Shown here piece by piece: positions 1 to 64,000 of a stretch of 64,000 nt of DNA. The translations under genes were made by a program, and so were the position numbers. The notes under the pieces are model-generated. The model worked only from the letters and a program-made list of their open reading frames with translations, did not search any database and was not told the origin of the DNA. This stretch comes from Spartinivicinus poritis (lineage in GTDB: Bacteria; Pseudomonadota; Gammaproteobacteria; Pseudomonadales; Zooshikellaceae), in contig NZ_JAPMOU010000004.1 in NCBI RefSeq assembly GCF_028858535.1, forward strand, positions 213,473 to 277,472. The letters run 5' to 3'. Position 1 is the stretch's first letter; every line of letters begins with the position of its first letter.

Positions 1-831
1 TGCACCTTGAGCCCATTGCCCCTGCCGAATCAGCGCACTAACTTCAGCACCGATGGCATTGTCATCCAGCATGCGCAAATACACATCAAATAATGCCTGC
101 TCTTCTGGCCTGATTCGATCTGCCAGCTTACTAGCAGTACGTCGCATATCCTCACGCACTGCTTCCAGGGCCTGTTGAAACGAATGCAACTCAAGATCTG
201 CATCCTCAGCTTCTTTATCAGGTACTGCACTCAAGAAAGCAGGTGGCAATATAACTACCGCCTCACCAATAGCTACTCCTGGTGCACCGGCTACACCATT
301 AAACTTGGCTTCATGGGGCTCGCCACTTTTACGGTTGGACTTTTTGATGGAACCGGTGGCTTCAGCATGCGCAATAACACCAGCAAGCTGTGCTGACATA
401 GTGACTAAAAATGACTCTTCACTTTCCCTGAAACGACGCCGCTCTCGTTGTTGTACAACAAGTACTCCCAAAATTTGCCGGTGATGAATAATGGGAACAC
501 CTAAAAAAGCATGGAAACATTCTTCTCCAGTTTCTTCTAAATAAAGAAACTTTGGATGGGTAGGAGCATCTTCTAAGTTAATTGGTTCTTCACGCAGCCC
601 AACTTGGCCTACTAAACCTTCTGAGCGACCAATGGTGATACCAATAGCAGAGCGATTAAGCCCTTCAGTGGCCATCAGCGTATATTGGTTGGTTTCATGA
701 TCAAATAGATAAACAGAGCAAACCTCTGTGTGCATGGCTTGACGCACTTGCGTGACAATAATATCCAATGCCGTCTCCAGGTCGTGAGCGGCATTCACTT
801 CTTGGACGATCCTCCTTAACGTATTGAGCAT
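1..831 (-). CDS. ptsP: Phosphoenolpyruvate-protein phosphotransferase PtsP (EI-Ntr), N-terminal part
   Basis: This is the first 277 codons of a gene that runs off the left edge. The start is the ATG at 829-831. The first 150 residues form a GAF domain, with stretches such as LVGQVGLREEPINLEDAP and CFHAFLGVPIIHHRQILGVL. They are followed by the start of the PEP-utiliser N-terminal domain (FNGVAGAPGVAIGEAVV). GAF plus EI is the architecture of EI-Ntr, which takes phosphate from PEP and passes it to NPr and EIIA-Ntr to regulate nitrogen and potassium functions. The catalytic His and C-terminal barrel lie outside the window. rppH lies just upstream on the same strand, as in Pseudomonas, so the two are probably co-transcribed. 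Confidence 0.93.
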   Translation of the reverse strand, partial: MLNTLRRIVQEVNAAHDLETALDIIVTQVRQAMHTEVCSVYLFDHETNQYTLMATEGLNRSAIGITIGRSEGLVGQVGLREEPINLEDAPTHPKFLYLEETGEECFHAFLGVPIIHHRQILGVLVVQQRERRRFRESEESFLVTMSAQLAGVIAHAEATGSIKKSNRKSGEPHEAKFNGVAGAPGVAIGEAVVILPPAFLSAVPDKEAEDADLELHSFQQALEAVREDMRRTASKLADRIRPEEQALFDVYLRMLDDNAIGAEVSALIRQGQWAQGA

Positions 832-875
832 ACTTACCTATCCGCAACCTTAACCATTGTGGTAGCCGGGTTGGA

Positions 876-1418
876 CTAACGGTTATTATTATTGTTCAGT
901 CGACTCATTCGTGGCGCCAACTCTTTTAACGCACGACGGTATACCTCACGCTTGAACGAAATCACCTGGCCTAAGGGGTACCAATAGCTGACCCAGCGCC
1001 AACCGTCAAATTCAGGCGAATTTGTATGACTAACGCAGACCTGATCATCGGCCGTTAATAACTCCAGCAAGAACCATTTTTGTTTTTGTCCCACACAAAT
1101 CGGATGGCAATGATGGCGAACTAATCGTTTAGGTAAACGGTACCTCAACCAGCCCCGAGTACAGGCTAAGATATTAACGTCTTGAGGCTGCAATCCCACT
1201 TCTTCATGAAGTTCCCGATACATAGCTTCTTCTGGCGACTCATCAGGATGAATCCCCCCTTGTGGAAATTGCCATGCATCTTGACCAATCCGCCTTGCCC
1301 ACAATACCTGGGAATGCTGATTAGCAAGGATTATACCTACATTAGGCCTAAATCCGTCCGCATCTATTGTTCCAGTCGACTGTTGTAACTCACGATGACT
1401 ATCACTCATAGCGTGCAT
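876..1418 (-). CDS. rppH: RNA pyrophosphohydrolase RppH (Nudix)
   Basis: RppH removes pyrophosphate from the 5' triphosphate of mRNAs and so triggers RNase E decay. The protein contains the family core [12 protein letters not shown] and the Nudix box [20 protein letters not shown]. It ends in a basic tail with a run of Asn. The frame stays open to a TTG at 1478, but RppH normally starts a few residues before the GFRPN motif. The in-frame ATGs at 1418 and 1409 are therefore more likely starts, and neither has a strong ribosome site. Even so the N-terminus is about 15-20 residues longer than in E. coli. It lies 44 nt upstream of ptsP on the same strand. Confidence 0.92.
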
Positions 1419-1587
1419 CGTTATCAGAAATCTGTAAACATTAACTGCATTGTTCCACAAATCAGCAACTTTCAGCAACGTACTTTAGAATCTATCTGTA
1501 AAAAAATAACTAAGGCCACTTAGCCTATTAACACCTTATCGATAAGCCTTCACCTAAAAACGCCTTCAGTAACATGGTTTACATCAG

Positions 1588-1643
1588 GTGATGCATCCTG
1601 TAAATAAGAGTGTTAGATGCCTCTTTTTTACAGGGTGCATCAC
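1588..1643. repeat. Long inverted repeat (17-bp stem) in the rppH/HAD intergenic gap
   Basis: Left arm 1588-1604 and right arm 1627-1643 pair over 17 bp with one G-T pair. The loop contains a second 5-bp pair (1606-1610 with 1621-1625). It lies in the 400-nt gap between rppH and the divergent phosphatase gene, far from either stop codon, so a terminator role is not obvious. Confidence 0.5.
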
Positions 1644-1726
1644 TTAGCAATATAGCTTATGAATAACATAGCTGTCGGCTATTAAGACTATATTATCTTA
1701 GTTTGTTATAGCTATAGTGGTTTCAG

Positions 1727-1771
1727 CTATATCAGAAAAACGAAACGATACCTATAGCCATTCTGATATAG
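1727..1771. repeat. Second inverted repeat (11-bp stem) before the HAD phosphatase gene
   Basis: CTATATCAGAA at 1727-1737 is exactly complementary to TTCTGATATAG at 1761-1771, with a 23-nt loop. The right arm ends 48 nt before the GTG start of the phosphatase gene. It could be an operator dyad or part of the 5' leader. Nothing in the sequence decides between these. Confidence 0.4.
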
Positions 1772-1818
1772 GGTGATTTTTACAGACTCGAAATTTACTT
1801 GGAGTATGGGGTTTACGC

Positions 1819-2472
1819 GTGGCACTGGCAATCTTTGATCTTGATAATACATTATTGGGTGGTGATAGTGACCACGCCTGGGGTGAGTTTCTGGTTGAGC
1901 AAGGGATAGTTGATGCTGAAGCCTATAAACAAGCTAATGACTACTATTACCAAGCTTATCTAAATGGCAATCTGGATATTAATGAGTTTTTGCAGTTTTC
2001 CTTAAAGCCTCTCAGTCAACATAGCACTCAGCAGCTCAATGAGTGGCACCAGCAGTTTATGCAGGAAAAAATTGAACCTCTAATGTTGGATAAGGCTGCT
2101 AGCTTATTAAATGATCACCGTAGTAATGGAGATTACTTATTAATCATCACAGCGACCAATGCCTTTGTTACCTCCCCTATTGCTGAACGTCTAGGTGTTG
2201 ATCATCTTTTAGCAACCACTCCAGAATTCCTTAATGGTCGTTATACTGGACAAGTGTCGGGTACTCCTTGCTTTCAAGCAGGTAAAGTCAAACGCCTGCA
2301 TAATTGGCTAACAGCAACCAACCACAGTTTAGATGGCAGCTACTTTTACAGTGACTCTCACAACGATTTACCGCTATTAGAGGAAGTGGATAACCCCGTT
2401 GCCGTTGATCCAGACGACACACTACGGGAAGTAGCTCACTCCAAAGGCTGGCCAATTATTAGCCTGAGATAA
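1819..2472 (+). CDS. HAD-IB family phosphatase (SerB/histidinol-phosphatase-like)
   Basis: A 217-residue HAD superfamily phosphatase with all four motifs: I is FDLDNT (residues 6-11, nucleophile D7), II is the Thr in LIITATN, III is the Lys in AGKVKRL, and IV is YSDSHNDLPLL. The helical cap between motifs I and II is typical of subclass IB. A homologue beside rppH and ptsP in Pseudomonas (PA0335, from memory) has been described as a histidinol-phosphate phosphatase. Sequence alone does not fix the substrate here; phosphoserine is the other option. The start is a GTG at 1819 with GGAG about 15 nt upstream. The gene ends at a strong hairpin shared with convergent rlmI. Confidence 0.85.
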   Translation: MALAIFDLDNTLLGGDSDHAWGEFLVEQGIVDAEAYKQANDYYYQAYLNGNLDINEFLQFSLKPLSQHSTQQLNEWHQQFMQEKIEPLMLDKAASLLNDHRSNGDYLLIITATNAFVTSPIAERLGVDHLLATTPEFLNGRYTGQVSGTPCFQAGKVKRLHNWLTATNHSLDGSYFYSDSHNDLPLLEEVDNPVAVDPDDTLREVAHSKGWPIISLR

Positions 2473-2481
2473 ATCTAAGAT

Positions 2482-2507
2482 AAAAAGGGAGCGAAAGCTC
2501 CCTTTTT
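2482..2507. terminator. Bidirectional Rho-independent terminator
   Basis: An 11-bp perfect stem (2482-2492 with 2497-2507) has a GAAA tetraloop and is flanked by A and T runs. It lies between the convergent HAD phosphatase and rlmI genes and can serve both. Confidence 0.9.
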
Positions 2508-2508
2508 A

Positions 2509-3702
2509 CTAAATCAATGTAACCCTACAAAATAAGGCTTTTAAATATTCTGTTTCAGGAATAGCTGGTAATACAGGGTGGTCTGGGCCTTGGTATCCCT
2601 GTTCAATAATCTGTAAATTACGATCCAAATGGCGACTTGCCTGTCGCAAAATATCCACCAGCACATCTCGCTTCAAATGCATTGAGCAGGAAGCTGATAG
2701 TAAAATACCATCTTTTTCCATTAGCCTAATAGCCAACTCATTAATTCGTCGGTACGCAAGTTCTCCATTAGTTAAGTCTTTTCTACGTTTGATAAAAGCA
2801 GGTGGATCTACCACAACGATATCAAATCGCTCACCATTTTCCTTTAGCTGCTTTAATGTATCAAAGGCATCACCGCATAAGGCTTCAACTGTATTCTTTA
2901 CGCCATTTAATTCAGCATTCGCAGTAACAAACTCAAGTGCTGATTTGGAACTATCAACACATACGACTTCTGAAGCACCTGCTTTAGCCGCTTGAATTCC
3001 CCAGCCACCTACATAACTAAAAACATCAAGTACTCGCTTACCTTTTACATAATTCTGTAACCTGGCCCGGCTCATCCGGTGATCATAAAACCAGCCTGTT
3101 TTTTGACCATGTTTAGCAGGAGCCAAGAAAAATACATCATTTTCTTCCAACTGCAAGTTATCAGGTACTTCTCCAGAAACAACTTCCACATACTCAGGTA
3201 ACCCTTCTAAGGCTCTGGATTGGCCATTGTTTTTAAATAAAATACCTTTTGGTTGCAGCGCTTGCTCAAGAGCAGCAATGATTTCACCCTTAGCTAATTC
3301 CATCCCAGCCGTACTTAACTGTACTACTAGATATTCACCATAGCGATCAACTATCAGCCCAGGTAACCCATCACTATCACCATAAACTAAACGATAAAAA
3401 GGCTTACTAAAAACCTGTTCACGCAAAGACAAGGCAATATTTACTTTATGAACAATAAATGACTTAGTCAGGCTGTACTGAATATCTCGACTAATTAAAC
3501 GCCCACATATCAAGGTATTAGGGTTAATTGTTGCCACACCCAAAGGTTTACCTGTAGAGCTTTCCACAACAGCCTGAGTGCCAGGTTCAAAATTACTAAA
3601 TGGGGTGACTTTAACATCAACCTCATTGCTAAAAATCCACAAATGCCCCGCCCGGAGCCTGCGATCTGCTTTTGCTTTTAATCGTATAGTTGGAAGTGAC
3701 AT
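2509..3702 (-). CDS. rlmI: 23S rRNA (cytosine-1962-C5) methyltransferase RlmI
   Basis: A 397-residue protein with an N-terminal PUA-type RNA-binding domain (from IRLKAKADRRLRAGHLWIF) and a class I SAM methyltransferase domain. The SAM-binding loop is VLDVFSYVGGWGIQAAKAGA, followed by the acidic VVCVDSS strand. The catalytic loop is VVDPPAF, and SASCSMHL carries the likely nucleophilic Cys. This order and length match RlmI (YccW), which methylates C1962 of 23S rRNA. It stands alone on its strand and shares the terminator at 2482-2507. Confidence 0.9.
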   Translation of the reverse strand: MSLPTIRLKAKADRRLRAGHLWIFSNEVDVKVTPFSNFEPGTQAVVESSTGKPLGVATINPNTLICGRLISRDIQYSLTKSFIVHKVNIALSLREQVFSKPFYRLVYGDSDGLPGLIVDRYGEYLVVQLSTAGMELAKGEIIAALEQALQPKGILFKNNGQSRALEGLPEYVEVVSGEVPDNLQLEENDVFFLAPAKHGQKTGWFYDHRMSRARLQNYVKGKRVLDVFSYVGGWGIQAAKAGASEVVCVDSSKSALEFVTANAELNGVKNTVEALCGDAFDTLKQLKENGERFDIVVVDPPAFIKRRKDLTNGELAYRRINELAIRLMEKDGILLSASCSMHLKRDVLVDILRQASRHLDRNLQIIEQGYQGPDHPVLPAIPETEYLKALFCRVTLI

Positions 3703-4044
3703 AGCACCATTCTATCCACTCAAATTTGGCTTAACTTGCAAGTTACACCGCCGAATAAATTAAAGGACACATCCTTCTTAAGAAACGACTTTACATAAAG
3801 AAGATAGCCAGCGAACCTTTAAAAATTGGCCAGTTAACGGTAATACAACATATTTAATAACATACTGCCATACTTTGGCTTAGCATAATAGTAGCGCTCT
3901 ATTATCAAGAGTTATCTACAAGAGCTGCTAGTCTCTTTTCAATTTGCCCTATTTTGATTACTGTGTAATGTCAATAGACTGAAAGCTCTTTCTATTATCA
4001 AAACAGTTTACAACAATTAAATAAGTACTATTGAGGGATTCTTG
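3703..4044. other. Intergenic region between divergent rlmI and the ACT-domain gene
   Basis: About 340 nt of AT-rich sequence holding the divergent promoters of the two neighbours. I see no ORF, strong dyad or recognisable operator. The only clear element is GAGGG at 4033-4037, the ribosome site of the rightward gene. Confidence 0.5.
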
Positions 4045-4563
4045 ATGCAAACAAGTCTTATATTATCCATTATTGCCGATGATAAACCCGGCCTTGTAGA
4101 AAACCTCTCTAACATCATTAGCCAACACCAAGGCAACTGGTTAGAAAGTAGAATGAGTCAAATGGCTGGTAAATTCGCCGGCATCGTTCGAGTAGAAATA
4201 CCCGAGCAAATGGCTGATCAACTCGTCAAACAGCTAGAAAATATTAAATCTACTAACTGTCATATCCATTTTGAAGTTAGCAACTTGCCTCCAGTCCCCC
4301 AAACAACGACCTACCAAGTAACCCTCCAACTTGTTGGAAATGATCACCCAGGTATTGTCAAAGAAATTTCAGCTGCTTTAGCGCAGCGTCATATAAATGT
4401 TATAGACTTAGAAACTGAGTGCAGCCCAGCTCCTATGTCTAGTGATATGTTATTTAAAGCAGAGGCCACCCTGCAAGTACCAACCAATATAAATAAAGAA
4501 AAACTTGCCCTAGATTTAGAATCACTAGCAAACGAATTAATTGTTGAAATTAATATGAATTAA
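4045..4563 (+). CDS. GcvR-like double ACT-domain protein
   Basis: About 172 residues made of two ACT domains. The first runs from SLILSIIADDKPGLVENLS and the second from YQVTLQLVGNDHPGIVKEIS. Both have the D-x-P-G-(I/L)-V turn that binds small ligands, usually amino acids. This is the layout of GcvR, which antagonises GcvA in E. coli glycine-cleavage control, and of the GcvR-like proteins of Pseudomonas. The ATG at 4045 has GAGGG 7 nt upstream; a TTG one codon earlier is too close to that site. No gcv genes are in view, so the regulated target is unknown. Confidence 0.82.
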   Translation: MQTSLILSIIADDKPGLVENLSNIISQHQGNWLESRMSQMAGKFAGIVRVEIPEQMADQLVKQLENIKSTNCHIHFEVSNLPPVPQTTTYQVTLQLVGNDHPGIVKEISAALAQRHINVIDLETECSPAPMSSDMLFKAEATLQVPTNINKEKLALDLESLANELIVEINMN

Positions 4564-4663
4564 TAATTACTAACGCAACTATCGACCTAACACACCTATA
4601 CCAGAAATAAAAAATAACTACCAACAGCTATAGGTGTAACTAATCACAATCGCTAGGGACAGC

Positions 4664-5611
4664 ATGATAAAATACAATCTAGCAATTATTGCTATCGCAG
4701 CAGGTGCCTCAATTGGCTACCTATCCTTTTCACTAGTCGACAGTAGCAACCTCTATAAAACAACAAAAGCTGTTGTTAATAATAAGACTGAGCAGTCACC
4801 ACAGTTATCTTCACAACCAGCTTTCATAAAAAAAATAACTGTTAGCCATCATATTATCAAACAGCTTCTGTCTTATGATAAAAGTTCACTACTACAGGCT
4901 GCAATTGAGGCCCAGCCACAGTTAACACAAAGTTTTGAACTGATAATGAAACAATGTCCCAGCTCTCAGGCTAGCACCTGCATAGAATTATTTGGGAATT
5001 TATTACCAGAAAATCATCCAAAGGAATTGAAGAAGCTATTAATCAATCTTTACCGCTTATACATCGCCGATCAATTATTAAACGATAGTAATACCAAAGC
5101 AGCTGAGCCGCTAATAGCAAATAATCTGCAAGAGGTATTAGGACGTGAGCTAGCCCAGTCACTGACAGACCCACAAGCTAGTCAGCAGCTAACTTCTTTA
5201 TTTCAACGTTTGGAAAGTGAATCAGAGGAAAGTGAACAGTATGAACAAACATTATCAGAGATAGAAGCCTTGTTAGACAACTCTTTGACTAAACAGGAGT
5301 CGCTAGCAGCAGAACTTAAGCTATTAGAACACTCTCCCAACAAAAGCGAACAAGACATTCTAGAACAGGCAAAAGCTATTCAGGCTAAATATTATTCAGT
5401 CGATGACGCTAACTCAAACCCTCTGCTACAAAAGCAACACCAACAGTATCAACAACAAGAGATAACAGTATTAGAGAATATAGACAAGCAATATCCACAC
5501 CTGACAGAAGTTGAAAAACAACGCATCATATCTAGTCAACTCGCCGAGTTAAGAGCAAAAATATATTATCCTACTAAGCCAAATACGTCTTCTGAACCAG
5601 TAGTTCAGTAA
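4664..5611 (+). CDS. Membrane-anchored coiled-coil protein of unknown function
   Basis: I do not recognise this 315-residue protein. It begins with a single uncleaved-looking hydrophobic segment (about residues 4-26), then a Ser/Thr/Gln-rich linker. The rest is a long, highly helical region rich in Gln, Glu and Leu, with heptad-like stretches (QYEQTLSEIEALLDNSLTKQ) and a basic Pro-rich end. An N-terminal anchor with a helical periplasmic body recalls lipase chaperones (LifO), but the RxxFDY motif of that family is absent and no lipase gene is adjacent. It follows the ACT gene by 100 nt and may share its transcript. Confidence 0.65.
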   Translation: MIKYNLAIIAIAAGASIGYLSFSLVDSSNLYKTTKAVVNNKTEQSPQLSSQPAFIKKITVSHHIIKQLLSYDKSSLLQAAIEAQPQLTQSFELIMKQCPSSQASTCIELFGNLLPENHPKELKKLLINLYRLYIADQLLNDSNTKAAEPLIANNLQEVLGRELAQSLTDPQASQQLTSLFQRLESESEESEQYEQTLSEIEALLDNSLTKQESLAAELKLLEHSPNKSEQDILEQAKAIQAKYYSVDDANSNPLLQKQHQQYQQQEITVLENIDKQYPHLTEVEKQRIISSQLAELRAKIYYPTKPNTSSEPVVQ

Positions 5612-5680
5612 CTCCTCATAAAAGCTTATATTCAAACAACGCAAAATTTTTTCTAACCATCTTAAGCTTTTATAGAACGT

Positions 5681-5726
5681 TAGTGGCCATACATCAAAGA
5701 AGGTAACAACCTTAATATGGCCACTA
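5681..5726. terminator. Nested hairpin between convergent genes
   Basis: TAGTGGCCAT (5681-5690) pairs with ATGGCCACTA (5717-5726). Inside it a second 5-bp hairpin pairs 5700-5704 with 5709-5713. It lies between the anchored-protein gene and the convergent pectinacetylesterase gene, and is followed by a weak T-rich tract. It probably ends transcription in one or both directions. Confidence 0.55.
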
Positions 5727-5766
5727 TTTAATACTTTCTATCTCACAGTTTTTCAGAAAGCCATAC

Positions 5767-7146
5767 CTAATCATTTACCCCCATCATAATATTAATAACA
5801 CGATACAACCAGCTCACTGGGCGCTGGAAATCACGAGAGCCATCATATTCCACCTGTTTTAAAAGCGGCATTGATCGGTTAAATAAGTTGTCAACAAAGT
5901 CATTAAATTCTAAGCCAGCTTCTTGAATATCACTATTCGCAAATTCCAAAATAGTCGTGCAGTGACTACCCGCCAACCCTCTATATTGGGGAAAGAAATA
6001 GCCCCAGTTACCATATTTATCCAACTCAGCTATCAAGTTATCAGTATCTTGGTACCAATATTTATGAAGTAATTTTTTGCGTTTCTTTTTATCTGATTGA
6101 TTATAAATTTCAGGGTAAAACCGCTCATAGGAATAAGCCGAGTAGATCAAGTCCTCTCTAAAGTGACTATATGCTAACCTATCTGTAGGATAGTAGTCTG
6201 CTAATGCACCATAAAAACTACCTAAGTTTTGCTTGGTTAATCCTACTAACTCTTGGCTTAAATCATCAATTAAAGGGTCTAGTCCCCAAGACTTTCGAAT
6301 GGTGAGATGAGCAGGATAAGATTTCCAATGGTTAGAATTATCCAATGCATTAAATACAGGCCCTGAATCATTTAACATATAGCTATATGTCGGCTGTAAA
6401 TCTCTTCTCAGGTAATGATAGTTTATAATTGCACCATTACCGCCCGCACTACAGCCTGTTGTAAGCATTTGCTCTGGCTGACTAAGATTTTCTCTTAACC
6501 AAGCAACGACTGCTCGAGCATTACGGATTCCCCGATGATGCCATACATAAGGTTTACCTTTGCCTTCTGGATCTTTATAGATGACTGTTCGATCTCCAGC
6601 ATGTACATCACCCGTACAATAAGGCAGAAATACTTGGGTCCAGTCTTGTGCAGGAAAGTCATCTCGATAATGATTACGGTACAAGAAAGGCGTTAAATAA
6701 GCAGTTTGTACCTTATTCATATAGTTATTTGGTATTCCATTTATATTTCGCGCCCCTTTAATCCCATTTTCTCCTTTACAGCTCGGATAATCCCAACAAG
6801 CACCTCCTGGCTCAAAGTTAATACTTAAATTTGTCGTCCCCTTACTCAAATTTACATAGAACTTGTATGGCGACCCATTACCACAAGTTGCCCCTGTATA
6901 TGGATGCAGCTCAACCTGCTGCCACTTACCAAAGTGTTTAGGATCAAAGCCATCATTAAAGCTCTCTGGGTTAGCTATTAATGGGAAAGCGCCTTGTTGT
7001 TCCTCAACCGTCAACTTATTTATTCCACTAGAAATAGATAACTGCTTTTTGGCATAATCAACCATCATTGAATTAGCCTTTGCATAATCAATTAATGCAA
7101 AAGGCATTAGTAAGATACCTAATGTTTTCAATTTTGATAATTGCAT
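5767..7146 (-). CDS. Secreted pectinacetylesterase/Notum-family esterase
   Basis: A 459-residue alpha/beta hydrolase of the pectinacetylesterase family (the bacterial vtpJ-like branch). It has an N-terminal signal peptide (residues 1-25, ending in AKA/AN). The oxyanion segment is EPGGACWDYPSC (112-123), the nucleophile motif TTGCSAGGNGA has S233, and the candidate catalytic His is H395 in AGSHC. Family members remove acetyl or acyl esters from polysaccharides or proteins; the substrate is not predictable. Several Cys pairs fit an oxidised, exported protein. GGAGG lies upstream of the ATG. It is monocistronic, facing the next minus-strand gene across an 83-nt gap. Confidence 0.83.
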   Translation of the reverse strand: MQLSKLKTLGILLMPFALIDYAKANSMMVDYAKKQLSISSGINKLTVEEQQGAFPLIANPESFNDGFDPKHFGKWQQVELHPYTGATCGNGSPYKFYVNLSKGTTNLSINFEPGGACWDYPSCKGENGIKGARNINGIPNNYMNKVQTAYLTPFLYRNHYRDDFPAQDWTQVFLPYCTGDVHAGDRTVIYKDPEGKGKPYVWHHRGIRNARAVVAWLRENLSQPEQMLTTGCSAGGNGAIINYHYLRRDLQPTYSYMLNDSGPVFNALDNSNHWKSYPAHLTIRKSWGLDPLIDDLSQELVGLTKQNLGSFYGALADYYPTDRLAYSHFREDLIYSAYSYERFYPEIYNQSDKKKRKKLLHKYWYQDTDNLIAELDKYGNWGYFFPQYRGLAGSHCTTILEFANSDIQEAGLEFNDFVDNLFNRSMPLLKQVEYDGSRDFQRPVSWLYRVINIMMGVND

Positions 7147-7229
7147 AGCTACTGTTTAACCTCCTTGTTTTTTTTATTTTTATTAGTTACTAGTCAACTG
7201 CTGACCACTAAGACAATCATTAATAGCCA

Positions 7230-9923
7230 TTAACCAGTATAGGGTATTTTAAAATCATTACTCGGTAATAAGCTATCAAATGAAGCTATCCAATGCCCTT
7301 TTCGAAGGCCTGCTAAAATAGGAGAAACATTAAGCTTTTGGTTTATTGCAGCTAACACAAGTGGTTTTAACTCAGGGTAACCTATTAAAATAGCCCCTAC
7401 AATTCTACCTTCACTAATGATCAATTTACGATATTGGTAGTTTTTATTGTTTAACAGCACAATGGACTGACCACCTTCCTTTATGCGTTCACCAACCACC
7501 AGCAAGTCAATCTCAGTCATTTTTAATTGCAATATTTTTTCAGCAGGCTGATAGTTTTCTATTTTTCCTAAAATATTGTTTGCAGCAAGGCTTCCTTGCT
7601 TCTCAGCAACTGACCAAAGCCCATCAACTCTCGAACTGTTTTCAAGTTCTGCCAAGTCTCCTATAGCATAAATATCTGGATTCGAAGTTTGCAACTGCCT
7701 ATTAACAACAACCCCTTTACTCGTTTTCAAATTAGCTGCTTCTGCAAGCTCTATATTAGGTTGATTACCAGTAGCCAATATCAGCAAGTCACATTTCAAT
7801 TGACGTCCATTATCTAGTTTTACTGCTTTAATATTATCCTTACCAATACATTCCTCCAACTTTGAATTAAATAGTAAATTTAAGCGCCTTTTACGCAATT
7901 GCAATGCCAAAACAATAGCAGCTGTTTTATCAAGATGATGCTTCATTAGTTGATTGGATCGCTCCAATATAATGACTTTAATTCCCATCGAATGTAGCGA
8001 ATCTGCGATCTCTAAACCCAACGGACCAGTACCAACAACCACAGCGACTTTACAATTACGTTGCTGAATATCACTGCGTATGGCGATAGCATCATCTGCC
8101 GTACGCAGTGAGTGAATTCCTTGTAACTGGTTATTAATAAAAGTAGGAGGGTTAACTCTGCTACCTTGGGCTAAAATCAACTTATCATAAGAAAATTGCT
8201 TACCTAATGCTAGCGTAACTTGCTTCTTTTCAGGGGAAATACTGATCACTTGTGTATTTAACCACATATCTACCTTATTTTTTAAAAACCATTGTTCTGA
8301 TTGCAATTGAAAACCTATTAGTCCCATTTTTCCAGTTATTAACTGAGTAATATTCATTCGGTTATAAGGTAAATAGGGCTCACCACCAATTAAGGTAATA
8401 TTACAATTATCTGAAAGGTCTCGAAGAGACTTTACCGCAGACAACCCAGCAATTCCTGAACCTATTACAACAATATGCATTCCTTGTTGATATTTAGACA
8501 GCTGTTTGCAATCAAGACTTTCAGCGTTTTTAGGTAATGACTCAGCTACACCTAGTTCAATAGAAATATCATCAAATACTTTTACACAGCAAGCCAATCG
8601 AGCAGTTGATAGTTTCGTCAATGAAGATAAAGTTATTTGTTCTGTTGTTGAAACCGGTGAAACATTATCTTTTCCAGCAATAATCGTGACTAAATCGGCT
8701 CCACAGCCTCCCACTCGACAGTTACCTTGTACACCAACATTACCTTCTTCTAAAGCATCTAATAAAATTCTTCCTTTAGCCATTGTAACTGTTTGTTTTC
8801 TACTGACTATGGTAACCTTAACTATGTCATCGTTGCTACCAAGTTCAACCACATTGATTAGATTATTTTTACTTATCCTATTTTTTATATTTACCTTATT
8901 CCTTGCTGAGAGATAATCTTTCTCTTGTTTATATACTTTCTTTATCCAGGTGATAGAATAAAAGCCAATTATGAAGTTAGGAGCATAGCTCAATGCATGA
9001 GGCAACTCAATTTTTGTCAGTTGATTAACTCCATCAAGAATATGGGAACCGTTAAATATATAAAATATCATTAATACTGCTAGGCCAAATAAACCTGTTA
9101 ACATACCTAATCTTATTAAGGCAATTTTCCATAACAGCACAAACACAATTAAGCTAAAAACAGGAAAGACAATAAAATAAACCAATAATAACGTTTGATT
9201 ACTTGTCGTTACCTGCTCGGGCCCGAGAAAAAAAGCCAGAATGACGCCAGGGAATATGCTGATAAAAAGTAATCTAGCATTCACCCTAAATTGACTTCCT
9301 TGATAAAGCTCATTAACTACAGTAAGTCCTTTATCATTATCAATACAATGTTGTACACAAGATAAACAAGGCTTGCAGTGATGGTTATTTATACTAGTTA
9401 GTGGTGACTGCCCATAAAGCCACTGTAACGATGCTAATGGGCAAAACGTTCCACACCAACCGCTTTTACCTTTAAAAAGTAAACCACCTACTAATGCAGC
9501 CAGCATTGTAAATAACCCTAGTAAAGCTACTGTCACACCACTGCTATCCAAACCATACTTTCTACTCAAAATTCCCGTTACCAAGATACTCCCTCCAATA
9601 AATGGAGCACTATTAAACAAAAAATTAGGTAACTGGTAATGCTTAGATAAACCAAATAATCTTGGTATTTGATTGATAGCAGCCAAAGGACAAATATTAC
9701 GCCAAACACTAGGTATAAAGAAGAACACCAGGGGTAATAATGGAATATATATTTTCCATACCAACAGTAAACCTACTTGTTCATGCTGATTACTTAAACA
9801 CAAAGTGATTGTGATGACTAACGTTGAAATAGCTACCGTTTTAAGTAAGTCCCAAGCCAACAACTTCGACACATTGAGCTTAGTGATAAATTTAAAGTAA
9901 TTGTGACTCAAGAATAGTCCCAC
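7230..9923 (-). CDS. Membrane 4Fe-4S / 2Fe-2S ferredoxin / FAD-NAD(P)H oxidoreductase fusion
   Basis: An 897-residue protein of three modules. Residues 1-330 are a polytopic NapH/NosR-like domain with cysteine clusters NICPL (77-78), GWCGTFCPL (155-163) and CKPCLSCVQHC (183-193), typical of membrane quinol or electron-transfer domains binding 4Fe-4S. Residues 360-460 resemble a 2Fe-2S ferredoxin (NCRVGGCGAD, then ARLACC); Asp410 stands where the third cluster Cys is usual, while C445/C446 form an unusual pair. Residues 484-890 are a pyridine-nucleotide oxidoreductase (GSGIAG for FAD, VVVGTGPLGLEIA for NAD(P)H), of the NirB/rubredoxin-reductase type. It probably moves electrons between NAD(P)H and a membrane or periplasmic acceptor. 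The partner is unknown. Confidence 0.8.
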   Translation of the reverse strand: MGLFLSHNYFKFITKLNVSKLLAWDLLKTVAISTLVITITLCLSNQHEQVGLLLVWKIYIPLLPLVFFFIPSVWRNICPLAAINQIPRLFGLSKHYQLPNFLFNSAPFIGGSILVTGILSRKYGLDSSGVTVALLGLFTMLAALVGGLLFKGKSGWCGTFCPLASLQWLYGQSPLTSINNHHCKPCLSCVQHCIDNDKGLTVVNELYQGSQFRVNARLLFISIFPGVILAFFLGPEQVTTSNQTLLLVYFIVFPVFSLIVFVLLWKIALIRLGMLTGLFGLAVLMIFYIFNGSHILDGVNQLTKIELPHALSYAPNFIIGFYSITWIKKVYKQEKDYLSARNKVNIKNRISKNNLINVVELGSNDDIVKVTIVSRKQTVTMAKGRILLDALEEGNVGVQGNCRVGGCGADLVTIIAGKDNVSPVSTTEQITLSSLTKLSTARLACCVKVFDDISIELGVAESLPKNAESLDCKQLSKYQQGMHIVVIGSGIAGLSAVKSLRDLSDNCNITLIGGEPYLPYNRMNITQLITGKMGLIGFQLQSEQWFLKNKVDMWLNTQVISISPEKKQVTLALGKQFSYDKLILAQGSRVNPPTFINNQLQGIHSLRTADDAIAIRSDIQQRNCKVAVVVGTGPLGLEIADSLHSMGIKVIILERSNQLMKHHLDKTAAIVLALQLRKRRLNLLFNSKLEECIGKDNIKAVKLDNGRQLKCDLLILATGNQPNIELAEAANLKTSKGVVVNRQLQTSNPDIYAIGDLAELENSSRVDGLWSVAEKQGSLAANNILGKIENYQPAEKILQLKMTEIDLLVVGERIKEGGQSIVLLNNKNYQYRKLIISEGRIVGAILIGYPELKPLVLAAINQKLNVSPILAGLRKGHWIASFDSLLPSNDFKIPYTG

Positions 9924-10321
9924 CAGTCAATACTAATTTTTTTTATACTTTCCAACAAGCACCAATAATTCAACTATTAATTTATCACGCAAACCCACCG
10001 AGTAGATAAGCATAATAAATGACTGGTAGCACAAAATTAGTTTAATTAAAGTTCAATTAAAAAATACATCAACTCTATCAATGTCAGTTAATTTTGGCAT
10101 CACACAAAACATAGAATTATTTATCTTTTACGACTAAAACTACATCAACAAATACTAATATAGTTATATTTTACTAGTTTCAACAATCACTATTACTAAA
10201 AAATTAGGTTTATTGAATCAAGTTGAGTATATTATATAGAGCGAATGATGCTAAAGAAGAGTTACATGGCAATCGCTTTACAAAATAATACCAATTTAGA
10301 CTAGAAGAAGGAGCTTAATAT
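9924..10321. other. AT-rich intergenic region before the subtilase gene
   Basis: About 400 nt, very AT-rich, between divergent genes. It must carry promoters for both. AGAAGGAG just before 10322 is the ribosome site of the subtilase gene. I see no ORF or long dyad. Confidence 0.5.
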
Positions 10322-11770
10322 ATGCACAAACCGACTATACTGTTTTATTTTCTATTACTTCTACCAAGCATGGCTCTTAGCTTTCCTTTTGATGAGCTAA
10401 AAAATTTCGTACAAAAAAAATACAATATCAATAAGTACTTACTAGAGTTTAATGATAAACTCAATACTCAATTGGAGTATGATATAGAGTCCATTAAAGC
10501 ATTGATGGCTATTTTGGGGATGGAGACTGAAAGCAGCGATATCATATCAACTGTTAAAAAATACTACTCAACAGAAACCACACAAGCTGTTGAGTTACTT
10601 CACTTGTCCTCAATCAATATTAAGTTACTGGATTATAAACAGCAGCAATACCGCTCAGCATTAATTGTGGAACATAAAGCATATCATTGGACTAACACCA
10701 TTAATGAGTTTAAAAGTTTAGTACTGCTAGTATATTCTTTTTTACCTGCTGAGCAACAAGCACAGTATCGGCCCCAACTTAACCAGGCAATTACAACCCT
10801 TGTTTCATTGCATAATAATATAAAAAATATTATTTGGGATGCGCACCCTGGATCAAGTAAAATAAATATAAAATTATTACAAAAAAACTTTACAGGCACT
10901 AATACCAAAATAGCTGTTTTTGACCTGTTTGAAGAATCTCTATTAGCCACTCAAAGGCAACAGCATAATACTTCCATCGAAAAAAGTCAGGTTTTTGGTA
11001 ATCCTGTAGAAATGAGTCATGGAAATGCAGTTATAGATATCATTTTGTCCATTGCTCCCAACGCCAAAGTCATACCTATTAGTGCAGATACTAAAAATTA
11101 TAACCAAGCTTTAAAATTTATTATCAGTCAACAAGATGTAACTGTCGTTAATATGAGTAGGGCTTTCCTCGAAAAACAAAATAAGTTAGATCCAACCTTT
11201 CAAAAACTATTGATAACATTAGCTCAACAATCAATTATCACTAAATCACTAGGAAACTGTGGTACAGATTTATTTGGTAAATTATCACCTATCAGACAAC
11301 GGTTAGGTTTAGGTGAAGTTGGTGCAATTACATGTTATGATACTAAGCTTATTAATCAATTTTTAACTGATCCTTTTTCAAGCCAATATCAACAAAATAT
11401 CCTCTATGCAATTAATGTAACCCCTTTTGCTGATCAAACTTCCTTAACTGCAACGGTACCAGGCAATTTGCCACAAGCTCAGTTACATAGCATAGCTATC
11501 CCAGCTGAAGGTGTTTACACAACAATAACTGATAATTTTGAATCTGGTAGCTCCTTTGCTGCACCACAGCTTGCAGCAGTTATCGCTTTACTCTATCAAG
11601 CTTCACACCAAAATCACCCTTACCAAGATAAATCATTTCACCTGTGGCAGGTGATACAAGCAATAAAAGAAACAACAAATAATAAAATAAAAAATAGCAA
11701 TGAATTTGGTTTAGGGTTATTAAATGGAGATAAAGCTGTAAAATTTTTAATAGGTAATCCTAAAATATAA
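10322..11770 (+). CDS. Divergent secreted subtilisin-like (S8) serine protease
   Basis: A 482-residue protein with a cleavable signal peptide (residues 1-20), about 170 residues of helical N-terminal region, then a degenerate subtilase domain. The catalytic set can be placed in the right order: Asp201 in IAVFDLFEES, His233 in MSHGNAVIDIILSIAP, oxyanion Asn312 in SLGNCG, and Ser411 in ESGSSFAAPQLAAVIALL. Each motif departs from consensus (DTG, HGTHVAG, GTSMAAP), and the usual Gly residues after Asp are missing. Activity is therefore plausible but not certain. The helical N-terminal part may be a propeptide or a separate domain. AGAAGGAG precedes the ATG. A 22-bp hairpin follows the stop. Confidence 0.78.
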   Translation: MHKPTILFYFLLLLPSMALSFPFDELKNFVQKKYNINKYLLEFNDKLNTQLEYDIESIKALMAILGMETESSDIISTVKKYYSTETTQAVELLHLSSINIKLLDYKQQQYRSALIVEHKAYHWTNTINEFKSLVLLVYSFLPAEQQAQYRPQLNQAITTLVSLHNNIKNIIWDAHPGSSKINIKLLQKNFTGTNTKIAVFDLFEESLLATQRQQHNTSIEKSQVFGNPVEMSHGNAVIDIILSIAPNAKVIPISADTKNYNQALKFIISQQDVTVVNMSRAFLEKQNKLDPTFQKLLITLAQQSIITKSLGNCGTDLFGKLSPIRQRLGLGEVGAITCYDTKLINQFLTDPFSSQYQQNILYAINVTPFADQTSLTATVPGNLPQAQLHSIAIPAEGVYTTITDNFESGSSFAAPQLAAVIALLYQASHQNHPYQDKSFHLWQVIQAIKETTNNKIKNSNEFGLGLLNGDKAVKFLIGNPKI

Positions 11771-11813
11771 ATCCAAGTGCTTTATAAATAGTTTTTCAAG
11801 ATCATTTATCTAC

Positions 11814-11864
11814 TATAATAATATTGTCCAGCCTTACAGTTGAAGGCTGGACAATATTATTATA
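11814..11864. terminator. Perfect 22-bp hairpin after the subtilase gene
   Basis: Arms 11814-11835 and 11843-11864 are exact reverse complements with a 7-nt loop. The top of the stem is GC-rich and the base is an AT tract. It lies 43 nt after the stop codon, so a terminator is the simplest reading. The stem is unusually long for one. Confidence 0.75.
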
Positions 11865-12289
11865 TAGACTTTAACTCAATCCCATCACCGAAAAATTTTT
11901 GGCAATAGTTTAAACTTTTAGCTTAACCCTGTCTTAAAACTTACTATCGCTACTGATACCAATAATTTATTACCGCATATAGCCAAATAGGATATAAATC
12001 ACTATTAGAGTATACAAGTCGTCTATCACCTAAATACATTAGAGCTTCATCACAAAATAGTTGTTGAAGATTTAATGCTATTAGGAAATAGCCTTTATTG
12101 GTATATTACTAGCAAGGTTAACAAATAAAACATACACAATCGAGAAATATCTATTAAAGTCACCATACCTCTTATACCGCATATAGCTAACCCGTTTATT
12201 CCTCCTTTTACAAATTATTATTTAGTTTTTCAAATAAAGGCATTTTGTAACTATTGCAGTTAAACTTAAAAGAGGAAGAGGTATAAGCC
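11865..12289. other. Gene-poor AT-rich gap
   Basis: About 425 nt without a convincing ORF. The string CCGCATATAGC occurs twice (near 11974 and 12178), each after a T-rich run, which may be a duplicated promoter or operator fragment. AGAGGAAGAGG at 12270-12280 is the ribosome site for the next gene. Confidence 0.4.
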
Positions 12290-12499
12290 ATGGAAAAGCT
12301 TTCTAGTTGGATCTGCATACTATCATTAGTAACATCTGTAATTTTATCGCCAGCTGCTAATGCTATTTTGAATATTCACGAGCCCAGTTTAGAGTTTGAT
12401 AATATTACTAATCATACTGTTCTAGCTTTTTCTGTAGATATAGCGATTACCTCAAAAATAGAAGGCAAAGTAGCTAGACCCCGTAAGCGGCTTAATTAA
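12290..12499 (+). CDS. Small exported protein, unknown function
   Basis: A 69-residue ORF with a strong ribosome site (AGAGGAAGAGG, 9-10 nt before ATG). It has an N-terminal signal peptide (hydrophobic residues 7-24, cleavage expected after SPAANA). The mature part would be about 45 residues with a basic end (KVARPRKRLN). There are no Cys in the mature peptide and no recognised domain. The good start context and clear export signal support a real gene. Its location between two other orphan genes gives no hint of function. Confidence 0.55.
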   Translation: MEKLSSWICILSLVTSVILSPAANAILNIHEPSLEFDNITNHTVLAFSVDIAITSKIEGKVARPRKRLN

Positions 12500-12551
12500 T
12501 TTTTTATTATTCTAGTATTTCTGAAAATTTATACAACAGATTAAACAAAAC

Positions 12552-12567
12552 TGGCCAATAACTTGCT
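12552..12567 (+). promoter_or_regulatory. Possible sigma-54 promoter
   Basis: TGGCC and TTGC are placed so that GG and GC are separated by exactly 10 nt (GG at 12553-12554, GC at 12565-12566). This is the -24/-12 spacing of RpoN promoters, about 46 nt before the ATG of the next gene. The motif is short and could occur by chance. Confidence 0.25.
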
Positions 12568-12612
12568 TGCTAAAGCAATGTTAGTTAGTGGATATTATGT
12601 TTTGGAGCCGCA

Positions 12613-12915
12613 ATGAATAAACGAAGTGTTTCTTTATGTCACAATGGGTGTAATAATAGTGAAACAGAAATGGCGCTATTGCTTATTAAAAAACATGAAC
12701 AATTTCTTAAGAAGAACTACTCAAGTTTAACGAATAAAAGCCAACAAGGCTTCTTCCAATGGGCATGGTTTACTGTACTTGAAGCTATGTTATTAGCATC
12801 CTTTTATAACCTTCCAAGCGATAACTTTGAGGAGTTACTATTATTTATCATTGAGTCTCACTCCTCTCAAGCTAATTCAACAACCCAACAAGTTGAACTC
12901 GAAAGCTTTGCTTAG
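12613..12915 (+). CDS. Small cytosolic protein, unknown function
   Basis: A 100-residue ORF with GGAG about 6 nt before the ATG. There is no signal peptide. It looks mostly helical with an amphipathic or hydrophobic centre (WAWFTVLEAMLLASFYNLP), an N-terminal Cys pair (CHNGC) and an acidic Ser/Gln-rich tail. I do not recognise the family. A sigma-54-like motif lies 46 nt upstream. Confidence 0.5.
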   Translation: MNKRSVSLCHNGCNNSETEMALLLIKKHEQFLKKNYSSLTNKSQQGFFQWAWFTVLEAMLLASFYNLPSDNFEELLLFIIESHSSQANSTTQQVELESFA

Positions 12916-13108
12916 TCACGGCTAAGCTCTAATAAATAGCGAATACGAAAGACTTTTGAGCACGGCCATCAAGTAAAGATGGCCTAATATACCTATCAAC
13001 TGTTGGTGAAGGTTATAACTCTAGTCATTTATCGACTTTTACCCGTCCACTTTTTATACATTACTGGGTGGGTAAGCGTAGTGCTTCAAACCTGCACAGA
13101 ATAAATAA

Positions 13109-14581
13109 CTATAGTCTTCGCTGCCATTGGTGAAATTTTTCCAGCCAAGATAAAATTGTTGGGGAGACATGTGCTTTCTTCCACATACCAGCTGCATACT
13201 TGTTTGCTTCAGCCAAAGTGGGATAAATATGAATAGTAGCGAGTATTTTATTCATGCCCAAGCCATGTTTCATGGCACTCACATATTCAGCTATTAATTC
13301 AGCCGCATGATAACCAACAATAGTGACGCCTAAAATTTTATCTTTCCCTGGTTGAGAAAGCACTTTAATAAAGCCATGATCTTCTTCATCTGCAATAGCC
13401 CTATCCAAATCATCAATACCATAATAAGTCACTTCATAGGGTATTCTTTGACCTTTCGCTTCTTGCTCATTTAACCCTACTCTAGCCACTTCAGGATCTG
13501 TAAATGTAGCCCATGGAATGACAGAGTAATCGACCTTAAATTTTTTTAATCTACCAAACAACGCATTAACACAGGCATACCAGGCTTGATGGGCTGCAGT
13601 ATGGGTAAACTGATAAGGGCCAGCTACATCACCACATGCATATATATTTTTATAATTTGTTTGTAGATATTCATTTACCTTTACTGTGCCTTGTGGGTTT
13701 AGTTCTACTCCTAATTCTTCCAAACCTAGTCCTTTAGTATTTGCTTGGCGGCCTACCGCTAATAATACTGCATCACATTCAATTTCAATATTTTCTCCCT
13801 GATATTCAGCTATCAGCACTTTTTTATTTTCTTGTTGCTTAAACTCTATTGCTTTGTGGTTTACCCTAACATCAATACCTTCTGCTTGAAATTTTTCAGT
13901 TACGAACCTGGAAACATCCTCATCTTCACGCGGCAGAATACGTGTAGCCATATCCAGTTGAATTACCTTTGATCCTAACCGAGAAAATGCTTGCGCCAGC
14001 TCACAACCTATCGGCCCACCGCCAAGTACTAGTAACGTTTTTGGTTGTTCACGCAACTCCCAGATAGTATCTGAAGTATAATAATTTATAGTTTCTATTC
14101 CTTTAATAGGGGGTATAAATGGACGAGCCCCAGTTGCAATGACAATATTTTTTGTGGTGATGACTTTGCCATCAACCTCTACTTCATAAGGAGACTTAAT
14201 TAAAGCATGGCCAGTAATACAGTCAACACCTAAACCCGTATACCGTTCAATAGAGTCATGAGGCTCAACTTTTTTAATAACACGCTGTACTCTCTCCATT
14301 ACTTTAGCAAAGTTTACTGTAACAGCAGCCTGTTCTAACCCAAACTCTTCAGCTCTATCTATATAGTGTTTAATTTTTGCAGATCGGATTAATGCTTTTG
14401 AAGGAACACAGCCAGTATTCAAACAATCACCACCCATTTTATGACGTTCAACTAAAGCCACCTTTGCTTTAACGGCTGCAGCGATATAGGAAGTGACTAA
14501 ACCAGCAGAGCCAGCCCCAATTGCAATGATATTCGTATCAAACTGGCTTGGCTTTGAAAACGCTTGAGGCTGTTTACTCAT
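13109..14581 (-). CDS. MerA-like FAD-dependent pyridine nucleotide-disulfide oxidoreductase
   Basis: A 490-residue class I flavoprotein disulfide reductase. It has the FAD fingerprint IAIGAGSAGLVTSYIA, the redox-active pair in GGDCLNTGCVPSKA, the NAD(P) fingerprint VLGGGPIGCELAQAFSRLG, the second FAD motif YACGDVAGPYQFTH, and the C-terminal His-Glu base in HIYPTLAEA. It lacks the extra N-terminal heavy-metal domain and the C-terminal CC of true mercuric reductase. Family members act as dihydrolipoamide, glutathione or mercuric reductases, so the substrate is unassigned. A TVP38 gene lies 48 nt upstream on the same strand, a pairing seen in many bacteria. It is the last gene of the strand run that begins with the peroxidase pair. 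Confidence 0.85.
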   Translation of the reverse strand: MSKQPQAFSKPSQFDTNIIAIGAGSAGLVTSYIAAAVKAKVALVERHKMGGDCLNTGCVPSKALIRSAKIKHYIDRAEEFGLEQAAVTVNFAKVMERVQRVIKKVEPHDSIERYTGLGVDCITGHALIKSPYEVEVDGKVITTKNIVIATGARPFIPPIKGIETINYYTSDTIWELREQPKTLLVLGGGPIGCELAQAFSRLGSKVIQLDMATRILPREDEDVSRFVTEKFQAEGIDVRVNHKAIEFKQQENKKVLIAEYQGENIEIECDAVLLAVGRQANTKGLGLEELGVELNPQGTVKVNEYLQTNYKNIYACGDVAGPYQFTHTAAHQAWYACVNALFGRLKKFKVDYSVIPWATFTDPEVARVGLNEQEAKGQRIPYEVTYYGIDDLDRAIADEEDHGFIKVLSQPGKDKILGVTIVGYHAAELIAEYVSAMKHGLGMNKILATIHIYPTLAEANKYAAGMWKKAHVSPTILSWLEKFHQWQRRL

Positions 14582-14629
14582 ATTAAAAACCTTATTTTTA
14601 GCTTAAGAGGTAAAAATTTATTTTCCACT

Positions 14630-15322
14630 TTAATTAGACTGTTTGACCTTGACCAGCTTAATAATACCTTTAGCAATCCATGGGAATGCAGCCAATAATA
14701 AAAATGAAATAATAATGCCTGGGGTAAACAAGCCAGTGACTGATAGTTCTTCTATATTTGATAAACTAGCCCCAGCATTGACATAAACAATTGTTCCAGG
14801 CAACATTCCGATTTGGCTGACAAAGAAAAACTGCAGCACTCTGATTGGAGTTAACCCCATTACCAAATTAATTACAAAAAAAGGAATTGCAGGTATTAGA
14901 CGTAAAGTAAATAAGTAAAACCCTCCCTCTCGTTCAACCCCATCATTAATCGTTTTAAGGTGAGAAGAAAATTTATTCTGCACCCACTCGCCTAATAAAG
15001 TTCTTGAAATTAAGAATGCTAAAGTAGCACCTATTGTGCTGGCAAAAGAAACAATAATAACACCTGTGAATAACCCAAATATAAGCCCTGCAATAATGGT
15101 CATTATTGCAGCACCAGGTAAAGAAAGTGCAGTTACAAACACATAAATTACAAAAAATATTGCTATAAGGGTATAAGGGTTATTTTCTTGCATAGGCCCT
15201 ATTTGCTCTGCATATAGGCTTTTTATTCCATCAACGGTCAGATGCTGATGCAAGTCAAGACTAAAAAATACCCCTACTCCAATAAACACTACTGCCAATA
15301 CAATTAACTTCGTTTTAGACAT
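14630..15322 (-). CDS. TVP38/TMEM64 (VTT/DedA-like) membrane protein
   Basis: A 230-residue polytopic membrane protein with five or six hydrophobic segments. It has the VTT-domain signature from PGAAIMTIIAGLIFGLFTG, the FLISRTLLG segment, then RLIPAIPFFVINLVMGLTPI and the QIGMLPGTIVYVNAGASL region. DedA/VTT proteins are linked to lipid scrambling, membrane energetics or metalloid handling, with no reaction certain here. It sits between a hydroxylase-type gene (11 nt) and the MerA-like flavoprotein (48 nt), forming a three-gene unit on one strand. Confidence 0.85.
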   Translation of the reverse strand: MSKTKLIVLAVVFIGVGVFFSLDLHQHLTVDGIKSLYAEQIGPMQENNPYTLIAIFFVIYVFVTALSLPGAAIMTIIAGLIFGLFTGVIIVSFASTIGATLAFLISRTLLGEWVQNKFSSHLKTINDGVEREGGFYLFTLRLIPAIPFFVINLVMGLTPIRVLQFFFVSQIGMLPGTIVYVNAGASLSNIEELSVTGLFTPGIIISFLLLAAFPWIAKGIIKLVKVKQSN

Positions 15323-15333
15323 AAATACAAGCC

Positions 15334-16143
15334 CTATGACCGTTTAAATGGTTGTATCATCATCCAACTAATAGATGATGTATCACTGTGTTGATATTGA
15401 GTTAAGCCAAGGGGCATAACTGCCTCATTGGTTACAGGCTTATCCCGATAAGTGCCAAACAAGTAATCCCACCAGCTTAAACTGAAACCAAAGTTGGAGT
15501 TTGTTTCTGTTACGACTACTGAGTGATGAATCCGATGCATACTAGGGGTAACCAGTATTTTTCTTAATAGTAGGTCAACCCTTGTTGGCAAACGAAAATT
15601 AGCATGCTCAAATAGCGACGAGGTACTAAGTAAGATTTCAAATATGATTACAGCAATAACGGGTATACCTAACAAGACAATTAATAAAGACTTAAACAAA
15701 GTTGAAATAATCATTTCAACTGGATGAAACCGAACACCAGTAGAGAAATCAAACGCTCGATCAGCATGATGTATTTTATGGAAACGCCATAATATGGGTA
15801 ACTTATGCATCAGCCTATGTTGCCAATAAATTGCACAATCTAGCATAATAACCCAGCCTATCATCATAACGACATTATCTGTCAGCTCCGACAAGCCTAA
15901 CCAATGGATCGCCCCCCAATTATTATTAACTGTCACAATAGCGACTGAAAGAGGTAATAATACTTTAAATAATACCCTCAGAATAACGGTTGCTATACCA
16001 ATAAGTGCAAAGTTACTCAGTAGATGCGTCCATTTATTTTTCACGACTCGATATGGATACCGGTACTCAAAGTAGCCTAACAAAGCAATAGCTACCAAAA
16101 AAATCAACAAACGGGATGTGCTTACAATATCAAGCCCTATCAT
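15334..16143 (-). CDS. Sterol desaturase/fatty acid hydroxylase-family membrane protein
   Basis: About 269 residues with four or more membrane segments and the histidine clusters of the family: HRLMH, FHKIHHADRAFD, and near the end HRIHHS followed by NFGFSLSWWDYLFGTY. These His boxes bind a di-iron centre that hydroxylates or desaturates lipid chains using O2. The substrate is unknown. The frame opens at a TTG two codons before the ATG at 16143, which I take as the start. The gene ends 11 nt before the TVP38 gene. It is separated from idrA by about 300 nt, so it may have its own promoter. Confidence 0.82.
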   Translation of the reverse strand: MIGLDIVSTSRLLIFLVAIALLGYFEYRYPYRVVKNKWTHLLSNFALIGIATVILRVLFKVLLPLSVAIVTVNNNWGAIHWLGLSELTDNVVMMIGWVIMLDCAIYWQHRLMHKLPILWRFHKIHHADRAFDFSTGVRFHPVEMIISTLFKSLLIVLLGIPVIAVIIFEILLSTSSLFEHANFRLPTRVDLLLRKILVTPSMHRIHHSVVVTETNSNFGFSLSWWDYLFGTYRDKPVTNEAVMPLGLTQYQHSDTSSISWMMIQPFKRS

Positions 16144-16445
16144 AACCAAACCTTATATCAAGCTTTTATTAAGCTATTATCTTATAGAACCTGATTTAAA
16201 TGAATTTATTTCATTATATTTACCAACAACTATACATTCCTGCCTGATATCACTGCCTATCTGATAGAGATAACCAAGCAATAACTTCCATACCACGAGT
16301 TTACAATAAGCCTTGAGCCTCTATTACAGAGAGAATATAAACTGTCCGACAAAAAAATAGAGCCAATATAGGCTCCAAATGGTCGCAGAGGACAACAAGA
16401 GATTAAGAGAGGTTTATATGAACTATAGAAACTGCTCGAACTCTT

Positions 16446-19145
16446 CTAAACAATATTTCTTGGTACAAAGGAAAAGTTACGAAACTGACGTTTATAAGGT
16501 GACTCACTCATTTTTTTTACTCTGGCAACGCCCATCTTGTAGTTGTAATTGCCACTAATATTATCAACTACTCTGGCAGTTAGAGCATTGGTTGGCTGAC
16601 GCATATCTAACATATTGGAATACAGCACACCTTGCTTAATTGCAGGTGTTACCATTGCAATGGCTGTTACTGCTGCTTGCTCTAGTTCAATATGTCCCTT
16701 AGCTAACAGCTCAGAGAATTGAAATTGCCCCTCATAACTACCATGTAAAGTGTCTTTAAAACAGGGCACCCGATCAGAATATAAAATAACTCTGTCACCA
16801 GACTCAATACCTCTGGTTTTGGCATCAGCAGGGTGAATCTCTACCCAGTTTTCTGGCCAACGCTGCATGGTATAGGCTCTTCGCTGAGTATCATCAAAAC
16901 CTGACTGCCATATTTCATTTATTCGGCCATTGGTAAACCAAAGTTCATCTTCTTTAGGCTGTATCCATTGATGAAAATCTGAAAATAAACTCCAGGGGTG
17001 TTTCTGCAAGTTAACTTTTCCTGTGTGGGTATTAAATGCTAGTAATGTTTTAGGAATAATATTAGCGCCTTGAGGTCCATTTTCTAAGCCTTTTTCTGCA
17101 AGCTCCTCCAGCCCCATTTCTGTATCATGAAGTCGTTTGGTGCCTATCAATTTATTCGTTTTGTAGTTAAAAAATACCGGGGCTTGAATGCCTTCTGTAC
17201 CCATTTTTCTGAATTGTTCATGTAAAGTAGTACCTGCTTTTTTTGCAGCCACTTTGACCATATAAAAGTCTTTTCTAGACCCTCTGCTAAATCGTGCTGC
17301 TTCTTCTGCAACACTATTAGAATCTTTCCACTCAAAGCCATCATATCCCATTTTGCGAGCTAATTGGGCTATAATCCACCAGTCTGGTTTAGCGTCACCT
17401 GGTGGATCGTAAAATTTCTGATATAACCTTAACCGTCTTTCTCCATTAGCCCGCGTAAAGTTTTCTTCTCCCCAGGTAGCAGCAGGAAAAATAATATCAG
17501 CAAATCGAGCACCAATGGGATCTCGCATATAAATATCCTGGTTAAATACTACCATTCCTCCTGAGTCCACTCGGTTTTTAAGAGTGTTAATAATTTTCTC
17601 TTTTTCAAAGCTATTAACTTGATGAGGGTTACCTTGAGTTAGCTCACGAAACTTGCGGTATAAGCCTTGTGAGCCCGTCATCGCTTGAATCCAAGTGGTG
17701 CCTATGACATGAGCTAATCGAGTATGGCCTGATACCAGCCAACGATCGACATCCAAAGCCCTGCGTCGTCTACCGGGCAATTTTTCAGGCGATTTATTTC
17801 TCGGTAATTTACCTCCCCAAACACCACCCCGTTGATGACCACCAAAACGGCCAATCACTCTTCCAGATCGGCCACCCGCTCCACAAATGGTTGCCAGACT
17901 TGAAATTGCATTAGTATTGCCTGTGTTATTACTCCAATAAAAACCTTTTTCAATACCAAAAGAGGCTTTTACTCTAGAACCATCAGGATTAGGTTTTGCT
18001 AACATTGCTGCGGCCAAATATATTTTTTCAACATCAATACCAGCAATTTTTGCTGCATAACCTGGCTCATATTCTGGTTGCGAGAAATTCCATTGTTTAT
18101 AATCAGCAAAGCCTTTTGTTTGAAATTTTCCCCAGGTGGTTCGCCATTGCCATGGTGTATTACGTGTTCCTTGTCCAAATCCTGAGTTTGACTCCCATTT
18201 ATTATTTACCCATTGCTTAATCCACTCTGTATCTTCCCAGCCATTCTCCATGATAACTCTTGCGATAGCACCTAATACTAAAGTGTCAGTACCGGGATAT
18301 AAATCTATATGCAGGCCTCCCATTTTTTTCATATAAGCAATACCTGAAGTCTCTCTTGGGTTAAGAGCAATTGCTTTCATCCCTTTTTGAATCGCAGGCA
18401 TTATATACTGGGTAAATAAAATCGTTTTTGTTTCATAGGGATCAGTTCCACAAACCATTAATACATCAGCAGCCCCCCAATCTTCATAACTTGGCCCAAA
18501 ATTATCAAACCCAGCATCACGGAATCCTGGTGTTGATGTAACATCTGAAGGCGTATCATGGAAAGTAAAGTTGGCCGTATTTAGGTGACGTAAAGCATAC
18601 TTGGTGATTGCATAAGTATTTTCAATATACTGATAAGAATAAGTCTTAACACAATAAGCATTAGCTCCAAACTTATTTCTTACATAAACAGCAATTTCAC
18701 TTGCTACATCCATAACAAAATCCCAACTGACGGGCTGTAGCACACCACCAACACGTATTAATGGCTGTAATAAGCGATCTTTAGTTGCTGTTAGTGGATT
18801 GTAAACTTTCTGCGCTAATAGCCCGCCACGCATACTTGAATCACCCATTTTATTAACGACTTTTGTTTGTTTATCAGGAACGATGACTATATGGTGGGGC
18901 TCTCCCTTATGCATAATGACATTATATTGAGAAGGAGCAACCCAAGCTTGTAGTGGAAAACTAGGAAAATCAACCCCAAAAGCATTTTCACTTGCTTTCA
19001 TCCCTCCGCTTGGCTCTCTAACTGGCCACCGATAAACTTTAAACCCACAGGCAACCACACAGTAGTCACAAGCGGTTGTAATAACATCGGCAGTAGGAGG
19101 TGGTAAGGGGATATGATCTTCTGGGGGGAAAATATGTCTAACCAT
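16446..19145 (-). CDS. idrA: Molybdopterin oxidoreductase large subunit, iodate reductase IdrA-type (AioA-related)
   Basis: An 899-residue DMSO-reductase-family protein of the arsenite oxidase branch. C26, C29 and C33 (CDYCVVACG) with Ser in GDSSMRGG (101-108) in place of a fourth Cys give the 3Fe-4S site typical of AioA. As in AioA, the segment YIENTYAITK offers no Cys or Ser ligand to Mo. RFGGHQRG (433-440) keeps the Arg and His of the AioA pocket. The loop at 196-212, which supplies arsenite-contacting residues in AioA, reads quite differently. There is no signal peptide, so export probably depends on the Tat signal of the Rieske subunit, 5 nt upstream. The paired peroxidase genes make IdrA (iodate to iodide in the periplasm) the best call. 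True AioA is the alternative. Confidence 0.8.
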   Translation of the reverse strand: MVRHIFPPEDHIPLPPPTADVITTACDYCVVACGFKVYRWPVREPSGGMKASENAFGVDFPSFPLQAWVAPSQYNVIMHKGEPHHIVIVPDKQTKVVNKMGDSSMRGGLLAQKVYNPLTATKDRLLQPLIRVGGVLQPVSWDFVMDVASEIAVYVRNKFGANAYCVKTYSYQYIENTYAITKYALRHLNTANFTFHDTPSDVTSTPGFRDAGFDNFGPSYEDWGAADVLMVCGTDPYETKTILFTQYIMPAIQKGMKAIALNPRETSGIAYMKKMGGLHIDLYPGTDTLVLGAIARVIMENGWEDTEWIKQWVNNKWESNSGFGQGTRNTPWQWRTTWGKFQTKGFADYKQWNFSQPEYEPGYAAKIAGIDVEKIYLAAAMLAKPNPDGSRVKASFGIEKGFYWSNNTGNTNAISSLATICGAGGRSGRVIGRFGGHQRGGVWGGKLPRNKSPEKLPGRRRRALDVDRWLVSGHTRLAHVIGTTWIQAMTGSQGLYRKFRELTQGNPHQVNSFEKEKIINTLKNRVDSGGMVVFNQDIYMRDPIGARFADIIFPAATWGEENFTRANGERRLRLYQKFYDPPGDAKPDWWIIAQLARKMGYDGFEWKDSNSVAEEAARFSRGSRKDFYMVKVAAKKAGTTLHEQFRKMGTEGIQAPVFFNYKTNKLIGTKRLHDTEMGLEELAEKGLENGPQGANIIPKTLLAFNTHTGKVNLQKHPWSLFSDFHQWIQPKEDELWFTNGRINEIWQSGFDDTQRRAYTMQRWPENWVEIHPADAKTRGIESGDRVILYSDRVPCFKDTLHGSYEGQFQFSELLAKGHIELEQAAVTAIAMVTPAIKQGVLYSNMLDMRQPTNALTARVVDNISGNYNYKMGVARVKKMSESPYKRQFRNFSFVPRNIV

Positions 19146-19150
19146 TGTTT

Positions 19151-19738
19151 TTATCCTCTTGCCGTTGCTATTAAATTATTAGTGCGCCCAAATAGTAGTC
19201 CCATAACACCTGTTGCAATTACTTTGTCATTTTGGACTTCCAGCACAATCTGCGGCAAACTCTGATAAGCTTGCCCGGCAATTAAAATACCATGACGGGT
19301 TAAGTCAAATAGAGATAAATGAAATGGGCAAGGGCCTAATACTCGATGCTCATCGACAGCTTTATAAGTACCTTGCAATGGCCCTCCCTGATGACTGCAA
19401 TAATAACTAAATGCGACAATATCTTCATCAGGGCCAACCCCGCCGCCTGCTGGTACGCCTAATTTTACTAAAATAGCAGCTGTATTATTCCCATTATCAG
19501 GATAGTTAATATTAATTGGTTCATTGACTTTCAGCTCACTTAACTTACTCAGTTGCCTGTTTGGATATTTAACCATCTTAGCCGTTAGCGATTGTGCTTC
19601 ACCGGATTGGTTATATATTACTAACGGAACACAAGATGCTACCGCAGCCGTACTTGAGTTAAACAAAAATTGCCTACGACTTATTAAGCAAGAGGCATTC
19701 TTATCATCAGCATTATCATTAATTTCAAGTGACGTCAT
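19151..19738 (-). CDS. idrB: Rieske 2Fe-2S subunit with Tat signal, IdrB-type (AioB-related)
   Basis: A 195-residue Rieske protein. The N-terminus has the twin-arginine signal ISRRQFLFNSS (R21, R22) and a hydrophobic stretch to about residue 41. Cluster ligands are C114/H116 in CSHQGG and C137/H140 in CPFH. The two extra cysteines that form the usual Rieske disulfide are absent (Gly in box 1, Phe in box 2), which should lower the redox potential. The overall fold and pairing with the Mo subunit match AioB/IdrB. The ATG overlaps the stop of the upstream peroxidase gene in ATGA, so translation is coupled. Confidence 0.82.
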   Translation of the reverse strand: MTSLEINDNADDKNASCLISRRQFLFNSSTAAVASCVPLVIYNQSGEAQSLTAKMVKYPNRQLSKLSELKVNEPININYPDNGNNTAAILVKLGVPAGGGVGPDEDIVAFSYYCSHQGGPLQGTYKAVDEHRVLGPCPFHLSLFDLTRHGILIAGQAYQSLPQIVLEVQNDKVIATGVMGLLFGRTNNLIATARG

Positions 19739-20901
19739 TTTTTTGCCTCCATTAGCTCTTTTTTACTAAACAATTTTTGATAAGCAGGTAAATTGGGGCG
19801 CTCAATAGTAATTTTTTTTCCAGAAAATGCCTTCAAGAAAGATAACAGTTGCTTTTTTTCTTTTTTATTAAGACTTAATGGCTTAATTAATTTACTCTTT
19901 GTTGTTGGATAGGCTGTTGTTCGACCATCACTGGTAAAGCCACCTGCATCATAAAAATCAATAACATCTGTCAGACTAGCTAATTCGCCATTATGCATGT
20001 AAGGTGCGGTATAAAGTGTATAACGTAATGATGGTGTTCTAAACTTTCCTTTCATAGAAGGATGTTTGGTTCGAAAATAAGCTCCTGGATCTGCTTTAGT
20101 GTGTCGATATTGTTGCTCATCCATTCCTTTAGCATAAAGCTCATAACGCATAGTGATTTGTGCAAGAGGGTTTGTTTGCCACTCACTACTGGGAGGTACA
20201 CCAATATTATAATAAGCTTGATCAGATGCTAATGCACCGTTATGGCATTGAATACAGCCAGCTTTACCTTCAAATAACTTTTTCCCTGCAAGCTGTTCTG
20301 CTGTTAGTGCGTTTTTATCACCATTTAAAAAATGGTCCAAAGGAGTATCAGTTTGAATCAAAGTACGTTCAAATGCGGCAATTGCATTCCAGGCATTATT
20401 AATTTTAGGCCATTCATCACCAAATACTTTTTTAAACTGTTGGCGATACTCAGGAATCAGTGCCAATCTAGCTTCCATTAAATCATCTTCACCATTTCCC
20501 GCAACAGCTCCTTTAGCTGCAGACTTTGCTTGCGCCTCCAAAGATTTAGAGGCTCCGGCCCAAAACAATTTATCATAGTAGGCTGCATTGATTATCGTTT
20601 GAGCATTTCGCCAATGAATGGTACCAGGATAACCGAGTGATAGCTTGCCAGGCCAATCCCAGCCCATTTCTGGTACATGACAAGAAGCACAAGATGTTGA
20701 TCCATCACCACCTAGTCGACCATCAAAAAAAAGGAGTTTACCTAACGCTATTTTTGCTTCTGTCGTTTTATTATCCGGCGGTTCAGGTACTTTGCCTAAT
20801 GGAGCAAGCGGAGGAAACTGAGAAGCACTAGTTTTCTGGATCAAAGTCAATACTAAAACAACAATAAATAATCTAAAATATGCCTGCTTTAGTCTATTCA
20901 T
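19735..20901 (-). CDS. Di-haem cytochrome c peroxidase-like protein, IdrP-type
   Basis: About 388 residues with a signal peptide (hydrophobic near residues 10-24) and two c-type haem sites: CASCH (C73, C76, H77 counted from a TTG two codons earlier) and CIQCH (C218, C221, H222). This is the bacterial cytochrome c peroxidase/MauG layout. It also has the family stretches LGKLLFFDGRLGGDGSTSC and PYMHNGELASLTDVIDFY. In iodate-reducing bacteria two such proteins accompany IdrAB and are thought to handle peroxide or reactive iodine intermediates. I chose the ATG at 20901, with AGGGA 6-7 nt upstream. Which of the two genes is IdrP1 and which IdrP2 cannot be settled here. Confidence 0.83.
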   Translation of the reverse strand: MNRLKQAYFRLFIVVLVLTLIQKTSASQFPPLAPLGKVPEPPDNKTTEAKIALGKLLFFDGRLGGDGSTSCASCHVPEMGWDWPGKLSLGYPGTIHWRNAQTIINAAYYDKLFWAGASKSLEAQAKSAAKGAVAGNGEDDLMEARLALIPEYRQQFKKVFGDEWPKINNAWNAIAAFERTLIQTDTPLDHFLNGDKNALTAEQLAGKKLFEGKAGCIQCHNGALASDQAYYNIGVPPSSEWQTNPLAQITMRYELYAKGMDEQQYRHTKADPGAYFRTKHPSMKGKFRTPSLRYTLYTAPYMHNGELASLTDVIDFYDAGGFTSDGRTTAYPTTKSKLIKPLSLNKKEKKQLLSFLKAFSGKKITIERPNLPAYQKLFSKKELMEAKK

Positions 20902-20988
20902 TAGCAATCCCTGCCTCTTAAAATCCTACTATATAATGGCACACCTAATAGATAATAGAGTTTCCTTAATATCAGTGTAGAATAACTA

Positions 20989-22212
20989 TTAGTTTTCTTT
21001 ATCTTGCCATTTTTCAATTAAGTGATAACTATATTGATGCTCCTGATTAGTATATTTCTTAGCTATATCTACTGAAGACGATAATGACTTTAAAAAAGAG
21101 ACCAATGCCTTCTGCTCTACTTTTGTTAAGCCTAGCGGTTTAATTTTTTTATCAAGGTAACGATCTTTACCTCCACCTTTATTATAAAAAGATACCACCT
21201 CATCTAATGTGTTAAAAATACCATTATGCATATAAGGTGCGGTATAGTTTAATTCTCTAAGACTTGGAGTAATAAACTTTCCCCTATCACTACCATCTGC
21301 TTTATGGGTTAATACACCTGCCCCTATATCTCGTTTAAGTGACATATAATCTGATACCCCCATAAACATATTAAAAGCTATAAAGGTCTGATGACTTAAA
21401 GGGTCAAGAAATACAGATAAATTTTCTGGCACACCTGTATTATGAGGAAGCTCATCTGTATATAAGTGCCCACTGTGACATTGGCTACAACCAGCCTTGC
21501 CAAAGAATAGTTGTTTACCTTGTCTTGCTTGTTTATTTAATTTATTTAGATCATAGTTATTCTTTGTAGACTTAAGCACTGCCAAGAAAGCAGGTATTGC
21601 TTTTCTTACTCCACTATTACTTGGTTCTCCTAAGCCAGCTTTAGCAAAAAGTGCTACATAATTTAAGTCTTGCTTAAGCCGCTCTTGCATTAAGCGCATA
21701 TCCATATTCATGATATAATCTTCTGTTAGCATTTCCCTCACTACATCATTTAAATTGGTAGCAATTCTTCCATCATGCAACCAGCGAGTTTTGAGTGCGG
21801 TATTAATTAAGCTTGGGGCATTGCGAAAGTGCTTATTACCAGGATAACCTGGCGATAATGCTGTTCTGTGAGTAAAACCATATTGTGGCTGATGACAATC
21901 ACTACAGGCTATACTACTATCACCTGACAACCTTTTATCAAAAAATAGTCTTTTTCCTAATTCGATCAATGCATTACTAGCACTATCACCGTTCTGAGTA
22001 ACGTCAGAGACCTTAGCAACTGTCTTATTCAGAACTTCTGCACTAGAAAAACTACTGTTTATAAAGCACACAAACAATAAGGTCAATAAGGGGATATTTA
22101 CCTTCAACTGCACTAACCTGCATATTAAGTTGTTGATAAAACAACCAATAAGTATAACTATGTTTATGTTATATTTTTTAACTCGTACGATAAGGTTCAT
22201 GATTAGTGACAT
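20989..22212 (-). CDS. Second di-haem cytochrome c peroxidase-like protein, IdrP-type
   Basis: A 407-residue protein with two CXXCH sites, CSDCH (C103, C106, H107) and CSQCH (C242, C245, H246). It has the same conserved blocks as the following gene: LGKRLFFDKRLSGDSS, FRNAPSLINTA and PYMHNGIFNTLDEVVSFY. The N-terminus holds two hydrophobic stretches (about 18-30 and 40-57); the second looks like the signal peptide, so translation may really begin downstream of 22212. It is the first gene of the operon in transcription order and ends 87 nt before the next. It is diverged from that gene, so this is an old pair rather than a recent copy. Confidence 0.8.
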   Translation of the reverse strand: MSLIMNLIVRVKKYNINIVILIGCFINNLICRLVQLKVNIPLLTLLFVCFINSSFSSAEVLNKTVAKVSDVTQNGDSASNALIELGKRLFFDKRLSGDSSIACSDCHQPQYGFTHRTALSPGYPGNKHFRNAPSLINTALKTRWLHDGRIATNLNDVVREMLTEDYIMNMDMRLMQERLKQDLNYVALFAKAGLGEPSNSGVRKAIPAFLAVLKSTKNNYDLNKLNKQARQGKQLFFGKAGCSQCHSGHLYTDELPHNTGVPENLSVFLDPLSHQTFIAFNMFMGVSDYMSLKRDIGAGVLTHKADGSDRGKFITPSLRELNYTAPYMHNGIFNTLDEVVSFYNKGGGKDRYLDKKIKPLGLTKVEQKALVSFLKSLSSSVDIAKKYTNQEHQYSYHLIEKWQDKEN

Positions 22213-22542
22213 CCTTGTCTTCGCATGATCTAAAGCTTAGCGTTTTATTTAATACCGCAGTTAATCAAGTTTCACTATGGCTACTTTATTCACAGCAATA
22301 TCTACACCAGGCATCAAATTTAATAACTCACTGTAATTATTGTAGTTTTTGTATATTAGCAAATAGAGTTAACACACAAAACGTTAAATACATCAATTTA
22401 GTTTCAACAAATCGTCCAACATTTTTTTTCGCTTTACCCATTCATAAATTATTCATTCACTAGACTTATAACTGTTTAACGGCTTTCACTTTAAAACCTT
22501 TGTAAAGTTTCATATATTTAAGAGTAGACTCGCTGGCTTAAA
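22213..22542. other. Divergent promoter region of the idr-type operon
   Basis: About 330 nt of AT-rich DNA between the first peroxidase gene (minus) and an exported-protein gene (plus). It should carry the operon promoter. I see no convincing FNR dyad, sigma-54 motif or long inverted repeat. An open frame at 22206-22463 starts from GTG without a ribosome site and I do not call it. Confidence 0.4.
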
Positions 22543-23238
22543 ATGAAAATCCATAAAAAATCGAAAATATCATTAACAAACTATATTATAGCTTTCTTAT
22601 TTAGCTTCTCTGTTATTACTAGTGTTACAGCTACTGAGGCTAATGATTCTAAGGTAAGTCAGCAAAATACTGCTTCTACTAAAGCAGTTTGCTCAAGCTA
22701 TTTATGCGACTATACTGCAAAAGAAATAAGCTGGCCTAGAGATCCACTAAAAACTAACCAGCTAGTTCCACTATTATATAATAATTATAGTATTAAACTA
22801 AATAGTAGTGCCGCTTTTATTGCTACAATAGATAACGAGTTAATAATAAAGCTAGCAAATGGCAGCAAAATATCATTTAAAAAAACAAACAAAAAATCAA
22901 GACCAGCATTTAATAATGCAAAAATCCCTACCAGTGATATTCCTAAGTTTATGTTCGAAATTTCACAAGCCTCACTATCAGTTTCAGATCAGTTTTATAA
23001 CGAAAAATTAACCTTATACAAATTAGCAAGACAGGTTGACTTTAAACAACCCGACCAAGTCACTTTAGCAAGAAAAGGAAATTTAGTAGCGTATATTATT
23101 AAGGGAGAAGAGAATCAGTTTATTAAAAGCTGCTGGGTTGTTGATATAGAAAACCCTGATTGGTTCTTAATTATTGATGCTGAAAATAACGCAGATAAAA
23201 CCATCAAATATATTCTCAGCCACCTTTCTACTATTTAG
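22543..23238 (+). CDS. Exported protein, unknown function
   Basis: A 231-residue protein with an N-terminal signal peptide (basic MKIHKKSK, then hydrophobic 13-30). The body is a mixed alpha/beta domain rich in Lys and Asn, with CSSYLCDY near the N-terminus (a possible disulfide) and one more Cys in KSCWVVDIENPDWF. I know no family for it. It faces away from the idr-type operon across a shared intergenic region, so it could belong to the same functional island. It ends at the terminator at 23272-23305. Confidence 0.6.
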   Translation: MKIHKKSKISLTNYIIAFLFSFSVITSVTATEANDSKVSQQNTASTKAVCSSYLCDYTAKEISWPRDPLKTNQLVPLLYNNYSIKLNSSAAFIATIDNELIIKLANGSKISFKKTNKKSRPAFNNAKIPTSDIPKFMFEISQASLSVSDQFYNEKLTLYKLARQVDFKQPDQVTLARKGNLVAYIIKGEENQFIKSCWVVDIENPDWFLIIDAENNADKTIKYILSHLSTI

Positions 23239-23271
23239 TTTACAAAAAGCATAGTTTTATAAAAGACATAG

Positions 23272-23305
23272 AAGAGCCCCCCCCTAACTAGTTAGGGGGG
23301 CTCTT
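23272..23305. terminator. Strong GC-rich terminator hairpin
   Basis: AAGAG plus a run of C pairs with a run of G plus CTCTT around a central TAACTAGTTA palindrome. The left arm has two extra C. A short T run follows on the plus strand. It lies between convergent genes and can serve both. Confidence 0.85.
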
Positions 23306-23316
23306 TCACAGGCTAC

Positions 23317-23619
23317 TTACACAAGCAAGTCATGTAAATCTAAGTTTTCCATTTCAGCAATCTTATCTCGTAAAAACTTCTCTACTGTGGTACAAGCTAA
23401 CAACCAAGGGCGATCTGTTATTGTAATAGTGGCCACCTTACCATTAACCACATATTTACCCTTAATCTGACCAATAACCGGGATAGTTAACTGAAATGAT
23501 GCTTGCTGTTCATTACCTGTAACGGTGCCATTGTACTGCGCTAACATAACTTTAACTTTTTCGAAAAGTACTGCAGGCTCACTTTTAAATGCAACATCAA
23601 ACGGGTTACAACTTGCCAT
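23317..23619 (-). CDS. Small conserved-looking protein (polyhydroxyalkanoic acid system-like)
   Basis: A 100-residue protein starting at MASCNPFDVAF, where AAGGAG lies 8 nt upstream. An upstream in-frame extension to 23670 lacks a ribosome site. It is an alpha-beta protein: after an amphipathic helix (EPAVLFEKVKVMLAQYN) it reads GTVTGNEQQASFQLTIPVIGQIKGKY and further beta strands, then a C-terminal helix. The pattern of a beta sheet built round an interior G-x-I/V-x-G repeat resembles small PHA-granule or START-like proteins. That assignment is a guess. It is flanked by terminator-type hairpins on both sides. Confidence 0.6.
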   Translation of the reverse strand: MASCNPFDVAFKSEPAVLFEKVKVMLAQYNGTVTGNEQQASFQLTIPVIGQIKGKYVVNGKVATITITDRPWLLACTTVEKFLRDKIAEMENLDLHDLLV

Positions 23620-23726
23620 AATTATTCTCCTTTTGTATTTTTTATTTAGCTCCAACATCCTGAAAAGCAATCTTGCTCAACAGACAGTGCTAATGTTAAG
23701 GAGATTAAAGATAATAAGTAATCTGG

Positions 23727-23759
23727 AAATGATACCCTAGATAAATAAGGGTATCATTT
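23727..23759. terminator. 12-bp hairpin
   Basis: AAATGATACCCT (23727-23738) pairs with AGGGTATCATTT (23748-23759) round a 9-nt loop. It lies in the gap between two minus-strand genes and is a likely terminator for the transposase-derived gene. Confidence 0.6.
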
Positions 23760-23771
23760 TGAGGAGAGAGT

Positions 23772-23809
23772 AAAATCACCCATACAGTCTAACAATATGG
23801 GATGATTTT
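23772..23809. terminator. Second hairpin with T-run, next to the previous one
   Basis: The left arm 23772-23784 pairs with 23796-23809 with one bulged base, followed on the plus strand by a T-rich tract. It is tandem with the hairpin at 23727-23759. Confidence 0.5.
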
Positions 23810-23838
23810 TAGTTTTTAGGTAGCAAATCGATTACTGC

Positions 23839-24615
23839 CTATACGAATGACGTTTGACTAGCTGAATAAAGAGGTGTATTCACTATGTCTGTAGTGCTAG
23901 AAGAGCGGTTTGCAGCAAAGCTGTCCTTTTCAAGCTCTTCCAATCTGACCAGTTTGACAGGCTTCTGCACTGTTGCCGTTAGTATTTCAGTAAATGTGTC
24001 ATTGATAAAACCAGCTTTGTCTTTGTTTGTAATAATAAAGCGTAAATCGCCTTTTGCCGTTACAGCACAGAAACAAACTGCTGACATGTCACTTGCATTA
24101 TCAAGCACAACTTGCTGATTTGTTACAAAGTATAAAACTTCCTTACTCTTTTTCGCATCTAACTTAAGAAGAGCAATTTTTTCACTAAGATATTCATTTG
24201 CAGAAAAATCATAGCTTTCTTTGCTATAAATACCCAGTTTTGCTAGTAAACGGCTAACCCCAGTTTTACTAATTTTCACATGAAATTCTTGCTCAATGAT
24301 TTGCTTAAATGAATCTCTATCCCATAGTACTTTTTCAATACCAAATTCTGTTGGCTTTTTCTCTAGCAACAATATTAGCTGCTTCAAATGTTCCTCAGTC
24401 AGTTTAGGAGGACGCCCGGTAATTGGCTTTGCTTTCAAGCCCTCTTCGCCATGCATTTTATACTGAGACAGCCAGTCATAAATACATGAACGATGAAAGC
24501 CTATTGACTTAATGACCAACTCTGGACTTTCTCCTGCATGAACTCGTTTCACTGCAGCAACTCTGATTTTTTCTAACTCTTCATGAGACAGCTTTCTACC
24601 ATCAATCTTAGTCAT
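23839..24615 (-). CDS. IS630-family transposase derivative lacking catalytic residues
   Basis: About 258 residues from the ATG at 24615 (a longer frame to 24651 is less likely). The N-terminal half is a normal IS630 DNA-binding region: HTH with FHRSCIYDWLSQYKMHGEEG and GRPPKLTEE, then a winged helix with PTEFGIEKVLWDRDSFKQII and ISKTGVSRLLAKLGI. The C-terminal DDE domain is badly altered. The first catalytic block (normally F-x-D-E) reads YFVTNQ, about 40 residues are missing, and no second Asp or Glu block is seen. The frame is nevertheless unbroken. It may be a decayed transposase or one kept as a DNA-binding protein. I found no convincing terminal inverted repeats. Confidence 0.75.
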   Translation of the reverse strand: MTKIDGRKLSHEELEKIRVAAVKRVHAGESPELVIKSIGFHRSCIYDWLSQYKMHGEEGLKAKPITGRPPKLTEEHLKQLILLLEKKPTEFGIEKVLWDRDSFKQIIEQEFHVKISKTGVSRLLAKLGIYSKESYDFSANEYLSEKIALLKLDAKKSKEVLYFVTNQQVVLDNASDMSAVCFCAVTAKGDLRFIITNKDKAGFINDTFTEILTATVQKPVKLVRLEELEKDSFAANRSSSTTDIVNTPLYSASQTSFV

Positions 24616-26137
24616 ATTTACAACGCACCCATGGTTATTACCATATAACAAACTTATAATCGAAAGGCTGTTTTTATAGTTAATGAAGAGGATTAGTATT
24701 ATCTATTAAGCAGCTATAGCTTGCTTTTTATACCAAATTCTTAATTTGTTGTTTTCAACCAACTTTCTGCAACTGCTATCTACAACTGCGATGTATAGTT
24801 GATCACAATCAAATCACTTCATGTTATTCCTCTTAATTGCCTACCATCGATTACTACCTTCCTAGAAAGTTCCATAAGAATTCCTAGATTTTTTTTAACT
24901 TCCTGTACAAAATTCCCTGTTTCTCCCCTCATCAATAAACCTTTAAACATAAAACTATACTGGCCTATTGTACTGATTCGTTTTCTGAAGAAGCATGTCT
25001 ATCACTTATAGTATCTTCTCAATGTAATATGACATGCTTAATCAATATAAACTTTCAACCTGAATGAATTTTCTGTAATTTTCTATAAAAGCTTAATTTA
25101 TACTTCTAAAATCTTTTTCTGCATCAAAAAACTCTGAATACGAAGTATAAGACGCTTTGTTCTACACTGAGCATTTAGTAGACAAAACGATCAACAAAAT
25201 ACTAATATTGACGTGTTTTTGCCTGATAAAGCCATATCTATAGACTTCCAGAAGACCAAGCAGCCAAAAATCGTTCAAGATTAGAGCGAACGCAAAAGCA
25301 GCTTTTTAGTTTTAACTTTATGCTCTGGAAAGCTGTAGTATTTTTTTAGCTAAGCTTCCTAACACTTTTTTCAATGCGAGGGGCATCAAAACCTTTAAAA
25401 CCAAGTCTTTTACTTGATTCATTAAAGACATTGACTAGATGTTCAGTTTGAGTTGCCGATCACACTGTCAATGAAAATATTTTTCAGCCCAGGTATATGT
25501 AATAACCGAAGTCGCTTATGGGTAAATACGCTTCAATATATACCTTACAATAGAGTTACTATTTGTTACTCCATTATGTCTTGCTTTTTTGGATAAAAAC
25601 CACCTAAAAAAAACTATTGGGCTGATAAATAAAACTTATAGAATAACCACTCACTAGAAAGTTTATCGTATCTTTATTGAGTCTCTTTTTGAAGCCAAAA
25701 TGAGTCTTAAATATCACTCTTGGCTCAACTTTTTACGCCATGTTTTAACACTTAACGCCAAACGTACCATTATAATGCTGCTTTATGTAAAAAATGCTGA
25801 TGCTGATAGTTACATATCGCTACCTGTTTGTAGCAAATACTGATATGTCATTGAAGATAGAGCTTTTTTCTTTTTGCTGGGCCAGCCACCCTGGCTTACA
25901 CAATTTACTTCAATATGGGGGCAATTAGGAAAGCTTCTCTAAATAACCTAGTAAAATGATCGGATAAAGCGAAATACACTGGCTGTAGCCACTTCTAAAC
26001 ATGTTGTATCTGCTCACTCTTTATACACTGCAGCTTTTACCAACAAGCCTAGAGCTTCCTGCATCCATATAGCCACTCATATGTGGCAGAATCTTACTCT
26101 CATGAAAAATAACTATTATTAAAGAAGCCCTTTTGTT
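24616..26137. other. 1.5 kb without an intact gene, probably decayed DNA
   Basis: This is the longest gene-free stretch in the window. All six frames are broken at short intervals. Short open runs, such as about 60 codons on the plus strand from 25653 (...KMSLKYHSWLNFLRHVL...) and about 60 on the minus strand ending near 24830 (...EVKKNLGILMELSRKVVI...), lack start signals. They look like remnants rather than genes. Together with the neighbouring defective transposase it reads as an old insertion site that is eroding. Confidence 0.5.
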
Positions 26138-26614
26138 TCATGAATTTATGTTTGGTTTGTCCCTACTTACTGATAGCAACTGAGTAAGTAGCATACTACC
26201 CACTACTCCACAGGTAAAAAGGTACAGGCCAATATGCACAGAAACATTAGCTATAACACCAAATTTAATGGTAACTAGCATAATTGCAACGATAAACACA
26301 TCTAACATTGACCATTTGCCCAAAATTTGTAAAAGCTTTATATATTTTGCTTTTCGTTGGGAGGATATACTTCTAAATAATATTACAAAAATAAGACTAA
26401 GTTTAAAAACAGGTATAACGATACTAAAAATAAATATAGCCAAAAAGAGAATCAGTTGCTTTTCTTTAAATAAGTCAATAACGATAGAAACAAGCGATAC
26501 TTGGTTTTCTAAAAAATAAAACCTTTCTAAAGAAAACAAAGGCAAAAACATGCCAAATAAGATAAATAACGATATAACCAACCAGCTAACTTTTAGCAAT
26601 ACATTTATTTTCAT
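26138..26614 (-). CDS. PqiA-like inner membrane protein
   Basis: About 158 residues with four membrane segments. It carries the PqiA-family signature LGKWSMLDVFIVAIMLVTIK between segments 2 and 3, and a short FLPLFSLERF loop after the first. PqiA is the membrane partner of the MCE protein PqiB in lipid transport, but this is a single-domain version with no PqiB gene nearby. The frame extends to a GTG at 26677 inside the upstream regulator gene. The ATG at 26614 is the more natural start, 50 nt after that gene's stop, so the two may be co-transcribed. Confidence 0.78.
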   Translation of the reverse strand: MKINVLLKVSWLVISLFILFGMFLPLFSLERFYFLENQVSLVSIVIDLFKEKQLILFLAIFIFSIVIPVFKLSLIFVILFRSISSQRKAKYIKLLQILGKWSMLDVFIVAIMLVTIKFGVIANVSVHIGLYLFTCGVVGSMLLTQLLSVSRDKPNINS

Positions 26615-26663
26615 ATCGATAGTGTATATTGGCTCAGCTAATTGTTTACATTTTGCTCGGCAT

Positions 26664-28028
26664 CTAGCTTTGTTCACGAAGCGTATTTAAACCATATCGC
26701 TCCATTTTCTTTAGCAACCCTTGTCTTGATAGTTTTAGTTTTTGTGCTGCGTGCGTTCTATTGCCATTACTTTGCTCAAGTGCCACTGTAATCAAACGAA
26801 TCTCTAATTGCTTCACTTGTTGCTCCAAAGATTCATCATTTAACTCTACTGGCACTACTTCATTACCAGTAAACAAAAAGCTAATCTCATCCATCGTTAC
26901 CTGCTGCCCTTGAGCGATTGCAGCTAAACTTTCGATAGTATTTTTTAACTCTCGAACATTTCCTTGCCATTGATTATTAGTCAACCATGCTAACGCATCT
27001 GCTTGGATAGTAATCGCTGTTCGATTTTTAACATTATATCGCAGTAAAAAGTGTTGAATAAGGGAAGGTATATCCTGTTTCCGTTGCTGCAAACTTAACG
27101 TTTGAATTGTTATACCCTTAATTCGATAAAATAGGTCATCACGAAAATTCCCAGCTGCTACAGCCCCAAGCAAGTCGCGGTTGGTCGCACTGACAATACG
27201 AATATTCACTTTAACCAGGTCTCTTCCCCCTACAGGATAAAAACTTCCTTCCTGCAATACCCTTAGTAACTTAACTTGCATTGCGCTAGGCATTTCACCT
27301 ATTTCATCTAAAAATAAAGTGCCATTATCCGCTAACGCTATTAACCCAACTCGATCTTTATCTGCCCCTGTGAATGCCCCTTTCTTATAGCCAAACAGCT
27401 CACTTTCTAGTAAGTCGGCAGGGATCGCACCACAGTGAACAGAAATAAACGGCTGATTTTTTCGACTACTATGTTGATGAATGGCTTTTGCAATAATTTC
27501 CTTTCCAGTACCTGACGGGCCGGTAATCAGCACTGGCACATCAGTAGGTGCTATCCGGGTAATTAATTGCCTGGTAGATTGAATATTTTCGCTAACACCT
27601 ACCAATCCCATATCATCATCTTGTACCAGCTGTTGACGTAACTGGCTTAACTGCAGCTCTAATTCATGTTTAACGAGAGCACGTTTTACAACAATAGCCA
27701 GCATATCTGGATCAATAGGTTTAGCCAAAAAATCCCATGCTCCATTTTTGATAGCCGTTAAAGCAAGGTCTCTATCAGCATGACCTGTCATGACAATAAC
27801 AGGTGCTTCACACTCAGGGATCAACTGCAACCCTTCCTCTGGAGTAAAAGAAGGAGGTAAGGCAAGATCAAGCAATATTAAACCTATTGTTTGCTTTGCT
27901 AAAACTTGCCTAGCCTGCTCAGTATCTGATGCGACAGATACTGTATAACCTTGTTGCACAAGCCAAAGCTTGCACAGCTCACAAAATGCAGGTTCATCGT
28001 CAATCACTAATATATGTTCATCATTCAT
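26664..28028 (-). CDS. Sigma-54-dependent response regulator (NtrC family)
   Basis: About 454 residues: receiver domain with acidic pair in [10 protein letters not shown] and phospho-acceptor Asp in [10 protein letters not shown] (D58 of the longest frame), then an AAA+ domain with Walker A GPSGTGKE, the sigma-54 contact GAFTGAD and [10 protein letters not shown] (Walker B), and a C-terminal Fis-type HTH ([20 protein letters not shown]). It would activate RpoN promoters when phosphorylated by the histidine kinase encoded 24 nt upstream. The ATG at 28028 is preferred over an in-frame TTG at 28040. Targets are unknown; no clear site is seen in its own promoter. Confidence 0.9.
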
Positions 28029-28052
28029 TTTATTGCTCAATTTGAGGCAACC

Positions 28053-29942
28053 TTATTTAGGGTAAGGAAACTGGCAGATAAAGCTACAATTCCACCCCAT
28101 AGAATCTGAGTGATACACACACCCTTGGTGAGCTTCCATTATTCGCCTGATTATTGCTAGTCCTAATCCACTCCCCCCAGCACGCTTACTGACAAATGGA
28201 ATAAATAGTTGCTTTTTCATCTCTTCGGTAATAGCAGGGCCATTATTATGAACTATGATTTCACAACAGTTGTCGCCACTATTTTGCTGTATGTTATTTG
28301 CACTAATCAAGATTTGTGGCATTGATTGATTTCGAGTGAATGCAGCAGCATTTTCTAATAAGTTAGTTAATACTTGCTGTATTTTTCCGCAATCTCCATA
28401 AACTACCAAATCATTTTCAATATCAGATGACACTTTAATCTGATAGTTCTGCTCTATATAACTAGCCACAGTTGAAACAATTAACTTTAGTTTATTCATC
28501 TCACAACTAAGTTCCAACCTGCCAGAATAACTGAGCATATCACTAACCAACTGGTCGGCCCTTTCTACTTGGGCTTGAATATAGCTTCGAGTCGTCTTGT
28601 CCGTTTGGGCAGCTGCCATTGAAATAATATTCAGTGGATTACGTAATTCATGAGCCATTGCCGCCGATAAACTACCCAACTCCACTAAATGTTGCTCTGC
28701 AAGTCGTTGTTTTTCTTGTTTTGCTAGCTGTAAACGCTGCTCAACCAGGCGAGCACTGCTCAATAATAATGCAGCAAAAACCTCTCCTACATGGCGTAAA
28801 CTCGGTGTTAAATCTTCCCAGCCAACCAGTTTAATTTCCCACTCTGAGCGTTTTAAGCAATAAATAGTAGGATCTTGAGGTTGTTCTTCTACAGCAAACT
28901 CAACATGCAGCATTCGTCCAAGATGTTGTTGAAGTAGTTGTTCAGCTGTTCTTTTTAGCGACTCCCAGCTCTGACATTGCTGCAATGTTGCTAACCACTG
29001 ATCAAGTGTTCCTTGATCCAAGTGGGCCCCAGGATAAATAATCCGATCAGCCAATAAATGAGCAGGCTGGCTTAGCATCCAAGCCACTGCCAATACAAAC
29101 AGTGAGTAAAGCCATAACTGAAGTAGTGGTACATCAGCCAAAGCTGTTATTCCTAATGAACCCGCTATTGCACTAAATAATGCAATAGCAATAAATACCC
29201 CAGTGACTAGAGCCAACCAGTTAATGGCTTTTCTGGCCCACTGGTTGACTTCCACTAGCTGATAACGAGTCACACCATAAACCAGTAAAACAGCATAACT
29301 AGGCAACAACAACATAGGATAAGGAAAAACATCAATGTTAACTGAAGGGAATACAAAACTCGTTGCTAACAGCAATCCCCAGCCACCCACAATAAACATT
29401 GCAACAATAGAACGCCGTTTATTTGCAGAACTAACTTGCCATCCCCAGATAAGTAACGAATGTGCTTCTAACCCGACAAGTACGGTATAGGCTAGATTCA
29501 CCCAGCCAAACCCATCTAAGTGAATAAATGCACTAAAAGATAGCCAAGGTTGTAAAAAGTTATCAGCAGCCAGCCAACTAATAATAGATACAACCGCAGC
29601 AAGCCCATACCAAATACCAATACGGCGTTGCATGGTTTTTATAAGTGCTGGTGATGACTGAGATTGACTAGCATCACCAATAAAATTAAGCGTAAAGTGA
29701 AGAAAAAAGGTGGGAATAAACGGATTTGCTAATAAAAGCGCCAAGCCTGTTTGGCGAATGATCAATGCCTCAAACTGCACCAGTAAATGCCCAGCACACC
29801 ATCCAGCCATCGCCAAACAAAAACCAGCCAACGGCCGTAAAGCCTTGTGCTGTGTTGATTTAATGATCAACCAAGCGCCAGCCAGAACAGCCGTAATGAC
29901 TGTTAGACTCATGGATATATAGAAAGCAGTCATCAAAGTCAT
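28053..29942 (-). CDS. Seven-TM histidine kinase, partner of the adjacent NtrC-type regulator
   Basis: A 629-residue kinase. Residues 1-225 hold seven membrane helices of the 7TM sensor type, and two further helices follow at about 240-290. A GAF-like region covers roughly 310-400. The dimerisation box AAMAHELRNPLNII has phospho-acceptor H431. The ATPase domain has NLLENAA (N box) and GGSGLGLAI (G box). It should sense a membrane or periplasmic signal and phosphorylate the downstream regulator. I considered PrsK of the PEP-CTERM system because a PEP-CTERM protein is at the right edge, but see no specific match. The divergent cio genes lie 200 nt away and could be a target. Confidence 0.87.
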   Translation of the reverse strand: MTLMTAFYISMSLTVITAVLAGAWLIIKSTQHKALRPLAGFCLAMAGWCAGHLLVQFEALIIRQTGLALLLANPFIPTFFLHFTLNFIGDASQSQSSPALIKTMQRRIGIWYGLAAVVSIISWLAADNFLQPWLSFSAFIHLDGFGWVNLAYTVLVGLEAHSLLIWGWQVSSANKRRSIVAMFIVGGWGLLLATSFVFPSVNIDVFPYPMLLLPSYAVLLVYGVTRYQLVEVNQWARKAINWLALVTGVFIAIALFSAIAGSLGITALADVPLLQLWLYSLFVLAVAWMLSQPAHLLADRIIYPGAHLDQGTLDQWLATLQQCQSWESLKRTAEQLLQQHLGRMLHVEFAVEEQPQDPTIYCLKRSEWEIKLVGWEDLTPSLRHVGEVFAALLLSSARLVEQRLQLAKQEKQRLAEQHLVELGSLSAAMAHELRNPLNIISMAAAQTDKTTRSYIQAQVERADQLVSDMLSYSGRLELSCEMNKLKLIVSTVASYIEQNYQIKVSSDIENDLVVYGDCGKIQQVLTNLLENAAAFTRNQSMPQILISANNIQQNSGDNCCEIIVHNNGPAITEEMKKQLFIPFVSKRAGGSGLGLAIIRRIMEAHQGCVYHSDSMGWNCSFICQFPYPK

Positions 29943-30144
29943 GGCTTCAGTGTTAACAGTGTTGATAGCTGATTCCCACCAATCTGTAAATGATGTTTAC
30001 AGGCATTCTATCAAAGCCCGTTTAATTGCGCTAAATCATTGTAATCTACTTGACGATTAAAGCTGGCATGTTCTTTGTAGTGCTTTGCAATGTAACAAGT
30101 ACAAATAGTTGTAATCAATAAAGCATGTTGAGAGGTAGGCTGAA

Positions 30145-30255
30145 ATGAATAATAGCGTTCTTATGATGGACTTACTATCTGTTGGGCTGATCATAACTAT
30201 AGCGTTGCTTCCTGGATTAGTTCAATTGGCTCACAATCAGCGTAATGCTAATTAG
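30145..30255 (+). CDS. 36-residue single-span membrane protein upstream of cioA
   Basis: A short ORF starts at ATG 30145 with AGAGG about 10 nt upstream and stops at 30253-30255, 11 nt before cioA. The product is nearly all hydrophobic (SVGLIITIALLPGLVQLA), with a short polar tail (HNQRNAN). Small one-helix subunits such as CydX are found with bd oxidases, usually after cydB rather than before cydA. This could be a CydX-like subunit in a new position or a leader peptide coupled to cioA. It is too short for automated callers. It is not similar to E. coli CydX by eye. Confidence 0.55.
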   Translation: MNNSVLMMDLLSVGLIITIALLPGLVQLAHNQRNAN

Positions 30256-30266
30256 GGGGCGGTATT

Positions 30267-31649
30267 ATGGAATTTGACCCCGCCATACTCTCCCGTATTC
30301 AATTTGCATTAACTATCAGTTTCCATATTATTTTTCCCACGCTTTCTATTGGGCTAGCTTGTTATATTGCCATTATGGAGGGGTTATGGTTAAAACTTCG
30401 CCAACCCATTTATCTACAACAAGCTAAATTCTGGATTAAGCCTTTTGCTATTACCTTCGGTATGGGGGTCGTATCTGGTTTGGTGCTTTCTTATCAGTTT
30501 GGCACCAACTTTAATAAATTTTCTGAGATCGCTTCACCCGTCATAGGTCCTTTGCTCAACTATGAAGTACTCACCGCCTTTTTCTTAGAAGCAGGTTTTT
30601 TAGGCATTATGCTATTTGGCTGGAATAGAGTAAGCGAAAAAATTCATTTTGGTGCATCAGTAATCGTAGCTGTTGGTACCATTTTATCTGCATTTTGGAT
30701 TCTAGCCGCTAACTCATGGATGCATACACCCGCTGGCGTCATTATCGAAAATGACCAGATTTTAGTCACTAGCTGGCTCGAGGTAATTTTTAACCCTTCA
30801 TTTCCTTACCGCTTTGCCCATATGCTCCTTGCTAGCTTTATTACTACATTAGTGGTGATAGCAAGTGTTTCCAGTTATTACTTATTAAAAAAACGGCACC
30901 AGCAATTTGCCAAAAAAAGCTTAGGGATAGCGGTGGCAGGTCTGGTTGTGCTGACTCCAATTCAGGCATTTGTAGGTGACCTCCATGGCCTTAATACTTT
31001 AGAACATCAACCCGTAAAAGTGGCTGCAATGGAAGGTATCTGGGAAACTGAACAGGGAGCTGGCCTCCGACTGTTTGCTATCCCAGACCAACAACAAGCG
31101 AAAAATGACTTTGAAATTGTTATTCCCAAACTAGCAAGCTTGATTTTAACTCACGACGCTGATGGTACCGTGCAAGGCTTAAATGCCGTACCAGAAAATG
31201 AACGCCCACCCGTTGCAGTAGTTTTTTATAGTTTTCGCCTAATGATAGGGATAGGTATATTCTTGCTCGCTATGGCTTACCTGGGCCTATGGCTGGCTAA
31301 AAAAGGTACTCTGTTTAATAACACTTATTATTTAAAAACACTGAAATGGTCAGCACCACTAGGCTTCATCGCAACTTTATCCGGCTGGTATGTAGTTGAA
31401 GTCGGCCGGCAACCCTGGTTAATTCAAGGTTTATTCCGTACCAGTGACTTAGTCACCCCTTTGCCTGCCGAACGAGTTCTCATCAGTTTAATTGGCTTCG
31501 TGGTTGTTTATACCTTATTATTTGGTGTTTACCTGCACTTCTTCAAGAAACTAATCCGCCAAGGACCTGAGACTATTAATTCAACAACTAATTCAGAAAA
31601 CATAACAAATGCAGTAAACAGTAATACAAAGCAAGTTAAGCCAGCATGA
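30267..31649 (+). CDS. cioA: Cyanide-insensitive (bd-type) quinol oxidase subunit I
   Basis: A 460-residue polytopic subunit of cytochrome bd oxidase, which oxidises quinol and reduces O2 to water. It has the N-terminal FALTISFHIIFP with haem ligand H20, the segment NYEVLTAFFLEAGFLGIM, the Q-loop region and the GWYVVEVGRQPWLIQGL block. The Q-loop (around WETEQGAGLRLFAIP) is short, and the C-terminal RQPW...RTSDLVTPLP pattern is of the CIO type found in Pseudomonas. AGGGGGCGG precedes the ATG. cioB follows only after a structured 195-nt gap. Confidence 0.93.
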   Translation: MEFDPAILSRIQFALTISFHIIFPTLSIGLACYIAIMEGLWLKLRQPIYLQQAKFWIKPFAITFGMGVVSGLVLSYQFGTNFNKFSEIASPVIGPLLNYEVLTAFFLEAGFLGIMLFGWNRVSEKIHFGASVIVAVGTILSAFWILAANSWMHTPAGVIIENDQILVTSWLEVIFNPSFPYRFAHMLLASFITTLVVIASVSSYYLLKKRHQQFAKKSLGIAVAGLVVLTPIQAFVGDLHGLNTLEHQPVKVAAMEGIWETEQGAGLRLFAIPDQQQAKNDFEIVIPKLASLILTHDADGTVQGLNAVPENERPPVAVVFYSFRLMIGIGIFLLAMAYLGLWLAKKGTLFNNTYYLKTLKWSAPLGFIATLSGWYVVEVGRQPWLIQGLFRTSDLVTPLPAERVLISLIGFVVVYTLLFGVYLHFFKKLIRQGPETINSTTNSENITNAVNSNTKQVKPA

Positions 31650-31685
31650 AAAAACTTTAGCTATAACATTAATATATTGTATGAG

Positions 31686-31780
31686 GTAGTAGGGTATTCT
31701 GTAGCTAAGACAAGGATGCCTTGTTAACTCTTAATGGGGCAAGGATCGCACTTCAAGAGTGGAGGAAAAATACCTACTAC
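31686..31780 (+). promoter_or_regulatory. Predicted three-way-junction RNA between cioA and cioB
   Basis: An outer stem pairs GTAGTAGGGTATT (31686-31698) with AATACCTACTAC (31769-31780), with one bulged G. Inside are two hairpins: CAAGG/CCTTG (31711-31715 with 31719-31723) and ACTCTT/AAGAGT (31727-31732 with 31755-31760). The element begins 36 nt after the cioA stop and ends 65 nt before the cioB ATG. It could be an RNA processing or stability site, an attenuator or an unrecognised cis-regulatory RNA. I know no Rfam family that fits. Confidence 0.5.
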
Positions 31781-31845
31781 TTTATACAGCAAAAAATCAT
31801 GAAATTGACTGCACTTGTTTTATTTAATACTAAAGGTAAATCTTT

Positions 31846-32835
31846 ATGGACTTAGCAGTAGTATGGTTGTTAGTTATCGTTTTCGGGATTTTTGTTTACG
31901 CTATTCTAGACGGTTTTGATCTTGGTATCGGTATACTTTACCCCTGGCTTAATAAGCAAGAAAGAATGACCGCTCTACATTCTATCAAACACGTATGGGA
32001 TGGAAATGAAACCTGGATGGTATTCGCTGGTGTTTGTCTGCTGGTTGCATTCCCCAAAGTCTATAGCCAAGTATTAGGTACTTTATATATACCAGTATTT
32101 CTAATGCTGTTTGCTTTAATTTTTCGTGGTGTAGTGTTTGAGTATCGCTTTAAAGCAGATAGTAGCAAAGTCTGGTGGGATTTTAGTTTTTTTGCTGGAT
32201 CTACTATAGCAGCATTTAGTCAAGGTACAATTTTAGGTTCAGTATTACTGGGTTTACAAGTAAATAATGAACAGCTGACTCCTTTATGGTTACATCCTTT
32301 CTCTCTGGCTATGGGAGCACTAATCACTATCGCTTATTGCTCACTTGGCAGCTTATGGTTACAAATTAATACTGAACCTATGTTAGAGAAAAAATGTAAT
32401 CGTATTGCAAATAAAATGATCGGTTTATTCAGCCTGCTTAGCTTAATTGTGGTATATAGTTTTTTTGGTAACTTTTCATGGACAGATACAACATTTGTAC
32501 TTTCTGTCATTAGCTACAAATGGATGATTCTTATGGTAGTTGGCCTGTTTGGTTTTCTTACAATAAAAAGTAATAGCAGTATGCAAAACTCATCTAAACA
32601 AGCATTTTTATTGTTTTGCAGCTACTTATTTATATTATATTTAGGATTATTGAACTTAGTTTTTCCCTACATCATTCCTGGAAAACTAACTATCTGGCAG
32701 GCAATGGGCAATGAAAATAGTTTACAATTTGCTTTAGTTGGTGTGGCAATTTTACTACCTGTTGTACTTGCCTATACAGTATACAGTTATAAAGTTTTTT
32801 CAGGTAAACCAGATAGTAGTGCCGGAGCTTACTAA
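31846..32835 (+). CDS. cioB: Cyanide-insensitive (bd-type) quinol oxidase subunit II
   Basis: A 329-residue CydB-family membrane protein with about eight helices. It has family blocks FVYAILDGFDLGIGILYPW, VWDGNETWMVFAG and FRGVVFEYRFK near the N-terminus, and the FSQGTILGSVLLG segment. It pairs with CioA to form the oxidase. Subunits I and II are usually a few nucleotides apart, whereas here 195 nt of structured sequence separate them. No ccoN-type or bd assembly (cydCD) gene lies nearby. Confidence 0.93.
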   Translation: MDLAVVWLLVIVFGIFVYAILDGFDLGIGILYPWLNKQERMTALHSIKHVWDGNETWMVFAGVCLLVAFPKVYSQVLGTLYIPVFLMLFALIFRGVVFEYRFKADSSKVWWDFSFFAGSTIAAFSQGTILGSVLLGLQVNNEQLTPLWLHPFSLAMGALITIAYCSLGSLWLQINTEPMLEKKCNRIANKMIGLFSLLSLIVVYSFFGNFSWTDTTFVLSVISYKWMILMVVGLFGFLTIKSNSSMQNSSKQAFLLFCSYLFILYLGLLNLVFPYIIPGKLTIWQAMGNENSLQFALVGVAILLPVVLAYTVYSYKVFSGKPDSSAGAY

Positions 32836-32923
32836 CCACTAACGTTGCATAAATTATCATTTCACACTTTCTACAGCTATTAGTCTAAAAGCTAATAGCT
32901 ATAGCACTAAAATTTACCATATT

Positions 32924-33442
32924 ATGCAAAAAAATATCATACATAAGCATCTCGGGGAGTCTTTTAAAGATTTACCCCCATTGTTACAACAAGCTCATAG
33001 CGGAGACATATACTTACAGGGATCAGTTACTGTCAAGCGTGGAAACCTGCTAGCCAATTTTCTTGCCAATATAATTAAAATGCCCCCAGCCAACTCAAAC
33101 TGTAATTTAAAGGTTTATGGTAGTCATAATGAAGATATCATGAAGTGGCAAAGACATTTTGAAAATCATATTATGGAAAGTAGTTTTAAGTTACAGGGAG
33201 ATTATTTAATTGAAAACCTCGGACCAATTAAGTTACTACTAAAATTAAACGTAACAAATAACAAACTCATATATAACGTAGTAAAGACATCTATCTTTGG
33301 TATAAACATTCCTAAGCCACTTCAGCCCAAGCTTACTGCTTTTGAAATGGAATATAATGGTCTGTATCGATTCCATGTTTCTATTTGTCTACCTATTATT
33401 GGCTTATTGATAGGTTATAATGGAGATTTACACATTACATGA
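32924..33442 (+). CDS. DUF4166-type protein
   Basis: A 172-residue protein that fits the DUF4166 pattern: LPPLLQQAHSGD at the start, SVTVKRGNLLANFLANIIKMPP, WQRHF, LGPIKLLLKLNV, FGINIPKPLQPKL, and the closing RFHVSICLPIIGLLIGYNG. The family has no known function; members often sit beside oxidoreductases or as C-terminal extensions of them. It lies 88 nt after cioB on the same strand and may be in the same transcript. It has no signal peptide or membrane span. Confidence 0.7.
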   Translation: MQKNIIHKHLGESFKDLPPLLQQAHSGDIYLQGSVTVKRGNLLANFLANIIKMPPANSNCNLKVYGSHNEDIMKWQRHFENHIMESSFKLQGDYLIENLGPIKLLLKLNVTNNKLIYNVVKTSIFGINIPKPLQPKLTAFEMEYNGLYRFHVSICLPIIGLLIGYNGDLHIT

Positions 33443-33828
33443 AGACTAAAAACCAAACAATTTCAATAGCAACCAACAAAAAAGAATTAAAAGCAGCACC
33501 TCAAAGCTAACAAGCGTAGCATTTCAAAAATACTTTTTATATTTTGCTATCTTCATTCTTAAAAAATATGGATGAAAGTTAATATATGAAATATTTAACA
33601 ATAACTCCACTCATCTATTACTTATAGGCTTATATGGTCATCATCAGTTGATGATCATGCCTCAAATTAGGTATAGCCATAACCGTTGATTACTCTTGAC
33701 AGTTGATTACTAGCACACCACAGCGAAATTTAAGCTAAAATTATTCTAAACACTCACCCAAAAAAGCAGGGTGATAGCTTTACAAGAGTTGAATGGAAAC
33801 ACAACTCAAGTTTGCATGGAGCGCAAAG
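33443..33828. other. Intergenic region between DUF4166 gene and sensor gene
   Basis: About 385 nt. A small perfect hairpin (ATCATCA/TGATGAT, 33640-33655) stands in an AT-rich background, and a promoter for the downstream sensory cluster is expected here. GGAG at 33815-33821 serves the ATG at 33829. Confidence 0.4.
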
Positions 33829-34869
33829 ATGAAGAAAAAAAAGCATACACAGAAGCCAAGCTTTACAAAATTATTAGCAATAATATTTTGTTCACATCTT
33901 ATAGTTGCTGCTGTCATTATTACAATAAGTAACAACCTTCTTAGCAAGAAAACTCCTAAAAAAAATGATACTTCCAGTGATTTTTCTTACGTAAAAGTTG
34001 CACTTTCAGATCGTATAAATAATATAAAACAAGATATACGTATCATTTCAAGCCTTATTCAAAGCACTACCAGCAATCCTCATATTGAAAAAGAGAATTC
34101 GGTTATCAAACTATTTGAATCAATGATTGAAACCAGAAAGTACTATGACCAAATCAGACTATTAAACTCAAAAGGGAAAGAAATATTACGTCTAAATAAA
34201 AGTGGTGATGGTGCTATCAAAGTAACTGATGACAAACTACAAGATAAGTCAAACCGCTATTATTTTACAGATATTTACTCAAGTCCTCCCGATAAGTTTT
34301 ATATATCAAAACTAGACTGGAACATTGAAGCAGACTCTGTAGAACTACCTTTAAAAGCAACAATACGTATCGGTATACCAATAAAGCTTGATCTTACTTC
34401 CAGTAGTCAGGGTGTATTACTGATAAACTATTTAGCTGCTGGTCTAGTTGGCAGTTTAAACAACACTGTAGCAGGAGAAGAATACTTAGTGATCAGCCAA
34501 GATGGTGTCACTGCTTTTGATCCAGATGCAGCCAACTTATTAGATTCTGACCACCTCTTCAATCAGAAACATCCTGATCTATGGAGTGTCATGCAAGAAA
34601 ATACGAAAGGTACTTTTAAGGGTGCTAGTCATAGTTATCAATATGAAAAAGTTTCATTTGGCAATATAAACAACAAGTCTTATTCAACTATTTGGCTGGT
34701 AAAGAAGGCAAAGGTAGCACCAATTGTAGAGTCATCTAACTCAACTACTTTATTATATTTTTCAGCGCTAGCACTATCATTTACCTTTGCTGTACTAGTT
34801 GCCCTAATATTTAATGTCAAAAGGAGAGGAGCTGATAATCTATCTGATCAAAGCGCCGTTACTGCCTAA
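33829..34869 (+). CDS. Kinase-less double-Cache sensor protein, paralogue of the neighbouring kinase
   Basis: About 346 residues: a basic N-terminus, a membrane helix, a periplasmic Cache-type domain of about 265 residues, a second membrane helix (TLLYFSALALSFTFAVLVALI) and only a 20-residue cytoplasmic tail. The periplasmic part shares KLQDKSNRYYF, LDWN and PLKATIRI in the same order with the histidine kinase encoded 0.7 kb downstream, so it is a duplicate of that sensor without a kinase. It may act as a co-receptor or ligand trap. I chose the ATG at 33829, with GGAG 7 nt upstream, over an ATG 12 codons earlier. Confidence 0.75.
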   Translation: MKKKKHTQKPSFTKLLAIIFCSHLIVAAVIITISNNLLSKKTPKKNDTSSDFSYVKVALSDRINNIKQDIRIISSLIQSTTSNPHIEKENSVIKLFESMIETRKYYDQIRLLNSKGKEILRLNKSGDGAIKVTDDKLQDKSNRYYFTDIYSSPPDKFYISKLDWNIEADSVELPLKATIRIGIPIKLDLTSSSQGVLLINYLAAGLVGSLNNTVAGEEYLVISQDGVTAFDPDAANLLDSDHLFNQKHPDLWSVMQENTKGTFKGASHSYQYEKVSFGNINNKSYSTIWLVKKAKVAPIVESSNSTTLLYFSALALSFTFAVLVALIFNVKRRGADNLSDQSAVTA

Positions 34870-34917
34870 AAATCATAAAATGGATTAAAACTTTCAACGG
34901 ATGAAAAGGCGGGCTTT

Positions 34918-35556
34918 ATGATAAAATTACCTGTTATTGCATTAGCTTTATTATATATTCAATCAACAAGTGCTAATAACGAGCAGTTTAACGACTTATT
35001 AAAAAGCAAACTTTCTGACCCTACTGCTTTAGAAAAGTCGTTAAGCTCAGCCAAAGATAAAGTATTTATATGCACTTATTGTCATGGAATTGATGGCAAT
35101 AGTCAAAAAGAATATATACCCAACCTTGCTTCACAAAACCCTGAATATACTATTACCCAACTTATAAACTACTCACTAAATAAACGAAAAAGTCTAACAA
35201 TGAACAAAATATCAGCTGAGCTATCATTAGAAGACAAGGTTGATATTGCTATATATTACTCAAAATCAGATATAAGAAACAAGCATAAAAAAGAATCATC
35301 ATTAAGCAGCCGGGGAGAAAAAATATTTAACACCGCATGCTTTATTTGTCATGGAAAAAATGCCAAAGGTAATAAAAACATACCCTCACTAGCTAAACAA
35401 AATGAAAAATATATTAAAGACACCCTATTAGAGTTTAAAAACAATAAAAACTATAGGCCCGAGTCTCCTATGTTCGAAATTGCAGCCAAATTATCACGTA
35501 ATGATATACAATCTATCGCTGCTTATATATCACGTATATCTGATGAAGACAGTTAG
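34918..35556 (+). CDS. Di-haem cytochrome c (c4-like)
   Basis: A 212-residue periplasmic protein with a signal peptide (residues 1-19) and two haem-binding sites, CTYCH (C52, C55, H56) and CFICH (C141, C144, H145). Each heads a domain of about 90 residues, the c4 layout. It is Lys-rich and more diverged than typical c4 (SQKEYIPNLASQNPEY in place of PNLAGQ). It lies between two paralogous sensor genes with gaps of 48 and 29 nt, so it is probably part of their operon. It might report the redox state of the periplasm to them or pass electrons to a bd or Mo enzyme. Confidence 0.85.
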   Translation: MIKLPVIALALLYIQSTSANNEQFNDLLKSKLSDPTALEKSLSSAKDKVFICTYCHGIDGNSQKEYIPNLASQNPEYTITQLINYSLNKRKSLTMNKISAELSLEDKVDIAIYYSKSDIRNKHKKESSLSSRGEKIFNTACFICHGKNAKGNKNIPSLAKQNEKYIKDTLLEFKNNKNYRPESPMFEIAAKLSRNDIQSIAAYISRISDEDS

Positions 35557-35585
35557 TTACAAATATACTATAGCAGGATATATAA

Positions 35586-38177
35586 ATGGCAATTCAGCAT
35601 TCACAGTATCAGTCCAACTATATAAAGCTGCTCTTTATATATTTTATTCCAGGTTTCATAGCTATTTTAACAATAGCTATTATTCACTGCTATTTTTTAG
35701 TATATCAAAACAGATCCGCGCTTGAGGCTAACGAGCAAAATAAAATTTTGCATGCAAAATACCTGATAAAAGAAAGAATCAGCTTAATGATTAATGATGT
35801 TGAATTAATCACCTCTTACATAAATGATCATAAACTTAAAAAAATAACATCTAGATCAGCCACTTCAATTAAAAATCGTATTGTTAATTTTGTCAGCAGG
35901 CTAATCAAAACAAGACAATTCTACGACCAGGTTCGCTTTATAAGCAGTGACGGCAGGGAGCTAATCAGGATAAATAACAAACAAAGCTCACCTATCATTG
36001 TCGAAGAAAAAAAACTACAAGATAAAAGTAACAGATACTATTTTAAAGCAGTAAAATATATAAGTAAGGACTCTGTTTATATCTCACCATTAGACTGGAA
36101 TATGGAAGGAGGCAAACTGGAATACCCTTTAAAAGCTACAATTCGTATTGTTAAGCCTATTTACCAAAACTCTCAGTTTATGGGAGCCGTTGCTATCAAT
36201 TATCATGCACACAGCCTCATCAACCAGTTATATGGTAAAGCCACTTACTCACAAAACCACAGTAAAGTTTTTTTAATAAACAATTCAGGCTACTCTGCCA
36301 TATCCCCAATATCGCTAACTGCTCCCCCAACAGATAAGTCTAATCAGTCAAAACTGATACAAACAAAAGCTTATTTCAACCAGGAAAAGCCAAAGCTATG
36401 GCAAACTATGCTTAAAAAAAATTCAGGCCACTACTACAGTGAAAATACCCTATATACCTACAGTCAGATTAATCCTCCACTATTTAAACAGCATCAAGTT
36501 CCACCTTTATGGATAGTTTCAAGCACTATAAAAATGAGCTACGCCCAACTATGGTACTTAATTCCTCTATATACCGTTATCGGCATACTTGTTTTCTTTG
36601 CTTCTTCTCTTTTTGCCTATTTTCACCAGAAAAACAGACAAATTCAAACCTTACATCAATATGCAGAAAGCTATCGCCAGGTTCTAAAAAAAATTCAACT
36701 GGCTGCAATTACTCTCAACCAAAATGGAGACATTGAGTTTTGTAATGATTTCTTCTTATCTTTGACTAAGTTCAATAAAGATCAATTAGTTAATAAACCG
36801 TTTATGAAAATTTGCATACCTGAAAAACTACGCCATCAATTACAAAATAAAATTAACCAAGCTTTTTTTCAGCAGCAAAGTTTTCGTCATTATACAACCT
36901 TACTAAAGTGTAGTGATGATTCAGTAAAAATTGTTAACTTAACTATTACCTACAGCCCAGCTCTAACTCACCATACTCATTCAGTAACATTAGTAGGTGA
37001 AGATATAACTGCCCAAGTAATTAATGAAGATCAGCTACTAAGATTGAGTCATGTCGTAGATCAAAGTTCTTTTGGTGTAATATTAACAGACCCAAAGGGT
37101 GTCGTTGTTTACGCTAATGATACATATATCAACATGATTAAAGAACCAATAACAGATATTCTTAATCAACCAGCTCAACTATTTAATTCTGAGCTTGATC
37201 CAAATTTAAAAGAAACTATTTTTCATAGCTTACATGAAAACCAACACTGGACAGGAGAAGTCAAATTAGACAAAAAGCACTCAGCTCAATCCCAATGGGT
37301 TCGGCTAGCCATTTCAACAATTAAAGAACAAGATCAAGTACTATATATTTCAGTTCTACTACAAGATATTAATGAAGAAAAAAGGCTTGCCAAGCAAGTA
37401 CAACAAGAGAGTCAAAAAAGACAAACCAGTGAAAAATTAGCCGCGATTGGTCAAGCATCTACAACAATTGCTCATGATTTACGAAACCCACTTTGCTCCA
37501 TTAAGATGGCATTGCAAATGAGCCAGCACCACTATGTTAAACAAGAAAATAAAGCTAACGAGTTATTTTCGATTGCTCTTGAGCAAATAAGTTACATGGA
37601 AAAAACCTTAGATGATTTATTATCATTTAGTAGACCTGAAAAACTTACCCCTGAATGGACCTCAATAAAGCAAATAATTGAAAGTACCCTTTCTTGCCAG
37701 AGCAAACTAATAAAAGAAAGCCATGCTACTATTTCATTAAATATTGAGAGTAACTCACCACATATTTTTGCAGATGCAACCAAGCTTCGTCGTATTTTAC
37801 AAAATTTACTTGTCAATGCTATCCAAGCGACTTATATACTACCAACAACCAAACGAAATGTTACTATCACAGCAACCAAAGAAGTTAATAACTCTAATCA
37901 TTTTTTACAAATAGTAATCGAAAATAATGGTGAAACCATCAGAGAAGCAGACCTTAACAAAGTTTTTCAGCCATTTTATACAACTAAAAATAAAGGCACA
38001 GGGCTTGGCCTAGCTATCGTGAACCAATTAACATTACAACACCAAGGTTCAATAACGCTTGAGCCTATACAGCCCCTAGGTACTCGAGCAATACTATACT
38101 TACCAATCGATTATACACGAGTAAATAAACAGTTTAGCACCTATGAATTACCTGAAGCGATAGCAATCGAACAATGA
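35586..38177 (+). CDS. Cache-PAS-PAS sensor histidine kinase
   Basis: An 863-residue kinase: membrane helix (14-40), periplasmic Cache region (45-315) with KLQDKSNRYYF at 143-153, second helix (323-346), two PAS domains (about 360-475 and 485-600), HisKA with H630 in TTIAHDLRNPL, and a HATPase with QNLLVNAIQA and KGTGLGLAIV. This is an NtrB-like C-terminus. The last codons overlap the regulator start by 4 nt (ATGA), so the two are translationally coupled. The sensory domain is duplicated as a stand-alone protein two genes upstream. The ligand is unknown. Confidence 0.9.
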   Translation: MAIQHSQYQSNYIKLLFIYFIPGFIAILTIAIIHCYFLVYQNRSALEANEQNKILHAKYLIKERISLMINDVELITSYINDHKLKKITSRSATSIKNRIVNFVSRLIKTRQFYDQVRFISSDGRELIRINNKQSSPIIVEEKKLQDKSNRYYFKAVKYISKDSVYISPLDWNMEGGKLEYPLKATIRIVKPIYQNSQFMGAVAINYHAHSLINQLYGKATYSQNHSKVFLINNSGYSAISPISLTAPPTDKSNQSKLIQTKAYFNQEKPKLWQTMLKKNSGHYYSENTLYTYSQINPPLFKQHQVPPLWIVSSTIKMSYAQLWYLIPLYTVIGILVFFASSLFAYFHQKNRQIQTLHQYAESYRQVLKKIQLAAITLNQNGDIEFCNDFFLSLTKFNKDQLVNKPFMKICIPEKLRHQLQNKINQAFFQQQSFRHYTTLLKCSDDSVKIVNLTITYSPALTHHTHSVTLVGEDITAQVINEDQLLRLSHVVDQSSFGVILTDPKGVVVYANDTYINMIKEPITDILNQPAQLFNSELDPNLKETIFHSLHENQHWTGEVKLDKKHSAQSQWVRLAISTIKEQDQVLYISVLLQDINEEKRLAKQVQQESQKRQTSEKLAAIGQASTTIAHDLRNPLCSIKMALQMSQHHYVKQENKANELFSIALEQISYMEKTLDDLLSFSRPEKLTPEWTSIKQIIESTLSCQSKLIKESHATISLNIESNSPHIFADATKLRRILQNLLVNAIQATYILPTTKRNVTITATKEVNNSNHFLQIVIENNGETIREADLNKVFQPFYTTKNKGTGLGLAIVNQLTLQHQGSITLEPIQPLGTRAILYLPIDYTRVNKQFSTYELPEAIAIEQ

Positions 38178-39535
38178 CGCACCTTCTTATTGTTGATGAT
38201 GACCTAGCCATCCGCCGCACCTTGGAACTGCATTTAAGTCAACATTACCAAACAACCCTAGCAGGTAATGTGGAAGAAGCTTTATCAATCGCAAATGTAC
38301 CAGATGTTATTTTACTTGATATTTGCATGCCCGGCATTAATGGTTTAGAGGCTATTCCTAAGTTCAAACTTCAATGGAGTAACTGCCGAATTATTATAAT
38401 GACTGCTTTTCATGATATGCAAAGCACTATTGTTGCGATGCAAAGAGGAGCAGACGAATATATTTACAAACCTATAGATATATTTGAGTTAGATAGAGCC
38501 ATTCAGCAAGCTATTAATTATCAAAAGTCTTGCATTGATAAAAACCTAGTAATTCCAACTGTTATTCAACCAACTATTGTTGGTTCCAGTCCATCTATGC
38601 GTAAAATCTTTAAAACAATCGGTAAAGTTGCTAATACTTGTGCAACAATCATGATTACAGGAGAAAGTGGTACAGGAAAAGAAATGGTAGCAAAAACCAT
38701 TCATCATGCTAGTGATCGACATAATAAGCCTTTTATAGCAATAAATTGTGCTGCATTAGTTGACAGTTTATTAGAAGCTGAGCTTTTTGGTTATAAAAAA
38801 GGGGCTTTTACTGGTGCAGTTGCTGATCAAGCAGGAAAATTTCAATTAGCCCATAATGGCACATTATTTCTTGATGAAATTGGGGAGCTATCTCCTATTA
38901 TTCAAGCAAAGTTGTTACGTGTTTTACAAGAACAACAAGTAAACCCTTTAGGCTCCCAAGACTCTATTAGCATCAATTCTCGTATTATTAATGCAACTAA
39001 TGCGGACTTAGAACATGCTATTGAGAAAAAGCAATTTCGAAAAGACCTTTACTATCGGCTACAGGTTGTAAACATTCACCTCCCCCCTCTTCGCCAACGC
39101 AAATCAGATTTACCAGAATTAGTTAGCTTTTTACTCTCCAAAGCAAGCAAAATGCTAGGCCGTCAAGTGAACAAAGTTGCTGTGGGAGTAATGGATAAGC
39201 TTTATCAATATGATTGGCCAGGAAACATTCGCGAGCTTGAAAACACACTTACCAAGGCAGCAGCTTTATGTTGTGGAGAAATCATTACTCTTGCAGACTT
39301 ACCCGATAACATTGCCCAACACCCCACTAAGCTAAATATGACTCCCAACAGAGATACACAAGCTGAGTCAAATAAGCAAGCAATATATAGCTTAAAAGAA
39401 ATGGAAAAAAAACATGTAGCCAAAGTACTACACTATACTAATTGGCATAAAGGGCATGCATGTGAAATTTTAGGAATTTCTCGTCCTCGCTTACAACGGC
39501 TAATTGCTCAATTTAATTTAGTAAAAAGTGAATAA
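38174..39535 (+). CDS. Sigma-54-dependent response regulator (NtrC family)
   Basis: A 453-residue regulator: receiver with VDDD and D49 in VILLDICMPG, AAA+ domain with Walker A GESGTGKE, GAFTGAV sigma-54 contact and [11 protein letters not shown], and a Fis-type HTH at the end (HKGHACEILGISRPRLQRLI). It is the partner of the kinase that overlaps its start by 4 nt. It is the second RpoN activator within 12 kb. It is not a recent copy of the first, since the linkers and HTH differ. Confidence 0.92.
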   Translation: MTHLLIVDDDLAIRRTLELHLSQHYQTTLAGNVEEALSIANVPDVILLDICMPGINGLEAIPKFKLQWSNCRIIIMTAFHDMQSTIVAMQRGADEYIYKPIDIFELDRAIQQAINYQKSCIDKNLVIPTVIQPTIVGSSPSMRKIFKTIGKVANTCATIMITGESGTGKEMVAKTIHHASDRHNKPFIAINCAALVDSLLEAELFGYKKGAFTGAVADQAGKFQLAHNGTLFLDEIGELSPIIQAKLLRVLQEQQVNPLGSQDSISINSRIINATNADLEHAIEKKQFRKDLYYRLQVVNIHLPPLRQRKSDLPELVSFLLSKASKMLGRQVNKVAVGVMDKLYQYDWPGNIRELENTLTKAAALCCGEIITLADLPDNIAQHPTKLNMTPNRDTQAESNKQAIYSLKEMEKKHVAKVLHYTNWHKGHACEILGISRPRLQRLIAQFNLVKSE

Positions 39536-39625
39536 TCAGCTTAACAATATCTCCCTAGCCCAAAAATCCTTCTCGAAGGAGTACGAAAAAAATTCGGACT
39601 AGAGGCGTTTAAAGTGAGATGTACA

Positions 39626-39937
39626 TTACTTTAAGTTGCTATAGTATGCCGATAAATTTGCAATATCTTCATCAGACAAGTTAGCCGCTTGAGCTTGCAT
39701 AACAACAGCTTGCCCTCCTTGTCGCTGTTTGGCTCGGTAGGCTTTCAGTGAACTTTCCAGGTAAGCCTGATTTTGCCCTGCTAGATTGGGATAAATGGGC
39801 ACCATCGCCACGCCATTTTTTCCATGGCAAGCCGCACACACGGCAGCTTTTGCTTTCCCTTTGGCTGGATCTCCTGCGGCAGCAGATATACCAGGTAATA
39901 ACATACCAACTAAGACTAATAGAACCGCTCGTTTCAC
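39626..39937 (-). CDS. Monohaem class I cytochrome c
   Basis: A 103-residue periplasmic protein with a signal peptide (1-21, ending SAAAG), one haem site CAACH in [11 protein letters not shown], and the distal Met in [15 protein letters not shown]. It resembles one half of cytochrome c4, with the PNLAGQ motif. It would act as a soluble electron carrier between respiratory complexes. It is convergent with the regulator gene and separate from hemB. The start ATG is at 39937; CGAGTGAAA upstream is only a weak ribosome site. Confidence 0.88.
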
Positions 39938-40230
39938 TCGCTTCTCCTCACCTCATCAGACTTGCTTTTAAAGGTTTTAGTTTTTAAAAACACTATTTTT
40001 ACAAACTAAAGCTTTTCACAGATTTTGATTTTTCAAAGCTTGGTTTACAGCAGCTTTGATTGTAAAAAATCCATTTTATTTATTGGTTATTTTGTTAACA
40101 ATGCGTTCAGTCAAGTGTTTACTTTATCACGATTTCTTTATATTGAAAAATGACCAAAATCTCTACTCCCGAAGAGAATAAAGCGCACTATAGTTATAAA
40201 TAATTAACTAATGATTGTGTTGAATTAACA

Positions 40231-40611
40231 ATGCAACTCCTCACTTTGCCATTAACCTTATTCATAGTGTGTACCAGTTGCAGTGCAGACCCAATGCTTT
40301 ATGAATGTCGCTTTACAACACTTATCGAAAACCAGCAATTTATCCCCTTATTAAAAGACAAAACGCTCTTTTATGTCGACACACATGTAGGTGCTTTCAC
40401 CGTAGATGATAATGGTGAAGCTATTGTTGAAAAAGTAACAGCCAACCAGCAAAAAACCTTTATCTTAAGTGATAAACTTACTCGCTTATCACATGTCACT
40501 ACTATTAAGGAAAATGGGCTTGCTTATCATGTAAAAAACTTAACGTTACTAGGAGAAGATCGCTCGACAATTTTGCAAGGGCATTGCACAACTCATCAAA
40601 CCTTTCTATAA
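40231..40611 (+). CDS. Small exported protein, unknown function
   Basis: A 126-residue protein with a signal peptide (hydrophobic 3-18, cleavage near CSA). The mature domain appears to be all-beta: YECRFTTLIENQQFIPLLKDKTLFYVD followed by short strands, with Cys near each end (CRF and GHC) that could form a disulfide. I know no family. It lies 95 nt before hemB on the same strand. A weak start context, with no clear ribosome site, lowers confidence. Confidence 0.55.
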   Translation: MQLLTLPLTLFIVCTSCSADPMLYECRFTTLIENQQFIPLLKDKTLFYVDTHVGAFTVDDNGEAIVEKVTANQQKTFILSDKLTRLSHVTTIKENGLAYHVKNLTLLGEDRSTILQGHCTTHQTFL

Positions 40612-40703
40612 CCGAAGCAGCAGGCTCCAATAACACCTTACCAGTCCTATATACTGGCGCTTAATTCTTATATAATTGCAACCGTTTTTCAGTAATCAGG
40701 TGA

Positions 40704-41711
<1,008 letters not shown>

Positions 41712-42047
41712 TTGCAAGAATAGTAGAGCTGATAGTTTTGGTGCTTCCAGCCCTTTGCAAAAGTTACTGTTAGCTGCTTCTACATAAAGGGATCACGAAA
41801 TGAATAGCCTCACGTCCACTTCTTTTAGGTAGCAACATTAACAAGTAAAACCGTAACACTTCTAAAATAGAACACCCTCACTTCAGAGGGGGTCGTGAAA
41901 ACTAGCAGATATGGGATAACAGGGTATTAAATGCGCTGTTGTTCCATATCAGACACCAAACTTAATTTAGCCATATAATTTATATATTAATGCAATAAAA
42001 TTTCAGAAAAATGCTGCGTCTGTTTCAGCTAATTAGCAAGGATTATT
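41712..42047. other. Intergenic region between hemB and ppk1 with two hairpins
   Basis: About 336 nt. CCCTC/GAGGG (41875-41879 with 41886-41890) is a small GC-rich hairpin, possibly the hemB terminator. A longer one pairs 41908-41922 with 41936-41950 (15 positions with two mismatches, starting GATATGG). No ORF is visible. The ribosome site for ppk1 (AAGGA) precedes 42048. Confidence 0.5.
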
Positions 42048-44216
42048 ATGAGCCTAACCCCTGCCACAGGTAACAACTCTCTACAGTCTAAAGAGGAGCC
42101 AGCCCCTCCTGAAGTTAATGACTCTCTAAATAGTGAAGAGCCACTAAAAGTCACCGACTTATCTAACCCAGAATACTATATAAATCGTGAGCTTAGCCAT
42201 TTGCAGTTTAATGCAAGGGTATTGGAGCAAGCACTCAATGACAATTACCCCTTATTGGAACGACTACGATTTTTATTAATCTTCAGTAGTAACCTAGATG
42301 AGTTTTTTGAAATCAGAGTTGCTGGGCTAAAACAGCAAATCACCTTTGCTAGAGAAAAGTCCAGTATTGATGGCTTACAACCACAGCAAGCCCTAGACGA
42401 AATCAGTCGTACCTGCCACCAAATGGTGCAGCATCAATACGAAATTTTAAATGATGTCTTGCTTCCAGCCCTGGCTGAAGAAAATATTCGTTTTTTGCGC
42501 CGAAGTCAGCTTAATGCCAAACAGGCCGCTTGGGTAAGTGAATATTACTATCAGCAAATTATGCCTGTTATTAGCCCAATTGGTTTGGACCCAGCACACC
42601 CGTTTCCTCGATTAGCCAATAAAATCCTTAACTTTATTGTCTCTCTTGAAGGCAAAGATGCTTTTGGCCGAGAAACAGGGATGGCCATCATCCCAGCACC
42701 ACGCTCTTTACCCAGGCTGATTAGAATTCCTGATGAAGTCTGTAATGGTGGTGATAACTATATCTTTTTATCGTCAATCATTCACCATCATGTTGAAGAC
42801 CTATTCCCTGGGATGACCGTTACAGGTTGTTATCAGTTTCGATTAACACGTAATAGCGACTTAAGTGTTGACTCAGAAGAAGTAGAAGACTTGGCCCGTG
42901 CTTTACAAGGTGAGTTATTAGCTCGACGCTATGGTGATGCTGTACGCTTAGAAATAGCGGCCAATTGCCCGAAAGAGCTGTCGACTTTTTTGTTGGAGCA
43001 TTTTGGCCTTTCCAGTGATGAGCTTTATGAGATTCAAGGGCCTGTTAACCTCACTCGATTAATGGATATATGCAACGCAAAAGAGCGACCTGACTTGTTG
43101 TATGTACCATTTAGCCCTGGGTTTCCTAAAATTATCCAGAAAAAAAATGCAGATATGATGCAAGCGATTCGACGCAGCGATATTTTATTGCTTCACCCTT
43201 TTGAGTCGTTTACTCCAATTGTTGACTTAGTAAGGCAAGCCGCCAAAGACCCTGAGGTGCTGGCAATTAAGCAAACCCTGTATCGCACAGGCCCAAACTC
43301 AGAACTGGTTGATGCTTTAGTTGAAGCAGCTAGAAATGGAAAAGAAATCACAGTAGTGATTGAAATTAGAGCCCGCTTTGATGAAGAAGATAACCTACAG
43401 TTAGCCAGCCGACTTCAAGAAGCAGGAGCTGTCATTGTATATGGGGTAGTCGGCTATAAAACTCACGCCAAAATGTTACTTATTGTGAGGCGTGAAGGGA
43501 AAAAAATGCAGCGTTATGTGCATTTAGGCACAGGTAATTATCACGCAGGCAATGCTCGAATCTATACTGACTACAGCCTACTAACTTGTGATAAAAGCTT
43601 AACTGAAGATGTACATAAAATATTTCAACAACTCACTGGAATGGGGAAAGTAGTCCAGCTGAAGAAACTCTTACATGCTCCCTTTACCCTGAAAAAAAGC
43701 TTGGTGGAGCTGATCTATAAAGAGGCCCATAATGCCAAAGAAGGCAAACCAGCCCATATTATTATTAAAGTAAACGCCCTTACCGAAACTAAAGTCATGA
43801 AGGCGTTGTTCAGAGCCTCTCAGGTAGGGGTTAAGGTCGACTTGATAATCCGTGGTATCTGCTGCCTTCGCCCTGGTATTCCAGGCTTATCTGAAAATAT
43901 AAGGGTTCGCTCAATTGTTGGCCGCTTTTTAGAACACACCCGAGTGTATTACTTTCAAAGCGATGATGCACCCAAAGTGTACTGCGCCAGTGCTGACTGG
44001 ATGGAGCGCAATCTGGATAATCGAATCGAAACCTGCTTCCCTATCGAGAATCCCAAACTGGTCAGTCGAGTTAAACGCGAGCTGGATATCTATCTGACAG
44101 ATAACTGTATGAGCTGGCAACTACAAAGCGATGGTAGCTATACACTCAACACGCCAAGTGAAGGGGAAGACATTATCAATGTCCAACAGAAGTTGCTGGA
44201 GAAACTAGGGAGTTAA
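42048..44216 (+). CDS. ppk1: Polyphosphate kinase 1
   Basis: A 722-residue PPK1 that polymerises the gamma-phosphate of ATP into polyphosphate. The N-terminal domain follows an extra 40-residue acidic Ser-rich leader ([12 protein letters not shown]). Core motifs are present: [34 protein letters not shown], the phospholipase-D-like active site [12 protein letters not shown] with the phosphorylated His, and [15 protein letters not shown]. ppx is encoded convergently downstream, as in Pseudomonas. Confidence 0.96.
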
Positions 44217-44224
44217 AGCCTCTT

Positions 44225-44262
44225 AGCCCCCTCTCCTTCTGGGAGAGGGCTGGGGTGAGGGA
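44225..44262. terminator. GC-rich hairpin and repeat between ppk1 and ppx
   Basis: CCCTCTCC (44229-44236) pairs with GGGAGAGGG (44241-44249), followed by a GGGGTGAGGG tail. Sequences of this type are scattered in many proteobacterial genomes, from memory. It lies between two convergent genes and is likely a bidirectional terminator. A looser relative occurs near 60710-60737. Confidence 0.7.
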
Positions 44263-44265
44263 AAA

Positions 44266-45780
44266 TTACTCAGCTATCAACTGATAACCTGCTTTGGCAA
44301 AATACTTTTGCTCCCCTTCAACGTCAGCTTCTGTTAATGGGTGCTGCTCAAGCCAGCCAGCACCTAATGATACTTTCAGCCAGTCAGGTCCCGCAGTTAC
44401 TGTATATTCAGGTAACACTTCATCCAAACGAATATGATTTAACACAATCGACAGTCTCAACAACATACAAAGTTTTTTTAGCCGAGTTGCCAAACCAGGG
44501 GGGAATTCAGCCAGTAGATCCAAGGGAAAGGAACGACGATGGCCTCGTACCAAAGCAGCCAGCTGCTGTTGGTAGTCTTTAGAAAAACCCAGCAGATCAG
44601 AGTGATTGACTAAGTAAGCACCATGCTTATGGAACTGGGTATGAGAGATATCCAAGCCAATTTCATGAATCAGCGCAGCCCAATTAAGTAGCTCACGATC
44701 TTCTTTCTCTAAGTGCCACTGATCCGCCACATAATCAAAGCACATCAAAGCATGGCGCGCGACCCGTCGGGCATGTTGCCTATCAACATGGTAGCGCTTC
44801 ATTAAAGCAGTAATAGTCCGCTCTCTAACATCTTCATGACGCAAGCGGCCTACCATGTCATACAACAGTCCTTCCCGAAGGGCACCTTCTGAATAACACA
44901 TTCGGTCAACCTTAAAGGCATCAAACACTGCCATTAAAATTGCCAAACCAGCTGGGAAGATACTGACACGTTCCGGCTTTAAGCCTTCAAGCATCATTTT
45001 GTCAATATGACCAACACTGACTATGTACTTGCGCAGCTCCTCCATTCCCTCAGCAGTAATACCCGTACTGGTTAAGCCTTTTGCAAGCAGAACATTTTGT
45101 ATGGATTTTACCGTTCCAGATGAGCCTATCACATCTTCCCAGCCAGCCTCTTTGTAAGGAGCGGCTATATTTAAAAGCTCCAGACGAGCAGCATAATAGG
45201 CTTCCTGAAACTGCCTGCTGGTAATGGTGCCCCCCTGAAAAAATCGCTGACTGTACACTACACATCCCATATGCAAACTTTCGAGCAACTGGGGTTCAAA
45301 GCGTTGGCCAATAATAAACTCTGTACTTCCTCCGCCAATATCCACCACTAGCCGACGTCCTAAGTCATCTGCTTGTGTATGAGAAACACCAAGATAAATT
45401 AGACGTGCTTCTTCCCTGCCAGAGATAACATCTATAGGGTGGCTAAGAATTTCTTGAGCGCGCTTAATAAATTCATCGCGATTGTGGGCCGTTCTAAGCG
45501 CATTTGTACCCACCACTCGCACCTTACCCACCTCTAAGTGCTTGGTGTATTGGGCAAACCGCCTCAAGCAGTCAAGGCCACGCTGCTGAGCTTCTTCACT
45601 TAGATAGTCATCATCGTCAAGCCCCGCAGCCAACTGGACTTTTTCCCCCAGCCGTTCCAACGGTCTTATTTCACCTTGGTCCAAACGAGCCACAATCATG
45701 TGGAAGCTATTTGAACCAAGATCAATTGCAGCAATTAAACACTGGTCAGAGTGATTTGAGCGAGATATCCTTGCGGTCAT
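44266..45780 (-). CDS. ppx: Exopolyphosphatase
   Basis: A 504-residue Ppx/GppA-family enzyme that removes terminal phosphates from polyphosphate and may also act on pppGpp. It has the ASKHA-fold phosphate loops DLGSNSFHM (N-terminal) and VVDIGGGSTEFIIG, and an HD-like C-terminal domain (WAALIHEIGLDISHTQFHKHG). It is the degrading partner of Ppk1, encoded convergently 49 nt away. The ATG at 45780 is the only sensible start, and no strong ribosome site is apparent. Confidence 0.95.
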   Translation of the reverse strand: MTARISRSNHSDQCLIAAIDLGSNSFHMIVARLDQGEIRPLERLGEKVQLAAGLDDDDYLSEEAQQRGLDCLRRFAQYTKHLEVGKVRVVGTNALRTAHNRDEFIKRAQEILSHPIDVISGREEARLIYLGVSHTQADDLGRRLVVDIGGGSTEFIIGQRFEPQLLESLHMGCVVYSQRFFQGGTITSRQFQEAYYAARLELLNIAAPYKEAGWEDVIGSSGTVKSIQNVLLAKGLTSTGITAEGMEELRKYIVSVGHIDKMMLEGLKPERVSIFPAGLAILMAVFDAFKVDRMCYSEGALREGLLYDMVGRLRHEDVRERTITALMKRYHVDRQHARRVARHALMCFDYVADQWHLEKEDRELLNWAALIHEIGLDISHTQFHKHGAYLVNHSDLLGFSKDYQQQLAALVRGHRRSFPLDLLAEFPPGLATRLKKLCMLLRLSIVLNHIRLDEVLPEYTVTAGPDWLKVSLGAGWLEQHPLTEADVEGEQKYFAKAGYQLIAE

Positions 45781-46053
45781 TAGCTATGCCAATAATTTCA
45801 ATGACAAAGTGTTATAGCTTAACAAAATAAACCACTGGTTAGGGATAGTTTCGGCATATTTTGTTTCCTACTATTTGCAAACTTGTAACTTGCAAGCCTG
45901 TTATTTGCAAACAAAATAATCGTAAAGGAAAGCATCTGTCGAATACAAAGTTACCCCTTATAGCTTATCAGCCATATAGCTTCTCAGCCGTTGTGACACA
46001 GTGCTATGATAGGGGCAATTGACTGACTTGCAATAAATGCTGGAGATTTCAAC

Positions 46054-46380
46054 ATGAGCGAACATATTATTAATGTAACGGATCAAAGTTTTGATCAAGA
46101 TGTACTCAATGCCGAAGGGCCGGTGCTTGTTGACTATTGGGCAGAATGGTGTGGCCCATGCAAAATGATCACTCCCATTCTTGATGAAATTGCTAACGAA
46201 TATAAAGACCGCCTGAAGGTGTGTAAATTAAACATCGATGATAATGAAGAGACTCCTCCTAAGTACGGTGTTCGTGGTATACCAACTCTCATGTTGTTTA
46301 AGAATGGTAATGTAGAGGCCACCAAAGTTGGCGCCCTTTCAAAAAGTCAGCTTGTCGCATTTCTGGAAGGCAATCTGTAA
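46054..46380 (+). CDS. trxA: Thioredoxin 1
   Basis: A 108-residue thioredoxin with active site WCGPCKM in [11 protein letters not shown], the cis-Pro in [10 protein letters not shown], and buried Asp in LVDYWAE. It reduces protein disulfides using electrons from thioredoxin reductase. GGAG precedes the ATG. It has its own terminator at 46388-46407 and is followed by the long rho leader. Confidence 0.97.
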
Positions 46381-46387
46381 AGAATTT

Positions 46388-46407
46388 AAAGGGGGAATCC
46401 CCCCTTT
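46388..46407 (+). terminator. Rho-independent terminator of trxA
   Basis: AAAGGGGG pairs with CCCCCCTTT round a short AAT loop, 8 nt after the trxA stop. Confidence 0.88.
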
Positions 46408-47089
46408 CTGCTTAGTTAATATCAACCGTAACTGTCCTGCAGCCCTTGATACTTCTGAGGATTGGCTTCAATTTTTGGTATTTACCCAATTATTTTTCAA
46501 TTAATACTGGACTTAAAACTCGACAGTTTCTATTATTCAATGTTAGATTAACCTTGATAACCACCGTTACTCATAAATCTATAGTCGTTAAATATTCACA
46601 TATAGATGACATTCGTATATAAATAGCGAGCAAGCATTTTATATAATGACAAGCATCTTAATAATGAATGCTGTTATATTAAGTAATGACCTATAGATTA
46701 AGTTACTCTCACTATTTAAACCGTCTTATAGATAGATCTTGTAGATAAAGATGGTTACTCTTTACACAGTCGTGAATAGCACCACTGCGTATAAAGAGTA
46801 CTTTACAAAGAGACACTTAGTTAGAAACGCCTATAAATAGGTTCTTATAAGAGGTTTTGTAAAGAGTTGCTTATAAAAACTACAGTGATTAATAATCTGA
46901 GTAACTCAAAATGATAACGGCGACCAACTACCACTTAGCTACAGCTAAGAAATAATCAGGCGATAGGTAGAGGTTATTTAAAGCAATCCAAACAAATTAA
47001 TCTTAACGCTACCCAAACCAGAGAGCAGTTCCTCCGTTGCATTCAGCATCTACAGAGAGTTACCTTTCATCAACGTATCTTAGTTTACT
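46408..47089 (+). promoter_or_regulatory. Long non-coding leader upstream of rho
   Basis: About 680 nt with no ORF of note. It holds several related short strings (CTTTACA, GTAAAGAG, CTTATAA at 46760-46780, 46805-46820 and 46840-46880), which suggest repeats of partly complementary segments. rho mRNAs in other bacteria have long leaders through which Rho represses its own synthesis, so autoregulation is the natural reading. I see no clear leader-peptide gene like E. coli rhoL. Confidence 0.5.
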
Positions 47090-48349
47090 ATGAACCTTAC
47101 CGAGCTAAAGCAAAAATCCGTTCCTGAATTATTAAAATTAGCCACCGAGATGGGGCTTGATAACCTAGCCCGCTCTCGTAAACAGGATGTCATCTTTACC
47201 ATATTAAAACGCCATGCGCGCAGTGGTGAAGATATCTATGGCGATGGAGTATTAGAAATTCTGCAAGACGGTTTTGGTTTCTTGCGTTCTTCTGACAGCT
47301 CATATCTAGCCGGCCCTGACGACATCTACGTTTCACCCAGCCAAATCCGTCGCTTTAATCTGCGTACTGGTGATACTGTATCAGGAAAAATTCGCCCACC
47401 TAAAGATGGTGAGCGCTATTTTGCACTTTTAAAGGTTAACGAAATCAATTTCGATAAACCCGAAAATGCAAAAAATAAAATTCTTTTTGAAAACCTCACA
47501 CCATTGTTTCCTCAAGAACGATTAACAATGGAAGCAGGCAATGGCTCAACAGAAGACCTCACTGCCCGTATAATTGACTTAGTTGCTCCCTTTGGTAAAG
47601 GCCAACGCGGCTTGATCGTATCCCCACCAAAGGCGGGTAAAACCCTAATGCTACAAAACATTGCCTCTAATATTGCCCGTAACAATCCAGAATGCCACTT
47701 AATTGTACTATTGATTGACGAGCGCCCAGAGGAAGTAACAGAAATGGCTCGCTCAGTTCGAGGTGAAGTTGTTGCCAGTACTTTTGACGAACCACCTGCT
47801 CGCCATGTTCAAGTAGCTGAAATGGTGATTGAGAAAGCTAAACGACTGGTTGAGCATAAAAAAGATGTTGTTATTTTACTTGACTCTATTACTCGTTTAG
47901 CCCGTGCCTATAACACTGTTATTCCTTCATCAGGTAAAGTGTTAACAGGTGGTGTGGATGCACATGCTCTAGAGCGACCAAAACGTTTCTTTGGTGCAGC
48001 CCGTAATATAGAAGAAGGTGGCAGCTTAACTATTATGGCTACTGCATTAGTTGATACCGGTTCAAAAATGGATGAAGTTATTTTTGAAGAATTTAAAGGA
48101 ACCGGTAATATGGAATTACACCTAGATCGAAAAATATCTGAAAAACGTGTATTCCCTGCTATTGGCATCACTCGCTCCGGCACTCGTCGTGAAGACTTAC
48201 TGACAACCGAAGAAGAGCTACAACGGATGTGGATTTTGCGCAAAATACTGCATCCTATGGATGAAATTTCTGCGGTTGAATTTTTATTAGACCGGATGAA
48301 AGACACCAAAACCAACGAAGAATTCTTCCAATCAATGAAACGGAAGTAA
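47090..48349 (+). CDS. rho: Transcription termination factor Rho
   Basis: A 419-residue Rho: N-terminal SAP-like region ([18 protein letters not shown]), cold-shock-type RNA-binding domain ([20 protein letters not shown]), and the RecA-like ATPase with Walker [11 protein letters not shown], Walker [17 protein letters not shown] and the Q-loop. It is nearly consensus. It carries its own strong terminator at 48355-48389 and is followed by ubiD. Confidence 0.98.
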
Positions 48350-48354
48350 CCTTC

Positions 48355-48389
48355 AAAGCAAGAGAAGTTTTAAAAACTTCTCTTGCTTT
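48355..48389 (+). terminator. Terminator of rho
   Basis: A stem of about 16 bp (AAAGCAAGAGAAG with CTTCTCTTGCTTT) closes on an A/T-rich loop, 5 nt after the rho stop. Confidence 0.88.
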
Positions 48390-48470
48390 AATTTTCCTCT
48401 CCCCTAATTAATGACTCCTCTATACCTTTATTTACTCAGAATATGCCAATAGCTATCGTCAGGGGTATTA

Positions 48471-49937
48471 ATGAAATATAAAGACCTGCGAGACTTCATT
48501 TCCCAACTAGAAAAACAAGGCGAATTAAAACGTATCTATACGCCAGTTGACCCTTATCTGGAAATGACTGAAATTGCCGACCGCACCCTTCGAAAAGGTG
48601 GTCCAGCATTATTATTTGAAAACCCCAAAGGTTTTAATATGCCTGTGCTAGCCAACCTGTTTGGCACTGCTGACCGAGTAGCTATGGGAATGGGAGCAAA
48701 AAATACCCAAGCACTAAGTGAAATAGGTGAATTATTAGCTTTTTTAAAAGAGCCTGAGCCCCCTAAAGGAATGAAAGATGCTTGGGAAAAATTACCTATT
48801 TTTCGCCAAGTAATGAATATGGGCCCCAAGCTGGTTAAAACAGCTCCCTGCCAACAAGTCATCATTAGCAAAGAAGAGGTAGACTTAACTACTCTGCCAA
48901 TTCAAACCTGCTGGCCTGGTGATGCAGGCCCATTAATTACCTGGCCTCTGGTGGTTACCAAAGGCCCGAATAAAACCCGGCAAAACTTAGGCATTTACCG
49001 CCAGCAAGTGATTGCTCGCAACAAAGTTATTATGCGCTGGCTTTCCCACCGTGGTGGCGCATTGGATTTTAAAGAGTGGCAAGCTGCACACCCAGGAAAA
49101 CCTTTTCCAGTTGCTGTTGCCTTAGGGGCAGACCCAGCCACTATTTTAGGGGCTGTTACACCAGTACCCGATAATTTATCTGAATATGCTTTTGCTGGGT
49201 TATTAAGAGGTAGCAAGACCGAACTGGTCCGCTGTATTAGCCATGACTTGGAAGTGCCAGCTTCTGCTGAAATTATTTTAGAAGGTTATATTTACCCAAA
49301 TGAAATGGATGATGAAGGCCCATTTGGAGACCACACAGGCTATTACAACGAAGTTGATCAATTCCCAGTATTTACAGTTGAAACTATTACTCACCGCAAA
49401 CAACCCATTTACCACAGCACTTACACCGGCCGCCCCCCTGATGAACCTGCCATTTTAGGTGTCGCATTAAATGAAGTGTTTGTTCCTATACTGAAAAAGC
49501 AATTTCCTGAAATTGTCGATTTTTATTTGCCCCCCGAAGGCTGTTCTTATCGACTTGCTGTTATATCAATAAAAAAACAATATCCTGGACACGCCAAACG
49601 AGTCATGCTTGGTATCTGGTCTTATTTAAGACAGTTTATGTATACTAAATTTGTCATTGTTACAGACGATGATATTGATATTAGAAACTGGCAAGATGTT
49701 ATTTGGGCAATGACCACCCGGATGGATCCTAAGCGAGATATGACTTTTATTGAAAATACCCCTATAGATTATCTGGACTTTGCTTCACCAGTCTCTGGTT
49801 TGGGATCAAAGGTTGGCCTTGATGCAACAAACAAATGGCAGGGGGAAACTAACCGAGAATGGGGTACTGCTATCACCATGTCTGATGAAGTAAAGCAGCG
49901 AGTTGATGAGCTATGGCCAGAACTTGGTATAGACTAA
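48471..49937 (+). CDS. ubiD: 4-hydroxy-3-polyprenylbenzoate decarboxylase UbiD
   Basis: A 488-residue UbiD that decarboxylates the ubiquinone precursor using prenylated FMN made by UbiX. Family blocks are [38 protein letters not shown]-type core ([15 protein letters not shown]), the EDGPFGD-equivalent [13 protein letters not shown], and [12 protein letters not shown]. The order rho-ubiD-flavin reductase is as in Pseudomonas. It has its own ATG with AGGGGTATTA upstream. Confidence 0.95.
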
Positions 49938-49978
49938 CGGAAAAAGCAGAGCGAAAATAAGTTTGGAGTGCATACGTA

Positions 49979-50698
49979 GTGACAATTCACACCCTTCCTA
50001 TTCTTCAAGTCCATCAGCCTCATAACAATATTTATCGAGTAGAACTCGACACTTCTACTCACCCAGATATCCAGTTCTTTCCTGGTCAATATTTAGAAGT
50101 CATTTTACCTGATGAGAGCCGCTGTCCATTATCTATTGCCAGCGCGCCTTGTTTCATGCACACCAACCAATGGCTAGAACTCCATATTCAGCATCAATTT
50201 ACTAGTGGTTTATCCAATCAGCTTGTTCACGTTATTCAAAGCAAGCCAGAAATAACAGTGGATATAGCCAAGGGTAATTGTTACTTGGACCAGCCTCCTA
50301 CTCACCCTTTAGTATTTATGGCTGCAGGTACCGGGTTTGCCCAAGTGAAAAGCATGATCGAGCATTGCCTAAGCTTTAAGCATAATCAGCCACTTTTTCT
50401 ATATTGGGGAGTTAGAAAAATGTGCGATTTTTATCTGCTTGATGTTCCAAATCGCTGGGCTCAACAAGGTAAGGTAGAATTTCATCCAGTCGTTAGTGAG
50501 GATGATATTTCAGGGGTAGTGCAACGGGCAGGGTTATTAGTTGATGCCGTAATTGAAGACTTAAGCAACTTCCCTGAAGCCCACTACTATATCAGTGGAT
50601 CACCACAAATGGTGTATGCCAGTTTGGACCGGCTGATAGCAGAAGAAGTGGCTGAAAGTCATGTACATTCGGATGTATTTGATTACGCACCAAGGTAA
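49979..50698 (+). CDS. NAD(P)H-flavin reductase (Fre/LuxG-like)
   Basis: A 239-residue ferredoxin-NADP+ reductase-family protein that reduces free flavins. The flavin-binding motif is RCPLSIAS in the beta-barrel domain, and the nucleotide domain has FMAAGTGFAQVKSMIEH and LYWGVRK. It starts at a GTG at 49979. It sits 41 nt after ubiD, where a Fre-like gene is also found in Pseudomonas. It may supply reduced flavin to UbiX/UbiD or serve other oxygenases. Confidence 0.87.
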   Translation: MTIHTLPILQVHQPHNNIYRVELDTSTHPDIQFFPGQYLEVILPDESRCPLSIASAPCFMHTNQWLELHIQHQFTSGLSNQLVHVIQSKPEITVDIAKGNCYLDQPPTHPLVFMAAGTGFAQVKSMIEHCLSFKHNQPLFLYWGVRKMCDFYLLDVPNRWAQQGKVEFHPVVSEDDISGVVQRAGLLVDAVIEDLSNFPEAHYYISGSPQMVYASLDRLIAEEVAESHVHSDVFDYAPR

Positions 50699-50763
50699 AT
50701 ATAGTTAGGTAGTCCATGCGCAAAATAACTTGCGCATAGACTACTAGCTCTAATAAAAATACT

Positions 50764-51522
50764 CTACAGATAACGTCTGGTTAACTGGTCATACGTCCCA
50801 TCTTTTATCATATTATCCAGCGCCTGTTGTAAAGCATTGGTTATTCTATCAGGTGTTTCCTTATTAAACGCCAAATACATTTCTGTCTTTTTGAAAGTCA
50901 ATACAGGTTTTAAGCCAATAATTCCTTCTTGAGAGGCAAAATAAACACCAGACAAATGTCCAGATGCCCATAGATCAACCTTGTCAGACATTAACTTAAC
51001 CGCATTTTCATTATCCCTAAATGATGTGATTATTTGAAATCCTACTGACTCTAAGTAGTTAGCCAAAGCATCACCCTTGTAGCCTCCCACTCGAAACTGT
51101 TTAGCATCATCCAATTTGGTTAGTTTAATTTCACTATTAGGCTTTGCTAAAAATACCCACTTATTCACCACCAAAGGACCAACCCACTTAAATAGGTCTT
51201 CTCGTTCAGGCGTACGTGTAGTTGAAAATAATCCATAATTTGGTTTTTCCAGGGTTAATCTGAAAATTCTTTTCCATGGAAAGCGTAATGTTAATGAGTA
51301 ATTTATCTTAGCTCGCCTAAACATTTCACGTACGACTTCTGTCGAAAGACCAGTAATTTTATCTCCTCGTGCAAAATTTTTCTGATTAGTGCTCATATTA
51401 AAGGGAGGGTAATTCTCTGTTAGAAGCACTATTTTATCTTCAGGTCCTGCAACGGCAGTTGTTGCTAGTAAGCAAACATATACTGCCAATAATAAACGAC
51501 ATATCCAGCAGCTATTTCTCAC
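50764..51522 (-). CDS. Periplasmic solute-binding protein (SBP family 3), copy 1
   Basis: About 252 residues with a signal peptide (SVRNSCWICRLLLAVYVCLL..., cleavage near AVAG) and a family 3 extracellular solute-binding domain: LLTENYPPFNMS at the N-terminus, GLFSTTRTPEREDLFKWVG in the middle, and a terminal KDGTYDQLTRRYL helix. The frame runs back to a TTG at 51606, but the GTG at 51522 has GAGGGGGAT just before it and places the signal peptide at the N-terminus. No ABC permease or ATPase gene is near. A close paralogue lies 0.6 kb upstream, and the ligand is unknown. Confidence 0.85.
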   Translation of the reverse strand: MRNSCWICRLLLAVYVCLLATTAVAGPEDKIVLLTENYPPFNMSTNQKNFARGDKITGLSTEVVREMFRRAKINYSLTLRFPWKRIFRLTLEKPNYGLFSTTRTPEREDLFKWVGPLVVNKWVFLAKPNSEIKLTKLDDAKQFRVGGYKGDALANYLESVGFQIITSFRDNENAVKLMSDKVDLWASGHLSGVYFASQEGIIGLKPVLTFKKTEMYLAFNKETPDRITNALQQALDNMIKDGTYDQLTRRYL

Positions 51523-51606
51523 TGACTTATCCCCCTCGGCTGTTAAACTACTAGCATTTGTATATGCAATTTTTTTGTTAGACGATACAACCTGTATCAA
51601 TATCAA

Positions 51607-52135
51607 AAGCTGCTTACCACTTAGTACTACACTTACCCATCACCAACGAAAATCAATTTAAGCACTGTATGGTATAAAACAACTGAGTGATAACTTACTT
51701 TCAAATTTAATCCAGTTACACTGATAATCGTTTTTTTTATTAAACAAGCGAAGAGTATAACAAAATACTCTACCTATTTTTACTGGCAATTGAAACACAA
51801 CAAGCTAACGTGGCGTATGATACCGTCTGGTTTCTAATTGAAAAGCAGAAAATCAATTTTATTTTTAGCTACACACATTAAAATAGTAAACTAACTTTCT
51901 TATAAGAAACTTTATTTCTTATATAGACATCTAGTGAGCAATGAAAAACCACTTGAAGCAACCTAAGTTGGAACCACTGTAACAGGTTCCGAAAAAGTAT
52001 CAGAAAGGTATTTGCACCAAACAATCGTGGAGAGCATATAAAACTCCCTTAAAGGAGTTTTATATGTAATTACAGATAATTTATTTAATTGTATTGTTTA
52101 ACAACATACTCCATGCTGTGCCTTAGGGTATTTCC
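51607..52135. other. Intergenic region between the two SBP genes
   Basis: About 530 nt, AT-rich. It holds the hairpin listed at 52035-52066 and presumably the promoter for SBP copy 1. I see no ORF. Confidence 0.4.
52035..52066 (-). terminator. Terminator after SBP copy 2
   Basis: CATATAAAACTCC (52035-52047) is exactly complementary to GGAGTTTTATATG (52054-52066), with a 6-nt loop, 70 nt beyond the stop of the SBP copy 2 gene. The AT-rich lower stem makes it usable in both directions. Confidence 0.7.
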
Positions 52136-52903
52136 TTATAAATAGTCATTGGTCAGCGTTTGATGAGTACCATCTCTCACCATTTCATCCAACGCATTTT
52201 GTAAGACATCAATTACCGCATCTGAAGTTTCTTTATTAAATGCCAAGTACATTTCTGTGGATTTAAAAGTAAGCACATTCTTTAAGTTTTCAACGCCTTC
52301 CAGTTGAGCCAGGTAACGACCTGAAAGGTTGCCCGTTGCCCATAGGTCGATTCTACCATCTACTAATTTCGCTACGTTTTCATTATCTCTAAACGACAAC
52401 ACCAAATTAAAGCCATTATTTTCAAGGTGATTTGCAATAGCGTCCCCCTTATAACCACCTATTCGATACTTCCTTGCCTCATTTAAATTTCTCAAGCGAA
52501 TTGGTTTATTGTTTAAAGTAAGAAATACCCATTCATTGACAACCAAAGGACCCACCCACTTAAATAAATCTTCTCTTGCCTCGGTTCGAGTGGTTGAAAA
52601 TAAACCATAGTTCCGCTTTTGTTGGGTAAGCTTATATATTCTACTCCAAGGAAAGCGTAAGCTTAATCGATAATTAACACCTGCTCGTTTAAACATTTCC
52701 CTAACAATATCGGTAGACAGCCCATCAATGTTATCCCCTCTGGCAAAATTCTTATCATTTACACTCATATTAAAAGGAGGATAATTTTCGGTAAGCAGGA
52801 TAATTGTAGTTCGGGGATTAATTTCTGCTTTGGCAACACCCAAGCAAAATAGTAAGGGCCATAGTACGAGCAACTTCAAAAAGTGTCTATAATTCATTTT
52901 CAT
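52136..52903 (-). CDS. Periplasmic solute-binding protein (SBP family 3), copy 2
   Basis: About 255 residues with a signal peptide (LLVLWPLLFCLGVAKA) and the same blocks as copy 1: LLTENYPPFNMS, ARGDNIDGLSTDIVREMF, GLFSTTRTEAREDLFKWVG and FKSTEMYLAFNKET. The two are similar along their whole length, pointing to a tandem duplication, but are clearly diverged. The upstream GTG is not preferred; the ATG at 52903 is. As with copy 1, no transporter subunit is nearby, so they may serve as sensors or feed a distant permease. Confidence 0.85.
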   Translation of the reverse strand: MKMNYRHFLKLLVLWPLLFCLGVAKAEINPRTTIILLTENYPPFNMSVNDKNFARGDNIDGLSTDIVREMFKRAGVNYRLSLRFPWSRIYKLTQQKRNYGLFSTTRTEAREDLFKWVGPLVVNEWVFLTLNNKPIRLRNLNEARKYRIGGYKGDAIANHLENNGFNLVLSFRDNENVAKLVDGRIDLWATGNLSGRYLAQLEGVENLKNVLTFKSTEMYLAFNKETSDAVIDVLQNALDEMVRDGTHQTLTNDYL

Positions 52904-53541
52904 TCTCACTTTGCTGGCTTTCTAAGCTATACTCAAAGTTTTGAGTAGTTCCCTCCTTTATTTCACCAGTCCCTGTGGGCCACCTGCATATCTATTATTT
53001 ATAAGCTTCTTTCTAGAATACACTATAGTGCAATGCAACTAATTTTCCGTAGTTGCATAAAACCAATAGCAAATTTCAAGTAGTAGTCTAAAACCAATTG
53101 ATAATAATAGTTGACAGCTAGTGCTCGTCACTGACAACCATCACGAATGAAATTTAATTTATTTTTTTTCATTCAGAGAGCCTCCTTTAATTGTTTTCCA
53201 TAAAGGACACCTCTAATAATTGTTAGAGGTGTCCTAAATACCATCAAAATCCTTATCGACCTATATTTGTTTTATTTATAATTATTAAATTTATTTTCTG
53301 AAAAAATGTGACAAATTATTGCAAGCTAGTCAACAATATTACTTATGACAGTTTACACTAGATAATATCGTTACCATTACTAACCACAATATAACCTTTT
53401 ATCTTTAGGAAAAGTCTAAGAGACTAATTACCGGCTCTAATAGAAAAGTGTTAAATATCATGTGCTACAGGCTACTAAAAATGTAACCTGCAGCAATTTA
53501 GTTAAATGAGGGATATAAGACAAGCAGTATAAACAATATCT
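52904..53541. other. Intergenic region with a 13-bp hairpin
   Basis: About 640 nt between SBP copy 2 and hemY. AGGACACCTCTAA (53204-53216) pairs with TTAGAGGTGTCCT (53223-53235), loop 6 nt. A fragment resembling the right arm (TTAGAGGTG) reappears near 62211, so it may be part of a dispersed repeat. Otherwise AT-rich with no ORF. Confidence 0.5.
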
Positions 53542-54777
53542 TTAAGGTGATAATGTAACGAGCTGGCGGCTTTGATCAACTAAAGCTAAACCTTCTGCTA
53601 AATATTGGGTGCTTTCTTCTACTCGACCTTTTTTAGCAAAAACCTTGCTCAACTCGATATAAGTAGCTTCCGTTTTATGAAGTTGCAAACTTTCTCGTAA
53701 TGCCTGTTCAGCCTTGTCTAGTTGGTTGGCTTGTAAATACAGCCTGCCCAATGCTAAGGCTATCTCAGGATGCTTACTATATTCACCGCGAAGCTCCTCA
53801 ATAAAGCCCAGCTGAGCTTTTAGGTCCTCTCCTTTGGCTAGCCCATAAAGCTCTACCAGTTCAGCATCATAATTTCTTTCTAAGGCCTTACGCAGTTCTT
53901 TTTCTGCATAGCCTGTTGCCCCCGCTTTTATTAGCCCCCTTGTGTAGGCTGCCAGCACAGCAGGGATTTTCTTCAGTTTGCGAGGAACATTAGACCAGGC
54001 TTCTTCTAATAAGCTGATTCGTTTACTGACGCTTTCACTATTATTCTGGCATTTAGCAATAGCTTTATTCAGCTGACAAATAGAAGCTTGCTGTTGCAGT
54101 GACTGATATTCTTCTTCATCCACTACATGGCGTTTACGCAAGTCAGGAAGCAACTCCGTCAACTGCTCCCACTCATGCAGCTTTACATAAACTTGCTTAA
54201 GCAACTTCAGCACATACTGATGACGAGGCTTATGCCGACGAATCTCTTCTAGAGTGGCAAGCGCTTGCTCCCACTGTCCATTGGCTAATTGAATTTGTGC
54301 CTGGGTAATGCCAATACCAATTTTACCATTAGGTACCTGATCATCTGCTTTACGCAGATATTCAATAACTGTATTGTTATCTCCAATTTCATTAGCCGCC
54401 CTAGCTGCTGTGAGATAATTAATTAATGGTGCTTCACCTTGATCAGCTGCTTTACCCAATAACCTACCTGCTTGCTCCCACTCACCATTAATCAACAAAT
54501 CCAAGCCTTTTGAGGAATATCGCTTAGCCCTTTTTAGTTTACTTGCAGAAGTGACTGGCACTAAAAAACCAACAGAACGTAAGGAGGTAATAGCAAATCG
54601 TTTTAACAGGTTATAAATAATGACAGCTAATACAATGATGGCAAAAAACATCCACACACTGGTTTCAAAAGACATATCCCCATAAGCAATCAACACATAG
54701 CCACTGTCATGTACTATCCCCAGTGATACGACACCAGCCAAAATAAATAATAACAACAGTTTAGTAAAAGCCTTCAT
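53542..54777 (-). CDS. hemY: HemY-type TPR membrane protein
   Basis: A 411-residue HemY protein: two N-terminal membrane helices (about 5-27 and 38-60), then a long cytosolic or periplasmic array of TPR-type helices (for example LALGRLYLQANQLDKAEQAL). It is linked to haem biosynthesis by location, though the biochemical role is not defined. The TAATG junction shares one base with the hemX stop, so the two are translationally coupled. It closes the hemC-D-X-Y order. Confidence 0.88.
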   Translation of the reverse strand: MKAFTKLLLLFILAGVVSLGIVHDSGYVLIAYGDMSFETSVWMFFAIIVLAVIIYNLLKRFAITSLRSVGFLVPVTSASKLKRAKRYSSKGLDLLINGEWEQAGRLLGKAADQGEAPLINYLTAARAANEIGDNNTVIEYLRKADDQVPNGKIGIGITQAQIQLANGQWEQALATLEEIRRHKPRHQYVLKLLKQVYVKLHEWEQLTELLPDLRKRHVVDEEEYQSLQQQASICQLNKAIAKCQNNSESVSKRISLLEEAWSNVPRKLKKIPAVLAAYTRGLIKAGATGYAEKELRKALERNYDAELVELYGLAKGEDLKAQLGFIEELRGEYSKHPEIALALGRLYLQANQLDKAEQALRESLQLHKTEATYIELSKVFAKKGRVEESTQYLAEGLALVDQSRQLVTLSP

Positions 54778-56285
54778 TAGTGTGCCTCCCCACTCAGGTT
54801 AGCACTAATGGATTGCTGGCTAGACTTAGCGACTTCTTCATCCTTACGTGGTAGCTTGCCTTTATGCAGGCGATGAAGCTCATCAATATATTGCTTGGTG
54901 GCTTTCAATGAACCAGATATATCTGGCAATGTTGGATTTAATTTTATCGCAGCTAATTGCTTCAATTGCTTATTAATAGCAGCAACTTTGGCACTCTCAT
55001 AAATAAAATATTCTTTCAGCCAATTTGCAGCCTTCTCTAAGCTATTACTATAAATTAGCTGGTTTTGTTGCAACAGTGCTAACTGAGCCTGCTCAAACAT
55101 CATCCGCAGATTTTGCCGTAAAAACAATTCTTCTTTAGGTGTTAGCAATACTTGTACAGGTTTATCTCGACTAATATTAATACGCAAATGATCGCTAAAA
55201 TTACTCCAGGTTTGTTTTAGTTTTGCAGAAACCTTATCAGAAAAGCCGGTATCTGTTTGTTCTGCTTTAGGCGGCTCCGATTGGTTTTTTTGATAATCCG
55301 AAACAGGCATCAAGGGAAGTTCCATTACCTGACTCACCAATGCACTGATCTGTAAGTATGTACCTTCTACATCAGTTTGTTCAACCGCTCTCACGGCAGC
55401 CAAGTCATTTGCTAACGCTTCTCTAACACTATACAAAGAGTAATTATCCAACCCTCTTAAAATAGCATCTGCACTAACTAAAATAGCTTCAACACCACGG
55501 ATATCACCTTCAGTTAATAACCGTTGATTAGCCAAACGTAACATGTATTCTACTTCTGCCAGCTGCCAGTCATCCCGGCTAGTGCCTTGCATTTGATTAA
55601 ATTGACGCCGCAAATTACTGATATTTTCGGCTACACCCAATACATCTTGCTTTAACTTTTGCTCTGTATTGCGTAGTTGTTGTCGTTGCTGGGTCAATTG
55701 AGTCGATACTTCATCAACCTCGCTGCTCATTTGTTGTCTTGCTGCACTCACTGATTCTGCAAGTTTTGACTCAACCTTAGCAGCTTCGGCCTGGCTCACT
55801 TCAACTGGGTTAAACGACTGTTTTTTATCCAAAAAGTAACGAACATCGTAATCGAGATAAGCAATCCCTCCGACACCAACCAATGCAGCCAGACTTATCA
55901 CCAGGGCTATTGGACCACTCCACCCCCGCTTGACCACTGCTGCAGGTGATTGAGTATTTGGCTCCAGGGTTTTACTACCCGTAGACTGAGCAGTTGAATT
56001 CGTTGACGCTTGCTCCACTCCTTGAGCTGATGTAGAAGAAGTTAGTGGTGTCAGAGGTTCCCGGGCAGCTTTCGTCTCAGGCTCTGTTTTGGTGGTTGCC
56101 TGATTTTTATTAGTAGTACTGTCGCCTTTACTTAACTCAGCTGGTGACTGCTCTTCAGTTACGGCTGAATTGCTTTCCTTTGTCTGAGATTGTTTTGACT
56201 GCTTTTTTTGCTTGGATAGCTGCTCTTTGGCATTGTCTGACGATTTTGCGTCAGTAGGTTTATTTCCATTTGTGTTGTTTGTCAT
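54777..56285 (-). CDS. hemX: HemX-type membrane protein
   Basis: A 502-residue HemX: a long N-terminal region of low complexity rich in Thr, Ser, Lys and Gln, one membrane helix (VKRGWSGPIALVISLAALVG region, about 130-145), then coiled-coil helices (ARQQMSSEVDEVSTQLTQQ, QLRNTEQKLKQDVLG) and a helical C-terminal domain with WQLAEVEYMLRLANQRLL. Often annotated as a uroporphyrinogen III methyltransferase, but it has no methyltransferase fold. It probably acts with HemY at the membrane. Its start overlaps a short upstream frame by ATGA. Confidence 0.85.
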   Translation of the reverse strand: MTNNTNGNKPTDAKSSDNAKEQLSKQKKQSKQSQTKESNSAVTEEQSPAELSKGDSTTNKNQATTKTEPETKAAREPLTPLTSSTSAQGVEQASTNSTAQSTGSKTLEPNTQSPAAVVKRGWSGPIALVISLAALVGVGGIAYLDYDVRYFLDKKQSFNPVEVSQAEAAKVESKLAESVSAARQQMSSEVDEVSTQLTQQRQQLRNTEQKLKQDVLGVAENISNLRRQFNQMQGTSRDDWQLAEVEYMLRLANQRLLTEGDIRGVEAILVSADAILRGLDNYSLYSVREALANDLAAVRAVEQTDVEGTYLQISALVSQVMELPLMPVSDYQKNQSEPPKAEQTDTGFSDKVSAKLKQTWSNFSDHLRINISRDKPVQVLLTPKEELFLRQNLRMMFEQAQLALLQQNQLIYSNSLEKAANWLKEYFIYESAKVAAINKQLKQLAAIKLNPTLPDISGSLKATKQYIDELHRLHKGKLPRKDEEVAKSSQQSISANLSGEAH

Positions 56286-56390
56286 TTATCTAGATACCAA
56301 ATGCTTTCAACTTGTAAATGTAAATTAACCTGGATGTTCCATAAAGCAATTGATTTTATGAAGCCCCCAGGTTCAGGATCTCTATTTTTT

Positions 56391-56479
56391 GTAACAATTT
56401 CTCTTGTAGCAAAGTCTCTTATAACTATGTCTCTTAAACTATGCTTCTGGTAACAATGTCTCATGTAACAATATAAGAA
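56391..56479. repeat. Tandem 15-nt repeats
   Basis: Consecutive units GTAACAATTTCTCTT (56391), GTAGCAAAGTCTCTT (56406), ATAACTATGTCTCTT (56421), a 14-nt unit (56436) and GTAACAATGTCTCAT (56450), followed by a partial copy. On the minus strand they encode a degenerate five-residue repeat in one frame. Confidence 0.7.
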
Positions 56480-56495
56480 ACTTAAACGCTTGTTG

Positions 56496-56541
56496 GGAGC
56501 ACCCGAGAAATAACTTGAAAAAGTTAATTCTCGGGTGCTCC
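56496..56541. terminator. 21-bp hairpin after hemD
   Basis: Left arm 56496-56516 and right arm 56521-56541 pair over 21 positions with one mismatch and a loop of 4 nt (GGAGCACCCGAGAA with TTCTCGGGTGCTCC at the ends). It stands 194 nt beyond the hemD stop on the minus strand. It could be a terminator or a mobile repeat. Confidence 0.6.
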
Positions 56542-56734
56542 TTAATCACAATTTAAAAATATCGCCTATGTAAGACTCTTGTAACCTAAATTAGTGCAGG
56601 CGATGAAGATTAGCCATACCACTCTGTAGGGTATCTCTAATAATTATGGCTACTTTATAATCATACTAGGGCCTATTGACGTTTGCCTAAAGATCGCTGT
56701 TGTGATTAAAAAGCTCAATCAAGACCAAAATGAA

Positions 56735-57457
56735 CTAAACCAGCACTTTTATCATCGCTTCTTCACTGGCGCCATTAGCATTAATCACTTGGCTAAAACC
56801 CAACTCTGCAGATAAATCAGCAACTCTGGCACTTGGTACAATTAGCTTTATCTCATTTCGCCACTGCTGGTCTAACAAGCTTGCCAGGCGGGTAACAATT
56901 TCACCACTGGTCGCTACAATGGTATCAGTCTGATGGCTAGCAAGCAGGTGTTGTACATCAGTTTTGTTATATTGTGCTGGCACACGCTGATAAAGCGGCA
57001 GCTCCGTTACCTGGGCTCCGCGCTGTTGCAACACTTGCTTTAATAAGTCTCGCCCACCTTTACCTTTCACTATCAGTATTTTATTTTCAGCCACCTGCTG
57101 CAACTGAGGGATTGTCAATAATGCTTCACTATCAACACCTGCTGAGCAACTCGCTTCAATGTCCCACTCAGCTAAAGTAATGGCAGTTTTGCTGCCAATG
57201 GCAAACCACTGAATTTCAATTGGCCACTGAGGCCAATATTGATCCATCAGCATCCCCAGACGTTTTGCACTATAAGGGCTAATGACAATCACCTGCTGAA
57301 ACAAATCCAAATTCAGAATTAGCTGCCTGATTTCAGCCGTTTCTGGTAAATCAGCTCGCTCCAGCATAGGTAACGCCCAAGCCTGTAGCCCTTGCTGCTG
57401 AAGACTAGCTACTAGTTTAGAGGCTTCAGGCTCTGGTCTGGTAATTAATATCGACAT
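56735..57457 (-). CDS. hemD: Uroporphyrinogen-III synthase
   Basis: A 240-residue HemD that closes and inverts ring D of hydroxymethylbilane to give uroporphyrinogen III. The family is poorly conserved. Recognisable blocks are ILITRPEPEASKLVASLQQQ, VIVISPYSAKRL, AIGSKTAITL and IVATSGEIVTRLASLL. It starts 5 nt after the hemC stop, so it is in the same transcript. It ends in a 450-nt structured gap before hemX. Confidence 0.92.
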   Translation of the reverse strand: MSILITRPEPEASKLVASLQQQGLQAWALPMLERADLPETAEIRQLILNLDLFQQVIVISPYSAKRLGMLMDQYWPQWPIEIQWFAIGSKTAITLAEWDIEASCSAGVDSEALLTIPQLQQVAENKILIVKGKGGRDLLKQVLQQRGAQVTELPLYQRVPAQYNKTDVQHLLASHQTDTIVATSGEIVTRLASLLDQQWRNEIKLIVPSARVADLSAELGFSQVINANGASEEAMIKVLV

Positions 57458-57462
57458 ATTTA

Positions 57463-58398
57463 CTAATAAAGTTTACTGAGGATGTCACCCGCTCCTTGGT
57501 TGAGCAGGTCTTCTGCCAGGTCTACACCAAGCTTTTCAGCTGTTTGCAGATCATCCACCCCTGAGACTTGCTGACTTTGCTGGCTGGTTATAAAGTGTGT
57601 GCCATCAGGCTCAGCTACCAAACCCCGCATTGTCAGTTGTTGATCTGACAATTGTGCAAAGCAAGCAATTGGCACTTGGCAACCTCCAGCCAACCGACGA
57701 TTCATTGCTCGTTCAGCACTGACACATAAGGCAGTTTCCGAATGATGTAAAGGCGTGATTAGCTTGATGATAGTATCATCAGTTGTACGACACTCAATAC
57801 CAACTGCCCCCTGCCCACCTGCCGGCAGACTTTGTTCTGGGCTAATAAAGCTACTGATTCGGCTAGCAAACTCTAAACGCTTCAGGCCCGCAGCCGCTAA
57901 AATAATAGCATCATATTGACCATCATCGAGTTTGGCGAGCCGGGTATTAACATTGCCACGTAAAAACTGGATAGTTAAGTCTGGTCGGAGCTTGAGTATT
58001 TGTGATTGGCGACGCAGACTGGAAGTGCCGACGACAGCACCTTCTGGCAGCTCTTCAAGCGTTGTATATTGATTGGAAACAAAAGCATCGCGAGGGTCTT
58101 CACGTTCACAAATAACAGGTAAAGACAGCCCTTCAGGAAACTCCATAGGGACATCTTTCATTGAGTGCACAGCAATATCAGCCTCATTGGCTAACAAGGC
58201 ATTTTCCAGCTCTTTTACAAACAAGCCTTTACCACCTATCTTAGCCAGAGGTGAGTCTAAAAGCTGATCGCCTCGACTGGTCATTGGCACTAACTCAACT
58301 GTTAAGTTGCTATGATGGGAAAGTAATTGCTGCTTGACAAAATTAGCCTGCCATAAGGCTAAAGCACTTTTACGGGTTGCTATGCGTAACGTTTTCAC
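57463..58398 (-). CDS. hemC: Hydroxymethylbilane synthase (porphobilinogen deaminase)
   Basis: A 311-residue HemC that links four porphobilinogens into hydroxymethylbilane on a dipyrromethane cofactor. The cofactor Cys lies in [15 protein letters not shown]. Other motifs are [42 protein letters not shown] and [11 protein letters not shown]. The ATG at 58398 is followed by a consensus start. It heads the hemCD unit, 293 nt downstream of algR. Confidence 0.96.
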
Positions 58399-58495
58399 AT
58401 CTAAATCCGGCTACAAACGAGTAAATTCTAATGCTTATGATAAGTGAGCAAACCTAATTTAGCATCTATACCATTCACTAGATGTAAATACTGGT

Positions 58496-58580
58496 ATGTA
58501 CTCACAGCGAAGGGTTTTTAGGCGAGGCCACCGAGCGATGAAGCCCCAGGAGTTTAGTAAACTAAATGACTGGGGTGAAG
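58496..58580 (+). repeat. Structured repeat-like element before hemC
   Basis: A GC-richer stretch in the algR/hemC gap with a hairpin: CCCCAG (58544-58549) pairs with CTGGGG (58570-58575), and AGTTTA/TAAACT (58551-58556 with 58558-58563) lies inside. The strings GGCGAGGCCACCGAGCG and GACTGGGGTGAAG flank it. Composition and organisation differ from the neighbouring AT-rich DNA, as expected of a dispersed repeat. An ORF (58496-58768) that covers it runs into algR and is not called. Confidence 0.5.
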
Positions 58581-58690
58581 ACAATTTATTGCTCCTGCAT
58601 AAACTGCATTCACACCATCCTTGGCGCTTAGTGATGGTAACAAAGCTTAAAAATCATTCGCAAAGAGTATACTATTGCCAGATTCATTGG

Positions 58691-59434
58691 CTAAAGTGTT
58701 TGCAGCAATTTACGCAGCCCGGCTACATGTCGTCGGCTAATTTGCAGTGGCTCAGCAACTCCTTTTAAGCGCACTTCATAACCACCTTCATCGTTTCGAG
58801 TCATTCCTTCAATGGCATTTTTTGCCACTAGTGCATTACGATGAATTCTAACAAAAGCTCCTTCAAACTCCCTTTCAAGCTCTTTTAGCGTTTCATCAAT
58901 AAGCACTTCTCCTTTTGCATGTTTTACTGTTACGTATTTATTATCAGCAATAAAATAGTGCACTTCGTTGAGGGGGATTAGCTCCACTCCTTTATAAGTT
59001 TTAGCGCTGATATGACTTCGCTTTTCTGACTGTTCACCTGGTCGAAACTGGTTAATCGCATTTAATTGAGAGCGATTAGTTTTTTTCGCATTATTCAAGG
59101 CTTGTTCAAGTGCACTTTGCTTGACCGGTTTTAGCAGATAGCCTACCGCCTGAACTTCAAATGCATCTAAGGCATACTCGCCATAAGCCGTACAAAAAAT
59201 AACAGCAGGGGGGCATTCCATTTCACATAAATGTCGCGCGGCTTCCAAGCCACTCATATTGGGCATACGAATATCCATCAGCACTACATCAGGGTTGAGC
59301 AACTGGGCAAGTTCCACCGCTTCCACACCATTACGCCCTTCCTCTTCCAGTGGGCTATAGCCTTCAACCTGCTCCAGCATACGTCTTAGTCGATCTCGAG
59401 CAAGTGGCTCATCATCCACGATCAATACTTTCAT
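58691..59434 (-). CDS. algR: AlgR-like LytTR response regulator
   Basis: A 247-residue regulator: receiver with VDDEP and D54 in VLMDIRMPNMSG, and a C-terminal LytTR DNA-binding domain (LNEVHYFIADNKYVTVKHA, FVRIHRNALVAKNAIEGM). In Pseudomonas AlgR controls alginate, twitching motility and other surface traits. The gene position, between hemC and algZ, is conserved. Residue-level matches are good but the regulated genes in this organism are unknown. Confidence 0.92.
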   Translation of the reverse strand: MKVLIVDDEPLARDRLRRMLEQVEGYSPLEEEGRNGVEAVELAQLLNPDVVLMDIRMPNMSGLEAARHLCEMECPPAVIFCTAYGEYALDAFEVQAVGYLLKPVKQSALEQALNNAKKTNRSQLNAINQFRPGEQSEKRSHISAKTYKGVELIPLNEVHYFIADNKYVTVKHAKGEVLIDETLKELEREFEGAFVRIHRNALVAKNAIEGMTRNDEGGYEVRLKGVAEPLQISRRHVAGLRKLLQTL

Positions 59435-59442
59435 TACACCCT

Positions 59443-60531
59443 CTAAATGTCTGCTTGATCACTAGTGCTACATGGATAACTTAACTGGGTTACAAAGCCT
59501 GCCTCTTTTTGTTGGACGGATAATGACGCTTGCTTTCCATAAAGCGCCTGAAGTCGAGCAGCTATATTTTGGATCGCCATTTGGTTGCCACTTTTTGGCT
59601 CAGCAATATAAGCAGCATCAACTGGGTTATGAATACTAATCGTCAGCTGCTGGTTATCATATTGCCCCTCAATGCTGATCGTTCCTCCTTCAGCTAACGG
59701 CTGAATGCCATGATATACCGCATTCTCTAACAGTGGTTGCAAAGTGAGAGGAGGAATCGGCAAGCTATCTGGCACCTCCTCCAGATTCCAGTTCACCTGA
59801 AGTCGTTCACCTAAACGATGCTTCTCTATACGTAAGTATTGCTTACAAATCTCTAACTCGTCAGCCAAAGTGACTTTGGCCGCAACCTCATCCAAGCAAG
59901 CACGAAATAACGCCGCCAAATCTTCAACCGCTTGCTCTGCTTTTTCTGGTGACACCTGAATTAAGCTAGCAATACTGTTCATACTATTGAAAAGAAAGTG
60001 AGGGTGAATTCTAGCCTGTAGGGCTTGCAGTCGAGATCGAAGTTCAGCTTGTTCCTGCTTGCGCAACTGTTGTTGAACATAAAAATAACGAAGCAATAAG
60101 CTGGTAATAATCAGCGCAACCAGCAGATTTTTTGAAATATGCCAAGTATCTAGCTGCAGCCAGAATGAATCCCAATCTAAAGGGTAAATCACCCACTCAG
60201 CCGCCAGTGAAAAGACTAAAGTGACAAGTAAAACTACGCTATAACAGGCAGCTAGAGCATGTCCAAGCTGAGCCCCTAAAATCAGTGGTCTGATCCGACA
60301 TAGGCAGCCAGCACTTACCAATACTACCCATTGAACAAAGAATGAGGTTAATGCCAGATGATTCCAATCAAAACCCATAGAGCTAGGAAGCGCTAAGACT
60401 AAAATCAGTACAAATAACTCAGCCAATACCACCAGCATAAATACTGCTCTAGTAGTACAAAGATCGGGTAAAAAAAACTCTTGATCCAGCCAATCGCCAG
60501 CTTCGAATGGTTTCACGACACTATCCGTCAA
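59443..60531 (-). CDS. algZ: AlgZ/FimS-like sensor histidine kinase
   Basis: A 362-residue LytS-type kinase. Membrane helices occupy roughly residues 28-150, followed by the His-kinase domain with phospho-acceptor H178 in ARIHPHFLFNSMNSIASL and an ATPase domain with ENAVYHGIQP (N box). The family lacks a classical DHp box. It is the partner of AlgR, encoded 8 nt downstream. The gene order algZ-algR-hemC-hemD is as in Pseudomonas, while argH is pushed away by an inserted gene. Confidence 0.9.
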   Translation of the reverse strand: MTDSVVKPFEAGDWLDQEFFLPDLCTTRAVFMLVVLAELFVLILVLALPSSMGFDWNHLALTSFFVQWVVLVSAGCLCRIRPLILGAQLGHALAACYSVVLLVTLVFSLAAEWVIYPLDWDSFWLQLDTWHISKNLLVALIITSLLLRYFYVQQQLRKQEQAELRSRLQALQARIHPHFLFNSMNSIASLIQVSPEKAEQAVEDLAALFRACLDEVAAKVTLADELEICKQYLRIEKHRLGERLQVNWNLEEVPDSLPIPPLTLQPLLENAVYHGIQPLAEGGTISIEGQYDNQQLTISIHNPVDAAYIAEPKSGNQMAIQNIAARLQALYGKQASLSVQQKEAGFVTQLSYPCSTSDQADI

Positions 60532-60669
60532 TGGTTTTATATATTATTTTTAACACGTATAAAAATACTCACAAGGATAGCGGAGAAATACGAACTTTTT
60601 CTTGTCAATTGTGTGAATTAAGTCGCCAACAATAGCTAAAGAGAGAGGAACAGACTTAAAAGTAACAAA

Positions 60670-60704
60670 AATGAATGGAGCAATGGACTATCACTCCACT
60701 CATT
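60670..60704. terminator. Hairpin after the 412-residue orphan gene
   Basis: AATGAATGGAG (60670-60680) pairs with CTCCACTCATT (60694-60704), one G-T pair, loop 13 nt. It lies 55 nt beyond the stop of the minus-strand orphan gene. A GC-rich run at 60710-60737 follows it. Confidence 0.45.
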
Positions 60705-60758
60705 CGCGACACCCTCAGAGAGGGGCAGGATGAAGGGATAATTAGTTTAAAACCAACG

Positions 60759-61997
60759 TTATGCTTCTAAGTAGCTCTTTTTAATTCCAATACCCTTAAG
60801 CGCAGAAAGCTCAGCCTTAGTAAGAGAGTTAATATCACTAATATATTTAGACTCAGACAAGGCAATAGGCGTCTCTTTGTCTAGCTGCCGTGCTGTTACT
60901 TCAGCTAGCTTTTCCAATGTAGTTGTCAGCTTTGTAGGCAACGAGATAAGTACCTTACCTGCTTGGGTTTCCATTAACTCATCAGATAGACTCAACTTCT
61001 CTGTAGCAAAGTCAAAAACACCACGCCACTGAGTACTGTCTTGCCCCGTTGTCTTTTGGAATGCTGCGCTTATTATCGCTCGTGGTAGTTGACTGACCTG
61101 TTGCTCCAACTCACTAGCTATGAATTGATTGCGCTTAACCGCATCAAATTGATCTTCTGGGTTTTCTTTATTTTTCTCAGCCCACAACTTGTCCGTATTA
61201 TCAATAAAATGCTTCAATGTTGTTGCTATAATACCAAGATTAGATTGCTTGTATGACAGTTCATTACCTAATAATTGAATAGGGCTTGAAACGGCGAGCT
61301 TCCTTAACCACTGTAAATCTGCTGCCGTTTTTACTTGCCCTTTAATATCATAAAAAGACAGCTGACTTTCAAAAAACTTATTCGCTAAAGCTTGTTGCTG
61401 TTCAGGCGAAAGCGTCAGTTTATGTTTTTGTTTCACGGTAGAGCTTAAATAGCTTGTTGCATCTAGCAGAGCCTTTGACTTGTCATCAGAGACCGAACGA
61501 CCATAAAACCCTGTAGCCTGATCTAAGTTGATTGTTTTACCGGTAGAGGAATCTTCTATAACAGCTGATTCATATTGACTTTCAAGCGTCTGAATCTTCA
61601 ACTCTTGGTCCAAAGCCTCAACCTCTACATCTAGCTTGGCCATCTCTTGATCAAACTTTTGTTTTAGCACCTCTGGGCTATCGTTCTTAGCCTGTAGTAT
61701 TGGTGATCCTATGCTAATACTCGAAGCTTTACTTTCAGGGGATTGCGTTCGATTAAAAAGTGCTACAATTGTCTCAGGCACTTGCTTAATATTGCTAAAT
61801 GCTTTTGCAAGCTTCTGTTCTACTGTCTGAAGTGGTTGCTTAATCCAGCTTTGATAGAGGCTTTTAGCTGAGTCACTAGCCTTCTCAAACTTAAATGTTC
61901 TGCCACTCGCACTCCCTTCTGATAACTTCACTTCCTCGACTGGGTTTAGTTTAGGCGTTCCAATATCAGGAACCCCATTAGTACTCATATAAATCAT
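60759..61997 (-). CDS. Large helical protein, unknown function
   Basis: A 412-residue protein I do not recognise. It has TAGGAG about 8 nt before the ATG at 61997, a clear start. There is no signal peptide or membrane span. The sequence is Lys/Gln/Ser-rich and mostly helical, with a coiled-coil-like stretch (VLKQKFDQEMAKLDVEVEALDQELKIQ) at about 110-135. The N-terminus is Pro/Gly-rich and unstructured-looking. The lack of export signal and the helical, Lys-rich make-up would also fit a type III or other secreted effector, but this is speculation. It separates algZ from argH, which are neighbours in Pseudomonas. Confidence 0.7.
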   Translation of the reverse strand: MIYMSTNGVPDIGTPKLNPVEEVKLSEGSASGRTFKFEKASDSAKSLYQSWIKQPLQTVEQKLAKAFSNIKQVPETIVALFNRTQSPESKASSISIGSPILQAKNDSPEVLKQKFDQEMAKLDVEVEALDQELKIQTLESQYESAVIEDSSTGKTINLDQATGFYGRSVSDDKSKALLDATSYLSSTVKQKHKLTLSPEQQQALANKFFESQLSFYDIKGQVKTAADLQWLRKLAVSSPIQLLGNELSYKQSNLGIIATTLKHFIDNTDKLWAEKNKENPEDQFDAVKRNQFIASELEQQVSQLPRAIISAAFQKTTGQDSTQWRGVFDFATEKLSLSDELMETQAGKVLISLPTKLTTTLEKLAEVTARQLDKETPIALSESKYISDINSLTKAELSALKGIGIKKSYLEA

Positions 61998-62326
61998 GGA
62001 TATCTCCTAACTGTCCTAACAGTTAATCGTTAATATAAAAAGACAGCAGTAATATGGTACACGTGACAATTAAGTGGCTACTTATCAACAAGGCGTAACT
62101 TTTTAGCTTGGAGTAACTTTAAGGCAGTTGCTTTTCGACAGGCCACCAACATGCCTTCAAACCAACGCCTTGGTTGCGAATTTACCGGAAGACCAGAGAC
62201 AGCAAACAATTATTAGAGGTGCCCTTTAGATACATATTGACACAACTACCTATGGCATGATGACTAACTGATAGTTGTATAATCTATTTTCACCAGCGAG
62301 CTTTAATCGGGAATCGGGGATAACCA
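61998..62326. other. Promoter region of argH and the orphan gene
   Basis: About 330 nt between divergent genes. TATAAT at 62278-62283 stands 44 nt before the argH ATG and is a good -10 candidate, with no good -35 at 17 nt. TTGACA at 62237-62242 is too far from it. The fragment TTATTAGAGGTG (62208-62219) resembles an arm of the hairpin at 53204-53235. Confidence 0.4.
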
Positions 62327-63730
62327 ATGTCGGATAAATCAATAAATCAAGCCAACCAACAATGGGGGGGACGCTTCTCAGAGCCAACAGATCAATTTGT
62401 GGCCAAGTTTACTGCCTCAATTGATTTTGACCAGCGACTTTATCGACAGGATATTAACGGCTCCCTAGCCCATGCCGCCATGTTAAATAAAGTTGGCATT
62501 TTAACTGATCAGGAATTATCTGATATTCAACAAGGCTTGCAGGATATTCAAGCAGCCATTGAAGCAGGTGAGCTTGAGTGGTCTGTGGCCTTGGAAGATA
62601 TTCATATGAATATTGAAGCACGCCTGACCGACCGCATTGGTATTACTGGTAAAAAGCTCCACACAGGCCGATCACGTAATGATCAAATCGCTACTGATAT
62701 ACGATTGTATTTGCGTGATGAAATTGACCTCATTTGTGAAGAGGTCAATCGGCTACAGCAAAACCTAGCCAGTCTGGCAGAGCAAGAAGCTGATACTATC
62801 ATGCCTGGTTTTACTCATTTGCAAACCGCTCAACCCGTTACCTTCGGCCATCACCTAATGGCTTGGTTTGAAATGCTTAGCCGAGACTATGATCGACTGC
62901 AAGACTGCCGCAAGCGGGTGAATATCTCTCCTCTAGGGGCTGCAGCCTTAGCTGGTACCACCTACCCAATTGATCGCGAATTTACTGCTCAACAATTAGG
63001 CTTTAGTAAGCCCAGCGAAAACTCACTTGACTCTGTTAGCGATCGGGATTTTGCCATTGAGTTTTGTTCAGCAGCCAGCTTAGTTATGACTCATCTGTCG
63101 CGTATTTCTGAAGAGTTAATCCTCTGGACATCAGCTCAATTTAATTTTATTGAATTACCTGATAGGTTTTGTACTGGCTCCTCTATCATGCCGCAAAAGA
63201 AAAACCCCGATGTACCAGAGCTGGTTAGAGGCAAAACCGGGCGTATCACCGGCCATTTAATTTCATTACTGACTTTAATGAAATCTCAACCCCTGGCTTA
63301 CAACAAAGACAATCAAGAAGATAAAGAGCCTTTATTTGATACCGTGGATAATCTGAAGGGCTGTCTGCGAGCTTATGCTGATATGGTACCAGCAATAAAA
63401 GCCAATAAACAAAGTATGTATGAAGCAGCCAAACGCGGTTTTTCCACTGCCACTGATTTAGCTGATTATTTAGTTAAAAAACAGATGCCATTTCGTGATG
63501 CTCATGAAGTTGTGGGTAAAGCTGTGGCTTATGGCATTGCCCAAAATAAAGACCTTTCTGAAATGAGTTTGGAAGAGCTACAACAGTTTTCCAGTACAAT
63601 TGAGCAGGATGTATTTGATGTACTCACCCTGGAAGGCTCAGTGAATGCGAGAAACCATATTGGTGGCACAGCGCCTGCTCAAGTTAAAGCAGCGATTGAA
63701 AGGGCTAGAGAATTACTAGCGTCAAGATAA
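62327..63730 (+). CDS. argH: Argininosuccinate lyase
   Basis: A 467-residue ArgH that splits argininosuccinate into arginine and fumarate, the last step of arginine synthesis. It begins with [20 protein letters not shown]. It has [19 protein letters not shown], the catalytic His in [20 protein letters not shown], and the superfamily signature with catalytic Ser [15 protein letters not shown]. The gene is complete, with a terminator at 63762-63792. Confidence 0.97.
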
Positions 63731-63761
63731 AAAAGGACACAGCTAAAATAAAACAACCAAT

Positions 63762-63792
63762 AAAAAAGGGTATACAATGTATACCCTTTTTT
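63762..63792. terminator. Bidirectional terminator between argH and the PEP-CTERM gene
   Basis: AAAAAAGGGTATAC and GTATACCCTTTTTT pair perfectly over 14 bp with an AAT loop. It sits between convergent genes and can stop both. Confidence 0.92.
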
Positions 63793-63818
63793 TGATTTTA
63801 CTGTAATGAGTAAAAAAA

Positions 63819-64000
63819 TTACGCTTTTTTCTTACGCTTTTTCATACCCATCACAGAAAGGCCTAAGCCTAGCCCCAATAGTGCAATACTACCTGGTACA
63901 GGAACAGGGTTTACTGGGTCAACATAGTGTAGGCCACCAGCACCAGCAAATTGCACATCAGAGCCGTTACCAATTTCAACGTTAATTAAACGGCCATTAT
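63819..64000 (-). CDS. PEP-CTERM sorting-domain protein, C-terminal end only
   Basis: The last 60 codons of a gene that enters from the right edge. The end is a typical PEP-CTERM tail: VPVPGSIALLGLGLGLSVM is a membrane helix preceded by a P-G-S motif (here VPGS), then a basic cluster MKKRKKKA at the very end. Such proteins are anchored and cut by an exosortase (EpsH) and delivered to the exterior, often with exopolysaccharide genes. The upstream part (INVEIGNGSDVQFAGAGGLHYVDPVN) looks like an extracellular beta domain. The exosortase gene is not in the window. Confidence 0.85.
   Translation of the reverse strand, partial: NGRLINVEIGNGSDVQFAGAGGLHYVDPVNPVPVPGSIALLGLGLGLSVMGMKKRKKKA

Follow-up and report, generated by a model that had tools for sequence, protein, structure and literature searches.

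The locus examined here raises the question of whether a molybdenum subunit and a Rieske subunit of arsenite oxidase type, encoded next to two di-haem peroxidase-like proteins, belong to an arsenite oxidase (AioBA) or to an iodate reductase (Idr). The DNA under study is a 64,000-nucleotide stretch of Spartinivicinus poritis contig NZ_JAPMOU010000004.1, referred to below as the window. The system in question is already known: iodate-reduction genes have been reported in 145 genomes, and Vibrio and Moritella are named in the published IdrA tree (PMC8692401). Spartinivicinus is a new carrier, added here to the genera with iodate reduction genes.

Operon layout and candidate regulators

Features of the operon and of its candidate regulatory system (coordinates in the window)
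Feature	Coordinates	Strand	Description
Terminator-like hairpin and T run	16358..16377	-	downstream of idrA; consensus match only
idrA	16446..19145	-	catalytic molybdenum subunit of 899 aa with 3Fe-4S motif CX2CX3CX70S
idrB	19151..19738	-	Rieske 2Fe-2S subunit, 195 aa, Tat signal SRRQFL
idrP1	19735..20907	-	di-haem CCP/MauG-superfamily protein, 390 aa, two CXXCH
idrP2	20989..22212	-	second di-haem CCP/MauG-superfamily protein, 407 aa, two CXXCH
Sigma-54-like promoter, GG-N10-GC	22294..22310	-	far end 98 bases ahead of idrP2; consensus match only
Stand-alone sensor-domain protein (PF21623)	33793..34869	+	same type as kinase sensor
c-type cytochrome	34918..35556	+	between sensor genes
Probable idr sensor histidine kinase	35586..38177	+	HK_sensor_dom_bact, PAS, HisKA, HATPase_c
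Probable idr sigma-54 response regulator	38174..39535	+	similarity to idr-linked regulators

The initial annotation had described four tightly spaced or overlapping genes on one strand with the peroxidase-like genes first in transcription, and both observations were recovered: the open reading frames occupy positions 16446-22212 of the minus strand in the order idrP2-idrP1-idrB-idrA, with a gap of 81 bp between idrP2 and idrP1, an overlap of 4 bp between idrP1 and idrB and a gap of 5 bp between idrB and idrA. As a small correction, the ATG at 20901 may well be the start codon of idrP1, in place of the TTG at 20907. Motifs and profile matches agree with the subunit roles originally assigned (two di-haem proteins, a Tat-signal Rieske protein and a 3Fe-4S molybdenum subunit). 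The cofactor residues of IdrA are C26-X2-C29-X3-C33-X70-S104, an exact counterpart of the CX2CX3CX70S motif published for Azoarcus DN11 (PMC10149662), and IdrB displays the Rieske motif CXHX20CX2H. The published neighbourhood criterion for Idr is the presence of idrP1 and idrP2 beside idrBA (PMC8692401), and both genes are found there in the window. The P2-P1-B-A order is shared by 30 of the 31 IdrA-side loci whose upstream sequence is long enough to show it, the window included, and by 0 of 10 AioA-side loci; since 29 of the 30 informative IdrA-side loci besides the window display it, the arrangement is not a matter of chance. The hairpin downstream of idrA is weak by itself, with 7 intrinsic-terminator-like hairpins found in the region versus 8.9 expected in shuffles. 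As for island markers, the window contains no tRNA and no Rfam match at gathering scores, and no sharp GC break occurs over the operon. In viral_contigs, where only close relatives are within reach of the search, no relative was confirmed, and the multi-haem cytochrome found near idr elsewhere had no match at E 1e-10 in this genome and two others of the genus.

The kinase and regulator encoded at 35586-39535 are likely, by similarity, to be the idr regulator system, although the pair lies about 13-17 kb from the operon and is not adjacent to it. Along its length the kinase shares 32% identity with the idr-near kinase of Enterovibrio (locus L001), and the regulator shares 58% with its idr-linked counterpart at the same locus and 51-55% with those of loci L008, L056 and L057. 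The stand-alone PF21623 protein perhaps belongs to the same sensor system. A first search for the pair, which covered only positions 6000-33000, had returned a kinase and a regulator at 26664-29942. These were rejected: the kinase match extended over only 221-257 residues at 28-34% identity and the regulator reached 34-38%. The best NCBIfam match of that regulator is a PEP-CTERM one, below cut-off.

The sigma-54-like site preceding idrP2 has a shuffle fraction of 0.023, and sites of the same form occur in the aligned upstream stretches of genome G001 and of S. ruber. It was missed by a pattern search allowing up to two mismatches, in which the overall count was at chance, and a stricter pattern search returned nothing at this position. 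A scan of 29 loci, from which L007 was left out, gave a shuffle fraction of at most 0.05 in 9 loci and a best site 60-150 bases before P2 in 14, this range having been picked after the result was seen; L020 is without a site and many loci score at chance. The corresponding binomial values are too optimistic, because the loci are related, the range is post hoc and only two-base blocks were moved in the shuffles.

Family placement, active-site pocket and alternative readings

Automated annotation had been expected to mislabel the enzyme, and NCBIfam would indeed call both subunits arsenite oxidase: IdrA scores 390.9 bits against TIGR02693 (cut-off 359.05) and IdrB 126.9 bits against TIGR02694 (cut-off 95.65), two models named as subunits of 'arsenate reductase (azurin)'. 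The published custom IdrA HMM has a threshold of 640 (PMC8692401). A quick large-subunit tree without bootstrap was computed from 57 rows; duplicate copies of a gene, the own-genome paralogue L011/L012 and rows shorter than 750 aa (L007, whose frames are broken, L032/L078, L092, L095 and L096) were excluded. The window and 46 other IdrA-like rows are separated in this tree from 10 AioA-side rows with an SH-aLRT of 100. The grouping inside AioA that the initial annotation had named as counter-evidence is not observed, and with the large subunit apart from AioA and idrP1 and idrP2 beside idrBA, the proposed Idr family and operon identity are supported.

The tree is without any assayed IdrA sequence, and an Azonexus operon, chosen by gene context and with surroundings resembling those of DN11 and SCT, served as a proxy for assayed Idr. 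Its proteins are 48% (A), 51% (B), 55% (P1) and 47% (P2) identical to those of the window. The window lies outside the proxy clade, in a separate clade of 37 rows, and 29 nearly fixed positions, among them those of pocket residues Ser204 and Thr198, set the two clades apart. As this clade is only about 48% identical in IdrA to the one standing in for the assayed enzymes, the substrate of the window enzyme is one that we infer. Masses of 99.4 kDa for IdrA and 99.9 for SecA are given for R. azorensis (PMC11445184). Genome G633 was rejected as the source of that assayed IdrA, its IdrA mass being in agreement (99.4) and its SecA mass not (99.4). Among complete IdrA rows of family f260, presumably Rhodobacteraceae, masses are 99.7-100.1 in the window clade (13 rows) and 99.2-99.4 in the proxy clade (3 rows), which gives a weak hint only.

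Three pocket residues, His199, Arg447 and His451 (NT-26 numbering), are retained in all 57 rows. Glu453, present in 10/10 AioA rows, is replaced by Arg in 46 of the 47 IdrA-side rows, and Glu207 by Ser, Ala or Asp in all 47. The latter acid position holds Glu in AioA, Asp in 7/7 proxy-clade rows, and Ser (36) or Ala (1) in the 37 rows of the window clade, where position 198 has also changed from Lys to Thr; the window residue is Ser204. By the aligned residues, the pocket of the window clade lacks the acid kept by AioA and by the proxy of assayed Idr. When the arsenite pocket of A. faecalis (H195, E203, R419 and H423; PMC3758308) is sought in the window IdrA, three residues are retained and the Glu is Ser204. 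The replacement of Glu453 by Arg and the loss of Glu207 would suit an anionic substrate such as iodate better than arsenite, which is neutral.

An AioBA arsenite oxidase with unrelated peroxidase neighbours is, on these data, extremely improbable. The NCBIfam equivalogs of AioA and AioB do exceed their cut-offs and three of the four arsenite-pocket residues are kept, but the large subunit falls outside every AioA-side row, is 27-31% identical to them and has other residues in place of the pocket Glu and the GGHQE Glu, and P1 and P2 accompany the large subunit in nearly all informative loci of its own side and in none of the AioA side. Arsenite oxidase identity is rejected on the basis of the tree, the pocket and the neighbourhood.

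It is unlikely that the window clade, while keeping the idr architecture, has another physiological substrate such as a different halogen or metalloid oxyanion. The clade-wide change of the pocket acid and of position 198 would fit such a substrate, and all confirmed iodate respirers then known fell in one small clade (PMC8801600); against it stand the conserved operon, the Asp197 and Arg439 signatures, the cofactor motifs, the presence of iodate and iodide in seawater at 0.4-0.5 uM (PMC11445184), and the reduction of iodate by three marine Alphaproteobacteria with idr (PMC11445184), whose Idr may or may not be of the window clade. Less probable still is that the operon, acquired horizontally, persists as a silent remnant without a physiological role. 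S. ruber has its idrA interrupted by an IS1595 element and a decayed regulator system, and this species tolerates loss of the idr system; broken frames are also present in the G1192 and Thiodiazotropha L007 copies. All four frames are nevertheless intact in both the window and G001, with protein identities of 96% (A), 90% (B and P1) and 85% (P2), and the regulator is likewise intact in G001 (90% identity).

The di-haem proteins

The 'peroxidase' label of the initial annotation stands for the family and falls short for the catalytic residues. Both proteins match Pfam CCP_MauG (E 1e-43 and 3.7e-33), but at the aligned positions neither has the catalytic Glu or the axial Met of bacterial peroxidases, Tyr being found instead of the latter. 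In an alignment from which one P1 and one P2 row below 300 aa were dropped, the distal pocket of IdrP1 has Gln in 29/29 rows and Ala in place of the catalytic Glu in 29/29, and that of IdrP2 has neither residue in 29/29. Tyr occupies the axial position in every row of both proteins (29/29 each), opposite Met297 of chain 3hq6, which we take to be its axial haem ligand. Activity of bacterial cytochrome c peroxidases needs both distal Glu and Gln (PMC10094543), and their electron-transfer haem has Met or His as axial ligand (PMC7567364); IdrP1 and IdrP2 depart from the family in both respects.

A Tyr corresponding to the axial ligand of MauG is present in both proteins, by an alignment that itself contains no MauG sequence. 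Neither protein reaches the NCBIfam cut-off for MbnH (362.85; P1 210.1 and P2 163.5 bits) or for MauG (443.85; 190 and 158.9 bits). The best PDB match of both is 6e1c, a 'Di-heme enzyme' that we assume to be MbnH. AlphaFold models were poor, with mean pLDDT of 56.3 for IdrP1 and 45.9 for IdrP2. Classical removal of H2O2 is doubtful given the MauG-kind aligned ligands and the missing catalytic Glu. A tentative proposal, which we hold to be possible but rather doubtful as a whole, is that IdrP1 and IdrP2 would be MauG/MbnH-like di-haem subunits engaged directly in iodate reduction (for example in the conversion of HOI to iodide or as an electron relay) and not H2O2 scavengers, within an Idr clade having a pocket of its own, without the acid of AioA and of the proxy. 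Their function has been described as unclear (PMC11445184), and the residue pattern makes it directly testable.

Proposed function and comparison with known systems

The window thus very probably holds an idrABP1P2-type iodate reductase operon of Spartinivicinus, iodate reduction itself being what we infer from the sequence. This reading is supported by the tree, the gene order, the pocket, the 3Fe-4S motif, the Azonexus identities, the regulator match and the joint decay of operon and regulator in S. ruber. It is weakened by a proxy without assay, the 29 clade differences, the small confirmed clade, the loss in S. ruber, the non-adjacent regulator and the low identity of the kinase match. The sensor kinase and sigma-54 regulator would probably activate the sigma-54 promoter near 22300. 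IdrB, whose Tat motif is seen, would take IdrA to the periplasm via the Tat route according to the published model, where IdrP1 and IdrP2 would be its di-haem partners, and iodate would probably serve the cell as an electron sink at low oxygen. Iodate reduction affects the seawater iodide supply, hence atmospheric iodine and ozone loss (PMC11445184). The natural pair of close relatives with intact and broken idrA offers a clean test of the window clade.

Among known systems, AioBA belongs to the same molybdoenzyme family and shares the 3Fe-4S motif, the Rieske motif, the pairing of B and A genes and three of the four pocket residues, but differs in its low identity, its pocket charge and its lack of P1 or P2 genes. 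MauG and MbnH resemble IdrP1 and IdrP2 in the Tyr that aligns with the axial position at the C-terminal haem and in the 6e1c match. A Glu reported to be needed by MauG is replaced in IdrP1 and IdrP2, their scores stay below both cut-offs and they are not known to have a substrate protein. The DmsEFAB-MtrCAB system of Shewanella likewise combines a molybdenum reductase with haem proteins acting on iodate (PMC9732548), but is extracellular and has a different gene set. The operons described for Pseudomonas sp. SCT, Denitromonas sp. IR-12, Aromatoleum TC-10 and Azoarcus DN11 share with the window the peroxidase-like genes before idrBA, the Tat signal on IdrB, a 3Fe-4S IdrA and Rieske IdrB, IdrP1 and IdrP2 with two CXXCH each and about 37% mutual identity, and a sigma-54 two-component regulator. 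Unlike these, the window has about 48% IdrA identity to the proxy of their clade, Ser for the pocket Asp, neither moaA nor a cytochrome c gene in the scanned neighbouring ORFs, and a distant regulator where theirs is adjacent. The window also differs from marine gammaproteobacterial Idr clusters by sequence divergence and by its non-adjacent regulator, but the Idr of Vibrio THAF190c, Enterovibrio and Alginatibacterium belong to the same clade, with 72-75% IdrA identity and the same operon.

Placement and layout of the idr operon

The 6.83 Mb host genome (G000), in which the window corresponds to C4:213473-277472, carries the four idr genes with the two peroxidase-like genes first in transcription order, as the initial annotation had proposed. 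idrP2 and idrP1 are 81 bp apart, idrP1 and idrB overlap by 4 bp and idrB is followed by idrA after 5 bp. IdrA displays the motif C26-X2-C29-X3-C33-X70-S104 and IdrB the motifs SRRQFL and CXHX20CX2H. Since both subunits exceed the NCBIfam cut-offs for arsenite oxidase subunits, mis-annotation of idrA and idrB is to be expected; the automated naming foreseen earlier is indeed found on the Azonexus idr operon in PLSDB, which is annotated as arsenite oxidase. A MobA-like cofactor protein falls slightly below its cut-off (151.6 vs 151.85 bits).

Positions of the idr genes and of the proposed regulatory elements in the window
Feature	Position	Strand	Remark
idrP2	20989-22212	minus	first in transcription order
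idrP1	19735-20907	minus	second
idrB	19151-19738	minus	third
idrA	16446-19145	minus	last
candidate sigma-54 site	22294-22310		GG-N10-GC; sites of like form upstream in G001 (same genus) and S. ruber
sensor kinase	35586-38177		precedes the regulator; domain types as in the kinases of loci L001, L008, L044 and L056
sigma-54 response regulator	38174-39535		identity to idr-linked regulators: 58% (L001), 55% (L008), 51% (L056 and L057)

A quick IQ-TREE tree of 57 large subunits, with SH-aLRT support only, separates 47 IdrA-like rows from 10 AioA-side rows (NT-26, Thermus HB8, an Acidiphilium plasmid and seven others from further genomes) at a support of 100. The program flagged long branches for L099, L059 and L098 and an odd composition for L060 and L061. 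The window protein is placed on the IdrA side and not within AioA, which bears out the reading as an idr operon instead of arsenite oxidase, and its identification as the known iodate reductase system is sound. Iodate would be the substrate of IdrA, and we infer a periplasmic route and an electron path for the system. The window row belongs to a 37-row clade, named the marine clade because of its members, with Enterovibrio, Alginatibacterium, Vibrio THAF190c, Motiliproteus and many rows from family f260 of the same phylum. A distinct 7-row clade contains Thiothrix and Azonexus, the latter chosen by gene surroundings as a stand-in for the assayed Idr enzymes (proxy clade).

Substrate pocket and di-haem proteins

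Residues H195, E203, R419 and H423 of A. faecalis AioA are described in a passage of PMC3758308 as holding water molecules taken to indicate where arsenite binds. They were matched to NT-26 by motif and spacing, giving H199, E207, R447 and H451, equivalent to H196, S204, R433 and H437 in the window. Both His and the Arg are conserved in 57/57 rows. The remaining position is Glu on the AioA side (10/10), Asp in the proxy clade (7/7) and Ser in 36 of the 37 marine rows, with Ala in the other; the intermediate rows L056 and L057 both display Ser, and L059 Asp. The AioA-side GGHQE (10/10) becomes GGHQR in the window and in 46 of the 47 IdrA-side rows altogether, Cys replacing the Arg in one. Because acidic residues are lost or shortened and an Arg is gained, the Idr pocket would suit an anion such as iodate better than neutral arsenite. 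The site may also be tuned differently in the marine and proxy clades, and this clade-specific pocket is one worthwhile new point.

The earlier description of two peroxidases holds in part: both P genes are in the operon, and by alignment the peroxidase Glu and axial Met are replaced. IdrP1 and IdrP2 (29 rows each) were aligned with fragments of solved chains. Tyr occupies the axial Met position of 3hq6 and the distal His position in every row of both proteins. In place of the Glu of the 3hq6 VEMN motif, IdrP1 has Ala (29/29) and IdrP2 has Ile, Leu, Thr, Val, Ser or Ala. The distal Gln and the inter-haem Trp are conserved in IdrP1 (29/29 each); in IdrP2 the former is Val, Leu or Met and the latter His (21/29) or Trp (8/29). 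The same pattern is present in the proxy clade. One point against a non-peroxidase reading is the reference chain 6e1c, which we take to be MbnH: it too has Ala where 3hq6 has the Glu, and it has Ser in the column of the distal His, a column less sure there because of a five-residue insert beside it.

The Trp-Gln-Pro-Glu-Met spacing of 3hq6 equals that of Trp98, Gln108, Pro112, Glu118 and Met119 in the Neisseria enzyme, whose Glu and Gln are reported as necessary, single variants being inactive; an equivalent role has been proposed for a MauG Glu (PMC10094543, in part). According to a passage of PMC7567364, an axial Tyr is characteristic of MauG, and an axial Met or His of CCP. Also against a non-peroxidase reading, the missing Glu could be substituted by another acidic residue, for example Glu164 of IdrP2 (30/30); the two AlphaFold models (IdrP1 and IdrP2) were too poor for checking residue placement. 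In the published view the P proteins detoxify H2O2, their function still being called unclear (passages of PMC8692401 and PMC11445184). The published idr sections and passages covered, a scope outside which PMC9732548, PMC9048795 and Yamazaki 2020 lie, make no mention of the residue pattern. The P proteins would have a role in the Idr system, and the non-peroxidase signature of both is a further worthwhile new point.

Probable regulation, and decay in S. ruber

The proposed regulator is set apart from other sigma-54 regulators, which display 34-42% identity to it in three Spartinivicinus genomes and 31-40% in the comparison loci, except for one 229-residue piece of L001 (48%). The window kinase is 29-32% identical to those of L001, L008, L044 and L056. 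This pair probably regulates the idr operon, and a regulator detached from the operon is likewise worthwhile as a new point. Support for the candidate sigma-54 site before idrP2 is moderate, as judged from sequence: its shuffle fraction is 0.023 in the window and at most 0.05 in 9 of the 29 loci scanned, which are not independent. The G001 site is located just within the longest reading frame, the true start of which is therefore probably later. A hairpin and T run follow idrA, such matches being at chance level across the region.

Another sigma-54 regulator and kinase (26664-29942) were rejected as the idr pair; the best NCBIfam match of that regulator is of the PEP-CTERM type, below cut-off. 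Upstream of the operon, 23839-24651 has a below-cut-off helix-turn-helix match to IS630 transposases, and genes for relatives of its product lie close to the idr genes of both G001 and S. ruber. A HEAT-repeat protein of about 760 aa is encoded near idr in 9/35 loci (e.g. L001:4480-6762), adjoining the kinase and regulator genes in L001 and L008.

In S. ruber, an IS1595 element of 1,031 bases with 8-base target duplications (L043:8672-9702) disrupts idrA following roughly 117 codons, and a second copy, 98% identical, lies within the kinase gene, in the region L112:7700-13400. An insert carrying an ORF of 433 aa splits the stand-alone sensor gene, and the cytochrome gene of that region is frame-broken. 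No orthologue of the regulator was found in the S. ruber genome (best-scoring match 38%, vs 90% in G001); the neighbouring cydA and cydB are kept (92% and 85%). That operon and regulator were lost together supports their functional partnership. S. ruber is a natural negative control, or natural knockout, for idr, which is also worthwhile and new. The main text of the S. ruber paper (PMC7484904) does not contain the word iodate.

Gene order, distribution and known systems

The P2-P1-B-A order is found in 30 of the 35 IdrA-side loci (window included; L007 and L079, outside the tree, were assigned by identity), with broken frames in two, L007 and S. ruber L043. In four others (L005, L022, L048 and L071) no more than 264 bases of sequence precede A; L059 displays B-A only, with 9,430 bases of upstream sequence. 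P genes occur in none of the 10 AioA-side loci, among which L076 has just 879 bases upstream. The L059 pair (7550-11035), without P1 and P2, forms the earliest Idr-side branch (support 82), which is long, and is possibly an intermediate between Aio and Idr.

Near idrP2 (e.g. at L002:99-6104), a cytochrome bd subunit I-like protein is encoded in 8/35 loci, a multi-haem cytochrome c bearing a domain of the ethylbenzene-dehydrogenase type in 10/35 and SCO1/SenC in 4/35; together they are perhaps a dedicated quinol-to-Idr electron module. A search of the three Spartinivicinus genomes gave no match to this multi-haem cytochrome.

The window protein was matched in 5/56 genomes of relatives (E up to 1e-50, own genome counted), in 18/369 of the class and 8/398 of the phylum (both at E up to 1e-40, own genome and AioA-like matches included) and in 19/394 of the family of G735 (E up to 1e-150). 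Genome G005 contains two complete operons, L044 and L045, whose IdrA proteins share 74% and 60% identity with that of the window. In G1192 (L118, L119) a window-type idrA of 64-66% identity bears a stop and a frame break, and two further genomes of its genus have an idrA 48% identical. In L007 (3113-9046, a Candidatus Thiodiazotropha MAG) the P2, P1 and A frames are split, by decay or assembly error. The Azonexus operon (L021:17287-26658) is plasmid-borne, with TnsA-like and TnsD-family genes and IS21 close by, and this plasmid is a possible transfer vehicle.

The window proteins are 48% (A), 51% (B), 55% (P1) and 47% (P2) identical to those of Azonexus. The Azonexus and Thiothrix neighbours comprise a sigma-54 regulator accompanied by a kinase-like ATP-binding protein, a c-type cytochrome and moaA, and the surroundings described for DN11 and SCT in passages of PMC10149662 are similar. 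All confirmed iodate respirers known at the time of PMC8801600 formed one small clade, as stated there, and Vibrio and Moritella are already counted among idr carriers in a passage of PMC8692401. The Idr family is already known and Spartinivicinus is, as far as seen, a new carrier genus.
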